DNA of 64,000 nucleotides, taken from Blepharisma japonicum (lineage: Eukaryota; Ciliophora; Heterotrichea; Heterotrichida; Blepharismidae). The stretch is taken from contig CATKHK010000121.1 in the NCBI GenBank assembly GCA_949751835.1, positions 1-64,000 of the forward strand, in the 5' to 3' direction. Of the stretch, positions 1 to 64,000 are shown piece by piece. The position numbers and the translations under genes were made by a program. Position 1 is the first letter of the stretch; each line of letters starts with the position of its first letter. The notes below the pieces were generated by a model. It ran no database searches. It was not told the origin of the DNA and saw only the letters and a list, made by a program, of their open reading frames with translations.

Positions 1-1695
1 CATTTCATTATTTCCACTTTCCATAGCTGTATTCAAAGGATACACACTTCTTTCCCCAAGTTTATTCATATAAGTAACAATTTTATTCTCACTGCAAAGT
101 ATCAGTTCTGTTTTATCTTGGAAATTCCCCTGGACTACTTTATTGCTTAATCTAAATAAAATAACATGAGGAGTATTAAGTCATATTTTAACAAAAATCA
201 AAGGCTGAGCAGCGTCTAGTTTTTTATTTGGCTCATCTTTTGATAAATGCTTCCTAAAGTGTTGTAATAAAGTAAGCTTTTTCTTCAACTCGTCAGGATA
301 TTGTTTAATTCTATACATCGACATTTCCTCATCCATTGAGTGTCCAGTCCTATGTATATATTGGAAAAATGTTCCAGCAGGATCTGCTATAATTTTAGTA
401 GAATCATTGAAAAACACCCCTACACAAGAGTTCGAAAGCAAGTATCCTAGCCCGAATTTGCTTGAATGATCAATTCAGCTTTTAACCCAAACTTGTGGGC
501 CTTCTCCATTATCAGGCGGCACATATGAAGAGTAACAGGCTGCCTTTTTTGAAGTATTTCCTGATGCACCTAAGTCTGGCGCTCTTTCTCGAGAGCTTCC
601 TCTTGAGCCAGCTCTGGCAGCAACTACTCCTTCTGTTGAGGTTGTTCTTCCATTTTCAGTATCTGTAGGAGTTAATGATGAAGCTCTGGCTATTTTCGGT
701 TGATTTTTTTCAGCTTCTAGTCTTCCTCTTATAGTTTGGGTCGGTAACTCGTATTGCTTTATATAACTTGATGAAAGTGGGACAGCCAATGTCCCAGCCT
801 GCATTAATTTTGGTATGACATTTTTTGTGAAAAATGACTGTTGAAGAACCTGATCCAGTGTAGGTCTCATAGATGGATCATTAGTCAGCATAGTCGATAT
901 TAAGGACTTTGCTTCCTCAGAGACTGGAACATGGTCAGGAAAAGTATAAGCGTTCATTTTAATTCTTCGGTATGTAGTTTTTACATCAGAAGTCTCAAAA
1001 GGTGGCTTCCCAACTAGCAAAGTATATGCAAGGACTCCTAAACTCCACACGTCTACTTCATAACTATGACCTTGTTTTCCATCTAAAACCTCTGGCGCAA
1101 TATAATTAGGAGTTCCACATATAGTCCTTTTTCTTTCTCCATCAAACTCCAGCTTAGTAGCTAAGCCATAGTCCCCTAGTTTTAGTTCCATTTTGTCAGT
1201 TAAAAACAAATTCCCAAGCTTTATATCACGATGGATGACTCTATGCTCATGGAGGTATTTCAATGCTGCGATAGTTTGGGACAAATAGCATTGTGCTTCA
1301 ATTTCTGTTAGGCGCTTACGACGGCGTAGAAGTTCATTAAGAGTTTGGTTTGAACAAAGCTCAAGTAAGATATAAACGTTTTCATCGTCTTCAAAAAAAT
1401 GCTCAAAGCGGACTATATTGGTGTGATGGAGGGAGCGATGAATTTTTATCTCGCTCATCAATTTTTGCCTTGCACGAGCTTTTGAAAGTGAAGCTTTAGG
1501 AATGACTTTGGCTGCGAAAACTTGTTTGGTATCGGGTGATAAAAACTCATAAACCTTAGCAAACCCCCCTTTTCCAAGGAATCGACCTTTGGTGTATGAT
1601 TTTATGGCAATATCTCCGTTTACTTTGACAATACGCTCTTCAATAATTTGATTTTCTTGAGTATCCTGAGAGACTTGATGGATTCGTGAGCTCAT
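1..1695 (-). CDS. PLK: Polo-like kinase, 3' end beyond the window
   Basis: Mitotic serine/threonine kinase of the polo family, acting at spindle poles and in cytokinesis. The kinase domain spans roughly residues 35-290: glycine loop GKGGFAKVY, catalytic HRDIKLGN, DYG in place of the usual DFG, and an activation loop containing TICGTPNYIAPE. A low-complexity linker follows, then polo box 1 (VGVFFNDSTKIIADPAG, then FFQYIHRTG) and the start of polo box 2 (FQDKTELILCSENKIVTYMN). TGA at 475-477 and at 181-183 falls where the family has Trp (WVKS-W-IDHS and VKI-W-LNTPHV), so both are read as Trp and the gene is one continuous frame. The start at 1695 is the first ATG before the kinase domain. The frame is still open at base 1. 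It is divergent from the thioesterase at 2059. Identity is very sure. Confidence 0.96.
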
Positions 1696-2058
1696 CTGAT
1701 TTAAATGTATGAAATATGGATAAAAAATGAGTCGTGATTATATTTTGATAGGAAAATTAATGCAATAAGACTCGTTTTAAGATAAGTTAAGCATATTGTA
1801 TTATTAGGAATGAGAATTTTTTATTAAATCTTTTAATTTAATAACTTAATCAATTTGTTTTTAAATCAAAATTTTATGGCTGCTTCTTAAATTGATTAAA
1901 CTATAAATAGTTATGCTTTAATGATTGGTAGCAATGTATTTTTTAATTTAATTTTATACATATAGTAAAGTAACAGACTTTTAAGCATTATGCCTCAAAT
2001 TACTTATATGTTTGCTATGAATAAAAATAAAAATATCATAAAATATGATTATAAATAA
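1696..2058. promoter_or_regulatory. Divergent intergenic region between PLK and thioesterase copy 1
   Basis: AT-rich spacer between two divergent start codons. It is repeated at 3194-3610 by the local duplication. Most of it has drifted, but TGCTTTAATGATTGGTAGCA (1914-1933) is identical in the second copy at 3410-3429. That block contains ATTGG, the inverted CCAAT core, and is the best candidate for a conserved promoter element here. Function is inferred only from its retention. Confidence 0.4.
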
Positions 2059-2499
2059 ATGGAGAGAAAAGCTTTAGAAGTTTTTCACAGATATTTGAGG
2101 CTGGCCCATGAAAAGCCATCATTTGATCAAACGTACTGGAAATATTTTGAATATATTAAAGTATCCCCACAAGGACATTTATTTTTTTCTCTACAAGTTT
2201 CACAAGAACTTTGTGATTACAATGGATTTCTCCATGCAAGTGCTTTAACAACTGTATTGGATTCAGCAACTTGCATTACTCTATGAACGAAGCTTGAACC
2301 ACCTAAATTAACTCTTACATCTACATTAAATGTAAACTTTACCGGAAGTTCAAAAGTAGGGGATAAAATATTAATTGAATCTAATTGCACTGGAATAAGC
2401 CATAATGTTGGACATACTTATGCACAAGCATTTCTAAACGGCGCAATAATTGGAACAGCGCTTAATAGTACCAGTATTTTAAACAGAGTAATATCTTAA
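2059..2499 (+). CDS. Hotdog-fold thioesterase, PaaI/ACOT13-like, copy 1
   Basis: A 146-residue protein of the hotdog-fold acyl-CoA thioesterase type, which hydrolyses acyl-CoA to the free acid. Visible family features are the asparagine before the substrate loop, a loop reading NGFLHASALTTVLDSAT, the catalytic-type aspartate in VLD, and a C-terminal beta stretch (KVGDKILIES...). TGA at 2284-2286 is read as Trp; without it the protein would stop in mid-fold. The HG(G) loop reads H-A-S here but H-A-G in the second copy, so copy 1 may be altered in activity. The two copies have the same length and are tandem duplicates. No mitochondrial signal is evident. Confidence 0.82.
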
Positions 2500-2871
2500 A
2501 TTAAAAAGTATTTTCTATATATTAATTAGTATTAAATTTCTCGCGAATTTTCTAATATTTGGAAAAATTAACATAATTTTCAAATCAAAATTTAAGTTAA
2601 GTGAATAATAAAAATTAGCAGAAAAGATTAATACAAATTTCTTAAAAATAGATTATTTAATAAATGCACAAATTTATCTAAGCGTAAAATTTTCATTCCC
2701 TTAATCAAATTACAGATCTTATCAGGTCTCTTCTCCAATTTAAGATGAGGTGTTAGACTTCACATTAAAGCAGCCTTCTGAACCATCCAATAGTCGATCC
2801 TATGTCAAGATCAAAAAAGACAGTATATGAGAAAATAAAATATATTTAATTTTTATTTATAATAAATAGTA
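2500..2871. other. Spacer upstream of the duplicated block
   Basis: Non-coding spacer between thioesterase copy 1 and the duplicated kinase fragment. Bases 2695-2830 are less AT-rich than their surroundings and hold interrupted short frames on the + strand (for example LHIKAAFWTIQ, with TGA as Trp), but no continuous protein and no recognisable RNA. Confidence 0.4.
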
Positions 2872-3193
2872 ATAAACGCTTTCATCGTCTTCAAAAAATG
2901 CTCAAAGCCAACTATGTTGGTGTGATGGAAGGAGCGATGAATTTTTATCTTGCTCATCAATTTTTGCCTTGCACGAGCTTTTGAAAGGGAAGCTTTAGGA
3001 ATGACTTTGGCTACGAAAACTTGTTTGATATCAAGTGATAAAAACTCGTAAGCATTAGCAAACCCCCCTTTTCCAAGGAATCGGCCTTTGGTGTATGATT
3101 TTACGGCAATATCTTCATTTACTTTGACAATACGCTCTTCAATAATTTGATTTTTTGAGTATCCTGAGAGACTAGATGGGTTCGTGAGCTCAT
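2872..3193 (-). pseudogene. Truncated duplicate of the PLK 5' end
   Basis: This stretch is closely similar to 1371-1695, the first ~108 codons of the polo-like kinase, and ends at an equivalent ATG (3191-3193). It covers the N-terminus, glycine loop and the first kinase strands only. Homology stops abruptly near 2872. Relative to the parent, an A run is one base shorter near 2897 and one base is missing near 3153, so the frame is broken twice. It was copied together with the divergent promoter and the thioesterase, and is best read as a passive passenger of that duplication. It is not expected to make kinase. Confidence 0.88.
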
Positions 3194-3610
3194 CTGATTT
3201 AAATGTATGAAATATGGATAAAAAAATGAACCGTGATTATATTTTGATAGGAAAATTAATGCAATAAGGCTCGTTTTGAGATAAGTTAAGCATATTGTGT
3301 TATTACGAATGAGAATTTTTTATTAAATTTTTTAATTTAAGAATATAATTTATTTTTTTTAAATCAGAATTTATGGCTGTTTCTTTAATTATTTAAACTA
3401 TAATAATTATGCTTTAATGATTGGTAGCAAAGTAATTTTTAATTACTTTTATAAATATAATAAAGTAGCAGACTTCTAAGAATTGTGCCTTAAGTCCCTG
3501 ATATATCTTTTATGAATAATATGCCAGTTCCTGTTTACGATGAAAGAAATATAACTGCTATCAACCTAATTTTGCGTATAAAAATCAAAAAAAAATTTAT
3601 TATAAATAAT
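3194..3610. promoter_or_regulatory. Duplicated divergent promoter region
   Basis: Second copy of the PLK/thioesterase spacer. It has drifted, but keeps the 20-base block at 3410-3429 exactly. It is somewhat longer than the first copy because of an extra AT-rich stretch just before the thioesterase start. Confidence 0.4.
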
Positions 3611-4051
3611 ATGGAAAGAAAAGCTTTAGAAGTTTTTCAAAGATATTTGAGATTAGCCACGGAAAAACCATCATTTGATCAAACGTACTGGAAATATTTT
3701 GAATATGTTAAAGTATCCCCACAAGGTCATTTATTTTTTTCTTTACAAGTTTCACAAGAAATTTGCGATTACAATGGATTTCTCCATGCAGGGGCTTTAA
3801 CAACTGTATTGGATGCAGCGACTGGAATGAGTGTATGAATGAAGCTTGAAGAAGCTAATTTAATTCTAGCAGCTACACTAAATGTAAACTTTATAGGGAG
3901 CCCAAAAATAGGAGATAAAATATTAATTGAATCTAAATGCAATGGAATAAGCCATAATATTGGGCATGCTTATGCAGAAGCATTTCTAAACGGTGCAATA
4001 ATTGGCACAGCGTTTAATAATATCAGTATTTTAAAAAGAATAATACCTTAG
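3611..4051 (+). CDS. Hotdog-fold thioesterase, PaaI/ACOT13-like, copy 2
   Basis: A 146-residue paralogue of the protein at 2059 with the same length and domain plan. The active-site loop reads NGFLHAGALTTVLDAAT, closer to the canonical HGG loop of PaaI/ACOT13 thioesterases than copy 1. TGA at 3836-3838 is Trp at the same place as in copy 1. The frame is open 99 bases further upstream, but the start at 3611 matches copy 1 (MERKALEVF) and is preferred. Differences between the copies are mostly conservative, suggesting both are still under selection. The role as an acyl-CoA thioesterase is a fold-level inference. Confidence 0.84.
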
Positions 4052-4244
4052 AATTCAAAATATTTTCTAGTATATTAGTAAATTTCTTGCTAAATTCTCA
4101 TAACTTCTAAAATTATTATTTATTTTCAAGGCAAAATTGGAAATCAAGTTAATAATGAAAATTAAGCAGAAAAGATTAAAGAAAATTTCTTAAAAATAGA
4201 TTATTTAATAAATACACAAATTTATCTAAGTAATCATCCTTAAT

Positions 4245-4487
4245 TTAATGAGGATTTGCTGGTAGAATGTAGTGAAGAGTGACTCTATAGGTCAGATAAA
4301 GTGCAAGTATCCATCTTCCTCCGATCAAAGTATATTGTCCTCTTTTATTGTTCTTAAACATTCTTGGTGTATCATGAGGATCAAATCTCCATCTGTTTAA
4401 TCTATAGAAAAACAGTCTTTTATTTGATAGCTCTTGAGTCTGCTGATCTCTATAAAACTTAAAGAGTTTTTTGCTCTGGCTCTCCAT
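4245..4487 (-). CDS. Small single-span protein, possibly mitochondrial
   Basis: An 80-residue basic protein. An N-terminal charged stretch is followed by RWRFDPHDTPRMF and one likely membrane segment near residues 55-75 (GGRWILALYLTYRVTLHYIL). Size, basic character and aromatic-rich single span resemble accessory subunits of mitochondrial respiratory complexes, but no family is recognised. It contains no TGA codons. Its ATG is only 9 bp from the divergent ATG of the RAP protein at 4497, which argues that both starts are real or that the two genes share a minimal promoter. Confidence 0.6.
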   Translation of the reverse strand: MESQSKKLFKFYRDQQTQELSNKRLFFYRLNRWRFDPHDTPRMFKNNKRGQYTLIGGRWILALYLTYRVTLHYILPANPH

Positions 4488-4496
4488 ATTATTATA

Positions 4497-5705
4497 ATGA
4501 AATCAGCTATATCTGAATTTCTTAGTCACAGAAGATCATGACCAATAACCATAAATTGATGTAGAAATTTATGCAAACAAATTAACGTAAATGACATAAA
4601 ACCTGATGAATTTGCTTATTTAGCTGATAAAATAGGAGATATTTATAGGAAGCTTGGATATAAAGATTATATATGGAAAGAACAAATTACAGGGAAAATC
4701 AGAGAAAGAGGCTTTATTGATACTTTTGATTTAAAGGATAGGGTTAATGTTTGAAAAGGAGCTATTTTTATAGGTGAAGATAATGAAACAATAGATTTTT
4801 TGAGGCAAAAATTGGTAGATAAAATTATTGATAATAATAAAGAAAAAGCATCCATAGCTATCGTTACAAGGATCTTGGACTGTATGCATGAGACTAATTA
4901 TAAAGACATACAAATTATTGAATTTATTGAAAATTTGCTAAAATCACCTGATTCTTTCAATGGAAAAATAACTGGAAATTGTATAGGCACTCTTCTTAGT
5001 ACCTATGGAAAACTAAGAGTTGATCACACAAATATGTACCAAATAATCATTGAAATTTTGTCATCAAAGTACTCTCTTTATTCCCATGACCTTAAGACCT
5101 CAATTGCCCATTCTTTAGCGATTAATGGGATCACAGATGAAAATTTGTGAACAAATGTTATTTTTAAAGAACTTTTAAAAATAAATCATAGGGCTCTTAG
5201 CACTTGAAAATTGTCTGAAATTCACCATACATTAATAATCCTTGAGCTGTTGCATCCATTTTTTAAAGAAACTCGGCTTTACAATTCAGGCAAATATAAA
5301 AACATGAAGAAAAAAACACAGGAAGCTTGGGATCGAATTTTCAGAGAAAAATACAGAAAAGACTATAGGAATAAAGAAGGGTATTGCACTTTATGATTGC
5401 ATTCAAAGCTGCATAAGGATGTGTACAATACCTTTAAAAGATTGAGAATAAGATTGATGCCTGAATTTCAGACAGAGTATCCTTATACATTAGATGTCGA
5501 TTTATTATACCCACCAAATACAGTTATTGAAATCCAAGGACCTTATCACTATATTAAGCCTAACTACGAGCTCTGTGGAAAAACAGTCATAAAAACCCAG
5601 CTTTTAGAAAAACTAGGATACAGAGTTATAAATATTCCACATTTCAAATGGGATACCTTACAAAATGACCAAAAATCAGATTATTTATTGAGTCTTCTTA
5701 AATAA
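4497..5705 (+). CDS. RAP-domain protein, putative organellar RNA-binding
   Basis: A 402-residue protein ending in a RAP domain (residues ~315-400). The diagnostic pattern is DVDLLYPPNTVIEIQGPYHY, then KTQLLEKLGYRVINIPHFKW. RAP proteins bind RNA and mostly act in mitochondrial or plastid RNA processing or translation; the preceding region is helical, as expected for such repeats. Several TGA codons (4539, 4557, 4752, 5148, 5205, 5394) are read as Trp and join what would otherwise be separate short frames. The start at 4497 gives an unbroken frame. Its stop lies 1 bp from the stop of the convergent gene at 5707. Confidence 0.82.
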
Positions 5706-5706
5706 T

Positions 5707-6927
5707 TTATTTATACCTCAGTCTTGTATTCGCAAATTTCTCCATTTCTTTGGCTTGCTCTTTTTCTTCATCTACAATTGGCCAGGACAATCTTAAATAC
5801 TCAGGGCTTTGTGCATAAAAATGCTTTGGATCACTGATCATCTGCTCAGCGACTTTCCACTTCATCTGTTCAGTATAATTCAATTTTTGACCACTATACA
5901 CAAAAACTTCGCCTTCTTCCTTGTCCATTTTTATGTACTCTTGTGGTCTATTAAATGCATTTACGTCACTTTGTTCTTTGATTTTTTCCTTATTCACTTG
6001 GCCGAAATTTTTAGGCCCGTCTTCTTCTCTCTTATGCATAAATTCTTCAAACTGCTGGTTATTCATATCTAATGGAGCTTTTAGCTTGGTTTTTACCCTC
6101 TTAGGAGACTTCATCCTGGATTTTGACTCATTTGGGCTTTTACCTGAAGTGTTAATTGTATTCTCAAAAGTGCTGTTTTGCATTTGCTGGGTTAATTCTT
6201 GCATTCTTACCTTTCTTTTAGGTGGAAGACCATATATATCTTCATCAGTCAAGGCGTCTCCATATTTTCTTTCTAATAAATTCAAGTTTTCCAACATAGG
6301 GCATAAATGAAAATCCCTTACAAATTTTAATCTGTCGCATCTTCTAATATTCATAATTTTATTAAGAGTATCCATGAGCTCTTCGCTAACTTTGGATTTG
6401 ATATAAATGTCAGGGTTAAGTAAAGTTTTGACCAAATTTTCTCGGAGTTTTATTCTTTTTAAGTCTGGGCCGAAATTTATATAAAGTCTTTCATCAAATT
6501 TTACTTCAGAATTCATAAGATATTTCAAAGTTTCTGTATTTGCTTGTGTTCTTGCTAGTTCTTCAGCCATTTTATCAATACAACCACCTCCTAGTCCTTC
6601 AAGTACATATAACCGACAATCCATATCAATAATCACAAATCCAGTGATCAAGTCAAAATAAGGGTCATTTATTTCTTCAGGTCTTAATGTTCGTGATGCT
6701 AGAGAAGATCGAGAAATTGGCTCTAAGCCTAAACGATGACATGATAAAGATTCTTGGACTTGTTGAATATGCTGTACATGCTCTGGACATTGGTATGGTA
6801 AAATTATAACAATTCTTCTGTATAGTCCTGGAGGAATTTTAGGCTTTTCTGGCTCTTTTATTTCAGGCTCTGGGGGTGGAGTGGGCTGTTTGTGCTGCTG
6901 CTGTTGTTGTCTTCGTCTAGCTGCCAT
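5707..6927 (-). CDS. Conserved ciliary-type protein, possibly CFAP92/DUF4550-like
   Basis: A 406-residue soluble protein. It starts with a Gln/Pro-rich tail (residues 5-35), then a folded region around FDLITGFVIIDMDCRLYVLE (residues ~92-112) and a second block rich in basic residues near 190-240. The C-terminus is charged and ends near LRLSWPIVDEEK. The strand pattern around FVIIDMDCRLYVLEGL reminds me of the DUF4550 region of KIAA1257/CFAP92, a cilium-associated protein; I recall this from memory and am not sure. It lies tail to tail with the RAP gene, and head to tail 19 bp from the stop of the next minus-strand gene. Confidence 0.55.
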   Translation of the reverse strand: MAARRRQQQQQHKQPTPPPEPEIKEPEKPKIPPGLYRRIVIILPYQCPEHVQHIQQVQESLSCHRLGLEPISRSSLASRTLRPEEINDPYFDLITGFVIIDMDCRLYVLEGLGGGCIDKMAEELARTQANTETLKYLMNSEVKFDERLYINFGPDLKRIKLRENLVKTLLNPDIYIKSKVSEELMDTLNKIMNIRRCDRLKFVRDFHLCPMLENLNLLERKYGDALTDEDIYGLPPKRKVRMQELTQQMQNSTFENTINTSGKSPNESKSRMKSPKRVKTKLKAPLDMNNQQFEEFMHKREEDGPKNFGQVNKEKIKEQSDVNAFNRPQEYIKMDKEEGEVFVYSGQKLNYTEQMKWKVAEQMISDPKHFYAQSPEYLRLSWPIVDEEKEQAKEMEKFANTRLRYK

Positions 6928-6946
6928 TTTAAAAGATTTTTATTAT

Positions 6947-8008
6947 TTATAAATTTTTTGACCTTGAGATGAGCTCGTCTAAGTTACAGCCGGATTTAAA
7001 TGAAATGTTTATTTGGGAGTTGGAGATGTTATTATGCGAAAAATATTGATTTGGATCATACTTTAAATCAGAAAACCCTCGCTTGTGCGGAAAATTTTCA
7101 AAGCTTAAAAAGGAAGATTCAGAACTTTGAGGTTTGCTGCTTTGAGAATATTTTATGTTCTCTTTTGCATAGCACAATGACTTAGCTGGTTTTGGAGCTG
7201 GATGAATAATTGGTTTAAAGGTACACTCAACCATGGAATTTTCTTCTTTCGCTTTAACTTTTGCTTCAATTTTTTTTCTTTTTTGGTCTTCTCATAGCTT
7301 ACTACGTTCAGCTGCTGATAAATCCAATAAACTTTTTCGTCGCCTTTTATCTTTTCCTCTTTTAATTTCATACTTAATAGGAGAAAGTTCAGGACTTTCA
7401 TGCCCAGCTGTTGCTTCTGTATTTAATAATTTTTTTTCATTTTCTTGGTCTTTTATATCAAATTTTACTACAAATTCTTCTTTTGGTTTTACTCTTACAT
7501 TGATTTTCTGTTCTTTTTCAGCAGTTACAACGGATTTTCTCAATATTTCAGATTTTATTTTATCTTTAAATTCCACTGATGATTTTGCTCTATTAATTGC
7601 TTTGCTGATATTATTTGTTTTTCTTTGAGGCTTTTGTTCTTTTACTTCAAAATTTTCTATGTTTTCGTGCTTTGTGTCTTTTTCTTTTATAAAATCAGCT
7701 AATAGCTCATGATATCTTAAATCAGCTTTTTTGGCAAGCTCTTTTGATTTATTTGAAATTTTGGGCTTTTCTTGTAGTTCTTGCAATAGTTCTTGTTCTC
7801 TTTTTTTACGTAGATCATCAAGCCGTTTTTGAGCCCCAACTTGTTTTTGAAGTAATTTATCTTCAATCCTGAAGCTGGCACTTCTGCTTATTTGTCCATA
7901 ATTTACTAAAGAAAATCTTGAATCCTCTTGTAACGTTGGTGTGCACTCTTGACAACTATCAAATGATGCAATAGCTTGATATCTTTTTGATTCCAAAGAA
8001 TCGTTCAT
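6947..8008 (-). CDS. Charged coiled-coil protein, hypothetical
   Basis: A 353-residue lysine/glutamate-rich protein. Helical heptad-like stretches occupy residues ~55-180 (LLQKQVGAQKRLDDLRKKRE and following). A Trp encoded by TGA at 7292-7294 joins the N-terminal part to a C-terminal part carrying CTFKPIIHP. Short F-x-P-x-I motifs of this kind are common in microtubule- or cilium-associated proteins, so a cytoskeletal role is plausible but not shown. Same strand as the gene at 5707, with 19 bp between. It is divergent from the centrin-like gene. Confidence 0.65.
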
Positions 8009-8348
8009 TCTTATTATTTAAATATGGAATGCTAAACTTTATGAAGCTGATAGTTTTCGTTTATTTATTTAAAATTAATGAGATAATTTATTTTTAATTA
8101 ATGAGATAATTTATTTTTATATATAATGCCTTTGACGATAACCAAAATAGTCTTCAGCTCTTTCAAAACCATTTAATAGAGGATATTTAGATTTTTAATA
8201 TTGAACATAAAATTAAAGACTCAATTCTTGACATAATATTAAAAGTAATACAATACTCATACACCTCTTTTTTCAAGCTTCATCCTAAAATTTATATTTA
8301 AATTCATAAACCTATCCTTTACGACTCTCCATAACGAATATATAATAA
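8009..8348. promoter_or_regulatory. Divergent spacer with a short tandem repeat
   Basis: AT-rich intergenic region between two divergent genes. Two adjacent copies of a ~23 bp unit containing ATTAATGAGATAATTTATTT lie near 8075-8120. No other motif can be supported. Confidence 0.35.
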
Positions 8349-8861
8349 ATGGCCCGTAGACAAGCACCAGCACCTAAAACTCCTAAAAATGAGCCAGACC
8401 TCGCTAAATGCCCTGACTTCACTGCCCAGGATGTCGCAGAAATCAAAGAAGCTTTCGATATCTTTGACCATTCAGGCAAAGGCAATATAAATCTCTTTGA
8501 CATGATTGGATATCTCGAAACCTTAAAAGTCAACGAAAAATACCCAACTGTTTATGCGCTGATTGAAAGACTGCAAAACAAGTTCCCTAAAGGTATTTCA
8601 TTTAAAGAATTTGTTGAGTATATTCAATACTCCCTTGGTGATGGCGAAACTGGGGAAGGACTTACAAGAATGTTCGAATTGCTCGATGTGGAGGATAAAA
8701 AATACCTGGACAAAGCCAGATTCCATTCCATTGCAAGGGAAATCGGAGAGCATATTCCAGATGAGGAGCTTGAAGAAATTATTACTGACTATTATGAATG
8801 TCCTAATGGGAAAGTCGACGTGGATGCATTTTATAAGTTCATGATTAAATCCACCTTTTAA
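8349..8861 (+). CDS. Centrin-like EF-hand protein
   Basis: A 170-residue acidic EF-hand protein. A short basic/Pro-rich N-terminus leads into EF-hand 1 (residues ~37-65, IFDHSGKGNINLFD). The helix pairs then follow the centrin layout, ending in EELEEIITDYYE and FYKFMIKSTF, close to the centrin C-terminus. Only the first loop looks able to bind calcium; the others have lost acidic positions (LDVEDKKYLDKARF, YECPNGKVDVDAF). Centrins and spasmins build basal bodies and contractile fibres, and contractile filament proteins matter in heterotrichs. The family is sure at EF-hand level, less so at centrin level. Confidence 0.78.
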   Translation: MARRQAPAPKTPKNEPDLAKCPDFTAQDVAEIKEAFDIFDHSGKGNINLFDMIGYLETLKVNEKYPTVYALIERLQNKFPKGISFKEFVEYIQYSLGDGETGEGLTRMFELLDVEDKKYLDKARFHSIAREIGEHIPDEELEEIITDYYECPNGKVDVDAFYKFMIKSTF

Positions 8862-9047
8862 GTTAATCAATCAGCAGTTAAATTTAGTGTTTTCATATAA
8901 ATTGAGAAAATTTTGAGAAATTAAATGATAAACAAATAAACAATCAGATTCAGTTAATGGATAATCTGGAAAAAATTTAATAATTAATATAGCAAAGAAA
9001 ATTAGTAATCACAATTATAAATGAATAATAAAATATTAATCTCTATA

Positions 9048-9869
9048 TTAAAGAAATTTTTTGCTTTCTCTTTCTTGGTTAATTTCCATAAGTAGCCACT
9101 CATCAACACCCCAAACATAAGTCCAAAATTCTCTAAAATTGCCAGATTGGTCTTTCAAAATTTTTCCAGATTGAATATTTACAGTCACATCTTTTACATT
9201 GGCATCAATAAAAACTGTAAATTTCATTTTTGCTACTTCTAATTTTACAAACTTTATTTTATTTATCACAATTTCGCTGACTAAATTTCTTTCATTTCTA
9301 TATTTCATCCCTATTAATATATCTCTTCACTTAATAAACAGATCTTTCGTTAGTTTTCTTTCAATAAAATCTAAATCTTGTGTAGACCATGCTTTTTGTA
9401 AGGCAATAAATGATTTGTTTACGCTTGGAATAATTTCATTTTCTTTTCATATATTTTTATTAGAATTTTTTAATTTTTCGGAAATTTCTTTGTGCTTTTC
9501 GTCAACACTTTTTTTTTCACTAGATCATTTGTGTTTTTCAGCACTTTTTTGTTTTTGTAGATCATAACAGCTATATGCGAAGACTAAGATATAAATAAAA
9601 ATAATGAGAGGGTGAAATAAATCATCTACTAATTTTTGGCAATTAGAGCAATTGGTTGAATTGTAAGAACGTGAATTGGAAGAAGATGAATTGGAAGAAC
9701 CTGAATCGTAAGAACTATAAACATAAGAACTATAATCGTAAGAACTTGAGTCGCTTCAAGAATAATCACTGATGCTATCATCTCCACCCCCTGCTCTTGA
9801 TTCCACAATTTGTAAATATGCTAAAAGTAAGAGAGTCCTCAAACAAATCTGATCAAATCTAAACATCAT
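9048..9869 (-). CDS. Secreted or membrane Tim44-domain protein, copy 1
   Basis: A 273-residue protein. Signal peptide at residues 1-27 (FRFDQICLRTLLLLAYLQ), then SRAGGG and a Ser/Tyr/Asp repeat tract, a likely membrane segment near residues 92-108, a charged helix, and a C-terminal Tim44-like domain (FIALQKAWSTQDLDFIERKL ... FREFWTYVWGVDEWLLMEIN). The order signal peptide, RAGGG, low-complexity, Tim44 domain is the one seen in bacterial Tim44-like membrane proteins, rather than in mitochondrial Tim44 itself. Several TGA codons are Trp, including the family-typical Trp before the last helix. Either of two adjacent ATGs (9867-9869 or 9864-9866) may start it. Confidence 0.68.
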
Positions 9870-9966
9870 ATTTATAGAATCTTCATATTAGTATGGGTAA
9901 AATAAATGGATATTTTAGAAATTATTAATTTAAAAGATAAGCAATAAAAATCTTAAATTTTCAAGT

Positions 9967-10540
9967 TTAAAAAGCATTTTCCTTTTGATCTTGGTTGATT
10001 TCCTTAAGTAGTCACTTATCAGCACTCACATAAGTTCAAAATTCCTTGAATTTTTTAGTTTGATTCTTCACATCATCTCCAGAATGAATATTTTTAGTCA
10101 CATAGTTAGCGTTTGTATCAATCAAAACTGTAAATTTCTTTACATTTTCTTTTAATTTTACAAATTTTAAGCTGTTTACTACAATATCGCTGATTAAATT
10201 TATTTCACATCTATTTCTCATCCCTTTTAAAAATTTTTCACTGAATAAGTAGATTTTTGTTAATTTTCTTTGAATAAAATCAAGATCTTGCCTAGACCAT
10301 GCATTTTGTTAGTCAATAAATGATTTTTTACACTTGAAAAATTTTCGTTCTTGTCTCAAATGTAATTTTCGCATTTTTGTGAATTCTCTTTATTTTTATT
10401 CGAAGAGCGATTATCTTCATTCCAAGAGCAAACAATATGAAGAAAATCAGGAAAGACATAAAACTTAGCAAAAAAACACTAATAATAATTAAAGTTCTAT
10501 CCTTTTCTGTAGAGTTAACACTTCAAGTTGCATTATTAGG
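9967..10540 (-). pseudogene. Decayed Tim44-domain paralogue, copy 2
   Basis: The C-terminal Tim44-like part is recognisable (RNRCEINLISDIVVNSLKF, then FW-TYVSADKW-LLKEINQ with TGA as Trp) and ends in TAA at 9967. Upstream of AWSRQDLDFIQRKLTK the frame meets TAA where copies 1 and 3 have a leucine codon. The signal peptide and Ser-rich tract cannot be read. It lies between two intact paralogues and is most simply a dead array member. Confidence 0.75.
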
Positions 10541-10668
10541 CTTGAATTAGGAATAATAAACAATCAGATTCGGTTAATGGATAATGTGAAAAAAATTGTG
10601 AAATTAATATAGCAAAGAAAATTAGTAATCACAATTATAAATGAATAATAAAATATTGATCTCTACTA

Positions 10669-11382
10669 TTAAAGAAATTTTTTGCTTTCATTTTCTTGGT
10701 TAATTTCCATAAGTAGCCACTCATCAACACCCCACATATAAGTCCAAAATTCTCTAAAATTGCCAGATTGGTCCTTCAAAATTTTTCCAGATTGAATATT
10801 TACAGTCACATCTTTTGCATTGGCATCAATAAAAACTGTAAATTTCTTTTCTGATTCTTCTAATTTTACAAACTTTATTTTATTTATCACAATTTCGCTG
10901 ACTACATTTCTTTCATTTCTATATCTCATCCCTATTAATATATCTCTTCACTTAATAAATAGATCTTTCGTTAATTTTCTTTCAATAAAATCTAAATCTT
11001 GTGTAGACCATGCTTTTTGCAAGGCAATAAACGATTGATTTACGCTTGAAATAATTTCATTTTCGTTTCATATAAATTTGTTAGAATTTTTTAATTTTTC
11101 GGAAATTTCTTTGTGTTTTTCGTCGATACTTCTGCTTGTAGAAAAGCAATTTGAAATAATAACAAAAATAATGAAAATAAAGGTAATGGTAATGAAGATA
11201 TAAGAATCAGTAGTAGTGTTTTCGCTTTGAGAGCCAGAGCTATCACTTGAATCGTAAGAACTTGAGTCACTTGAAGAGTAATCACTGCTACTATAATCTC
11301 CACCTCCTGCTCTTGATTCTGCAGTTTGTAAATAAACTAAAAGTAAGAGAAACTTCACATAAATCTGATTAAATCTAAACAT
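10669..11382 (-). CDS. Secreted or membrane Tim44-domain protein, copy 3
   Basis: A 237-residue paralogue of the gene at 9048, nearly identical in the C-terminal Tim44-like domain. Signal peptide FRFNQIYVKFLLLLVYLQ, then SRAGGGDYSSSDYSSSDSS, one membrane span (residues ~66-88, SYIFITITFIFIIFVIIS), a short charged helix and the Tim44-like domain. TGA at 11068-11070 is Trp and joins the two halves. The start at 11382 matches copy 1; an earlier in-frame non-ATG codon is ignored. The downstream flank (10553-10668) repeats the flank of copy 1 (8935-9047), so the duplication unit includes 3' flanking DNA. Role unknown. Confidence 0.68.
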
Positions 11383-11479
11383 TTTATTTTTTAGAATAAT
11401 AGTGTAGGAATTATGAATAAATATTTTAGAAAGCAAAGCATTAATCAAAAGATGAGTAATAAAAATTCTATTTTAAATT

Positions 11480-11895
11480 TATAGAAACATCTTGGAAAGA
11501 TAATGCAATTTGCAATTCAATAAATGATTACTTCAAAATAAATAAATTGGTTAGCATTTTTTAAAGTTTTTGAAATTTCTTTGTAAGTTTTGTCGTCTTT
11601 GTATCTGGAGAAGAGTGATCTTCATTTATAAACAAGCAAAAGCAAGGAAAGAATAAAGGTACATAAAAAGTAAGGCAACCCTGCCCTTTTATATAGAGTT
11701 AGACCTTCAAGTCACATCATTAGGTATTGTATAATAAGAATAATGATCACTGGAATCATCAAAATTGATGACCTTGAATCATAAAAATTGAGGACCTTGA
11801 ATTATTATAATAATTCCTATAGCTATCATCAACCTTCTGCTTTGGCTCTTGAAATTGTAAAAATGGGCAGGTCTACAAATTTATTATTAGAAATA
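11480..11895 (-). pseudogene. Decayed Tim44-domain paralogue, copy 4 (5' half)
   Basis: Scattered similarity to the other copies: a region near 11575-11640 resembles the membrane-proximal helix, and 11830-11870 resembles the end of the signal peptide plus the RAGGG segment. No usable frame remains, and the C-terminal domain is missing. Called mainly from position and local base matches. Confidence 0.45.
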
Positions 11896-11931
11896 TCAGT
11901 TTAGAATTTCTGAATAAATTAATTAATACTA

Positions 11932-13149
11932 TTAAAAATTCAGTGAGTCTCGAAATGCTTGAGCCACATACCCAACATTTTTTGTATTTAACCCACAGAT
12001 TGCCATTCTTCCATTTTTGAGCATAAAGCAATGCCACTTTTCTATCATATTTTCACACTGAGATGGAGTTAGACCTGTATAGCAAAACATTCCAATTTGA
12101 GTTTTTATATGCAGTCAATTTCCTGGAGCTTTTAATCTTACTAGCTCGTCATATAGCAATTTTCTCATATTTTGCATTCTTTGTGAAACACTAATAAGTT
12201 CATTAAGCCAGTTTTCTCTAAGTTCAGGATCCTTAAGAATTGTCGCTACTATTCTTGCTCCATGCGCTGATCCACTGCCAAACATAGACCTTGTTATGCT
12301 TCCGAAGGCATATTGGACTTTTTCCTTGGTTTCTTGATCTTGGCAAATTGCATGGATTGAGCCTATACGATCTCCATATAGACCAAAATTTTTCCCAAAA
12401 CTTAAAGAAATTAGGAATTGAAGTCCTCTTTCTATGCATCTTTTAATTGCATATGTATCTCTATCAAAATTTCCTGATGCAAAACCTATATAAGGGGCAT
12501 CAAAATATGGCATTAAGTCCCTTTGACAAAGTACATCAATAATTCTTTCCCAATCTTCTTGGGTAGGGTCTACACCTGTAGGATTGTGAGCACAAGCATG
12601 GAGTAGTACAATTGATCCAGTAGGCATATAATTTAAATCGCTCAGAAATCCTTCAAGATCCAGCCCTTTTATATCAGAATTTCAATATCTATAATGTCTA
12701 ATTTTGACACCTGAAAACCCAAAAACATTATAATGATTAGGCCAGGTGGGATCTGGGAAATAAATAAATTCAGATTTTATATTTTCCTTGATAAATTCAG
12801 CACCGACTCTTAAACTTCCAGTCCCTCCTAAACATTGAGCAGACGCAACTTTATTTTCTAATAAAGCAGGATTATTTTTTCCTAATAACAATTCTGTTAC
12901 TAGTTCATTGAACTCTGCATGACCTTCAGGAGGCAATTCTTCATATGTCGCATTTTCATATTCTGTTAAACGTTTTTCTGCCTCTTTTACAGCATTGAAA
13001 ATATGAGGCTGCAAATCTTCATTTCTATAAGCCCCAACACCAAGCATTACTTTATTTGGGTCAGTATTTTTAGCGAAATTCATAATCACAAGATTTATAG
13101 GGTCTAAAGTCTCTGCAACTAAGTGAGAAAATTTATTAGAGCTTGTCAT
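11932..13149 (-). CDS. Aspartate aminotransferase
   Basis: A 405-residue PLP enzyme interconverting aspartate + 2-oxoglutarate and oxaloacetate + glutamate. Class I signatures in order: GVGAYRNEDLQPHIFNAVKE near the N-terminus, LGGTGSLRVGAEF (cofactor phosphate site), HACAHNPTGVDPT (substrate/PLP), FDAPYIGFASG (Asp and Tyr contacting the pyridine ring), and LSFGKNFGLYGDRIG with the Schiff-base lysine and phosphate-binding arginine. GRMAICGLNTKN near the end carries the substrate-carboxylate arginine. TGA codons at 12679 and 12115 are Trp. The length is normal for the family. There is no clear mitochondrial presequence, so it is probably the cytosolic form. Confidence 0.95.
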
Positions 13150-13336
13150 AATTATAAAGATCCATTTTTGGCTCTAGATATGTTTTTGGGTTTTTGGGTT
13201 TTTTGGGTTTTTGTGAATTTTTGACAATTTTAAATAATAAAAAATTTAAAATAAGAAATGGCGGAATTTAGAGGAAAGTAGGAATCCGGGAAACCCAGAG
13301 AGCGGGAAGTTACGCGCTAATTTTTATTTGCAGAGA

Positions 13337-14419
13337 ATGAAAACTAAAGGTCTTCCTTTATCTAAAAATCGAGGAGTTTTCCAAAGAACTCAAGAAAATA
13401 TGAGCTCTAGGTACATAGAAACTAGAAAACCATCAAAATACATAACGAATATCCAAAAAGATATTATAAAATACTTTGAGGTAGCTCCAGAAACCACAGA
13501 TTTTATATTTGACTGTGATTTCTTAGCTTACAACCACCGATACGATACCTCTTGTGACTCAGTACTGGATGCTCCAGACATTACCCACGATTTTTCGTCA
13601 AATATTCTGTCATATGACTCAAAAAATTATTTAGCCATGGGGTTATGTAATCAAATATACATTTTAGATTCAGAAACTGGAAATATTACAACCCTATTGG
13701 AAAATCCAGAAAATTGTATAAATTCTTTATCATGGCAAAAAAATGCGAATTCTTTGATTTTTTCAAATACACCAGGAAAAATAAGAATTTATGATATTGA
13801 AAGGCTGAAAAACACAATGACCATAAATTTACCTTTGGCGAAATGCTGCTCTATTACTGCAGAAAGTAATCTAATTACATGTGGACTTGAAAATGGATCT
13901 TTAATACACACTGATATAAGGTCTCCTAAATGCAGATTTCTCAAAAAAGGAGCCCACTGTGCAGCAATTTCAGGACAAGATTGGTCGATTTCATCAAACC
14001 TCGCGACTATAGGTTTAGACCACAAAGTAAATATATGGGAAATACGAGCCCAAGACCCTATTGCCAGCTACAATATTGGAAGCCCAGGAAAATCAATTTC
14101 TTGGAATCCCATAAGGAAAGATATTTTAGCTTGTGGAGGAAATAATCTTTCCATTATAAATTATTCTGAAGAAAGTATAGAAAACACAAAAGACCTTTTA
14201 GAAGAAAAAATAGGAGGAATTTGCTGGAATTCTGAAGGAAACTCTATAGTTTGTGCTCAAGGAAAACTTCTAAAGGTTTATGACACAAAATTAAGAAAAT
14301 GCTGCTCATTTGAAGCCCATGCAGATGAAATTTACTTTTTATCAAAAAACTCAACCCAAGATATAGCAACTGCAGGTTTAGATGAAACTTTGCGATTTTG
14401 GAATATATTAAAGCAATAA
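13337..14419 (+). CDS. Cdc20/Fizzy-like APC/C activator
   Basis: A 360-residue WD40 protein of the Cdc20/Cdh1 type, which recruits substrates to the anaphase-promoting complex. The N-terminus carries a C-box-like SSRYIETR (DRYIPxR in the family). The propeller begins with VLDAPDITHDFSSNILSYDS and LAMGLCNQIYILDSETGNI, closely following the family pattern, and ends in ATAGLDETLRFWNILK. The usual C-terminal Ile-Arg tail is absent; the protein ends in LKQ. The start at 13337 is the first ATG. No TGA and no intron are needed. The ancestor class is clear; Cdc20 versus Cdh1 cannot be settled here. Confidence 0.9.
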   Translation: MKTKGLPLSKNRGVFQRTQENMSSRYIETRKPSKYITNIQKDIIKYFEVAPETTDFIFDCDFLAYNHRYDTSCDSVLDAPDITHDFSSNILSYDSKNYLAMGLCNQIYILDSETGNITTLLENPENCINSLSWQKNANSLIFSNTPGKIRIYDIERLKNTMTINLPLAKCCSITAESNLITCGLENGSLIHTDIRSPKCRFLKKGAHCAAISGQDWSISSNLATIGLDHKVNIWEIRAQDPIASYNIGSPGKSISWNPIRKDILACGGNNLSIINYSEESIENTKDLLEEKIGGICWNSEGNSIVCAQGKLLKVYDTKLRKCCSFEAHADEIYFLSKNSTQDIATAGLDETLRFWNILKQ

Positions 14420-14450
14420 AATTAATTAAAAAGGTAACTTATACTATTAA

Positions 14451-14774
14451 ATGGCGAGCCAAAATAAGCCCGTTTCATCTGCTGTCGATAATAATACAAT
14501 CAAAGTAGAAAGCAAGTCACCTGAAGAAGAAGCGCTTAGTCAATACACTTTTGGGCCTTGGCGTGTTGACGTTACATGCCCTTATTGTGGAAGAGAAGGT
14601 AGAACTGTAATGAAAAAGCGTCCAGGAAGGGTACCTTGGATTATTTGTGTGGTATTATTATTTACTATCCCATTCCTTTCCTGCTTGCCTGTATTGATGC
14701 CATCAATGATGGATATTCATCATTATTGCTTATACTGCCATAGATTGCTTGGGGTAAAGTATATCTATAAATAA
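14451..14774 (+). CDS. LITAF-domain membrane-associated zinc protein
   Basis: A 107-residue protein made almost entirely of a LITAF domain. A zinc knuckle half CPYCGREG (residues ~44-51) is followed by a hydrophobic insert (PWIICVVLLFTIPFLSCLP) and the second half HHYCLYCHRLLG. LITAF proteins sit on the cytosolic face of late endosomes and lysosomes as monotopic membrane proteins. The N-terminal 35 residues are disordered. It begins 31 bp after the Cdc20-like gene on the same strand. Confidence 0.9.
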   Translation: MASQNKPVSSAVDNNTIKVESKSPEEEALSQYTFGPWRVDVTCPYCGREGRTVMKKRPGRVPWIICVVLLFTIPFLSCLPVLMPSMMDIHHYCLYCHRLLGVKYIYK

Positions 14775-14871
14775 CTAAGAGATTCTTATAAAATTATATT
14801 ATTTAATAAAATATATGCAAGGCTTGGCTTAATTTTTGGCCTTATAAGATCAGAATAGAAGTCATAAGAAT

Positions 14872-17112
14872 TTAACTGAACATTTTTACTTTAAAATTTG
14901 AAACTGTATATCTTGGAGTAGAAGATCGGGAAAAACTTACAAATGACGTTGAGTAGGTGCTGAGAGTAGGAGTTAATGATGTTCTCATAGAGGAATTTAG
15001 AAATGAGCGTTCTGCGGTGTCCAGAAGTGGTTGCAATGTTTTAAGTGTTTTTAAAATTGTTTTAGATGAAACCGCTTTTGGGGTAGAGGACCTTTTTGGC
15101 AGTCTTTTAGAAGGACTTTTGTCATCACGACTCTGGGATAGTCTTGGAGGAATACTATAACGCCTTTCCTCAGCCTTTTCATAGGGCTTCACAGTGATTC
15201 CATATGTTTGAAAAATTTGCTTATTGTAATCTGATACATTTGGGATAATATCAATTCATTCTTCATGGAAAGGGTGCGAAAATGAATACCCTTCTGGTGG
15301 TATATGCAATCCATCAAGATATTTAACATTCTCTAAGGGAACTTCGTACCTCCCACTTTCATCGAATCCTATAGAAAATTTCAAAAACCCTATTTCTTCT
15401 CCTTTATTACTTAAAATCAAGTCATAATAATTTTTTGTTATTACAATAGGCGAAAAAAAGCTTGAAAGATCAGAATTGCATTCTCCAATCATTACATTGT
15501 CTTTATATAGCTTTATATTAAATTTCTAAATAATAATTACCCCCATTGTATTTATGAACTTTTTTCACTTATCCCTACTTTTCATAAAAAAATGAAAAAT
15601 TTTTATATCATTAATTGGAATAAATTTCAAGTTTCTTTCTGCATATTCTCTAACCTGTAAATAAACCTCTTGCTTATACCCAAAAATTTCGTATTTTATG
15701 CAATACTCCGACTCCTTTTTTAGAGGTACCACAATATCGCATATTTCATTCAAAACAACTAAAATTCGTCCTATTTTCAATTCTTTTGTTTGAGGATTTT
15801 CTGATTTCCCAATCATTATAAAATTTTGGGTTAAAACGTCCGAATATGGGATTCCAAATTTTCTCGAGATTTTATTAGTAAGGTTTTTTACTTCTTGATT
15901 TAAGCTATACAATTCATAACTAAATAAATTTTACCAATATTCGCATACAGGACAATCTTGATATACTGTGGCTATATCTACTTGTCTGTAAACTGACCGA
16001 TCGAGTCACTTTAAATTGATTCCTCTTTCCTGACTTTATTTTACCCTTAAAATTTGGTCCGTTTCTGTTATCATTTTTATAGTTAAACTATGGTTCATTT
16101 TAAATGGATAATAAGGAACTTGACAAATCCTGCAGGTTTTTATTTTTTCTTTTGGAAATGGTTTTAATATTTCTGTTTCATTTAATAATAATCCAGAAAT
16201 ATCATGCTCCTTGATTAAAAATGCTTTGCAGCTGATAAACCACCATCTTTGATTTTCGTCTTTTATGAAATCAGCTGCAAATTCTTCAATTTCTATGTCT
16301 AGTTTATTTTCAAGGGCTTTTACAATAGTTTCTATATAGGGGATTGTTTCATCTAAAAATATTCCTGATTTAAATTGCCTTATTGTAAAGGAGTCTTGGA
16401 CAGTGATATTTGTTATGCATCTTAATTCTTCTTTGACGTTTTCGTTTTGGTAGGTTTTTTTATTGGAAATTACTCATAAAAAATGCTTTTGCGATTTTTT
16501 GTATACAGTTCGGCAGTGAAATGCAAGTGGGCCTTTGCTTTTGACATATTTTTGTATTGCGAATGGACCTGATACAGATTTGCCTTTTATTTGCTTTTTA
16601 AGGTCAATTGTGTTCAAAATTGTGGTTTTCAAACCAGAAATCCTATGCAATTTCTGGTTTATTTGAGGCCTTTTCAAGATAGCACACAGTTCTTTTTCGT
16701 TATCTCCAACACCAATTTTATTGATAACATCATAGTCACTGAATCCTTTAGTATATTGAATATTGCCGAATTGATTCGTAAAAATTCAAATATTCGGATT
16801 ATCTAGGTCATTAAAAATAACTGTATCAGGGACCCATATTTTGAGTTCTTTAAAAATATTTTGAGATTCAGGATAATTTGTAAGAAATTTATAGAATTGT
16901 ATTCCAGGAGCTAAATTATAGTCATATATATAAGAATCTGAAGAAAAAGTTATTTTTTCAATGAGTTGCTGGTATTTCTTATGTTCAAATATTGAGTTGC
17001 TTAGATCTGGGGTGAAGCTTCTTTTTCTCATTGTGGTGTCATTTTGGTCACAATTTTTGGTGCCGAGGCGGCTTAAGTGGAATTTTTCAAATTTGACTTC
17101 AAGATTTTTCAT
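14872..17112 (-). CDS. Three-intron gene: large protein with cysteine clusters and basic tail
   Basis: A 731-residue protein assembled from four exons. Introns of 15 nt each lie at 16030-16044, 15920-15934 and 15526-15540; each removes an in-frame TAA or TAG and keeps the frame. Trp codons by TGA lie at 16783, 16474, 15565 and 15256. Features: a mixed alpha/beta N-terminal half, a CRIC pair at residues ~327-330, a CPVCEYC cluster at ~382-388 (together a plausible zinc site), a beta-rich region (IKLYKDNV through EIGFLKFSIGFDESG) resembling a C2-like sandwich, and a Ser/Arg/Lys-rich disordered tail (~620-731). The family is not recognised. The first ATG at 17112 is used. Confidence 0.78.
15526..15540 (-). 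other. 15-nt intron
   Basis: GTAATTATTATTTAG on the minus strand. It contains an in-frame TAG that would end the protein early. Removal joins INTMG to KFNIKLYKDN. Confidence 0.88.
15920..15934 (-). other. 15-nt intron
   Basis: GTAAAATTTATTTAG on the minus strand. It interrupts a cysteine codon (tg|t) in CPVCEYC; unspliced, the frame meets TAG. Confidence 0.9.
16030..16044 (-). other. 15-nt intron
   Basis: GTAAAATAAAGTCAG on the minus strand, phase 0, between ITETDQILR and ERGINLKW. Unspliced, it introduces TAA. Confidence 0.9.
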
Positions 17113-17451
17113 AATTATAAATATAAGCAACTAATTTTGAATATATTTGATCATAATTAATCATGATGGAAATTGGTTTGAAGTAAATTAAGAACTGATA
17201 ATCAAAAATATTGTTATTACTCTTATATTATTAATGAGAATCTCTAGTAATCCTGCTAATTAATATAAAATTTAAAAGCATGATAATTTTAGATGAATTT
17301 ATTTAAAGTTAATAGATGATAAGGCTAATAAAAGTCTATTATAATATAATAATTATTACCCTTATCTTAAAATTCTTAATCTCTTATGTTGAGCATCTTT
17401 TCTTAATATTTCAATTAAACACCCAAAAACTTAACAACTTATTAACTATAT
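17113..17451. other. Divergent intergenic spacer
   Basis: AT-rich stretch between two divergent genes, presumably holding both promoters. No motif can be supported. Confidence 0.4.
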
Positions 17452-20400
17452 ATGGCTGACCCCTTTACTTATAGTGTCGAATTAAATTTTCCAGAAGTCA
17501 TTGAAGGAATTTTAAGTTTTTCCCTCAGCTATGACAAATTACAGTCAGTTTTACACTTCATTATTGAAGCTCTCAAGCGGCATGAGAATGGCCTCAAACT
17601 TCTGATGGACAAAGACCAAGCGTAACTACTAACATAGGATGATAAATTTTAACACCACAATTCTAAATCTCCAAGCAAAGCAAGACGATTTAGAAGCAAA
17701 ATTAAATTTCGCTGAAAATAAATTGGAAGAAAATTTAAATAAAAGACAAAATGATTTAGAAAATAAGCTAAAAGAAGCTCTTGATGCATTTAATAAACAA
17801 ATGAAAGAGCCTGCTGGTGAAACCAAAGCACTTATAAATAAAATAGAAAATCAAGATAAAGCAATACAAAATCAAGATAAATACCTGAAAGGAATAAATA
17901 ACGATATGAGAGATGTAGAAAATCAGGCTGAAAAGCTTGCAGAAAGGGTTAAAGAATTAGAAAAAGATGTAGATGATTTATTTGGAAGTCTGGGAAATGG
18001 GCAAAATAAAAGTTATGGAGGAAAAGGCTCAGTTTCTACACAAAATTATCCAAATAAAAAAGGCCAAAATTCGAAAAATAATAGAGGAAATCAAAAAGGG
18101 AATAAATTGAAGCAGGATACTTCCAGCAAAGGAAGAAATCTTGATGAAAATCCTTATACAGATGCCAGAGGCGTTGCACAAGATTCAGACAGAAAGTCTG
18201 GCAATAAAGGTGGCGATTCTAGCCAAGACCCAAGCAGAAAAGGAGAATTTTTCCCAGAAAATGATCAAGGCAGAAAAAATTCTTCTAGGAAGCTTGAAGA
18301 TGGGGGCAACCTTGGTGAAAACGCTCATTTAGGCTCCTTAAGAGGTAATCTTCCAAGGACCAATGTTGATTCTCAATACCCAAATTCTGAAAATGCTCCT
18401 TATAATACTGAAAATGCTTCATCAGATCCTCATGGCTTAAATATTTATCCCGGTGCCGAAAATGATAGACCTCAGCAACGCAGAAATTTAAGACAGTCCG
18501 AAACCCCAGAAGATATTACTTTTGAAGATCTCCCACAAGGCACAAATAAAAGACAATATGCTAGCCAAAAAAACAGAGAAGAGCCAGAAGATGAGTCATA
18601 TGAACAAACAGGGAATAGGCAGCCTAAAATTAATAGAAGAAGGGATCGAGAATTGTCTGAAGGCAGTGAAGAAGGAGATGCTGGAAATAATAGAAATCCT
18701 AATGCTAGATTTTATAAGGCCAAAGGAGATGAGCAAGGCGATTCAAGCAGAGAAATGGCTGATCCAGAAGAAGGAGATTTCCCAGGTGAAAGAAAAAGAA
18801 AAGGAAGAAGGAATGAAGAAGAAGAGTCTGAAGGAGAAAACGGTATGAAAAGCCAAATAAGAGGCCAGGTTGACCCAGAAGTAGCTTCTTCAAAAGAGAT
18901 TAAATATGTAAAGAAAAACCCGAAAAAAAATCCTGAAAAAGGAAATAAAAATATATATTCATCGACTGGGATTTCTGATGAAGTAACTGATGAAAATCCT
19001 GAAAGTCAAGAGTCATTACCAATATACAGAGGAAAACAAGGAAAAAATGTAAATAGGCCAGGAAATGATAGAAATAAAGATGAAGGAATTAATATTTCTC
19101 AAGAAGGATCAGAAGAGTATCTAGAACCAAACTACAAAAGAAACACAAAAAATCCTAGCAAAGGCTTCAGGAGAGATGCTGATTCAAATAGAGAAGCTTT
19201 GGATAGAGATGAGGATAATTTATACAGAAACCGAAGTGAAAATCTGCCATCTGATAGACCATCATTAAGAAATATAAGTGAAAGACCTTCAGGGAGACAA
19301 AGCGCCTATCGAAGCCAACAAGAAAATCCTTATAAAGGTAATGAAGAAGATTTATATAGAGATCAAGAAGATCCATCAGAAATTGGAAGTAGTCATGCTA
19401 GACCGTCTAAAAACCAAGGCAATAAAACTAATAAAGAAGGTGAAAATTATGAAGAAGACCCCGAAGATGGCTCGAATTATTTAAGAAATCCTGAAAGAAG
19501 ACAAAATAGGCCTCACAAAGGAGGAGTTTATAATGGAGAAGAAGAAAATCCAACTGATGAAAATCCTCAATCAGAGCGAAACAAAGATCCAAGAAGCCAA
19601 GCAGGTGGTGCTAATTACAATAGGCAAGGACAAAATTCTGATAGGCTTGCAGACCCAACCCAAGGAGAAATCACTGATAATTATAGGCCAGGCAACAGAA
19701 ATCAAAGAAATCCTGATGAAATTGTTGGGAATAATCCTCAAGATTTTGTAAGAAATTACAAGAAAAATCCAAGAGATCAAGAAAATCCTGGAGAAGAAGA
19801 ATTTTCTGATAGAAAGGCTAGGAATCAAGGAGATTTGCAAGGAGACTCATTAAGAAAATCTAGAAGAGACCAAGCATACCCAGAAGGCGAATCAGTCAGA
19901 AAATCAAGAATAAATCAAGAAAATCCAGAAGAAGACTTTTCAAGCGGTACAAGAGGTTTGAGAAAGGGCCAAGATAGCACAGAGGAAGATGCTTCTCAAA
20001 GTAGGCCAGCAAGAAAATATGGAAGAGGTGAAGATAACCCAGAAGAGTTTTCAGGGGAGCCATCAAGAAATTATAGGAGAGGCCAGGAATACCCAGAAGA
20101 CTATTCTGGGGCAGAAAAGCATGGGAGAGGGCAAGATAATCCAGAAAACTTCTCAGGAGAACCAGCAAGAAACTATAGGAGGGGTCAAGATGATCCTGAA
20201 AACTACTCAGGAGAGTCAGTAAGAAACTATAGAAGAGGCCAAGACAACCCAGAAGATTTCTCAAGAGAACCAGCAAGAAACTATAGGAGAGGCCAAGACA
20301 ACCCAGAAGACTTCTCTGGAGAACCAGCAAGTAGCTATAGAAGAGATCAAGAAAGCCCAGAAAACTTCTCAGGAGAACCATCAAGAAGGCATAGAAGAGG

Positions 20401-23023
20401 TCAAGGAAATTTGGAAGGAGATATCTCACAAGAAAGCCAAGAAAATCCTGAGGGAGAATTTTCACAAAGTGGAAATACGAAAAAGCCACGACGGCCTAAT
20501 AAAGAAGTCACTTTCAAAAGAGATCAAGATTTAGAAGAAAATTCAGGAGATTTAAATGCAGAAACTGAAAGAGGGTATGGAAACCCTAATCAGCGCGGGT
20601 CAAGAACTGAAAGAATGGCAAGGCAAGTTAGAAATCCTGATGAAAACCTTCATTTAAATATCAAAAATCCATCTCAAGATCAAAGTGATAGAAAATACGG
20701 TAATGAAGAGGAACTTTCTGAAGGGGAATCAGAAAATACTGGAAGAAGAAATAGAAAAAATTATAAAAATACTCCAGAAAATTATGAAGGAAATGAAGCT
20801 TTGTCAGGAGAAGAAGAAGATTATAGAGATGCCAGAGAAAGAAATGCTGCTTCTAATAGAAGAAACCAAGACAAAAATAATCAAAAATACACAAACCCTG
20901 ACTACCAAGGATCACAAGCCGACAGAGGAAATGAAGAATACGGCGAAACTTCCCAAGATTTAGAAACAGACAGAAAATATTACCCTGAAGGCAGCAAAAT
21001 ACCTTTAAAACTAAAATTAAAAGGCCAAGAAGACGGAAGAAAACAGCAAGGTGACCTATCAGATCAAGAAGGAGCCTCATATGAAGGAATTAACGAAGGT
21101 TCATCTCTAGAAAAGGCTGCATACCCTAATAGGAAAAACCAAGGAAATGCAGCTCTCAAAAATGCAGCAAAAGGCTCAGAAGCCAATAAAAAATCCAACC
21201 TAAAAAGCCAAGAAGAAAACAAGCGAAACCTTTCAAGCAAAAAAGACGCAAGAGACACTTATGATAAAAATAGAGAAAATGCTTATCAAGCAGGAAAAAA
21301 TTCTGCGAAAAATACTGCACAAAGCAGTAGAGGAAATAATATTCCTAAATATCAAGGTGCAAGAACAGAAAGAATGATAGGAGATAACAGCCCATCTCCA
21401 AGAAATAGAGCAAGACAAACTAAGCATGCTGATGAGACGCCGTATTTTAATGCTAAAAATATTTCTGGAGACTCTGAAGAAAAATACAATTTAGAGGAAG
21501 ACGAAGAAGGGTTAGAAGGAGTTGGAAAAGATAACAGAAAATCAAATAAAAATATAAAAAACCTGAATGAAAAAGACAGTGATAGGCGTGCTGTTTATAA
21601 CAAAAATCAGCCTGATAGCTATAATAGACAAGGAGGCAACAAAAATAGAGAAGGAAGCCAAGGAAGAAGTAATACAAAAAAGCAAGCTAATCAGCAAGAA
21701 AGTGACAGCAATGCAGGAAATTATCGAAAGAAAATTGAAGGTGAGGCTGGCGTAAGCCAAAGAGAAAATGCAAGAGATAATTCCCAAGACAGAAATCAAT
21801 ATAAAGGTGATAATCGACAGCTTTCTCAAGATAAAAACCAATATAAAGGCGACAATCGTCAAATTTCACAAAACAGAAATCTTTCACAAGGGGCAGAAGA
21901 TCAAGAAAGGGAATATTTACTTGAAAACACTCAGCAAAATAAAAACCAGCCCTCTCCAAATACAGCAGTACCAAACCCAACCACAACAATAATCTATAAC
22001 AAAGGTATTAATGCTCCACAAATTGATGTAAATGCTATCAAAAACTTAGAAAGAAAAGTCGGCGATATCGATTTAATTCTTTCCAATTTCTCTCACCTTT
22101 CTCCTGAAGCTATTGAAGAAATTCTAATTAAACTGAGAAGACTTGAACAAAAACTTAATCAAAAAATCGACAAAAACGAAGTTGACGACCTCGCTAAAAA
22201 ATTAGAAGAATTATCCAATGAGTTTGGAAGTATAAATATTTTATTCCAAAAATACGAGTCCAAAGATGCAGCCCCAGAGCCTCCAAAAACTAAAAGTACA
22301 GACACTTCTGCATTACATGCATTAAACAGAAAACTTCTTATCCTAGAAGAAACAGTAAAACGCTTCCAATTGCCAACTGGCGTTGATTTATTCCAGCTGT
22401 GGAATGACATCAAAAAGATTTGGGATGCTATTAAAGACCTTCAAAATTTACTCCAAAAAATGTCTGCGAGTATGCAAGAGAAATTAGAAAATGTTGAAAA
22501 AAAGCTGGATAAGAAAATTGATGAAAATGCATTAAAAGCTTTAGAAGAGAAATTCTTTAAGGCGCTACAAGAAGCGATAGACAACCTGATGGGAAAATTT
22601 GCTGATAAAAATGATACGAGAAAAGCGCTAAAATATATAGAAACTATTATAAGATCTCAAAAACAGGAAGAAGTAATAGAAAAAAGAGAAGGAGAAGATG
22701 CTATGTTTGCAAGAAAACCTTTAGGGGGATGGTCATGTGCATCTTGTGAAAAAGCGCTAGAAAATTTGACAGGAAAAATAGGCCCATTCCATCCATGGAA
22801 TAAGCTTCCCTTAAGAGATGCAGCTGATAGAATTGCAAGGGCAGGGCCTGGATTTTCAAGAATGTTATCAGCATTGCCAAATGAAGGCGCAAAAACATTA
22901 AGATTGGACAATTTAAGATCAATTTCCCCTCTTGGATATACAACAGAATATGAAGCTATTACACCTGAGCCTGTAATTCTTCCAAAGCTTTCTGATAGAT
23001 CAGCAACTCCTGGTCCTAGATAA
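17452..23023 (+). CDS. Giant disordered repeat protein with coiled-coil ends
   Basis: An 1851-residue protein from two exons split by a 16-nt intron (17622-17637). The first exon encodes a conserved-looking globular start (MADPFTYSVELNFPEVIEG). Residues ~60-180 are coiled coil. Residues ~185-1500 are hydrophilic, rich in Asn, Arg, Glu, Gln and Ser. Within them lie about eleven imperfect repeats of ~18 residues (19852-20436), typified by RNYRRGQDNPEDFSGEPA. A second coiled coil occupies ~1530-1740. The C-terminus contains a compact motif GGWSCASCEKALENLTG followed by WNKLPLRDAADRIARAGPG, which I remember from ciliate and flagellate coiled-coil proteins. A cytoskeletal or basal-body scaffold is the best guess. 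Confidence 0.85.
17622..17637 (+). other. 16-nt intron
   Basis: GTAACTACTAACATAG, containing a CTAAC branch-like core. Removal joins LLMDKDQ-A to MINFNTTILN in one frame (codon gc|g). Confidence 0.9.
19852..20436 (+). repeat. Coding tandem repeat, ~54-bp unit, about 11 copies
   Basis: Imperfect in-frame repeats encoding variants of RNYRRGQDNPEDFSGEPA. The central copies (about 20020-20400) are the most alike, and the edges decay into the surrounding low-complexity sequence. This pattern fits expansion by unequal exchange or slippage. Confidence 0.85.
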
Positions 23024-23052
23024 TCATTGATAATTTTCTTTTAATAACTATT

Positions 23053-23406
23053 TTAACTATTTTTTTCTGCTTGAATTTTCTTCCATTCCATCAATTTATC
23101 AGCAACAAATAAAAGAGGATTAAACGGTGGTGGCGGGACTTCTTTTTCTTCAGTCGAACTTATTTCACTGTCTACCCACTCTTCGCTTTCTGTGACACTT
23201 TCTCCTGCGTTTTCTTTTTCTCTTTTCCTGGCTTCCCTGCGATTTTTATGGTACTCTTCTTCTTTCATTTCTTTTCATTTATCAATTTCATGAACTTTTA
23301 TTACATGCTCAAGTAGATCAGTAAAAGCAAAATTTAAGGCTGGCAGCAACTCTTCATTTAAATATTCTGTAGCAGTTTTATTTGCTATACCTTTGCCAAA
23401 GTCCAT
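23053..23406 (-). CDS. Dpy-30/RIIa-type docking-domain protein
   Basis: A 117-residue protein. Its first ~35 residues match the RIIa/Dpy-30 dimerisation helix pair: TATEYLNEELLPALNFAFTD followed by LLEHVIK. Such domains dock on amphipathic helices and are common in axonemal radial-spoke and AKAP-associated proteins. A TGA at 23269-23271 is Trp and links the domain to a charged, acidic tail (EEKEVPPPPFNPLLFVADKL). It is convergent with the giant protein (29 bp between stops) and divergent from the gene at 23467 (60 bp between starts). A ciliary role is inferred from the domain. Confidence 0.72.
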
Positions 23407-23466
23407 ATTTATTAAACGGAACCTAAATTAGTTAGCATTGAAGTATTTCCTGAGCACCCAAAGCTT

Positions 23467-24216
23467 ATGAGGCTGCCTTCGCTATCAAGGAGTTTAAGAC
23501 ATTCGATACTGCCTAAAGCCTATCAAGAAGCCCAAAATCATCCTGTAATTTATTCTATTCGGCCACAGATTCTTGTTCCTGCTGGAACTCCAAAATTTAC
23601 GAAAAGGCCTAGTAAAAAGAAAAAACTCCCAATTTTTGTACCAGAAAAGCCTTTAAATATAAGGCCATCCACACCTGATTATTTTTATAATAAAGTTTTC
23701 CCAAAACCAAAAGAATACCTGAATTATAAACCTTTAATCTCTACAAGTCATAGCTCTCGGCATTCATCATCACCTAAAAAAGTGCATGAACCTGCTTATT
23801 ATTGTGAAATTCAGCCTCCAAAAAGCCAATCAAAAATAATTATTCCAAGAAATCATAAATTAAACCAAACCATGATAGAATTTCCAGTATCTCAACAATC
23901 AAATGAACTTGAACACGTTTTAAAAAAATCAGCTAGAAAAACAGCTTTTTTTAATAATAAAGCCCCAGTTAAGCCTAGTGAAGAAATGCTACAAAACCTT
24001 AATCAGTCAGACTCAGAAGAAAATATGAGAAATATTCAAGAAGTTCAACCCAGCTTAGAAATCAGTGATGAAGAAATTGATGATAACCTGCGGCCAAGAA
24101 GCCTTTCTATGTTTTCTAAGCCAAAACGAAGGAAATCGCTGAGAAAAAGCTTAAGTCCATTAAGAAATAATGGGCTTAGACTGAAGCTCACACTCAATAA
24201 AGATTTATCTCAGTAG
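23467..24216 (+). CDS. Basic proline/serine-rich protein, hypothetical
   Basis: A 249-residue, strongly basic and mostly disordered protein. It contains KRPSKKKKLPIF near residue 47, several SPxK/SPK-like sites, an acidic patch near 185-208, and a basic C-terminus with KPKRRKSLRKSLSPLR. Such composition is common in microtubule- or nucleus-associated proteins, but no domain is recognised. No in-frame TGA is present. The next gene on the same strand begins 23 bp after its stop. Confidence 0.6.
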   Translation: MRLPSLSRSLRHSILPKAYQEAQNHPVIYSIRPQILVPAGTPKFTKRPSKKKKLPIFVPEKPLNIRPSTPDYFYNKVFPKPKEYLNYKPLISTSHSSRHSSSPKKVHEPAYYCEIQPPKSQSKIIIPRNHKLNQTMIEFPVSQQSNELEHVLKKSARKTAFFNNKAPVKPSEEMLQNLNQSDSEENMRNIQEVQPSLEISDEEIDDNLRPRSLSMFSKPKRRKSLRKSLSPLRNNGLRLKLTLNKDLSQ

Positions 24217-24239
24217 ATAATTTAATATAGTTCAAATAA

Positions 24240-24578
24240 ATGGAAGAAAGACTTTGAAATTCATTGAAAGAGATTGCACGAGAAGGGAGCCCAGATACAA
24301 CTAGAGCTAGGATTATTAATAAATTATATAAAGAGCTCCCGTCGAGCTGCTTTACAAAACCAGACTATATTGAAGCCCGTAAAAATGGATTAACCATATC
24401 TGAATCTGAACATGCTCTAGCCTTAGCTAAAAAACTTAAGCATTCAGGAATTGAAGAAATTTTGAGCTGCTTGAAAACGCCTCACCAAGAGAAACTCAAA
24501 GACTTCCCTCAAAAGCGCCATAAAAAGCATAAGAAAGAACCTGATCTTAGGAAGAAAAAGAAAGTAGGAAATATGTAG
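24240..24578 (+). CDS. Small basic protein, hypothetical
   Basis: A 112-residue protein starting MEERLW, with Trp encoded by TGA at 24255-24257. Two helical stretches (DTTRARIINKLYKEL and SESEHALALAKKLKHSG) are followed by a lysine-rich tail (KRHKKHKKEP). The first half resembles a small helical dimerisation or LisH-like region, only weakly. It closely follows the gene at 23467 on the same strand. Confidence 0.6.
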
Positions 24579-25121
24579 TTGGGATATTAATAGTTTTCTA
24601 ATTAATCTGATACAAGAAATAGCCCAATATTATTTGAAATATTATTATAAATAATTGTATGTTTTGTCATGCTGAATTACTTTCATATGCAGATCGGAAT
24701 TCACAATAAGTTTTTATTAATGTGTTACATTTTTATAAGAAATTATTTTCTAATTTTTGAATTTTTTAATTAAATTGATGTATATAATGCACTTCGTAGT
24801 CCTATAATGTCATAATTTTTATAAATTTACTTTTAGAGTTTTGAACTTTATAATCTAACTAATCTTTATTCAGTATAAGGGTAGTAAAATATTTTCTATT
24901 TAAAGATTTGAAACACCGTTACATATTTTCATAGACTAAGAAATAAGTCTTACTCATTATTTCTAACATAAAATTATCTTCATATTAGCACTTGATTTTG
25001 TAATTTTTTCTTTGGCATTTTCAAAACACTTCAAATATTCAATTCTGAATGATTTATATATATTGCATCTATTAGGAACATGCCTACCTAATGGATCTTA
25101 TGATCCCTTTTTTAAGTCACT
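24579..25121. other. Non-coding AT-rich spacer
   Basis: About 540 bp next to the LINE fragment. No gene, RNA or repeat could be supported. Confidence 0.4.
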
Positions 25122-25640
25122 TTAGGGTGCTTCGTTGAACTTTTCTTTGCAGCACTGAAACTTTGCTCTTGCCCCAAGGGCTTCATCAGCTCTCTTCACC
25201 AGTATTTCTCTGTGGAATCCCTTAATAGCAGCATCTATGCTTGCACTAAGTGCTCCGTTCCCTTCCCTATGCCATTTTTGTGCCAGCTTTTCCAAGTTTT
25301 CCTCATACAAAACCACATCCAAAAGATTCAGCTCCAATATTTCATTAACTTTCATAATTTCGTGCTTTAATTTTAATATACATTCATTGTATTTTGTGCA
25401 GTCAACCAGTATGTGCTCCTCAGTTTCTCTCATTGCACAATAGCTGAATAATTCATCAGTTGCTAATTGCCTTATGTAGGCGTTTGAATTGCTGTAGTTA
25501 AATTCTGCCCTAAGTCTGTGATCATAATTCATAATGAGAATCCTATCAAAATTTGTAAATTTCAAATCTTCTCTTTATATGCTTCTGTGCCTACGTTTAA
25601 TTATTTCAGCTGAACATAAATTAGGTCTTTTTCTAAATTA
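25122..25640 (-). mobile_element. Decayed non-LTR retrotransposon (LINE) 3' fragment
   Basis: The open part (25122-25565) reads like the region following the reverse transcriptase of non-LTR elements: HRLRAEFNYSNSNAYIRQ, then YCAMRETEEHILVDCTKYNE. This is the typical C-x2-E-x2-H-x4-C style zinc motif at the end of LINE polyproteins, though the first Cys pair is reduced. Upstream, NLCSAEIIKRRHRS continues the same frame but is interrupted by TAA and TAG codons. The reverse transcriptase core is absent, so this is a 5'-truncated relic. It lies next to profilin. It could also be a domesticated fragment, since 147 codons remain open. Confidence 0.6.
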
Positions 25641-25743
25641 CTATTTAATTCTCCACATAAGAAACCCCTGTAAGTGTGTTTCTCTTAACTTTTATTGCTT
25701 AATTTATATAAATTCTTAGGATTAGAAGTTAAAGTTAGTCTAA

Positions 25744-26244
25744 TTAGAATCCTTGTCCTGCTAAATAGGCAGCCAAGCTCTCGCATCGCTCGTTGCAAAG
25801 TCCAGGATTCTGGTTTCCAGGATGGACTCCATGTTCAAGTGCTCCGTTCCAGCTAGCAAAAATATATGTCTGTAAGGTCTTGACAATGCAAGCACCACCT
25901 CCGTTTTTCTTTAGGTAGATGGTGTGTCTCTCTTCGTCGTAGTTGACCAAAAAGTATTTTTCATTATTAATTCTGATTCCTGCTTTGGAACCAGCTGATC
26001 TGGTAGTCACAACTGAACGGAAAATGTCGATTTCGCTGACATGGCATGGCTCTTCACTAGCTCCATCGTCTGTAGGGACATTAATGGTGTATTGGCCTAA
26101 TGTGAAACCAGGGGTTGAAGCCCATACTGATAAGTCTTCACCGCCAAGAATTGCTGCATGTTCAACACAATTTGTTATTTCCCATTGGTTTTCAGCGTTA
26201 AGCTTGTTGACGAGTTGAGTGTCAATGTAAGACTGCCACGACAT
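25744..26244 (-). CDS. Profilin
   Basis: A 166-residue actin-monomer-binding protein. The N-terminal helix SWQSYIDTQLVNKLN, followed by AAILGGEDLSVWAS, matches the profilin signature, and the central sheet includes KAGIRINNEKYFLVNYDEE. The C-terminus (NERCESLAAYLAGQGF) ends with the usual terminal helix. The frame is open another 20 codons upstream, but MSWQSY is the family-typical start and is preferred. It is longer than animal profilins and close to the ciliate size. Profilin supplies ATP-actin and binds polyproline ligands. Confidence 0.93.
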   Translation of the reverse strand: MSWQSYIDTQLVNKLNAENQWEITNCVEHAAILGGEDLSVWASTPGFTLGQYTINVPTDDGASEEPCHVSEIDIFRSVVTTRSAGSKAGIRINNEKYFLVNYDEERHTIYLKKNGGGACIVKTLQTYIFASWNGALEHGVHPGNQNPGLCNERCESLAAYLAGQGF

Positions 26245-27564
26245 ATTTATTATCCATTCGTGGGAGACTAGCGAAAATAGAAGTGTGGAAAATGAAATAA
26301 ACACAAAAGATTAAGCAAGAATATGTTTAAGAAAGGTTAAGCGGTTTATTGACAAGTGAATTGATATGCATTTATTTTATTTTATCAGGATTTAGTTGAA
26401 ATTTAGATGTTGAAGAAAATAGATGAAACGAAAAAGGGCAATAAAATTAATTTTTATTATAAGGCTTGCTTCTAGGCTATTGTCAGAGTATTTTATTCCT
26501 GGCTATATATTGAGTTGCAATTTAGCCTTAATTTTTCTACTTGCGTCAAAAGTTTTGTTGCCATATTAAATAAAGCTGATATCTCAAGTCTATTAGCTTT
26601 ATTCTTCAGCTCTACTCAAATTTATTTTGCTTGGCAAAATAATTCCAAATATTTTTCTTTTTAAAATTAAGGCCATAAAGCCTTTATATATTAAAATAAT
26701 ATTTGAATAATTTCTTAATGATTTTTATTATCAACTAATTCATTTGTTTTAATATTGTCTTGAATTTATAGCTAGCAAATCAAATAATTTTTTTGATTAG
26801 AAACTATCAAATATAAAGATTTTGAAGAAATCTGGCTTATTTATCAGGAATAAAATTATCAAGAGTAAATCTTATTTTAGATTTTCTAACATGAAAGTTT
26901 TATGCTAAATTTATTTAAATTTTGATTGTTAAGGAAATTATTTTTTAGAAAAATTTCCAGAATTGCAAAATTTTAAATAGATATTTTCCCCTAAAGTGAA
27001 AAAATTAATTTTTTTCTTAAATAATTGCTGAGAAATGTTCTTAAATCAGCTAAGATTAATGCAGCTATTTTATAATAATCTATAGCCTTTAACATTCATC
27101 TATCGAACAAAAGTTTTGCTATTGTTATGCTGAAATACGTATTAGTTATTTTATGCTCTTGCTTATGATATATGTTGCTAAATAAATCAGCACGGGAGCT
27201 TTCAAATATATCAAAATTTTATAAAAAATTGTATGCTGAAAATATAATAATTTAATATTAAATCTGTTCCATGATCTCATATTATGATAATTGATTTAAC
27301 TTAATTATCATTTTTTTGGAAAGATATCCATTTTATATTTTCCTGCATCAGAATATTTACTACAAATTTAGCAAACTCTTTTAGAGGAATAGACTTTCAA
27401 TATACTTTGAATAAAATTTGCTTAATAAGCAATATGTGTATTAAGCAGCATTTCTGATTAGTTTAGATGAAGAAAACCTCAGGGATCATCTAAGAAAAAA
27501 GTATCAAAAACATTTAATTTGATATAAATCAAACCTAATTAGTGTTCATCTATTTAAATTCAAT
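26245..27564. other. Gene-free AT-rich stretch, 1.3 kb
   Basis: No frame of useful length on either strand even with TGA as Trp, no repeat shared with the rest of the window, and no recognisable RNA gene. In a genome this compact it is unusually empty. Confidence 0.45.
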
Positions 27565-27900
27565 TTAAAGATGATTTAAACTATCATATAACTTTGGATT
27601 TATATTGAATAATCTAGCGTCTGAAATTATTTGAATTGAATATGTATCACGCATATAAGGATTGTTTGAAGGAATAGTGCGATTGAATAAAAAATTTCCA
27701 AAGCGATCAATCCCAAATAATTTTCCCTCATAGCAGTCAAGATTGGTGCATATTCCTATGTTGTAACCAATGTATTTCTTGAGATCTTCAAGGAATTCAT
27801 CACTGATTTTTAAGTTGGATCTTGTCGCTGCTTGTCCTGAGCAAAAGCTGGAACTTAAAAGTAAAAGCAAGAAAGTTGCAACGAAAGCTCTAGATGACAT
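27565..27900 (-). CDS. Small secreted protein with Sm/LSm-like pattern
   Basis: A 111-residue protein. A signal peptide (SSRAFVATFLLLLLSSSFCS) is followed by a domain of ~80 residues. The line FLEDLKKYIGYNIGICTN, then GKLFGIDRFGNFLFN and IQIISDARLFNI, has the spacing of an Sm fold: an N-terminal helix, a Sm1-like G-x-L-x3-D-x3-N-x2-L, and a Sm2-like terminal strand. Sm and LSm proteins are normally cytosolic or nuclear RNA binders, so a secreted one would be unusual. Two cysteines (CTNLDC) could form a disulfide. A second in-frame ATG at 27915 adds five residues. Sm assignment is an inference. Confidence 0.65.
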   Translation of the reverse strand: MSSRAFVATFLLLLLSSSFCSGQAATRSNLKISDEFLEDLKKYIGYNIGICTNLDCYEGKLFGIDRFGNFLFNRTIPSNNPYMRDTYSIQIISDARLFNINPKLYDSLNHL

Positions 27901-28915
27901 TTTTATATCAACCATTTTTGCACCAGATCAGATTAGGGACTTTTGTTTATGTCTTAAATCAAAAAACATATAACGTTAAGTGGGAATTACAAGAGTAAAG
28001 CATATATATAAAATTAAGCATTAGTATATAAAATAAATGAAGTTTGCTACAGAGATAAGATGGCAATAAAGTAATTATTAAATATTTTTAAAGAGTTGAA
28101 GGTTTTCTTGCACTCTATTAAATTGAAACGTTAATGTTTTTACAATTCTTTAATTCATAATAATTTAAGAGTTGTTTACCTAATTAAAATAAAAAATTTT
28201 TTTACCAATTTATGGGTTAAATTTTCTGGAAGATGCTATATTTATTGTTCTTATCTAAATTGCTAACATATATTTAGATTGCCTAATGCTAATTATGAGG
28301 TATTAGAAATCTAAATAATGTGAGTCTCTTTTCTCATATCCAGTGCACTTTCTGATATAGCTCGTCAAATCCCCCTATAATATTATACTTTAAAATGCTA
28401 TCATTCTTAATCCAAAATAATCAAAAATAACATTCTAAAGATACCCAATCACTGTATCCTGGGAAAAGCTGACCAGTTGGATTATTAAATAAATAAATTC
28501 AGATTTAAATGCTTGTCGTAAATGTGGATTTCATAGAGTGAGTTTTTTCCTCATAGCAATTTATTGTTATTTTCTTCAAAAAATAAACTTATAATTTAAA
28601 GACAATTTGAAAATGACTTTTAAAATTTTACTCTCCTATTATAGTAAACCAAAATAGCAAGATCTTTTCTTGAAAAATCCCTGCATGCGAATAGTTTTTA
28701 TAAAATATTTTGTTGTATAATCAATTAAGCACTACCCCAATTAAACCTGCAGTTAATTCTTGCTTGATTTTTCATTAAATTCAAACATATTGGAATCCTT
28801 AAAAATATGAAAAAATTCCAATATATATATTTTCAATATATCTCACAGAGTTGGAGTAAAACACTTTCATATGATGAATAATTTGATTTTAACTGTTTCA
28901 AGAATAGAGGCTTAA
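27901..28915. other. Non-coding AT-rich stretch, 1.0 kb
   Basis: Lies between the secreted LSm-like gene and its paralogue. No continuous frame. Short resemblances to the LSm-like gene near 28510-28590 are too weak to call. Confidence 0.4.
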
Positions 28916-29323
28916 TTAGTATTTAACTATTATCTTAGACTTAAATCTATTTTGTTGAGTTTTTTTGTATATTTTATTACTGATAATAAACCCCCTCGCA
29001 TCTGAAATTATCCTGACTTCATCTAAGTACACATAAGTATTATATTCTTGATAATTACAGTTGAGCAAAAAGTTTCCAAAGTTATCAATGTTGACTAGAT
29101 TTCCCTGAGTGCACTTGGCCGACGTGCATATTATTATGAAATCTCCAATGTATTTTCTAAAATCTTAAGGAAAGTTATCGCTCAATAATAAATTCGACCT
29201 TATTGGAGTATTTTTTAATGTCTCTTCTGGCAGTTTTGAGTAAGAGCCGAAGCTTAGGAATAAAAAGAAGAGAACAGAGAGCAATAAAAAGAAGAGAGCA
29301 AAGAGAAAAAATTTTGATGGCAT
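28916..29323 (-). pseudogene. Paralogue of the secreted LSm-like gene with one in-frame stop
   Basis: The same plan as the gene at 27565: signal peptide (PSKFFLFALFFLLLSVLFFL), linker with SNLLLSDNFP, then DFRKYIGDFIIICTS, GNLVNIDNFGNFLLN and VRIISDARGF. A TAA at 29165-29167 falls between SDNFP and DFRKYIG. Apart from it the frame is open for 136 codons, ending at TAA 28916-28918. Either a recent pseudogene or, if translated, only a 53-residue peptide. No 15-16 nt intron can remove the stop. Confidence 0.72.
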
Positions 29324-29673
29324 TTTTGTACTATATTTTACAGAAACAAAAACAAATAAGGATAATGACTTAACTGCTATATTTAAAAGCTTATATATCA
29401 AATGAGAGAAGGTCGAACCAGGACTAAAAGAGTAAAATTAGATTTGCAAGCATTTCTTTACTTACTATTCGTTTAGTCATAGCATAGCCAGTCTCAACAA
29501 TTTAAAAGAGAGAATGAGGCTAACAAATTGATAAAGGAAATCTGGCATTTAGATTTCTTTTTGTCCTTATGGACTTTCTGTAAGAAATGAGCAAATATTT
29601 TATAAGTGTTGAAATTCTTTTAAAACATTTTGAGAGATTCAATTTTCTGAAAAAAGCGCAATAAACTTTTTAG

Positions 29674-29823
29674 GTTTTATTATATTCGCAGAAGGATCCA
29701 GAAGCAAATACTAAAGAAATTTTCTCTTTAAATAATATTTCTTCAAGAACTTTTGATAGTTTCTGGAAACTAATATTTGGACAGGAAAACCAAATTATTG
29801 ATTTTATAAGTTCAATAGGATAA
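29674..29823 (+). mobile_element. Possible PD-(D/E)XK nuclease-transposase remnant
   Basis: A 49-codon open stretch ending in TAA includes SRTFDSFWKLIFGQENQI followed by IDFISSI. This resembles the N-terminal motif of the PD-(D/E)XK (Rpn-like) transposase family, where a phenylalanine-rich FK-x-IFG is followed by E/N-N and a leucine-rich FLN helix. No start and no catalytic part is present. Short and speculative. Confidence 0.3.
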
Positions 29824-30097
29824 TTTATTTAGTTTTAAAATAATCCTCGTGGAATTTCATAAAGATGCACTATTACATGAACTCTGATGTTCTATGCTCA
29901 AAGCCTATTTTAATTGATGCACGCTCCTATATATTAAGCGATTGTTATTTTTTTATTTTTGTTTTAGTGATTTTTGGAAATGTTCCTAACTTTTGAAATT
30001 TACCTTGAAAACATAAAACTTATAATGAAAAAAACTTTATAAATTCCAAATAATTTCTTTAGTTCATAAATAGGTAAACTGAATTATTTTAATAATA
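29824..30097. other. Non-coding spacer before the receptor array
   Basis: AT-rich, with no supported feature; it presumably carries the promoter of the first receptor gene. Confidence 0.35.
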
Positions 30098-33000
30098 ATG
30101 AAATTTGTGATCTTAAGATTAGTGGTTTTTATCACAATTGCCTCATCAAGGTTTTCAATATATATTCTATTTTGCCAAGAAACAGACCCTGAGCTTTCAC
30201 CTCAGATTTTCAATGACTTAAATGCTTTATATGGTGGCAAAATCGATATTTATCAAGAGAAAGCCAGTAAAGCATCAATTATAGAAAGAAACTATATGCA
30301 ACCTACTATCATTATAGACATTACCAAAAATTTGTTAATGAAACAAATAATTAAAGAGTCTTCAAGTATTTATAAATTTATTGTTATATCGCCTGAAGAC
30401 TTTACTAAAGGCTGCGCTGAATTAGAATATTTTTCTCATATTTCAGTCAATAATCATGCAGAAGCTATGATAAGCATGCTTTCTTATTTAAACTGAAATC
30501 GCTTTGGCATTACTTATAGTGATTCTTCCTATAATATAAATTTTCACAATTATTTCAAGGAAAAATTATTTTTTTATAGTGGGATTGTCCCTTCATCATT
30601 AAACTTAGGAAACGGAATAAGCCAAGATTTAGCTAATAAATTTGCATTGCGTGAAATTAAAGGTAAAGGATTACTAAATCTCATAATTGTAAATGAAGGG
30701 GAAGGAGCACAAAAAATAGTAAGCAGCTTAATATCAGGAAATATGTATAAAAATAATTTTGGCGTGATACTAGGAAGCAAAGCTATATGGGGCCCAAATA
30801 GTGATGGATTAATATTTCTAGTAGAAAAAGGTTTGGAATCGGCTAAAAGCTTAAATCATTATCACTCTCTCAGCATTATAAAACTTTTAAGGAGCATTGA
30901 TATAAATTCTGAGTCAATTTATCTAATAAATGAAAAACTAAGGAATAATACAGTTAACCAAAGCTCAGAAAATTATTTTTCTATCGTAAATGTGCAAAAT
31001 GGGTCTAAAAAAATAGCTGGAGAAATACAGAATAACAAAATAATGCTCTATGATGAATTATATTTCCCAGGAAACACAACAAATGTCCCGAAATCAATAA
31101 AGCCGCCAGTTGTTATATCAGTGGCATCTGGAAATTCAAATTTTAACGGAGTTGTGCTTGGCTCAAACAGCTATATAAAAATCGGTGCATTTTTTGCTAT
31201 GATATATGCTAAATACATCCACTTTTTAGACGACTTTAATTTAAGTTTATACCCAACAGACTGCAGTGCTGATTTTTATTTCAAACCTTTTTCACATAGC
31301 TGCTTATTAAAACAAAAATCAAATTTAGGACTTGCATTTTTGCCTTCTTATAATGATAATGTCTGCTATGGAACTATAAGCGATTTTAGAGCTCTTGGAA
31401 TAAAAATCCCATTAATTTCAGACCAATGCACTAGCGAGATTTTTACCAATAAAACAGCTTACCCTGAATTCGTTAGGATTACAAAAAGTTTTGCATTCCA
31501 TTCAAACACCTTAGCCTACCTTATGAAAATATTTGGCTGAAATTGTGCAATTGTTTTTTATGAAAATTCTACATTTGGCTTAGATATGTATAAATCCTTT
31601 TCCACTGTAGTTAAGAGTTTAGGGATAAAAATAGTCAATGATGAAGACAAAAGAATGCTTGATCCTCTATATGCTCCAGAATTATACGAAAATTATTCTG
31701 ATTATATACAAAATGCTATAAAAACTGAGTGTAAAATAATGGTACCATTGCTGCAGCCGACACCTTTATTTAACCTTTTTGGGCAGTTATATGATGAAGG
31801 TATGAGAGAAGGCGATTTTATTTATTTACTATATTTTCCAATTGTTGGGTATTTTGAGTACTCTCAAGTAATCACAAATAAAACTAGAGAAAACGTTAAA
31901 GAGCTTGCAGCAGGAGCTATAACATTATGGCAGTCTGAATGAGTAGGGAGCTATGGAGCATCTTTAATTGAGATCGGAAATAAATTTTATGGGAGTTTTC
32001 TATATGGAGGAACCTGCACCCCTTTTGACGCAGTCATGCTTGGGCTTCATGGAATAAAATACTTAATTGATACAGGAGAAGATTATGAAGATCCAGGGCT
32101 ATTAAATGAAGGAATCCGAAAAGTAAGGTTTACAGGCTGCTCAGGGACTGTACAAATTTCAAGTAATTCTAATGAAAAAAGCACAGCATTAATTAGCATT
32201 TGAAACGAAGTTTATAATGAAACTCAAAAACGCTTGACAAATGTTGAGGTGGGAAGCTACAGCATAGGAAGAAATCCTGCTTTTGTGTTTACTGCACCTA
32301 TTACTTGGCCAGATAGCTCAGCAACTATACCAAACCAAAAACGATTGAACCCTGATGATTGCCCTTTTAATCTTCATTTAATCCAAGGCTCAGATATTGG
32401 TAAAGCTCTTTATTATGTATTTGTGTGAGGGATTACAATAATTGTGGCTGTTTTATCTATTATTTTCTTAATTAAGTTTTACTGGAAAACAAAACTGCCA
32501 ATGCTTAGAAAAAAATGCGAAATAGCAGTAAATGATCATATTACTATTGTAATGATTTTTATTGATTTTTTACAATATTTAGCTATGGGCCCTGATATTA
32601 GGGCTTATGATAAAATCAGCTCTATTTTATATGATTATGCAGCTGTCAATTTATCTTATCTTATTCGCTTTAAAAATGGAGCTTATTGACTTGCAATTAT
32701 TTTTACCTTTTCAGCATGCTATCTATGACTGCTTTTGTCAGCTTTTATTTACTTAAAAATCTATGAATGAAAAAATAGTGAATGATTTAACAATATAGGT
32801 TTATTTGCTAAATATATAACTCCTATAATTGGAAACTTAGGACTCATCCCGATTACTCATATTCTCCTAACGATTTTCCAATGTGAAAATGGTATAGGAA
32901 ATGAAATAAGTGATGCGTATATGAATCATGACTGCTCAGTTTATTGCTACCAAGGCTATCACATTTTTTATATCGTCTTATCAGTAATAACTCTTTTGAT

Positions 33001-33625
33001 TTATTTACCATTATCTATATTATGCAGACCATTATGGCAGAATATAAGCATCAATACAAATGTTTACTCAAACCCTTCATATCTAGTAGTCAAAAGTATA
33101 TTTCAAATAATTGCAGTCGCCTTAAATAAAACTCTGAAACACTATAGCCAGTCTTTAGAAGGTCTTATATACTTGATATTTTCGATTTTTTTAATTATTT
33201 TTATGATATATCATAAACCTTATAATTACCAAAGATATAATCTCTGGGCGGTTGTCTCATTATTGGCTCTGTCTTGAAGCTTGATTTTATCGTCATTGTA
33301 CTATATAGTTTCTTATTTGGAGTATAAATTTTGAATAATCCTTCAATTTGGAGGGTGGCTAATAATTATTTTGTTGGCCTTGTTTGTTCAATATAAAAAA
33401 TTCCCGAATTTACTTTTCTCAACAAAGGGGGTTGAAATTAGCATTTTCTTTAAATTTGAGTTTACAAAGCAAATAATGCTGGAAGAAGTTATAAAAGAGC
33501 GGTCGAAAGCATATGAAATTTGTATGGATGAAAGCAAAAGTATGAATGAAAGCAAAATTATGGATGAAAGCAAAAGTATGATTGATATAAGTTCTAAGAA
33601 CGATTTAATAGATAGCAATTCATAA
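30098..33625 (+). CDS. Double Venus-flytrap membrane receptor, array gene A
   Basis: A 1175-residue protein. Signal peptide at 1-18. The first periplasmic-binding type I-like domain covers about 20-330. A second covers ~340-740, with the receptor-family line YPEFVRITKSFAFHSNTLAY, then FGWNCAIVFYENSTFG, and the late TPFDAVMLGLHGIKY and RFTGCSGTVQISSNSNEK. About eight membrane spans follow (~768-1100), then a ~75-residue cytosolic tail that here contains a repeated DESKSM-like unit. The frame is single and unbroken; many TGA codons serve as Trp. ANF-receptor-type domains bind amino-acid-like or peptide ligands. Function is inferred from architecture. First of four tandem paralogues. Confidence 0.82.
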
Positions 33626-33927
33626 TAAATGCATTTTAAATTATTTTAAATTTTGATTTATTTAATAACAGATTGAATATTTAAAAATTGCAAAACTTTC
33701 AAGACAGTTTATCAAAAATAAAAATTTATTATTATTATTTCTAAAGTAACTAATTATAATTTTGTGAAAAAAATAGCTGAATGTTTTATATTTCTTAGTT
33801 TTATCAAATATTGGTAAAATCAAAATACCATTTTTTAACCAACTAATTTAATATAGAACTTTCCGACCAGATTTATTTAAAAAACTGCATAAATGGGATT
33901 AGCTCACAAGGTTTTTATATTAATAAC
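33626..33927. other. Intergenic spacer between receptor genes A and B
   Basis: About 300 bp of AT-rich DNA with no supported feature. Confidence 0.35.
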
Positions 33928-36900
33928 ATGCGAATTTTTGTACTTTTTAATTTACTGGCTATCTCTTTGTCAAAGCTCTCAATATACATTCTTCACAGCC
34001 AAGAAACTGACAAGGAATTAATAGCACAAATTTCTAATGATTTAAGCGCATTATATAACAACAAAATTGACCTATTTCAAAATTTTATTGATGAAGCCTC
34101 AGAAATAGGTGCTAGTTACAATACTCCTACAATTGTTATTGACATTACAAAAAATTTATTTATAAAGCAAAAAATTAAAGACTCAGCCACAATTTTTAAT
34201 TTTATAATTATAACAATTGATGGGCAAACTGAAAGTTTTTGTGAGTGAGAGTTTTTTTCTCATATATCTTTCAGAAACCATGTTAAATCAATGATAGCTT
34301 TGTTATCATTTTTAAGTTGAAATAAAATTGGAGTTATTTACAGTGATACTCCATATAATTTAAAATTTCGAAATTATTTTGAAGAAGAATTGCTGCTAGG
34401 GGGAAATATTGAATTTTTCTCAATAGAGTTTGGAAATTGATTAAGCCAAGATTTAGCTGATAATTTAATATCAAGAGAAATAAAATCTAAAGGATTGAAT
34501 AAGATTTTAGTCTTGAATGAGGGTGAAGGAGCTGAAAAGATAATGCAGAGCTTTTTATCAAAAAATATGTATAAAGATGGCTTTGGGGCAATATTTGATG
34601 GGAAAGCTATATGGGGCCCAAATAATGATGGATTAGTATTTATTACTGAGGAAGGCACTGAATATGCTTTAAGCATAAATCATTATCACTCATTAAGTAT
34701 TATTAGCCTATTGCATAATATTGATATAGATTCTGAATCAATTTTCGCAATAAAGGAGAATATTAAAAATTCCACAGCAAACCGATTTTCTATTGTGAAC
34801 GTTCAGGAAAAAATTAAAAAAAATATTGGGTATATAGAAAATAATATAGTTTCAATTAAAAATCGTATTTTGTTTCCTGGGAACAGTTCAAGTAAGCCAG
34901 AATCAAAAAAACCTTCAATAGCTTTATCAATTGCCTCTGGAAATACAAATTTTAATGGCCATTATCTTTATTATAATAGTTATTACAAAATTGGTGCATT
35001 TTTTGCTATGGATTACGTGAAATATATTCATTTTTTAGACAATTTTGATTTAAGTTTATATGAAACAGACTGTAGTTCTGATTATTATGATCATAATTTT
35101 TCATATAATTGCTTATTAAAACAAAAATCAAAATTAGGTGTTGCGTTTCTACCTACTTATAATGATAATGTTTGCTATGGAACTATAAATGATTTTAGGG
35201 AGCTTGGGTTAAAAATTCCATTAATTTCAGATCAATGCACCAGTGAAATTTTTACCAATAAAACATCCTATCCAGAATTCGTCAGAATTATGAAAAGCTA
35301 CGCTTTTCATTCAAACACCTTAGCATATCTTATGAGTATTTTTAACTGAAAATGCGCAATTGTTTTCTATGAAAATTCAACATTTGGATTAGATATGTAT
35401 AAATCTTTTTCAAGTGTAGCAAAAAGTTTAGGAATTGAAATAGTTAATGATGAGGATAAAAGAATGTTGGATCCTTTATATGCTCCAGATATATATGAAA
35501 ATTATTCCAATTATATTAAAAATGCTATAAATACCCAATGCAAAATAATCATCCCATTAATGCAGCCAACTGCTATGTTCAATCTTTTCGGACAATTATA
35601 CGATGAAGGGATAAGACTAAATGATTTAATTTATTTATTATATTTACCAATAGTTGGATTCTTTGAATTCGCCCAAGCCATTACCGAAAAAACAAGATCC
35701 AGCATAAAAGATCTCTTAAATGGGTCAATAGCACTCTGGCAATCAGAATGAGTCGGAAGTTATGGAAATGCTCTTAATGATATAAGTAATCGTTTGTATG
35801 GAAAAAATGCCTATGGAGGAACTTGCCCCTCTTTTGATGCAGTGATGCTTGGTCTGCATGGAATAAAATATTTAATTGATGCTGGAGAAGACTATGAGGA
35901 TCCTCAGCTTTTAAATGATGGAATAAGAAAGTTAAAATTCACAGGGTGTTCAGGGACTGTACACATTTCAAGTAATTCTAATGAGAAAAGCATGGCATTT
36001 ATCAGTATATGAAATCAATATTTTAATAAAACTCTTGGATACTATCAAAGAACCATTGTAGGAAGCCATATTATAGGAGGAAATCCACCTTTTTCGTTTA
36101 TTAAAAATATTACTTGGCCTGATAATACGTATAAAATTCCAGGCGATAAAAGGCTGAACCCTGATAATTGTCCGTTTAATCTTCATTTAATACAAAACTC
36201 AGATGCTAGCTTCGGCTTATATTATGGATTTGTGTTTACAACTGCATTTATAGTAGTCACTTTATCTTCTATTATTTTAGTTAAAATTTATTTAAAAGCA
36301 CAGCTACCAATGATGGTGGAAAAAAGCCAAATAATGGTCCATGATTATATTATAATGGCCATGATCCTTGTAGATTTTTTTCAATATTTGGCTATGGGGC
36401 CTGACATAAGCGAATTTAACCGCATAGTCTCATTTTTATATGATTATGCATCAGTTAACTTGTCAGTTCTGATTAATTTCAAAGGCAGTCCTTATTGGAT
36501 TGCTATGATCACCACTTTCTCAATTTGTTATTTATGGCTATTTTTTTCGTTATTTATTTACTTAAAAATTGATAAATGAAAAAATATTGGAATTTTCAGC
36601 AGCATTGGTGCGTTTGCAAAATTTATAACACCACTTATTGGGAATTTAGGATTTATTCCAATAGCCCATATTCTCCTTACAATTTTTCAATGTGAAAAAG
36701 GAATAGGTAGCAGATTAAGTGAAAGCTTTATGAATCATGATTGCTCTGTCTTTTGCTATAAAGGTTCACATATTTTCTTTGTGATTTTATCAGTGATAAC
36801 GCTTTTGATTTATTTGCCTTTATCTATATTATGCAGGCCTTTATGGCAAAATTTAAATTCCAATGCAAATATTTATTCAAATCCTCCATTTTTAGTTGCT

Positions 36901-37410
36901 AAAAGCATTTTTCAAATTATTGCAGTAGTAATAAATAAAACACTAAAGAGCTATAGTCAATTTTTAGCTGGGTGCATATATTTAATATTTGTACTTATTT
37001 TTATTTTTTACACAAATTATAGAAAACCATATAACTACCATAGATGCAACTTATGGACACTCATTTCATTGGTGTCGTTATCATGAAGCTTAATTGTGAG
37101 CTCAATTTATTATTTAGCTGTTTTCCCTACAGACTATAAATTTTGAATTATATTGCAATTTGGAGGATGGTTGGCATTAATTATAATCGGCCTTATAATT
37201 CAATGACAAAAATTTCCTAGCCTCCTTTATTCTGTAAAAGGTATTGAAATCAGTATTTTCTTTAAATTTGCATTAACGAATCAAGTTGTGCTAGGTGAAG
37301 TTATAAAGAAGAGAAGATCTATTGACTATGAAGTAGAAGATGAAAAATTCGCAGTCGATATTAATTCCAAAAACGAACTTATAGATAGTAGAATTGTTAT
37401 GAGTAATTAA
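33928..37410 (+). CDS. Double Venus-flytrap membrane receptor, array gene B
   Basis: A 1160-residue paralogue of gene A with the same order: signal peptide (RIFVLFNLLAISLS), N-terminal binding domain, second binding domain (YPEFVRIMKSYAFHSNTLAY, CPSFDAVMLGLHGIKYLIDA, FTGCSGTVHISSNSNEKS), eight likely membrane spans and a short tail (RRSIDYEVEDEK-type). The membrane part includes MNHDCSVFCYKGSHIFFVI, with the conserved C-S-V-x-C-Y line shared by all copies. TGA reads as Trp throughout, including the Trp of FNWKCAIVFYEN and WQSEWVGSYG. No internal stop. Confidence 0.82.
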
Positions 37411-38288
37411 AATAAATTATTTTAATAAATACTATCTATAAATGGCATATTCGCTTTATATAAAGAAGCAAAGAGTCGTTTGATAAAAATTCTGCTTATT
37501 AGCATAAAAGTTTGATACTATTGAATTTAAAATTTTGATAAATTATTATTAATCCAAAAGCAATTATTACTCTTTTTTTACACTTTTTGCTATCCATATA
37601 ATATGGCTTTTTTAATTAATTTAATTGAAAATATGAATATTTAATTAGTTTTCCCTAAATCTTAAGAAGGAATATTTTTAATATTTTATATTATAAATTC
37701 AAATAAGAGCTCAATAAACTATTATGAGAAATATTTTATGAGTACTTTATTCGCTTTAATAAAATTCAAAAAGCAGAAAAAGCTATTTTAATAATAGGCT
37801 GCTTTGAATTATAACGAAAATATTTGCTCTAAAACAATATTTGATTATTCTTCCGCAATAATATCAATTCCATCTTCTTTATTTATAATTTATCTTCGAG
37901 CCCGTCAAAAATTAAGAGTTTTTTTTCTTTTCCATTTTGCATTGAAATTAGGTGTAAAAGATGTGAAAAATAACTAGCCTGAGTAAAGGATAATATATAA
38001 ATTATTACATCAAAAATACTTAAAATTGACTACAAGCTATTTGATTGAAATTTTGATAGCGTAATACTTATTTTTAAAAAATTTGCTAGAAAATATTCAG
38101 TTAGCGTGCCAATTTTTAAGATATACCATAAAGCTCAAAAGAAATGCCACATAATCAAAAAATTTCAACAAATATTTTATAGATAGTGTACTTAAGTTTT
38201 TAATTTTTATACTGAAGTCAATAATTATGATTTCGTCAGACACAATTAATAGCAGTAAGTTTAATTTTGGTGTTGTAATATTAAAAAT
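37411..38288. other. Intergenic spacer between receptor genes B and C, 0.9 kb
   Basis: The longest gap within the receptor array. AT-rich, no frame, no recognisable receptor relic. Confidence 0.4.
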
Positions 38289-41200
38289 ATGATTTTTTGG
38301 ACGTTGATGCTCATGAATTCCTTTCTTCTGGCCTCTTCAAAACTCTCTTTGCATATTATTCACGATGTAGAAGCCGACCAAGAATTGCTCTCCCAGGTCT
38401 TTAATGATTTAAATATATTATATCTAGACAAAATTGATCTATTTCAAGACTTCATTGATGAAAATTCAGAAATAGGCAAAAATTATACAAATCCAACGAT
38501 TGTAATTGATGCAACAAAAATATTATTAATAAAGCAAAAAATCAAAGAATCAGCTAGAATCTTTAATTTTGTCCACATAAAAATTTATGAACAATTTGAA
38601 AGTTCTGATCAGTGGGAGTTTTTTTCCCATGTTCCTACTTTTAATCATGCTCAAGCTATGTCAAGTATGCTTTCATTTTTAGGTTGAAATAAAATTGGGT
38701 TGATATACAGCAATTCATTTCAAAATGTTCAATTTCGTGATGATTTTGAGGAAGTACTGACATTTAATAGTGATATTAGTTTTATATTAAGAGGATTTGG
38801 GAATTGGCTAAGTCAAGGATCATCTGATAATTTAATTTCAAGAGAAATCAAAGCAAAAGGGGTAAATAATATTATAATATCTAACGAAGGCGAAGGGGCT
38901 CAAAAATTAGTAAAGAGTTTTGTATCAAAAAATATGTATAAGGATGGATTTGGGGTAATACTTGGAAGTGAGGCCATATGAGGCCCAAATAATGATGGGC
39001 TGATATTTATTGTAGAAAAAGGTTTGGAAAATGCTAAAAATTTAAATCATTACCATTCCTTAAGCATCATTAATCTTTTGAGCAGTATTAATATCAACTC
39101 AGATTCAATTTATATAATAAAAGAGAAACTTTGAAATTCCACAGTTGGCCAGCATCCTTTAAATTCATTTTCTATAGTGAATGTTCAAGAGAAAGCCAAA
39201 AAAATTGTTGGCTATATACAAAATAATACAGTCAGCCTTACTGAGCAAATAATATTTCCTGGAAACAGCACAAATATCCCAAAATCTTTAAAGCCACCGA
39301 TTGTGATATCAATTGCATCTGGAGATAAAAACTTTAATGGAGTTGTTCTCGGCTCGAATAGCTATTTTAAAATTGGTTCATTTTTTGCCTTGATGTACGC
39401 AAAGCACATTCACTTTTTGGACGATTTTAATTTAAGTTTGTATCCTACAGATTGCAGCGCTGATTTTTACTTCCACCCTTTTTCATATAATTGTCTATTA
39501 AGGCAGAAATCAAATTTGGGTGTCGCATTTCTCCCTTCTTATAATGATAACGTTTGTTATGGGACTATAAGCGATTTAAGGACTCTTGGAATAAAAATTC
39601 CATTAGTTTCAGACCAATGTACAAGTGAATTTTTTACCAATAAAACAGCTTATCCAGAATTTGTTAGGATTATGAAAAGTTTTGCATTTCATTCGAATAC
39701 TTTAGCATATCTTATGAGGATTTTTAATTGGGATTGTGCAGTTGTATTTTATGAAAATTCAACTTTTGGCTTGAATATATATAAATCCTTTTTTAGTATT
39801 GCAAGCAGCTTAGGAATAAAAATAGTTAATGATGAGAACAAAAGGATGCTGGATCCGTTATATGGTCCAGATTTGTATCAAAATTACACTGAGTACATGA
39901 AAAATGCTATAAAAACTCAATGCAAAATAATTGTTCCTTTATTAGAGGGTAATTCTATTTTTAACTTATTTGGGCAGTTGCATGATGAAGGTATAAAATT
40001 AGGAGATTTTATTTATTTATTATATTATCCAATTGCAGGATTTTTTGAACACTCACAAGGGATCACTAATAAGACAAGAGCAAATGTTAAAGAATTGGCA
40101 CATGGTTCATTTGGGCTCTGGCAATCTGAATGAGTCGGGAGTTATGGAAATTCATTAATTGCACTAGGAAACAAATTCTATGGATATTTTATGTATGGCG
40201 GAACGTGCCCTGCTTTTGATGCAATGATGCTAACAATTAATGGAATAAAGTATTTAATTGATGCTGGAGAAGATTATGAAGATCCTTACTTATTAAATGC
40301 AGGTTTACGAAAGGTAAAATTCGTGGGATGCTCAGGGACTGTACAAATTTCAAGTAACTCTAATGAAAAAAGTTCAGCAATAATCAGCATAATGAACGAA
40401 ATTTACAACGAAACACTTGGACATTATTTAAATCTAGAAGTCGGAACTTATAGTATTGGGAATAATCCACCTTTTGTATTCACAAAAAATATTATTTGGC
40501 CGGATAACACTCAAAATATTCCAGGAGAAAAAAGACTGAACCCTGATAACTGCCCCTTTAACTTGCATTTAATCCAAGATTCAGATTTTGGCTACGGCTT
40601 ATATTATGGATTTGTTTTTGTGACAGCTTTTATAGTTGTTGCTTTATCAACTATAATGTTAGTGAAATTATATTGAAATTCCCAGCTACCAATGATCACT
40701 GGTAAAAGTGAAATAACAGCCCACAATTATATTATAATGGCAATGATTCTTATTGATTTTTTGCAGTATTTAGCAATGGGTCCTGATATTAGCGCATTTG
40801 ATCAAGTTACTTCTTTCTTATATGATTATGCAGCAGTCAACTTATCAGTTCTCATTAATTTTAAGGGTGATCCCTATTGAATAGCTATTTCAGTAACTTT
40901 TTCTATTTGCTACTTATGGCTATTTTTATCTTTGTTTATTTACTTTAAACTTCATGAATGAAAAAATATTGATTTATTTGATAATATTGGGATTTTTGCA
41001 AAATTTATAACTCCAATTATAGGGAACTTAGGATTCATCCCAATAACCCATATTCTCCTCACAATTTTTCAATGTGAAAAAGGAATAGGAAGCAGATTAA
41101 GTGAAAGTTTTATGAATCATGACTGCTCAGTTTTTTGCTATGAAGATGAACATATATTCTTTGTAATTTTATCGGTGATTACTCTTTTGATTTATTTGCC

Positions 41201-41795
41201 TTTATCTATAGTATGTAGACCTTGCTGGCAAAGTATAGATATTAATGCAAATGTGTATGCAAACCCTTCATTTTTAGTTGCCAAAAGTATTTTTCAAATT
41301 ATTACAGTCGCTTTAAACAAAACATTGAAAAAATACAGTCAATCTTTCGATGGAGGGGTTTATTTTATATTTGTCATATTTTTTATATTTTTTGTGACGT
41401 ATAAAAAGCCATTTAATTACAATAGATGCAATCTATGGACAACGATGTCATTATTAGCCTTAGCATGGAGCTTAATTTTGTCCTCCGTTTATTATTCAGT
41501 TGGCCACTCAGACTATAAAGTTTGGATGATACTACAATTTGGAGGGTGAATAATAATTGCTGTAATTGGCATATTTGTCCAAAGAAAAAAATACCCAAGC
41601 TTACTTTATTCAGTTAAAGGGACTGAAATCAGCATTTTCTTTAAATTTGCATTCACAAAGCAAGTTATGCTTGAACAAGTTATGAAGAAGCAGATTAGAG
41701 CCTATGAGGTTTATGATTCCGACCAAGAAAAAAATTCAAGCGATATGAATTCGAAATATCAGTTTATCGATAGTCAATTTGTTTTAAGCATTTAA
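38289..41795 (+). CDS. Double Venus-flytrap membrane receptor, array gene C
   Basis: A 1168-residue paralogue with signal peptide IFWTLMLMNSFLLAS, two binding domains and eight spans. The second binding domain is very like that of gene A (CSADFYFHPFSYNCLL and SNLGVAFLPSYNDNVCYG occur almost unchanged), while the N-terminal domain is closer to gene B. This mixed similarity suggests exchange between copies. The Trp in WGPNNDG is TGA here but TGG in genes A and B, showing that the two codons are interchangeable. The tail ends SKYQFIDSQFVLSI. The frame is unbroken to TAA at 41793-41795. Confidence 0.82.
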
Positions 41796-42294
41796 ATTAT
41801 AATTTTTAAATAATTTTAGATATATATTTATTTGCTATTAAAAAAATAAATTTCAAACGAATAAATGATGAAAAGAATAGCTATATACAGATATAAGATT
41901 TAGTACATATTTAAGGGAGGCTAATAATTAATAATTATCCTCTTGCAAATATCATGATGTTTCAATTACTATAAATTTGAATCAAAAATCAGAGAAAGAA
42001 CCTCTGCCAAAAATCTTAATTTTTTAGCTATTACAATAAAATTCCCTCTGCATGCATTAAGAAAATTTGAGTCTTTTAATTATTTTTTTTGAAATCAATT
42101 TCTTGATATAATTATTTTTTTATTAAATTAAATGGACTAAGAGTTTTGGCTTTATCCTTGCAGAATAAAGATTAATCTGCATAGAGTTAATTTCACTTTT
42201 TAGGATCAGATTTGGCATATGCCTCCTTCTAGTTAATCATAATATTTTGAGCCAATAATCACATAGGCAGGTCTGATCTAATAATATAAGCATT
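41796..42294. other. Intergenic spacer between receptor genes C and D
   Basis: About 500 bp, AT-rich, no supported feature. Confidence 0.35.
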
Positions 42295-45200
42295 ATGAGA
42301 TTTTTTAAACTTGAGTGGCTTTTTTATTTTTGTTTTGTTGCATCAAAACTGTCTATACGAATTTTTTACAGTAATGAAACTGACAGAGGACTTACAGACC
42401 AGATTTATAATGATTTAAATGCGACTTACAGAGAAAATATTGAATTATATCAAGATTATGCTGATATAGTTACACTTACAGGCTGAAGCTATGTAGACCC
42501 AACCATAGTAATTGATTTAACCAAAAATTTATTATTGAAGCAAAAAATTAAAGATTTCTCAAGAATTCATAATTTTATTGTCTTAGAAATCACTGAACGA
42601 TTAGAAAATAACGATAGATGAATATACAGTAGTCATATTTCTACCAGTAATCATGCAATAGCAATGATGAAAATACTTTCATATTTAGGCTGGAGCAGAA
42701 TTGGGCTTATTTGTAGTGATTCTTATGAAAATATAAATTTTTGCAATCAAATTGAAACAAAATCATTTTTTTATAATGGTGGAAATGTTTTATCAAGAAA
42801 TTTTGGAAACTGGCTAGATCAAGATATAGCCGATAATTTAATAGCACGGGAAATTAAGGCAAAAGGATTAAATAATATTATAATTGCTAATGAAGGTGAA
42901 GGCGCAATAAAACTTATAAAAAGCCTTATTGGTAAAAATGTGTATAAAGATGGCTTTGGAGTAATACTTGGGAGTCAAGCTATATGAGGCCCAAGAGAGA
43001 ACGGGCTAGTATTTATAGTTGAAAAAGATATAGAACCTTCTGAGAGTATGAATCATTATCATTCACTCAGTATTATCAAACTTTTAAACAGTATTATTAT
43101 TAGCTCAGATTCAATATATTCCATAAAAGAGCAGCTTGATAAATTCACATTAAATCATGAACCTCCAAACATCTTTTCAATTGTAAACATCCAAAACAGC
43201 ACAAGAAAAATTGTTGGCTACATAGAAAATTTTTCAATCACCCTTACTGATACAATAATTTTTCCTGGAAGCACCTCAGAAATTCCAAATTCAGCAAAAC
43301 CAAAAATCACTATATCAGAGGCATCCGGAGATACAAATTATAATGGCCTTATTCTTGGTGCAAATGGTTTTTTCAAAATAGGTGCTGATTTTGCTTTGAA
43401 ATATTCAACTATAAATCATTATATTGAAGATTTTAACATAATTTTACATTCCACAGATTGCAGTGCCGATTTTTACGACCATAATTTTTCATATACCTGC
43501 TTTTCTAATGAAAAATCAAACATCGGGATTGCCTTTTTACCATCTTACAGTGATGATGTGTGCTATGGGACAGTCAATGATTTTAGAGAACTTGGAATAA
43601 AAGTCCCATTAATTTCAGATCAATGCACAAGTGATATTTTTACCAATAAAACTGCATATCCAGAATTCATTCGAATTATGAAAAGCTACGCTTTTCATTC
43701 AAACACATTGGCATACCTTATGAGCATTTTTAGCTGAAAATGCACTGTTGTCTTCTATGAAAACTCAACATTTGGGCTAGTCATGTATGATCATTTCACT
43801 GAAATAGCTAACAGTTTAGGGATAAAAATTGTTAACGATGAAAATAAAAGGATGCTAGATCCTTTATACAGTCCAGAAATGTATGAAAATTATGATGATT
43901 ATATTAGTAATGCTATAAATACTAAATGCAGAATTATAGTTCCTCTATTACAGCCTACTGCTGTATTTAACCTTTTTGGACAATTATATGATAAAGGCAT
44001 AACACTGGACGATTTTATTTATTTATTATATTTTCCTGTTGCTGGATATTTTGAATATTCACCTTCAATTACAGAGGAGACTAAACAAAAAGTAATTAAA
44101 CTTGCATATGGCGCATTAGGATTATGGCAATCTGAGTGAGTAGGTAGCTATGGAGCCAAGCTAAAAGCATTAGGTGACACTTTTTATGATCCTTCTTGAT
44201 ATGGAGGAAATTGCCCTTCATTTGATGCTATGTCCCTCGTTCTTCATGGCTTAAAATATATAATTGATGGAGGAGGTGATTATGAAGATCCAGAATTACT
44301 AAATGAAGGGATACGAAAAGTAAAATTTACAGGATGCTCAGGAACGGTTCAGATTTCAAGTAATTCCAATGAAAAAAATACAGCACTTATAAGTATAATG
44401 AATGCTGTATATAATAAAACTCTTGGGCATTATGTAAATATCAAAGTTGGTAGCTACACAGTAGGGAGTAATCCTCCATTTTTATTTACAAATAATATCA
44501 CCTGGCCTGATAATACTACAAATACTCCAAACGAGAAAAGACTAAATCCTGATAATTGCCCATTTAATCTTCATCTAATTCAGGATTCAGATGCTGGAAT
44601 TGGCTTATATTATGTCTTTGTATTTGGAATCACATTTATTGTTGTAATTTTATCCGCTATAATTTTAATCAAATTATATTGGCATTCATACTTGCCAATT
44701 ATAATACAAAGATGTGAAGTAAAAGCTAATGATTATGTAGCCATGGCCATGATTTTCATTGATTTTTTACAGTACTTAGCGATGGGGCCTGACCTTAGCG
44801 TTTATGATGAAATAAGTTCGTTTTTATATGACTATGCAGCAATTAATTTATCAGATCTTATCGAGTTTAAAGGTGACACTTATTGAATTGCAATTATCAT
44901 GACTTTTTCAATTTGTATTTTATGGGTATTTTTATCTATGTTTGTCTATTTCAGATTTGATGAATATAAAAATATTGATATATTAGACAGCATAGGGATT
45001 TTTGGGAAATTTATCACTCCTATAATAGGAAATTTAGGATTAATCCCTATAACTCATATTCTTCTGACAATTTTTAAGTGTGAAAAAGGAATCGGAAATA
45101 AAATAGATGAGAGCTTTATGGATCATGACTGCTCTGTTTTTTGTTATAAAGACGAACACATTTTTTTTGCGATTTTATCAGCCTTGACATTGCTTATTTA

Positions 45201-45792
45201 TTTACCATTATCTATAATGTGAAGACCAATATGGCAAAGCATTAATTCAAATACAAATATTAATTTAAGTCCACAGTTTTTAGTATCAAAAAGTATTTTT
45301 CAAATAATTTCGGTAGCTTTGAATAAGACTTTAAAGCCTTACAATCAAGCTTTAGAAGGTCTAATTTATTTGATATTTACTTTTGCTTTTATTTACTATA
45401 CATTATATCATAAGCCTTACAATTATCAAAGATGCAGTCTCTGGACGATTGCATCTTTAGTGGCTTTAGCATGGAGCTTAATTGTCTCCTCATTTTATTA
45501 TGCACTTTCTTATTCTTACATCCCATTTTGGATTATTGTTCAATTTGCTGGATGAGTCGTAATTTTATTTACTACTTTACTGATTCAGCATGAAAAATAT
45601 CCAAGCCTATTTTTTTCACCAAAAGGAGCCGATATAAATATTCTTTTTAAATTTGCATTAACAAAACAAATTATGATTGAAGATATACATAAACAAGCGA
45701 AAGCATATGAGATTAATGATTCAGCTCTAAAAAGTGATAATGAAGTAGATTCAAAATTTGGCTTAATAGATAGCAATTCTTTATTTACTTAA
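42295..45792 (+). CDS. Double Venus-flytrap membrane receptor, array gene D
   Basis: A 1165-residue paralogue, the most diverged of the four. Signal peptide RFFKLEWLFYFCFVAS, then the N-terminal binding domain (KILSYLGWSRIGLICSDSYE), the second binding domain (YPEFIRIMKSYAFHSNTLAY, FTGCSGTVQISSNSNEKN) and eight spans (first VFGITFIVVILSAIILIKLY). The loop MDHDCSVFCYKDEHIFF is retained. Ligand-facing loops of the second domain differ most from genes A-C (for example YIEDFNIILHSTDCSAD). The frame ends at TAA 45790-45792. Ligand specificity may differ from the other copies; this is an inference. Confidence 0.82.
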
Positions 45793-45929
45793 AATAAATT
45801 TAAGAGATTAAACCAATTAAAATTTTCGTGAGAAAATTAAATTAATTTATATATTGCAAATGACTTATTTTAAATAAGGGATGGGGCATGGAATTAATAT
45901 ATGAAATGGAATATAAATCAAGCAAATGA

Positions 45930-46262
45930 ACCTAAATAAAGATGAGCAAATTTTTTTGGATTTTGTCATTTTTAACTCTACTTATTTATTTGCCGTTTTC
46001 TATAATGTGGAGACCTATTTGACAAAATATTAATTCAAATACAAATATTTTTTAAGTCCACAGCTCTTAGTATCGAAAAGTATTTTTCAAATAATTTCAG
46101 TCGCTTTAAATAAAACTCTAAAGCATTATGACCAACCTTTAGAGGGATTTGTTTATTTGGTTGTTACATTGATTTTTATTACTTATACGCTGTATCACAA
46201 TTATAATTACCATAGATGCAACCTATTGACGACAATTTCTTTACTTTGTTTAGTATGAAGCT
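45930..46262 (+). pseudogene. Receptor relic, membrane part (fifth copy, piece 1)
   Basis: Clear similarity to the membrane region of the receptors, from the span before LLIYLPFSIMWRPI through LVSKSIFQIISVALNKTLKH to the next-to-last span (RCNLL-TTISLLCLVW). The frame is interrupted several times, and the binding domains and start are missing. Homology ends near 46262, just before the coiled-coil gene on the opposite strand. Confidence 0.85.
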
Positions 46263-46305
46263 TAATGCTATATCATAAAAATAAATAGTTTTAAACGATG
46301 ATTTA

Positions 46306-46890
46306 TTAAATTTCTTTTTCTTCAGCTTTATGTATCAAAAACCAGCTTAAAATAGAAATAAGGCTAATAAATCCCATTAATACATAAACCCACATAAAAT
46401 TAGATTCTCTAGCTAAAATAACTTCTAAATATTCAGTCTGTTCTTTTACCTTCAGAATTGAATTTTTCACTTGATTATCCTGTGTTGCAAGCCCATTCAG
46501 CCCAATTTCAATTTTTTCAATAATTTTCTGAAAATCCAGTGTTTTAATCCTGTTGTCAACTTTTTCAATTCTTTCTTCAAGTTTTCCTAAAGAAAGCATA
46601 ATTTCATTCGCATAAGTTTTATTAAACTCTTTATGTCCTTTTGTCATTTCTTCTGTGGTTTTTTCTAATACACTTAAGGACTGGTCTGTTCTTAGCATGT
46701 CATCTTTAAGCTTGTTTACTTGTATATTAAGTGATTTTAGATAAGTTTCTGATGTAAGCTCATTGACTTTGTGGAGAATGTCCTCGATTTCATGGAGTTT
46801 CTTTTCAAGCTCAGTGTGTTGAGAAATTAATGAGGTGATTTCTTGACTGAGGCAGAGTGTCGTGAGAGCTAATAAAAGAAGCTTGATCAT
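46306..46890 (-). CDS. Type I membrane coiled-coil protein, copy 1
   Basis: A 194-residue protein. Signal peptide at 1-16 (MIKLLLLALTTLCLSQ), then a long coiled coil (~20-155; KLHEIEDILHKVNELTSE and ERIEKVDNRIKTLDFQKIIE), one membrane span near 165-186 (FMWVYVLMGFISLISILSWF) and a short charged tail. No enzymatic domain. This shape fits an assembly or trafficking partner, or the stalk of a surface complex. Its neighbour on the same strand is the first seven-span gene, and both were duplicated together (second copy at 49345-51079), which suggests a functional pair. Family unknown. Confidence 0.72.
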   Translation of the reverse strand: MIKLLLLALTTLCLSQEITSLISQHTELEKKLHEIEDILHKVNELTSETYLKSLNIQVNKLKDDMLRTDQSLSVLEKTTEEMTKGHKEFNKTYANEIMLSLGKLEERIEKVDNRIKTLDFQKIIEKIEIGLNGLATQDNQVKNSILKVKEQTEYLEVILARESNFMWVYVLMGFISLISILSWFLIHKAEEKEI

Positions 46891-47105
46891 ATTTATAAAA
46901 TGGAATTATTTATCAAATAATTTAATTTACTCTATATTTAAATAATTATTATGAGTTTGATGAATCAGTTTAATTATATTCATTAATTCTTTAAAATGAA
47001 TCAGCACATTCAGCTAGTTTATCATGCAATTAATAATATTGGAATACAAAAATATCAATTTTTATAGAGATCAAGGCTTTATATATATTAATTTAAATTA
47101 GACTA

Positions 47106-48044
47106 TTATCTCATTATCCAGCAAATTAATAATGAAATATCATAAATCATATCAAACATAAAAAACATAGCAAAAATATTTAGGGCAGCATAATCAATAT
47201 ATCTGCTATGCGAAAATCCAAATCTTATCAGCAATAAGTAGCCAAGCGGAAAGGAAAGCATATTCAAGCCCATTCGTACAAGATATGGAGAATTCTTCAA
47301 AAGTGATTTGTCATAAAATACTGTAAAAGCTCAATTATATCTTGTATAAAATAGAAATGTTTTGCCTCATAATTTTGCAAGGCTTGTTATATCAGAGACC
47401 AGCCAGTCATCAAGAAAATTTTTGGAAAATTTTATAAAATCATGGGCACTCGAAACTTGAGCCAAAAATATTTTTGCAATTAGAGCACCAATGCCACCAG
47501 CGCCTGTAATAATCACGCTTCAAATTACCAATAAAAATATAACTGAAATAACAGCATGGAGAATTCAGTCTCCATAGGAATAAACCTCTGCTATAATGAG
47601 TATCAGAATAAGCATAACATAAAGATAAAAGGAGTATTTTTCAGTCTCCAAAATTACTTTTAGAAAGTAACAAACTATTGAAATGCAAAAGATTATGTAA
47701 GCTCAAAGTAGTAAATATAAAGGTAAAAGTGTGCTGTAAATAAAGATTTCTTTAATCAGAATTTGATAAAAAATAACCCAAATCAGAATGTATATGCTTA
47801 AAAAGAGTGGTCATTTTTGAGTTATATTGAACTTCACAACTTTGTGACTGAATCTATCAAAAATATTGAGAAATTCAGCTGCATATAATAAAGATCGAAA
47901 ATAAAGTTGAAACTCTATGGAAATTTGTTGCTCTCTTTGTGAAGAAAAGAAGTAAAAAAGCGTAGGTTCTAATAGAATTCTTAAGATCATAAGTATAGGA
48001 GTGACAATCATTTTCGAATCTTCACTGATTTTAAGTCTGTTCAT
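47106..48044 (-). CDS. Seven-span membrane protein, copy Y1
   Basis: A 312-residue protein with about seven hydrophobic segments (near residues 12-32, 78-97, 103-128, 133-155, 165-200, 260-285, 290-310). Shared motifs are the start MNRLKISEDSKMIVTPI, SSAHDFIKFSKNFLDDWL in a cytosolic or luminal loop, and LLLIRFGFSHSRY before the last span. Numerous TGA codons are Trp. Four intact or near-intact copies lie on this strand. I do not recognise the family; it does not look like a transporter signature I know. The seven spans would permit a receptor topology, but nothing shows it. Confidence 0.72.
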
Positions 48045-48167
48045 TTACAATTTTTATTAAGAATTAATTAATTGCTTATAAAATCTTAATAATTTGCTTC
48101 AAGCTATTTTTTGGTATTCAATTTCCTAAAAACATTTAAACTCAAATATATCAGCACACATTTTTAA

Positions 48168-48416
48168 GTGAAATTATTAGTATTAACATTTATAATAAAG
48201 ATTGAATTCATAAGATCTTTGTGGGATGACTCTATAATCACTGGAAAAAGAAAGCATAATCATCCAATGCATCCATATCTGTTACCCTGAAATGACTCAT
48301 ATATGTCGGCTACATTTTCCGCATGGACCAAAGGACTCTATAAGATTTTTCGTAAATCTTCTAATATCCGAAGTTACGATTGTGGAACACAACGCTATAC
48401 CTATTAAGGCACAAAA
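48168..48416 (+). other. Unassigned open stretch with coding-like composition
   Basis: One frame is open for about 80 codons with TGA as Trp, without an early ATG. The second half (WDDSIITGKRKHNHPMHPYL ... SATFSAWTKGLYKIFRKSSN) has the amino-acid variety of real protein rather than AT-rich noise. It is not part of either neighbouring family. It may be a fragment of a lost gene or a lone exon. Confidence 0.3.
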
Positions 48417-49009
48417 CTTGAAATCTTTATAGAAATAAAGTGAATAACATATTTAAATACAGTAGCGCTATCTATATGTACATTAAAATATTTATTTACC
48501 GTCAAGCTATTAAATTTTATAAACTGAAATATCATCTATTATTGTATTTAAGAATTATAAAAAGTTATCATAGTAAATATCTTAATTATATTTGATTATT
48601 GCAAGAAGCAAGATATTTAATATAATGATGGAGATTTTAGAAATATCATATTTTTTCTGTTATATGATATATATCGATTTATTCCATCTTTGATATTGAT
48701 AGTGGTTGCTCTCAATTATAGGTGTCCAAACTTTTTCAATAATGTAAAAAGATGAAAATAAGATATTATAATAAAACAGATTCTCTTGAATAAGAAAGAA
48801 TGTTCCTTTTTTCATAATTTTATATCATGAGTAATATAAATTTTTTGGTTTTATTTGACTGAAATTTTATCAGTTGTTTACATATATTAGTATAAAACCG
48901 TTTCGCTTAATAATAATTAATCAGATTTTTTTCTTATAGAGTTAACCAGTCTTTATTTTATTTACTTCCTAGTGCTCTTAAAATTTATTGAGCAGATTAG
49001 ATTAGAGGA

Positions 49010-49134
49010 TAATTATAGCAGGTCTCAAAGGGATTATTTAAGCCCTCTCCGCCCGACCGACAGCTCCAGGCTTGATAATGGCCCTAGTTAGTCAATGTCA
49101 CGCTCTTTTCATGTTGATGCTACCAATTTCTTAA
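49010..49134. other. GC-richer island of unknown nature
   Basis: Around 49040-49110 the sequence is far richer in G and C than its surroundings (for example CCCTCTCCGCCCGACCGACA). It holds no long frame and does not fold into a tRNA by eye. It directly precedes the receptor-tail relic. Confidence 0.3.
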
Positions 49135-49295
49135 TATTAACACCCTTTTTAAATTTGCATTAACGAAGCAAGTAATGCTAGAATAAGTCATAAAAAAGCA
49201 ATCACATGCTTATGAAATATATGATGGGAGTATTGAAAGTCATATAAATTCAAAAAATATATTATTGAGTAATAATATAAGCAATTCAATAATTT
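49135..49295 (+). pseudogene. Receptor relic, C-terminal tail (fifth copy, piece 2)
   Basis: Similar to the cytosolic tail of the array receptors (FKFALTKQVMLE ... KKQSHAYEIYD), with an internal TAA. It is separated from piece 1 (45930-46262) by the coiled-coil and seven-span genes and ~1 kb of other DNA, so the fifth receptor copy appears split by that material. Confidence 0.75.
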
Positions 49296-49344
49296 ATTTA
49301 ATCATTCTTATCATAAAAAATAAATAGTTTTAAACGATGATTTG

Positions 49345-49928
49345 TTAAATTTCTTTTTCTTCAGCTTTATGTATCAAAAACTAGCTTAAAATAGAAATAA
49401 GGCTAATAAATCCTATTAATACATAAACCCACATAAAATTAGATTCTCTGGCTAAAATAACTTCTAAATATTCAGTCTGTTCTTTTACCTTCAGAATTAA
49501 ATTTTTCACTTGATTATCCTGCGTTGCAAGCCCATTCAGCCCAATTTCAATTTTTTCAATAATTTTCTGAAAATCCAGTGTTTTAATCCTATTGTCAACT
49601 TTTTCAATTCTTTCTTCAAATTTTCCTAAAGAAAGCATAGATTCATTCGCATAAGTTTTATTAAACTCTTTATGTCCTTTTGTCATTTCTTCTGTGGTTT
49701 TTTCTAATACACTTAAGGATTGGTCTGTTCTTAGCATGTCATCTTTAAGCTTGTTTACTTGTATATTAAGTGATTTTAGATAAGTTCCGATGTAAGTTCA
49801 TTGACTTTGTGGAGAATGTCCTCGATTTCATGGAGTTTCTTTTCAAGCTCAGTGTGTTGAGAAATTAATGAGGTGATTTCTTGACTGAGGCAGAGTGTCG
49901 CGAGAGCTAATAAAAGAAGCCTGATCAT
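49345..49928 (-). pseudogene. Type I membrane coiled-coil protein, broken copy 2
   Basis: Nearly identical to the gene at 46306 but one base shorter overall (584 against 585 nt). A base is missing around 49788 in the early coiled coil, shifting the frame. Near the 3' end the Trp codon TGG of ILSWFLI has become TAG (49381-49383). Two independent lesions make this a pseudogene. The signal peptide (IRLLLLALATLCLSQ) is unchanged in type. Confidence 0.85.
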
Positions 49929-50152
49929 ATTTATAAAATGGAATTATTTATCAAATAATTTAATTTACTCTATATTTAAAAAATTATTATGAATTTGATG
50001 TATCAGTTTAATTATATTCATTAATTCTTTAGAATGAATCAACGCATTCAGCTAGTTTATCATAATTAATAATATTGGAATACAAAAATATCAATTTTTT
50101 ATAGAGATCAAGGCTTTATATATTAATTTTAGTTAGACTATTATCTCATTAT

Positions 50153-51079
50153 CTAGCAAATTAATAATGAAATATGATAAATCATCTCAAACATAAACAT
50201 CATAGCAAAAAAATTAAGGCCAGCATAATTAGTATATTTGCTATGCGAAAATCCAAATCTTATCAGCAATAAGTAGCCAAGCGGAATGGAAATCATAATC
50301 AAGCCACATTCTACAAGATATGGAGCTTTCTTCAAAAATGATATGTCATAAATCACTATAAACACTCAATTAAATCTTGCAAAAAACATAAATATTTTGC
50401 CATATAATTCTGCAAGACCTTTCATATCAGATAATAACCAGTCATCAAGAAAATTTTTGGAAAATTTTATAAAATCATGGACACTCGAAATTTGAGCCAA
50501 AAATATTTTTGCAATTAGAGCACCAATGCCACTAGCACCTGTAATAATCACGCTTCAAATTCCATGTAAAGATATAATTGAAATAGCAGCATCTAAAATT
50601 CAGCCTCCAAGGGAATAAACCTCTGTTATAATGAGCATCAGAATAAGTATTGTATAAAAATAAAAGGAATATTTTTCAGTCTCGAAAACTACTTTTAGAA
50701 AGTAACAAACTATTGAAAGATAAAAGATTATGTAAGCTCAAAGTAGTAAATATAAAGGTAAAAGTGCACTGTAAATAAAGATATCTTTAATCAAAATTTG
50801 ATAAAAAATAACCCAAATAAGAATGTATATGCTTAGAAAGAGTGGTCATTTTTGAGTTATATTGAACTTCACAACTTTGTGACTGAATCTATCATAAATA
50901 TTGAGAAATTCAGCCGCATATAATAAAGATCGAAAACAAAGTTGAAACTCTATGGAAATTTGTTGCTCTCTTTGTGAAGAAAATAAGTAAAAAAGCGTAG
51001 GCTCTAATAGAATTCTTAAGATCGTAAGTATAGGAGTTACAATCATTTGCGAACCTTCACTGATTTTAAGTCTGTTCAT
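50153..51079 (-). CDS. Seven-span membrane protein, copy Y2
   Basis: A 308-residue close paralogue of Y1. It starts MNRLKISEGSQMIVTPIL and keeps HDFIKFSKNFLDDWL and LLLIRFGFSHSKY. It ends four residues earlier than Y1 because TGG has become TAG in the last span (ISLLIC-stop, where Y1 has ICWIMR), which probably does not harm it. The frame is otherwise unbroken with TGA as Trp. Confidence 0.7.
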
Positions 51080-51182
51080 TTACAATCTTTATTAAGAATT
51101 AATTACTTGCTTATAAAATCTTAATAATTTGCTTCAAGCTATTTTTTGGTATTCAATTTCCTAAAAACATTTAAATTAAATA

Positions 51183-51793
51183 TATAAAATCATGATTACT
51201 TGAAAATTGTGCGAAAAATATTTTTAAAAATTAGGCACCGATGCTTGTAGCACCTGTAATAATCGTAGCTGATATTCCAAGTCAAAATAAAGCAAAAACA
51301 CAAATTTAGGAATCCATCAAGAATATAGGGAAACTTCTTCCAAAATGAGCAAAAATGCAATTAAAGCATAAAGATAAAATGAAAACTTTTCTGTTTCAAA
51401 GAGTTCTTTTAAAAAGAATCCTACTAATAAAAGTAAAAAAATTATATATACCCAAAACTGCATATATAAAGGTGAAGTGGTACCGAGCGCCAAAACATTT
51501 TCAATCAGATTTGAGCTCAAGCCAGGATGTATATGCATAGAAGGTATGAAAGTTTTTCAGATATTTTGAAGATTACAAATTTGTGATTAAATGATTGAGA
51601 AATTCAGTTGCATATAATAAAGATTGGAAAAAAATTTGAAACTCTATTGAAATCTTTGCTGTCTCCGCAAAGGAAATATATAGCATAGCGTAGGTTCTTA
51701 ATATAAGTCCTAAGATTGAGAGTATGGGATTAATAACCATTTGTGAATGCTCACTGACTCTGAGTCTGTTCAGTCTGTTCTTATCAAATAGTT
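51183..51793 (-). pseudogene. Seven-span membrane protein, decayed copy Y3
   Basis: The 5' part reads NRLRVSEHSQMVINPILSIL and IEFQIFFQSLLYATEFLN in one frame. The middle part (FLKELFETEKFSFYLYALIA) lies in another, and the C-terminal third found in the other copies is missing. Clearly a dead member of the array, closest to Y4 in the middle part. Confidence 0.8.
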
Positions 51794-52627
51794 TATTAAG
51801 AATTATGGCATATGAGTAATTCCAATTTGAAGTTTTCACTAATTTTAAATCTGTCATTTCAATTTTATTAATCACTTTTCTATGAACAAACGAGAATTTT
51901 TACTAAAAAATATCATAATATGATAAACCAAAAATGTTTTCGGATTAGCAAAATTCTAATTAGCAAATTTTTGAATGAAAACTCAGATTTAATTTATAAT
52001 TTTATGTTTAGAGCTAAAACAATATAAAAATAATCAGAATTTAAATATAAAATTATTAATTAAAAATTATTTATATAAGAAAATATTTCGTTCTCTTATT
52101 AAAGGCAAATTTTACCAAAAGTAAAAACTTTAGATAGTTTTGCTCACTATTGAAAGCATTAATTTAGATTTATTAATAATTTCTACTTATAGAATAAAAT
52201 CTCAAAAGATGGCTGAGTCTATGGTAATTGTCAAATTATTCTATTTTTAAAGTAATGATAATTTAAGAAACTGATAATTTTTTAATTATTATTATTAAAG
52301 CTAATAATAGGTTTTTCCCTTATTAGCAATTCATTTAATTTATTTTATCTCTTTATATTTTTAATTAATTATTTTATGATTGTCTTCACCGATTGATTTT
52401 TGCATATACATGAAAATCGATGCACAAATTTTTTTCTATTAGAATGGCTATATTAAATTTAGAAAGCCTATATTAAACTAAGAAATGCATATGAGGCTCC
52501 AAAGAAAATCAGCAATAATCGACTAGAGAGCCACCAAGATATTCGATGCAAATAGCAGTAATTAAATAAACTAAGCAAAGGAAAAATCGTATTTTATAAT
52601 TTTAATTTAGTCAAATTATTAATTTTA
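51794..52627. other. Non-coding AT-rich stretch, 0.8 kb
   Basis: No frame, RNA or repeat is supported between the decayed copy Y3 and the intact copy Y4. Confidence 0.4.
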
Positions 52628-53566
52628 TTACCCTAAAAATAATGATAAGCAATGATAAATCATCTCTGACATAAATACCATTGCAAAGGCATTTAGTGCA
52701 AGGTATAAATCATATCTACTATGTGAAAATCCATCTCTTATTAGCAGTAGAAAGGCAAGTGGAACAGCAAATATATCTAAATATAATTCTATAAGTAAAG
52801 GACTTTTAAGAAAAATTGCTATCTCAAAATTTCCCATGAATAGCCAATTAGTTTTTGCAAGCGTTTTAAATACCTCATTCAATAATTTTGCAAGACCTTT
52901 TGTGTCAGATGCCAGCCAGTCATCAATAAATTTTTTTGAAGCATTTATAAAATCATGAGTACTTGAAAATTGTGCAAAAAATATTTTTGCAAATTGAGCT
53001 GCGACATAAATAGCACTTGCAATAATTGCACTCCATATACCAAGTCAAAATAAAAAATAAATAATAAAGTAAACTACTCACCATGAATATATAGAAACTT
53101 CTTTTATAATGAGCATAAATACAAATAATGCATAAAGATAAAGTGAAAATTTTTCTGTCTCAAAGAGTTCTTTTAAAAAGCAGCCTAATAATGAAAGTAA
53201 AAAGATTGCATATGCCCAAGCCAATATATATAAAGGCCAAATGGCACTGAACTCCAAAATGTTTTTAATCAGAATCTGATAAAAAATAGCTCAAACCAGG
53301 ATGTAGATACTTAAAAAGTATGTAAATTTTTTAGTTATGTTGAAATTCACAAATTTGTGGCTGTAAATATCAAAGAGGTTGAGAAATTCAGTTGCATGCA
53401 ATAATGATTGGAAACAAATTTGAAACTCTATTGGAAATTGTTGCTGCCTTTTAAAAGAAAATAGATAAAATAGTCCAGGCTCTAATATAATTCTCAGGAC
53501 TATCAGTATGGGAGTAATAAGAACTTTCGAGCGTTCACTGATCCTAAATCTTCTCAGTCTATACAT
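52628..53566 (-). CDS. Seven-span membrane protein, copy Y4
   Basis: A 312-residue member of the Y family, the most diverged intact one. It starts MYRLRRFRISERSKVLITPI, keeps SSTHDFINASKKFIDDWL and FLLLIRDGFSHSRYDLY, and has the same seven hydrophobic segments. TGA is Trp at several points, including the VYSW/SIYSW-type position before span 5. The same length as Y1 and the absence of breaks argue for selection. Not preceded by a coiled-coil gene. Confidence 0.72.
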
Positions 53567-53690
53567 TTATAATTTTTATTAACATATTTTAATGAATTTT
53601 AAATTATTGAAACCCAAAACTATAAGCTTTTCAAAGATATCAAGTATTTATTTATATTTATTTTATGCAATTAAACTATTAATTTTATCA

Positions 53691-54617
53691 TTATGAAATT
53701 AATATTAAAACATAATATATCATCTCAGACATAAAAAACATAGCAAAAATATTTAAGCACACATAATCATCATATCTACTATGAGAAAATCCATGTCTTA
53801 TCAGCAATAAGTGGCCAAGTGGAAAAGAAAGCATATTTAAGCAAAGTTCTACAAAGGATGGAGCATTCTTCAAAATTGATTTGTCATAAATTCCTGTAAA
53901 CACTCAATTAAATTTTGTAATCAGTAAAAATGTGTGGCCTAATAATTTTGTAAGGCCTTTTATATCAAAGACCAGCAAGTCATCAAGAAATTTTTTCGAA
54001 AATTTTATAAAATCATGGACACTCGAAACTTGAGCCAAAAATAGTTTGACAATTTGAGCGCCAATTCCAGCAGCTCCTGCAATTAATACACTTCAAAGTC
54101 CATTTGTAAATATAAGTGCGATAAAAATATGAAAAATTCATCCTCCAAAGGAATAAACCTCTGTCATAATGAATATCAGTATAAGTATAGCATAAAGATA
54201 AAAGGAATATTTTTCGGTCTCAGAAACTACTTTTAGAAAGCAGCTTATTATTGAAAGATAAAAGATTATGTAAACTCAAAGTAGTAAATATAAAGGTAAA
54301 AGTGTGCTATAAACAAAGATCTCTTTAATCAGGATTTGATAAAAAATAACCCAAATAAGAATGTATATGCCTAGAAAGAGTGGGCATTTTTGAGTTATAT
54401 TGAACTTCACAACTTTTTGACTGAATCTATCAAAAATATTGAGAAATTCAGCTCCATATAATAAAGACCGGAAACTAAATTGAAACTCAATAGGAATCCC
54501 TTGCTGTCCTTGAAAAGAAAATAAGTAAGAGAGTGTAGGTTCTAATAGAATTCTTAAGATCATAAGTATAGGAGTGACAATCATTTTCGAATCTTCACTG
54601 ATTTTAAGTCTGTTCAT
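53691..54617 (-). CDS. Seven-span membrane protein, copy Y5
   Basis: A 308-residue member, closest to Y1/Y2 at the N-terminus (MNRLKISEDSKMIVTPILMI is identical to Y1). It keeps SSVHDFIKFSKKFLDDLL and HLLLIRHGFSHSRY. The frame is open further upstream, but 54617 matches the other starts. It is the last member on the right; 420 bp of featureless DNA follow. Function unknown, as for the other copies. Confidence 0.72.
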
Positions 54618-55040
54618 TACAAATTTATTAAAACTTAATCCAAAAAAGATATAAAATATCATGCACATATAAAGTTAAAAATTCACAAAATAGCAATTTT
54701 TTTGCCTCATGGACTATTCATGAATTAGACAATTTGACGTATTAAGATGATAATTTTCTGCAAATATTAAAAACTCTATTAATATATAATTGGCTAAAAA
54801 TAGACATGCTTTAATTAATCTATTTTAATTTTGTAGTAGCTCATATCAAAATGCAGCATTAATAAGCGAGCAAGCTTATTAAATTTTATTTTTTAAATAC
54901 AAAACGAATTTTCACTCTAAAAATTATAGATCCCAGAGGTATTAACGATAATATGCTAGAGGGTACAGCTTAGTAAATTATTTATCTTATAACCCTGAAA
55001 ATTTATAATAGCAATAACATACCAACTTGAAAATAATAAA
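54618..55040. other. Non-coding spacer, divergent promoters
   Basis: AT-rich DNA between the last seven-span gene and the mitochondrial-type gene. Nothing further is visible. Confidence 0.35.
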
Positions 55041-55514
55041 ATGTTTACCAAGAGCTTGCGATCAATAGCTCGTGCTCCATTCTTAAGACTAAAAGTCCAC
55101 GAAAAGCCAGAACTCCAAACTGACTTTGTTAGGTCCCCATTCGGCATTCCTCCAGTTGAAGTCATCTCAATGGAAAAGAAAATCGACCACGGTTTTGATT
55201 ATGCCTCCGAATCCTACGATTATGAAGATCACGGTATGACTGTTTTGCATCAGAGACCATCACACTACAGATACTTTTGGATTTTCGCAGGATTTTGGGT
55301 TTCCAGCGCCTTTCTCTACTTCATTTGGCTTGAAGTTCCATACACTGGGACTTTCTTCGGGCATTATAACTTGGATATTGAAATGAACGCAATTAAGTAT
55401 TTAAACAACAATGAACTTCATCATGACTGGGAAGGACTCAAAAAGAAGTACCTTGAACTAGAGGCTGCAGCCGAAGAAGGTGGGGAGGACGAAGAAATTA
55501 CCCCAGAAGAATAG
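55041..55514 (+). CDS. Single-span mitochondrial inner-membrane-type protein
   Basis: A 157-residue protein. The N-terminus FTKSLRSIARAPFLRLKVHE is an amphipathic basic presequence typical for mitochondria. One membrane span lies near residues 75-95 (YRYFWIFAGFWVSSAFLYFI), followed by a charged domain and an acidic tail rich in Glu. Size and shape fit an accessory subunit of a respiratory complex (complex I or ATP synthase), but the subunit is not identified. Codon use is less AT-biased than its neighbours, as in highly expressed genes. Confidence 0.72.
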   Translation: MFTKSLRSIARAPFLRLKVHEKPELQTDFVRSPFGIPPVEVISMEKKIDHGFDYASESYDYEDHGMTVLHQRPSHYRYFWIFAGFWVSSAFLYFIWLEVPYTGTFFGHYNLDIEMNAIKYLNNNELHHDWEGLKKKYLELEAAAEEGGEDEEITPEE

Positions 55515-55939
55515 ATGAATTGAGCATAAAGCTAAATAAGCTATTACTCAACATTAGAAATAATAATTAATCTTAGGTAAAAAGATTTGCTTAGGACAGA
55601 AAAAGTCCTATTGAAGAAACAGTCTTAGAGTTTAGATATAATGCTCCATTTTTTGATTTCGCTGCTCAAAACAAATGATAATAGATATGCAATTTGTTTA
55701 GAGACTACAATCAGGTTGCATATTTTGTTTAATTGATTTAAGCTAAGGTCTTCACATTTTCTACTAAAATATTAATTTAAACTAACCTATATCGACATTT
55801 GAAATATTTTCTAATTTTCTATCATGCTATTCATTAATCCTATTGACTCTTTTTCCTTTAATTTCGATATGATGCAATAGGAAATTTTTATATGATTCAT
55901 TATTTTATTGTTTTTATTTTAATTATTTCGTAATATTAA
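55515..55939. other. Non-coding spacer between convergent genes
   Basis: About 425 bp of AT-rich 3' flanking DNA; no supported feature. Confidence 0.35.
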
Positions 55940-57280
55940 CTACATCGTTTTCTTTTTAATTTGAAAAATATATTTCAAATACAAAATCACGGCTGTAATA
56001 ACTGATGATATTGCGAAAGCTCCATCAAATAAATGATGGAAGCTGAAAAAATCTACCCCGCTTAAAGCATTAGTCATAGCTTCTCTTTTCTTTTCAGGCA
56101 AATTAGCTCTCATCATTATGACAGTTGCCATGAAATAAGCTCCCATAACTTCACTTAGCATTAATAGCAAGGATTCAGAAGAGAGTCCAGAGGAAAGTAA
56201 TTTCCCACATTGATTTACAATAGAAACCAAAATATTGGCAAAGCTTCGGATATTTGTGAAAATTAAAATCCCAATAAATACAAAACTTGAGTGTTCAATA
56301 ACAAAATTCAAAAATGACTCATCAAGACCAAAAATATAGCAAAAAATGTGTAATCCACGGGTAACTGGATCTATTGAATATTTCTTTTGTAAAATAACAT
56401 TATATATTGAAAAAACTACTTTGTAAATCCCATAAATAACAAGAAATTTTGCAAATAATGAATATATTCTCCCTTTAAAAGTTTTTGATAATTTTTCTTT
56501 TTCTCTATTTTCTACTATCTCTGACACTGTCTGCAAATATTGTTGATGAATTGCCTCAGCTGCCTGTAGCTCTGCATCCAAAGCTTCCAGTTTTGGATCT
56601 GAATTAAAAGATCCATTGAAGATACCTACCAAAGATTTGGCTCATCCCACATTTTTCTTTTCTAAAGGTAAAAATAGTCTTTTCTGCTTTATTTTCACAA
56701 GATTCACAATATTTCTCTTGGACAGTCTACAAAACTCTTTTAAGTCAGCTTGAGTAGATGCCACATTAAAAAAATTAAAATAATTGTAAGCACAATTCAC
56801 TGCTCCAAATCCTGATAGACAAGCACTTATCAATACTCCATTAATTCCTAATAATTTTATTTGCTCTATAATAGAATAATGCAGAGACTCTAAATTTTCT
56901 GATGTCCCAATAGTCAAATACCAATAATAGCTTAATTCTCATAAATAAATTATAACAAAAATAATTCACAGCAGCCATTTGAGTCTGAATGGAAAGACAA
57001 AAGAATAAATAAAATAGATTGGGACAATATAAAGCATCAAAGTACTAAAACAGCCAAAAATTATTTTTCAAATCCCAGGATTCACTTCAATCGACGTCAG
57101 CTCCAATAGGAAAAGTTCTAAAAGAGCTCCAGATGCAGCAAAAGTAGCGCTGAAGAGAAGTTCGACAAAGGGATTTTGTATTTCGAAGTTGTGTAAAAGT
57201 CAAAAATGAACAAACATGTAAGCAAGCCCTAATAATAAAAGTCAAGATAATGAGATAATAATCCATGTTCCTGTTTCCAT
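55940..57280 (-). CDS. GPR89/GTG-type Golgi pH regulator
   Basis: A 446-residue polytopic membrane protein of the GPR89/GTG family, an anion-channel-like protein that sets Golgi acidity (animals) and is linked to abscisic acid signalling in plants. The C-terminal part is diagnostic: SIDPVTRGLHIFCYIFGLDE, then SFVFIGILIFTNIRSFANIL, LMLSEVMGAYFMATVIMMRA and FFSFHHLFDGAFAISS. The central coiled segment (ELQAAEAIHQQYLQ) is also typical. TGA codons supply Trp at 57242, 57200, 57089 and elsewhere, restoring the N-terminal spans. The start at 57280 gives METGTWIIIS. Length is normal for the family. Confidence 0.92.
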
Positions 57281-57385
57281 TTTAAATCTAATTAAACTCT
57301 GATTTTTAGATTTTTCATGTAAAAGAAATAACTGCACTTAAAGTCTAATGATCTTCTATAACTTAAGTTGATTATTTTAGCTAGA

Positions 57386-57718
57386 TTAAGCTAAGAATCC
57401 TAAAGTCAGCCAACTTGCCATCATCAGGACCCCTCCCCAAGGCATCGCAAAGTTAAATTTCGAGTCTTCAGTCTTCGCATAATAATAAAGTGGCAAGCAA
57501 AACAAGCTTACCCCAGCTGCTGAAAGTGCTCCAGGAATGTGCTTATTTTTTTTATTCCCCACAAAGAGGAGTGGAATGCTTCCGAATTGTTGGTATCTCA
57601 CCGCCTTATCCCATTTCTTTTTTTGCTCATAGTTCATACCTCCATGATACCCATAAGTTGCCGTTACCAGTGAGGCGCACATTGATGTACAGCCCAGTGC
57701 GAAATATAATTCCGTCAT
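57386..57718 (-). CDS. TMEM256/DUF423 family membrane protein
   Basis: A 110-residue small membrane protein with four hydrophobic segments. Family-like features are ALGCTSMCASLVTATYGYHG at the start, KKKWDKAVRYQQFGSIPLL in the middle, and FNFAMPWGGVLMMASWLTLG at the end, matching the DUF423/TMEM256 pattern (YQ motif in a tail-like loop, PxGG before the last span). The biochemical role is unknown in the family. Its ATG lies 8 bp from the divergent ATG of acyl-CoA oxidase. Confidence 0.85.
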   Translation of the reverse strand: MTELYFALGCTSMCASLVTATYGYHGGMNYEQKKKWDKAVRYQQFGSIPLLFVGNKKNKHIPGALSAAGVSLFCLPLYYYAKTEDSKFNFAMPWGGVLMMASWLTLGFLA

Positions 57719-57726
57719 ATTTTTAT

Positions 57727-59691
57727 ATGGAAAATTTCGCCCAAGAGCGTAAAGGGATTGATTTCAGCGTAAAAGACCTCACAAACCTGATATATGGTCC
57801 TCATATACCAAAAATCATAGAAAGGTGGAATATTCTGGCAAATGATCCAGTCACCAAGAACACACCTGAGCTTTATTGGCTTTCAAGGAAACAATCATTA
57901 AATAAAGCCTACCAAAAAGTGAAATTTGTACTGGATAAGTGAAAGGTTTATGATGAAAAACATGAAGAAATCATATGGGACATGTTTAAACATATAGGCC
58001 CTACTCCATTTGATACCCATTTTACGATGTTTAGACTAGCAATCCAAGCATTAGGAAGTCCTAAGCAGCGCTACAAATGGCTGAAATTAATTAAAGAAAA
58101 TAAAGTCATAGGGTGTTATGCACAAACTGAAATAGGGCATGGGTCTGATGTGAGAAATATAGAAACGACTGCTGTTTATGATAAATCGACACAAGAGTTT
58201 ATAATAAACTCGCCTACAGTATCAGCGTCAAAGTTTTGGATTGGATCCTTAGGACTAACAGCGAACCATTGTGTGGTTTTTGCTAAGCTGATTAGTGATG
58301 GGAATAATTATGGAGTCCATCCTTTTATAGTCCAAATAAGGTCAATGGAATCGCATCACCCATTAAAAGGCATCACTTTAGGCGATATTGGGCCAAAATT
58401 AGGCTGGGGAAGAGTAGACAATGGATTCCTTCAGCTTCATTCTGTAAGAGTACCTATGGAAAATTTACTATCAAAATATGGTAGAATTAGAAGGGATGGG
58501 ACTTATTATTCCCCGCCATTTGCAAATATGAGGTTTTTTGTTATGATGGAAATAAGATGTGGGATTATAAGAGACTGCTCAAGACATCTAGCCAAAGCAC
58601 TCATAATAGCTGCAAGATATTGTTTTAATAGCACAGAAAATTTAGATTCAGATGGCAAGCCTATGAAAATAATTGACTATCAAGGCTATCAATATTCTTT
58701 AATTCCTGCAATAGCAAATTGCTATGCAATTTATTTGACAAGTCATAAGGTAAAACAAATGAATATTAATATGCTGTTAAAGCTCAGAGCTGGAGATCTA
58801 AGCTACGTCAAAGAAATGCATAGCATAGCATCTGGGCTGAAATCATTATTTACTTCACAGACACTAAAAGATATAGAAAAATGCAGAGAAGCTTTAGGAA
58901 TGCATGGATATTCATTACTATCAGGCCTCCCTACAATTTACCTAGACTTTTCTCCATCAGTTACTTATGAAGGCGACAATACAGTTTTAATGCTTCAATG
59001 TGCTTCCTTCTTATTAAAAGCTATAAAAGGCTTAAAGGCAGGTCAAAAACTGCGTGATTCTTTGCAGTATTTAAATTACATAGATATTTATATGAAACAT
59101 ACCTGCAAAGTAAAATCATTAAGAGACCTTGCCAATGTGTTATCATTTGAAGAATTTTTGAGGGTCAGATCTTGCTACGTCGCAAAAAGGACTTCAGAAA
59201 GATTTGCTAGAGAAATGGACGAAGGGTTCCCATTTATTGAAATTTTCTATGAAAGAGCTCAATCAGACCTAATTGAGATGGCTAAGGCTCATTTAGTGCT
59301 TTTTGTGTTTTTGCAGTTTAAAGATGCAGCGATGACCCAGAAAGGAAAAACTAAAAAAGTATTACTGAAATTATGCGAGCTGTATGCTGCTATTTATATT
59401 AAAGAAGGAATTGCTGAATATTATGAGTGCGGGTTTTTTACTAATGGGAAACCTGAAGAAATTTTAGATGAAAAAATAGAAGTCCTGCTGAGTGAGCTGA
59501 GATATGCAGTAATTGGACTAACTGATGCATTTGGATATACAGATAATGCGCTTAACTCAGCATTTGTAGGAGACAAAGATGGCTTAGAGACCTTACAAGA
59601 CTGGGCTGAAAAATCTACTTTTAACACAGAAAAGGCTTTAAAGAATTTCAAATCACTGGTGCATCCTAACTTTATTGAGCCAAAATTATAG
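57727..59691 (+). CDS. Acyl-CoA oxidase
   Basis: A 654-residue FAD enzyme of peroxisomal fatty-acid beta-oxidation, oxidising acyl-CoA to enoyl-CoA with H2O2 release. Motifs: GCYAQTEIGHGSDVRNIET (FAD and substrate), FWIGSLGLTANHCVVFA, GPKLGWGRVDNGFLQLHSVR, the catalytic glutamate region SVTYEGDNTVLMLQ, and the C-terminal oxidase-specific helices. The last three residues are Pro-Lys-Leu, similar to the SKL peroxisome signal. TGA at 57940-57942 is Trp. The start at 57727 (MENFAQERKG) is preferred over the frame extending into the divergent gene. Confidence 0.95.
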
Positions 59692-59705
59692 TTAAATCAT
59701 TACAA

Positions 59706-60185
59706 TTAAATTCTTTTTGAGGTTTCTTCTTCAAGTGCTTTTTGTTTTTTCTTTTTAATTAGTTGAGAACGCTGGTTAAAGGTTTCTGCAATTAAATTTG
59801 ACGTAGATGCTGCTGTATTTGGCTTTTTCTCTTCTTGATCCTTTATTTCCCCTCTTAAGCCGAATTTATTAAAAGGATCTTCTGTGAGATTGGGAAAGGC
59901 TTCTTTTATGAGTGGCTTCGTTTCTAATAAATTCCATTTGACTTCATTGCTGAATGCAAAAGCCTGCTGGCCGACTTGTCGCATTTTTCTAATGACTTCA
60001 ATACTTTCGTTGGATTTTGGAGTCATATGCTTGATAACGATACGCAAATAGTTGTAGCCCATACCTATGGATCTTCCTGTTTGGCGAGTTATTTGGGGAA
60101 GTTTGTTGCCTTGTCTAAATGTGATGTAGGTGGAAAATGAGACTAATGGGACAAATACACAAAGAAAACCTGAGATTAATCCCAT
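59706..60185 (-). CDS. Single-span protein, possibly TatB-like
   Basis: A 159-residue protein with an N-terminal membrane span (GLISGFLCVFVPLVSFSTYI), a turn with RQGNKLPQITRQTGRSIGMG (an LP-x2-x-R-x2-G pattern like the amphipathic helix of TatA/TatB), then a helical region and a charged disordered tail (EEKKPNTAAS ... KKKKQKALEEE). Mitochondrial TatB-like proteins of plants have this layout, but the match is weak. Its stop lies 14 bp from the stop of acyl-CoA oxidase. Confidence 0.62.
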   Translation of the reverse strand: MGLISGFLCVFVPLVSFSTYITFRQGNKLPQITRQTGRSIGMGYNYLRIVIKHMTPKSNESIEVIRKMRQVGQQAFAFSNEVKWNLLETKPLIKEAFPNLTEDPFNKFGLRGEIKDQEEKKPNTAASTSNLIAETFNQRSQLIKKKKQKALEEETSKRI

Positions 60186-60252
60186 TAATATAAAGTATTT
60201 AGAATTTATTTTTAATGTGATGTTAATATTAATTTAAAATCTTGATGGGATT

Positions 60253-60435
60253 CTATATATTTTTTCCAAAGTTGTCCATTGTTTTTTGAATATGTTTATA
60301 ATAACTCGGTTCAATATTGTGCTCTTTATAAAAATTGCTTTTCCCTGTAAGCAATAATAATAAAGCCCCTGCGGATTCTGCTAAACTTGGAAAAAGAGCA
60401 GGACCGTTTCCATATTCCTCTGTAATCTTATGCAT
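60253..60435 (-). CDS. Small protein, hypothetical (60 aa)
   Basis: A 60-residue frame with an ATG at 60435. It contains ALFPSLAESAGALLLLLTGK, a short hydrophobic stretch with small residues, and a charged C-terminal helix (YYKHIQKTMDNFG). Composition looks like protein rather than noise. No relative is recognised, and it may be part of a larger gene. Confidence 0.4.
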   Translation of the reverse strand: MHKITEEYGNGPALFPSLAESAGALLLLLTGKSNFYKEHNIEPSYYKHIQKTMDNFGKNI

Positions 60436-60476
60436 AATTAAATGCCTCGAATCTACAATAATTGAATGACTTATTT

Positions 60477-60665
60477 TTATAGCAGCTCTTTTGCATGCTT
60501 TGGGTTGGATCTAAATAATTCTTCAAATTTTTCTAGTCTTGTTTGTAACTCTTCTTTTAATTCTATTGGTAAAGAGTAATCCAATATTTTCCCTGATCTC
60601 AATTTCATTTTTCTTAAATTTAAGTATTGAGCATAGCAGGCAGAAGGAAATAAATTTAATTTCAA
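60477..60665 (-). CDS. Small protein, doubtful start
   Basis: A frame of 62 codons ending LRSGKILDYSLPIELKEELQ ... PKHAKELL. The 5' edge has no ATG (the first codon is TTG); an internal ATG at 60608 would give 43 residues. The upstream part (LFPSACYAQYLNLRKM) has protein-like composition, so an upstream exon joined by a very short intron is possible, but none could be placed. It is divergent from the glucosyltransferase gene. Confidence 0.35.
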   Translation of the reverse strand: MKLNLFPSACYAQYLNLRKMKLRSGKILDYSLPIELKEELQTRLEKFEELFRSNPKHAKELL

Positions 60666-60775
60666 AAGCTTTTTATCTTATGCTTGTATTTTGTATTCAA
60701 TCTGCTAAAAACAAGAATTATAAAGGTAGGATTTTTGAGCTTTTATTCTATTCCATCTTTTTAATAATTATTGCT

Positions 60776-63700
60776 ATGTGATTCTTACTAATAATAGCCC
60801 TAGGGAGTGCACAAATAAAAATTGAAGTTACAACAAATTGGAAAGGACCAAGCCAGAGAACATTAATACAAGAATTGAGGTAAAATATCATAAAGCGAAT
60901 ACTTTGCAGAAATCGGGAAATTTTGATATTTTATTGATAAAATTGAAGAAATAGAAGATAAGCTTAATTTGGATTCTGTAATAAGCAAAATATCAAGAAG
61001 TGAGGTTGAGAAAAAGCTAATAAATTATTCATTGAGCAATAGAGAATTTTCAGCCAGAATGGAGTTTTATTCCAAATTGGAAGAAAAAGACAGAGTAGTG
61101 TTAAAGGAAAATTGCCAAGATTTTTATATTATTAACTCTGAAGCTTCATGCATATTAGATAGAAACCTCTTTGCTACACATGAAATTGATAGCTATCAAT
61201 TCGACCATGCAATATTTAAAGGTAAAAATTCAGTTATTGCTTATCTGGATATTACTAATATACATTTTCCTGAGATTTCTTTGAATATCAAAGATTTTTG
61301 TATCAAAAATAACGCGACCTATATACTAAGGCATCGAGATACAAGAATAAATAAAGCTGACTATTTAGGAGGCTATGGGGTTGAGCTGCAATTAAAAAAT
61401 CACTATGAAAGTCAATTGATAGCCAAAGATAATGGTAAATATTAATCAGATTTTAAATTTAAAACCCTGAAAAGATTGGTATCCATGCTACCTAATTGGA
61501 AAGATATCTCAAAAATACTAGAAAATTTCCCTGAACATATATTAAATCTAAATTCAACTGAGTTTTCAGAATCATTCAAAAACGAATCACTTTCAGTAAC
61601 AGGGCTGAATTCCAAGGTAAATATTATGCAGTTTAAAGATGAAGGAGTGATCCTAATAAACAATTACTATGTGCCAGCGGATTTTTTTAGTATTTTATCA
61701 GTCCTCAGAGCGGAATATAATGCTATTGAAGAGCTCAAAAAAATAGGAATCCCTCATAAAACAGCACTGATAATGCTAGATCATTTCAATTTAAGAGTAC
61801 ACAAAGACATTTCAGTAAGTAAATACTTGAAAACTGGCCCTAGCACAGGAAGGGTCTACATAAATAATTTAGAAAAAGACTTAAAGTATTCTGAATGGCA
61901 GAAAAACATGTCTGATTTTTTAACAACTTATGAAGTTGACCTAGCAAAGGTTGCAAAAAATTTTTATAATTTAATAGCTGTTGTCGATTTAGATAAAGAA
62001 ATCAGCTGAAAGGCAATAAAAGCAGTTATACACTTATATACAAATAATTACCCTGTTAGATTTGGATTTGTGTTTCTTGGAAACCCTGATTTAGCTTTGG
62101 TTATGAATCAAGCATGCAAATGCTTGGAAAGCAATGAGACTTCTATTATTGAATTTTTTGGATTATTAGAGTATAATATGACAGCATTAGAAATTCATTC
62201 AATAGGAAAAAGCTATTGCGAAACTGCTGAATTTGAAGGAATAATAAACTCCAAGAAGAAATTACCTACCATAATTTGCGATAATTTTAGACTGTGTGGG
62301 CCTGTTCATTTAATTTTAAATGGCCGCGTTCTTGAGATAAATCTTGATAAACATTTTGATAAATCCCTTATTGTGGAACTAAGAAGAGAAAAGAAAAATA
62401 TAATGACTGCTAAGGTAAAAGGAATCTTGAAACCTCCTCTGACCGGCTATTTTGAAAATTTAATAAATGAATTCCCAATTGTAAGAAACCATTTAAATTT
62501 CCTTGATGGGATTCTTGGTGAAGAAATTTATCATGGTATAACCAAATTTGGGTATAACTTTGATTTTAATGGTCATCCAAAATTAATGACTTATACTGTG
62601 ATTGCAGGAATAAATGACCAAACTTTAATATTGCACACTATTAAATTATTCAAAGAGGCTTCTTACTTAAAAATCAGAATAAGATACATTTTTAACTCAA
62701 AAGAATTGGATGATGAATGATATAAACTTTTGTGTTATATAAAGTCAATTCATGAAAATAATAAAAAGTTAAATTATACTGGGAGCGATATAGATTTTGA
62801 TAAATTTCAATGTGAATACTCTCTTGAGTATATTAAAGCCTGCTTTATGAAAGACACAATCGAGTTTATATCAGGAATATTAGTTAATGGAAAAATGATA
62901 CCCACAAAGGAAATACATTCTTATTCAGATTTGAAAAATATATATGATTTAGAAATTGAAAGGTCTGATTTGAACAATATCCAAAAACATCTTCAAACTT
63001 CTATAAAAGAAAATAAGCTGGATAACACAATGGAAAAAGCTTCATATATTCTTCTTCGGCAATTATCCCATATTCCTTATTTTGCTTCATATGCTTCATA
63101 TCATATTGTATCTTCAAAGAATTTTACCAAAAGAATTATAAATACAAAGAATATCTATTTCAACATTAATTTATTGATCAATCCTTTAAACGAAAAGGGA
63201 AGATATCTATCATCTTTGTGCAATTTTCTGTTAGATATTGGCTCAACTTTGAGCGTCACTTTAATTGCTTCAAGTTCCTCACATTCGACTGATAAGATCC
63301 AAAAATTTAATATTAAAAAAGACCTGAATCAAGAGTTTTCGGTGAACAAAAAAATTCATAAATCAGCTTCAGTGAGTTTGAATACACCAGAATCATGAGT
63401 TTTGAACTTTAATACGCCGCTTTATCTAGATGATTTGCAATTAAATAAAACATCAATACTTAGATTTTCATTAAAACAGATTCTGATTACAGGAAGTTCG
63501 AAAGCAATTCAAAACAATTTCGAAATTAAAATGCAGAGCGCCATAGAAATAAATCTATTTGAACCTGATAAGATTATTTCAAACACATTTATTATGAAGA
63601 ATCTTGGCTATTTTCAGTTTTATGCTCATCCTGGAATTTTTAATATTTCACTTAGCGATAATAGCAAAGATGAATGAAAATTGCCAAATTTGGCGCCAGT

Positions 63701-64000
63701 TATTGTAAAAGATTTTAATCAAAAGCCTATTACCTTCAATTTATATAAAATTCCTCCAAAAAACATAACAGCTGAGCATAAAACTAATTTGATAAAAAAT
63801 GACGATCAAGTCATTAACATTTTTTCTATTGCAGAAGGCAAAACATATGAGAGACTTCTGGAAATAATGATCCTTTCAGTCATGAATCACACTAAATCAA
63901 AAATCAAATTTTGGCTTTATGGTGATTTTCTCTCTATCAACTTCAAGAAATCAATAGAAATTCTGTCTGAAAAGCTGACATTCCAATACGAATTTGTTTC
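60776..64000 (+). CDS. UGGT: UDP-glucose:glycoprotein glucosyltransferase, 3' end beyond the window
   Basis: ER folding sensor that re-glucosylates misfolded N-glycoproteins. Signal peptide MWFLLIIALGSA (the Trp is TGA 60779-60781), then VTTNWKGPSQRTLIQELSEY and FAEIGKFWYFIDKIE, matching the family N-terminus. Thioredoxin-like domains follow (residues ~40-900). At the right edge the catalytic glycosyltransferase domain begins with INIFSIAEGKTYERLLEIMI and NHTKSKIKFWLYGDFLS, the strongest diagnostic. Two introns, 60880-60895 (16 nt) and 61435-61449 (15 nt), are required. The DxD motif lies outside the window. Very sure. Confidence 0.94.
60880..60895 (+). other. 16-nt intron
   Basis: GTAAAATATCATAAAG. 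Removal joins TLIQEL to SEYFAEIGKFW and brings the signal-peptide exon into the frame of the rest of UGGT. Confidence 0.9.
61435..61449 (+). other. 15-nt intron
   Basis: GTAAATATTAATCAG. It removes an in-frame TAA and completes a split aspartate codon (g|at) in KDNDFKFKTLK. Confidence 0.9.

What the first reader, a model, noticed from the sequence alone, without database searches (positions are those of the whole stretch)
30098..45792. Tandem array of four intact double Venus-flytrap membrane receptors
Seen: four ~1165-residue genes in a row on one strand, each with a signal peptide, two regions with the features of periplasmic-binding type I (ANF-receptor) domains, and about eight spans. The second binding domain carries the class C line YPEFVRIMKSYAFHSNTLAY and the late GCSGTV motif. 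The first has its own ALS-LGW-IGL-SDS pattern. Two flytraps in series ahead of a membrane module is not the usual class C layout (one flytrap). Inference: a lineage-specific sensory receptor family.
Basis: partly seen in the sequence, partly recalled or inferred. Interest (0 to 1): 0.8.

Follow-up and report, generated by a model that had tools for sequence, protein, structure and literature searches.

The report
Ciliate double-flytrap nine-helix receptor family
Four intact neighbouring genes in a single-celled ciliate encode cell-surface proteins that carry two ligand-trapping domains in a row on a nine-helix membrane part of unknown type; they belong to a family of well over a hundred related genes that probably serve the cell as chemical sensors.

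The parts
30098..33625 (+). receptor gene 1 (P0001, 1175 aa): VFT1 30152-31084, VFT2 31100-32341, nine-helix module 32399-33472
33928..37410 (+). receptor gene 2 (P0002, 1160 aa): VFT1 33973-34893, VFT2 34906-36150, module 36214-37284
38289..41795 (+). receptor gene 3 (P0003, 1168 aa): VFT1 38340-39278, VFT2 39291-40532, module 40590-41663; structure predicted
42295..45792 (+). receptor gene 4 (P0004, 1165 aa): VFT1 42346-43284, VFT2 43297-44538, module 44596-45669
45936..46290 (+). relic of a fifth receptor gene: part of the membrane module in two frames, 77% nt identity to gene 4
49131..49357 (+). fragment resembling the 3' tail of the receptor genes (64-70% nt identity)

Best explanation
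The four genes are a tandem group within a large heterotrich-ciliate family of cell-surface chemoreceptors. Shown by sequence or model: two type I flytrap domains in series, a short linker with Cys-Pro-Phe and no cysteine-rich domain, a nine-helix membrane module and a tail of about 64-74 residues. Inferred: the membrane-proximal flytrap (VFT2; better conserved, eight cysteines at matching positions in all four proteins) binds a small, possibly amino-acid-like ligand. The outer flytrap (VFT1; shorter, no shared cysteine, least conserved) tunes specificity or pairs receptors. Closure of VFT2 pulls on the linker and helix 1. The module then changes membrane permeability, or calls in a cytosolic partner that is not a heterotrimeric G protein. 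I think a ligand-gated ion-conducting module is the likeliest output (about 0.35); a new non-ionic coupling module comes next. The confidence below is for the anatomy plus chemoreception, not for the ionic output.
Against: No ligand, expression or localisation data. In the window proteins only one of two amino-acid contact positions is Ser/Thr (Thr kept, the other Asp; both in 0 of 4), against both in 1 of 9 (P0005-P0014) and 17 of 32 (P0016-P0062) relatives in A3 (residue roles recalled, alignment uncertain). Nothing tested shows a pore. BLASTP of the two halves of gene 3 is weak (E 0.004), and my VFT1 profile hits in register in only 55 of 74 relatives. The full model is of middling quality (pLDDT 71.4, pTM 0.52). 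RGS domains (8 matches) and 7tm_3-like genes (3 matches, 1 over the cut-off) exist in this genome. Two PF00503 rows on C42 pass the cut-off when neighbours are summed; read, they look like two separate Arf-type GTPases (motif recalled). A G-alpha missing from the assembly is not excluded.
Confidence: 0.68

Rival explanations
1. Highly divergent class C GPCRs: the nine helices are a seven-helix class C bundle plus two extra, and they signal through G proteins.
For: VFT2 of relative P0016 matches a GABA-B chain (E 2.4e-13) in one stretch running through the linker into helix 1, the helix part at low posterior. No cysteine-rich domain, as in GABA-B (PMC12716839, passage). By inferred topology the Cys-rich loop between helices 4 and 5 is outside, as in class C (recalled). 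hhalign of two 7tm_3-like genes of this genome against the module gave E 0.0011 over 133 columns in one direction, though probability only 20.8%. RGS domains are present.
Against: 7tm_3 is not among the 8 families listed for 18 modules at E<=10; 0 PDB sequence hits at E<=10 for the module profile; best Foldseek E 0.33 and no class C chain among the 50 listed (no exclusion); hhalign in the other direction 0.6% (low power); only GTPase-core fragments for G-alpha.
Confidence: 0.14
2. Nutrient transceptors: flytrap proteins fused to a transporter-like nine-helix module for uptake of amino acids or similar.
For: Solute-binding proteins of amino-acid transporters are among the best fold matches to VFT2. 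The Foldseek list for the module holds many transporters, but at E 0.3 and worse, i.e. noise.
Against: Over a hundred diverging, largely clustered copies with a variable outer domain suit a receptor repertoire better than transport. No transporter family matched the modules beyond chance.
Confidence: 0.12
3. Some members, perhaps this array, are receptors for the Blepharisma mating pheromones (gamone 1, a glycoprotein; gamone 2, a tryptophan derivative).
For: Gamone 2 is a small tryptophan derivative (PMC9942806, passage), a kind of molecule flytraps can bind: a CaSR-L-Trp structure is listed. Gamone 1 receptors are called putative in PMC10892320 (passages).
Against: No expression or binding evidence. 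Stentor shares the family, and a large repertoire suits general chemosensing. This array has no distinguishing mark.
Confidence: 0.08

Closest known systems
Class C GPCRs (GABA-B, mGlu, CaSR, T1R)
   Same: type I flytrap ectodomain of the same fold; GABA-B-like short linker without a cysteine-rich domain
   Different: two flytraps instead of one; nine-helix module without detected 7tm_3 similarity; only GTPase-core fragments found for G-alpha in the genome
Trypanosoma brucei receptor adenylate cyclases
   Same: two flytraps in series outside a membrane anchor in a single-celled eukaryote, multigene family (PMC6027212, passages only)
   Different: one transmembrane span and a cytosolic cyclase there; nine helices and only a short tail here
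Plant glutamate receptor-like channels (GLR3.4)
   Same: best PDB sequence match of relative P0016, in its VFT2 (E 3.6e-15)
   Different: GLRs have one type I flytrap plus a type II ligand domain and an iGluR pore (recalled); no ion-channel family matched the module
B. stoltei and Stentor coeruleus 'Receptor ligand binding region domain-containing' proteins
   Different: one of those four (P0008, 833 aa) is cut short in the module; names are automatic; no description of the family among the papers listed by 10 searches

Membership tests
type I periplasmic-binding / ANF_receptor (VFT2) | Pfam PF01094 above cut-off and PBP-I fold | tested here: met
type I periplasmic-binding / ANF_receptor (VFT1) | second copy of the same domain in the N-terminal third | tested here: met
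   VFT1 vs VFT2 profile probability 98.9; Pfam alone above cut-off in 1 of 3 tested; strand-helix pattern in the model; separate fold search not run
class C GPCR | 7tm_3 (PF00003) membrane domain by sequence | tested here: not met
   absent from the 8 families listed for 18 modules at E<=10; 0 PDB sequence hits
class C GPCR | seven-helix bundle fold | tested here: inconclusive
   nine long helices predicted; no class C chain among the 50 rows each of Foldseek and VIA, which excludes nothing
class C GPCR | coupling to a heterotrimeric G protein | not testable with these tools
   only indirect: GTPase-core fragments, no fuller G-alpha among 38 scored candidates (C42 rows read)
two-flytrap receptor adenylate cyclase | single span and cytosolic cyclase | tested here: not met
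   nine helices and a tail of about 64-74 aa; no cyclase among the Pfam families listed for 4 proteins

The most novel reading that the evidence does not exclude
Heterotrich ciliates sense chemicals through their own receptor superfamily: tandem flytraps on a nine-helix transducer that is unrelated to GPCRs and works without heterotrimeric G proteins, probably as a ligand-gated conductance. The family has expanded to well over a hundred genes and includes the long-sought gamone receptors.
Probability: 0.2. Interest if true: 0.9.

Novelty: new variant of a known kind. Interest (0 to 1): 0.7.

Why it matters
A genome-wide survey that used 7TM_3 as its Pfam criterion for class C concluded that ciliates lack such receptors (PMC9960496, passages). 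Here is a flytrap receptor family of well over a hundred genes that such a screen would be expected to miss, on a membrane module for which I found no known relative. It offers a concrete candidate pool for ciliate chemosensing and for the unidentified Blepharisma pheromone receptors, and a possibly new way to pass a flytrap signal through a membrane.

Tried and rejected
Table 11 and ciliate code 6 (TAA/TAG=Gln) gave no long ORFs over the array; code 4 fits. Other codes that read TGA as an amino acid were not tried; Trp rests on the B. stoltei paper and on Trp positions such as the flytrap 'GW' motif.

A profile search with A2 added one new relative (P0014). hhalign of the module against two 7tm_3-like genes of the same genome gave 0.6% one way and 20.8% (E 0.0011, 133 columns) the other; I count it as negative but weak, as that profile holds two sequences. 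The three 7tm_3-like matches are separate genes: L049 and L050 are about 430 aa, and RGS matches lie beside two of the three places. My VFT and module profiles gave no hit at 1e-3 in L049 or L050.

Copy number is a lower bound. The genome tool scored 102-125 of 237-296 candidates in each domain search. The union used all 103 places, all 114 (recounted), but only 10 of 119 and 10 of 114, those that looked new. It counts places, some partial or broken (stops TAA/TAG in C77, C143, C145, C160 and C93 rows). 87 of 125 VFT1 places have a module in register; 38 do not. 64 of 106 ANF places had no scored module beside them; 9 of these 64 were read (L001-L008, L010) and 9 of 9 carry one.

Dropped rows: 7 truncated proteins of 63 (P0008, P0015, P0043, P0051, P0054, P0057, P0063); P0018 from the VFT1 profile; A3 used 45 of 63 proteins; 4 of the 14 fragments printed were not used in A4.

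Annotated record collections (search_dna_similar), RNA-family tools, metagenome, viral and GTDB contig scans and the Foldseek 'viral' library were not used.

Full report
WHAT IS THERE. The window belongs to a 45.2-Mb, 224-contig assembly. Four ORFs of 1160-1175 codons stand open when TGA is read as an amino acid; each has 8-11 in-frame TGA, and they are broken under table 11 and code 6. The nearest named relatives are Blepharisma stoltei proteins, up to 89% identical to gene 3, so this is probably a Blepharisma other than the sequenced B. stoltei strain. A MMETSP product (P0043) is 100% identical to relative L001 over 65% of the module query; that this data set is B. japonicum is recalled, not read. 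The genes lie at 30098-33625, 33928-37410, 38289-41795 and 42295-45792, all on the + strand. Downstream are a relic of a fifth (45936-46290) and a tail fragment (49131-49357).

FAMILY SIZE. Domain searches of the own genome gave 106 ANF, 103 module and 125 VFT1 matches, each scoring only part of 237-276 candidates. The union of module places is 163 in 49 contigs, a lower bound that includes some partial or broken copies; 124 of 163 have another within 12 kb (all rows selected rows each). Of the 103 module places, 63 have a VFT1 match in register upstream, median gap 1303 nt. Eight stretches fetched whole each hold VFT1, VFT2 and module in one open frame, 8 of 8. Among the 10 best ANF loci VFT2 plus module occur in 10 of 10 and VFT1 is hit in 9 of 10. 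In 26 loci around module hits VFT2 precedes the module in frame in 26 of 26 (25 open, one stop in L027), and VFT1 shows at the locus edge in 21 of 26. B. stoltei has 25,711 predicted genes (PMC9942806, passage), so this is of the order of 1% of genes if the two species are alike.

EVOLUTION. Between the array and three B. stoltei orthologues VFT1 is 81.1-84.3% identical, VFT2 90.4-94.0%, module 84.6-92.5%; VFT1 is lowest in 3 of 3, once only by 0.3 points. Among the four paralogues VFT1 has the lowest identity and highest dN in 6 of 6 pairs. dN/dS is 0.12-0.34 everywhere, rough because synonymous sites are near saturation; in one pair (genes 1 and 3) the module's ratio is marginally the highest. 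All three domains look constrained; the outer flytrap varies most.

HOW IT MAY WORK. Flytrap closure passed to a membrane module is the known logic of class C GPCRs and is proposed for trypanosome receptor cyclases. Here the module is not 7tm_3 by sequence. The genome's PF00503 matches all cover only the GTPase core (19 matches, best single 37.0 bits, cut-off 48.8); two rows on C42 that pass the cut-off with their neighbours look like separate Arf-type GTPases when read. RGS domains occur (8 matches), so G-protein signalling is not ruled out. I favour a transducer that needs no heterotrimeric G protein, most likely a ligand-gated conductance in an excitable cell; that step is inference. The amino-acid contact pair (recalled from LivJ and mGlu1) is complete in 17 of 32 relatives P0016-P0062, 1 of 9 of P0005-P0014 and 0 of 4 window proteins, which keep only the Thr. 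The array may bind something other than a plain amino acid.

LITERATURE. PMC9960496 (passages): no family C or D GPCRs in the ciliates surveyed, S. coeruleus among them, with 7TM_3 as the Pfam criterion for family C; its passages give both 24 and 27 species. PMC6027212 (passages): most T. brucei receptor cyclases carry two flytraps. PMC9942806 and PMC9942856 do not contain the word 'receptor' in the held main text. PMC10892320 (passages) speaks of putative gamone 1 receptors. In ten searches I saw titles and starts of abstracts and no description of this family among those listed; subscription papers, including the Stentor genome paper, were not available.

Searches were made to check the report.

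VERDICT. Observation confirmed; interpretation right in its core, enlarged in scope and corrected on the membrane part.

Noticed in passing
46271-48198 and 49309-51230: A 1.9-kb direct duplication, 92.7% identical, next to the receptor array; it covers a coiled-coil-like gene (194 aa, shorter in the second copy) and a roughly 310-aa multi-span gene.
   Followed up: partly
47106-48044, 50153-51079, 52628-53566, 53691-54668 (-): Tandem family of four proteins of 308-325 aa with several hydrophobic spans and no Pfam family at E<=0.01.
   Followed up: partly
L049, L050 and G000:C81:97858-98616: Three 7tm_3-like matches (one over the cut-off); L049 and L050 are about 430-aa genes, and RGS matches lie beside the C25 (L050) and C81 places: 7TM-RGS type proteins in a genome where only GTPase-core fragments matched G-alpha.
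   Followed up: partly
8935-11493 (-): Tandem copies of small genes with a signal-like N-terminus and a Ser-rich stretch, about 78% nt identity.
   Followed up: no
11932-13149 (-): Class I/II aminotransferase (Pfam 1.1e-65).
   Followed up: no
57685-59691 (+): Acyl-CoA oxidase (four Pfam domains).
   Followed up: no
L045 5503-5986: Fragment of a receptor membrane module in two frames downstream of an intact gene: another receptor relic.
   Followed up: no
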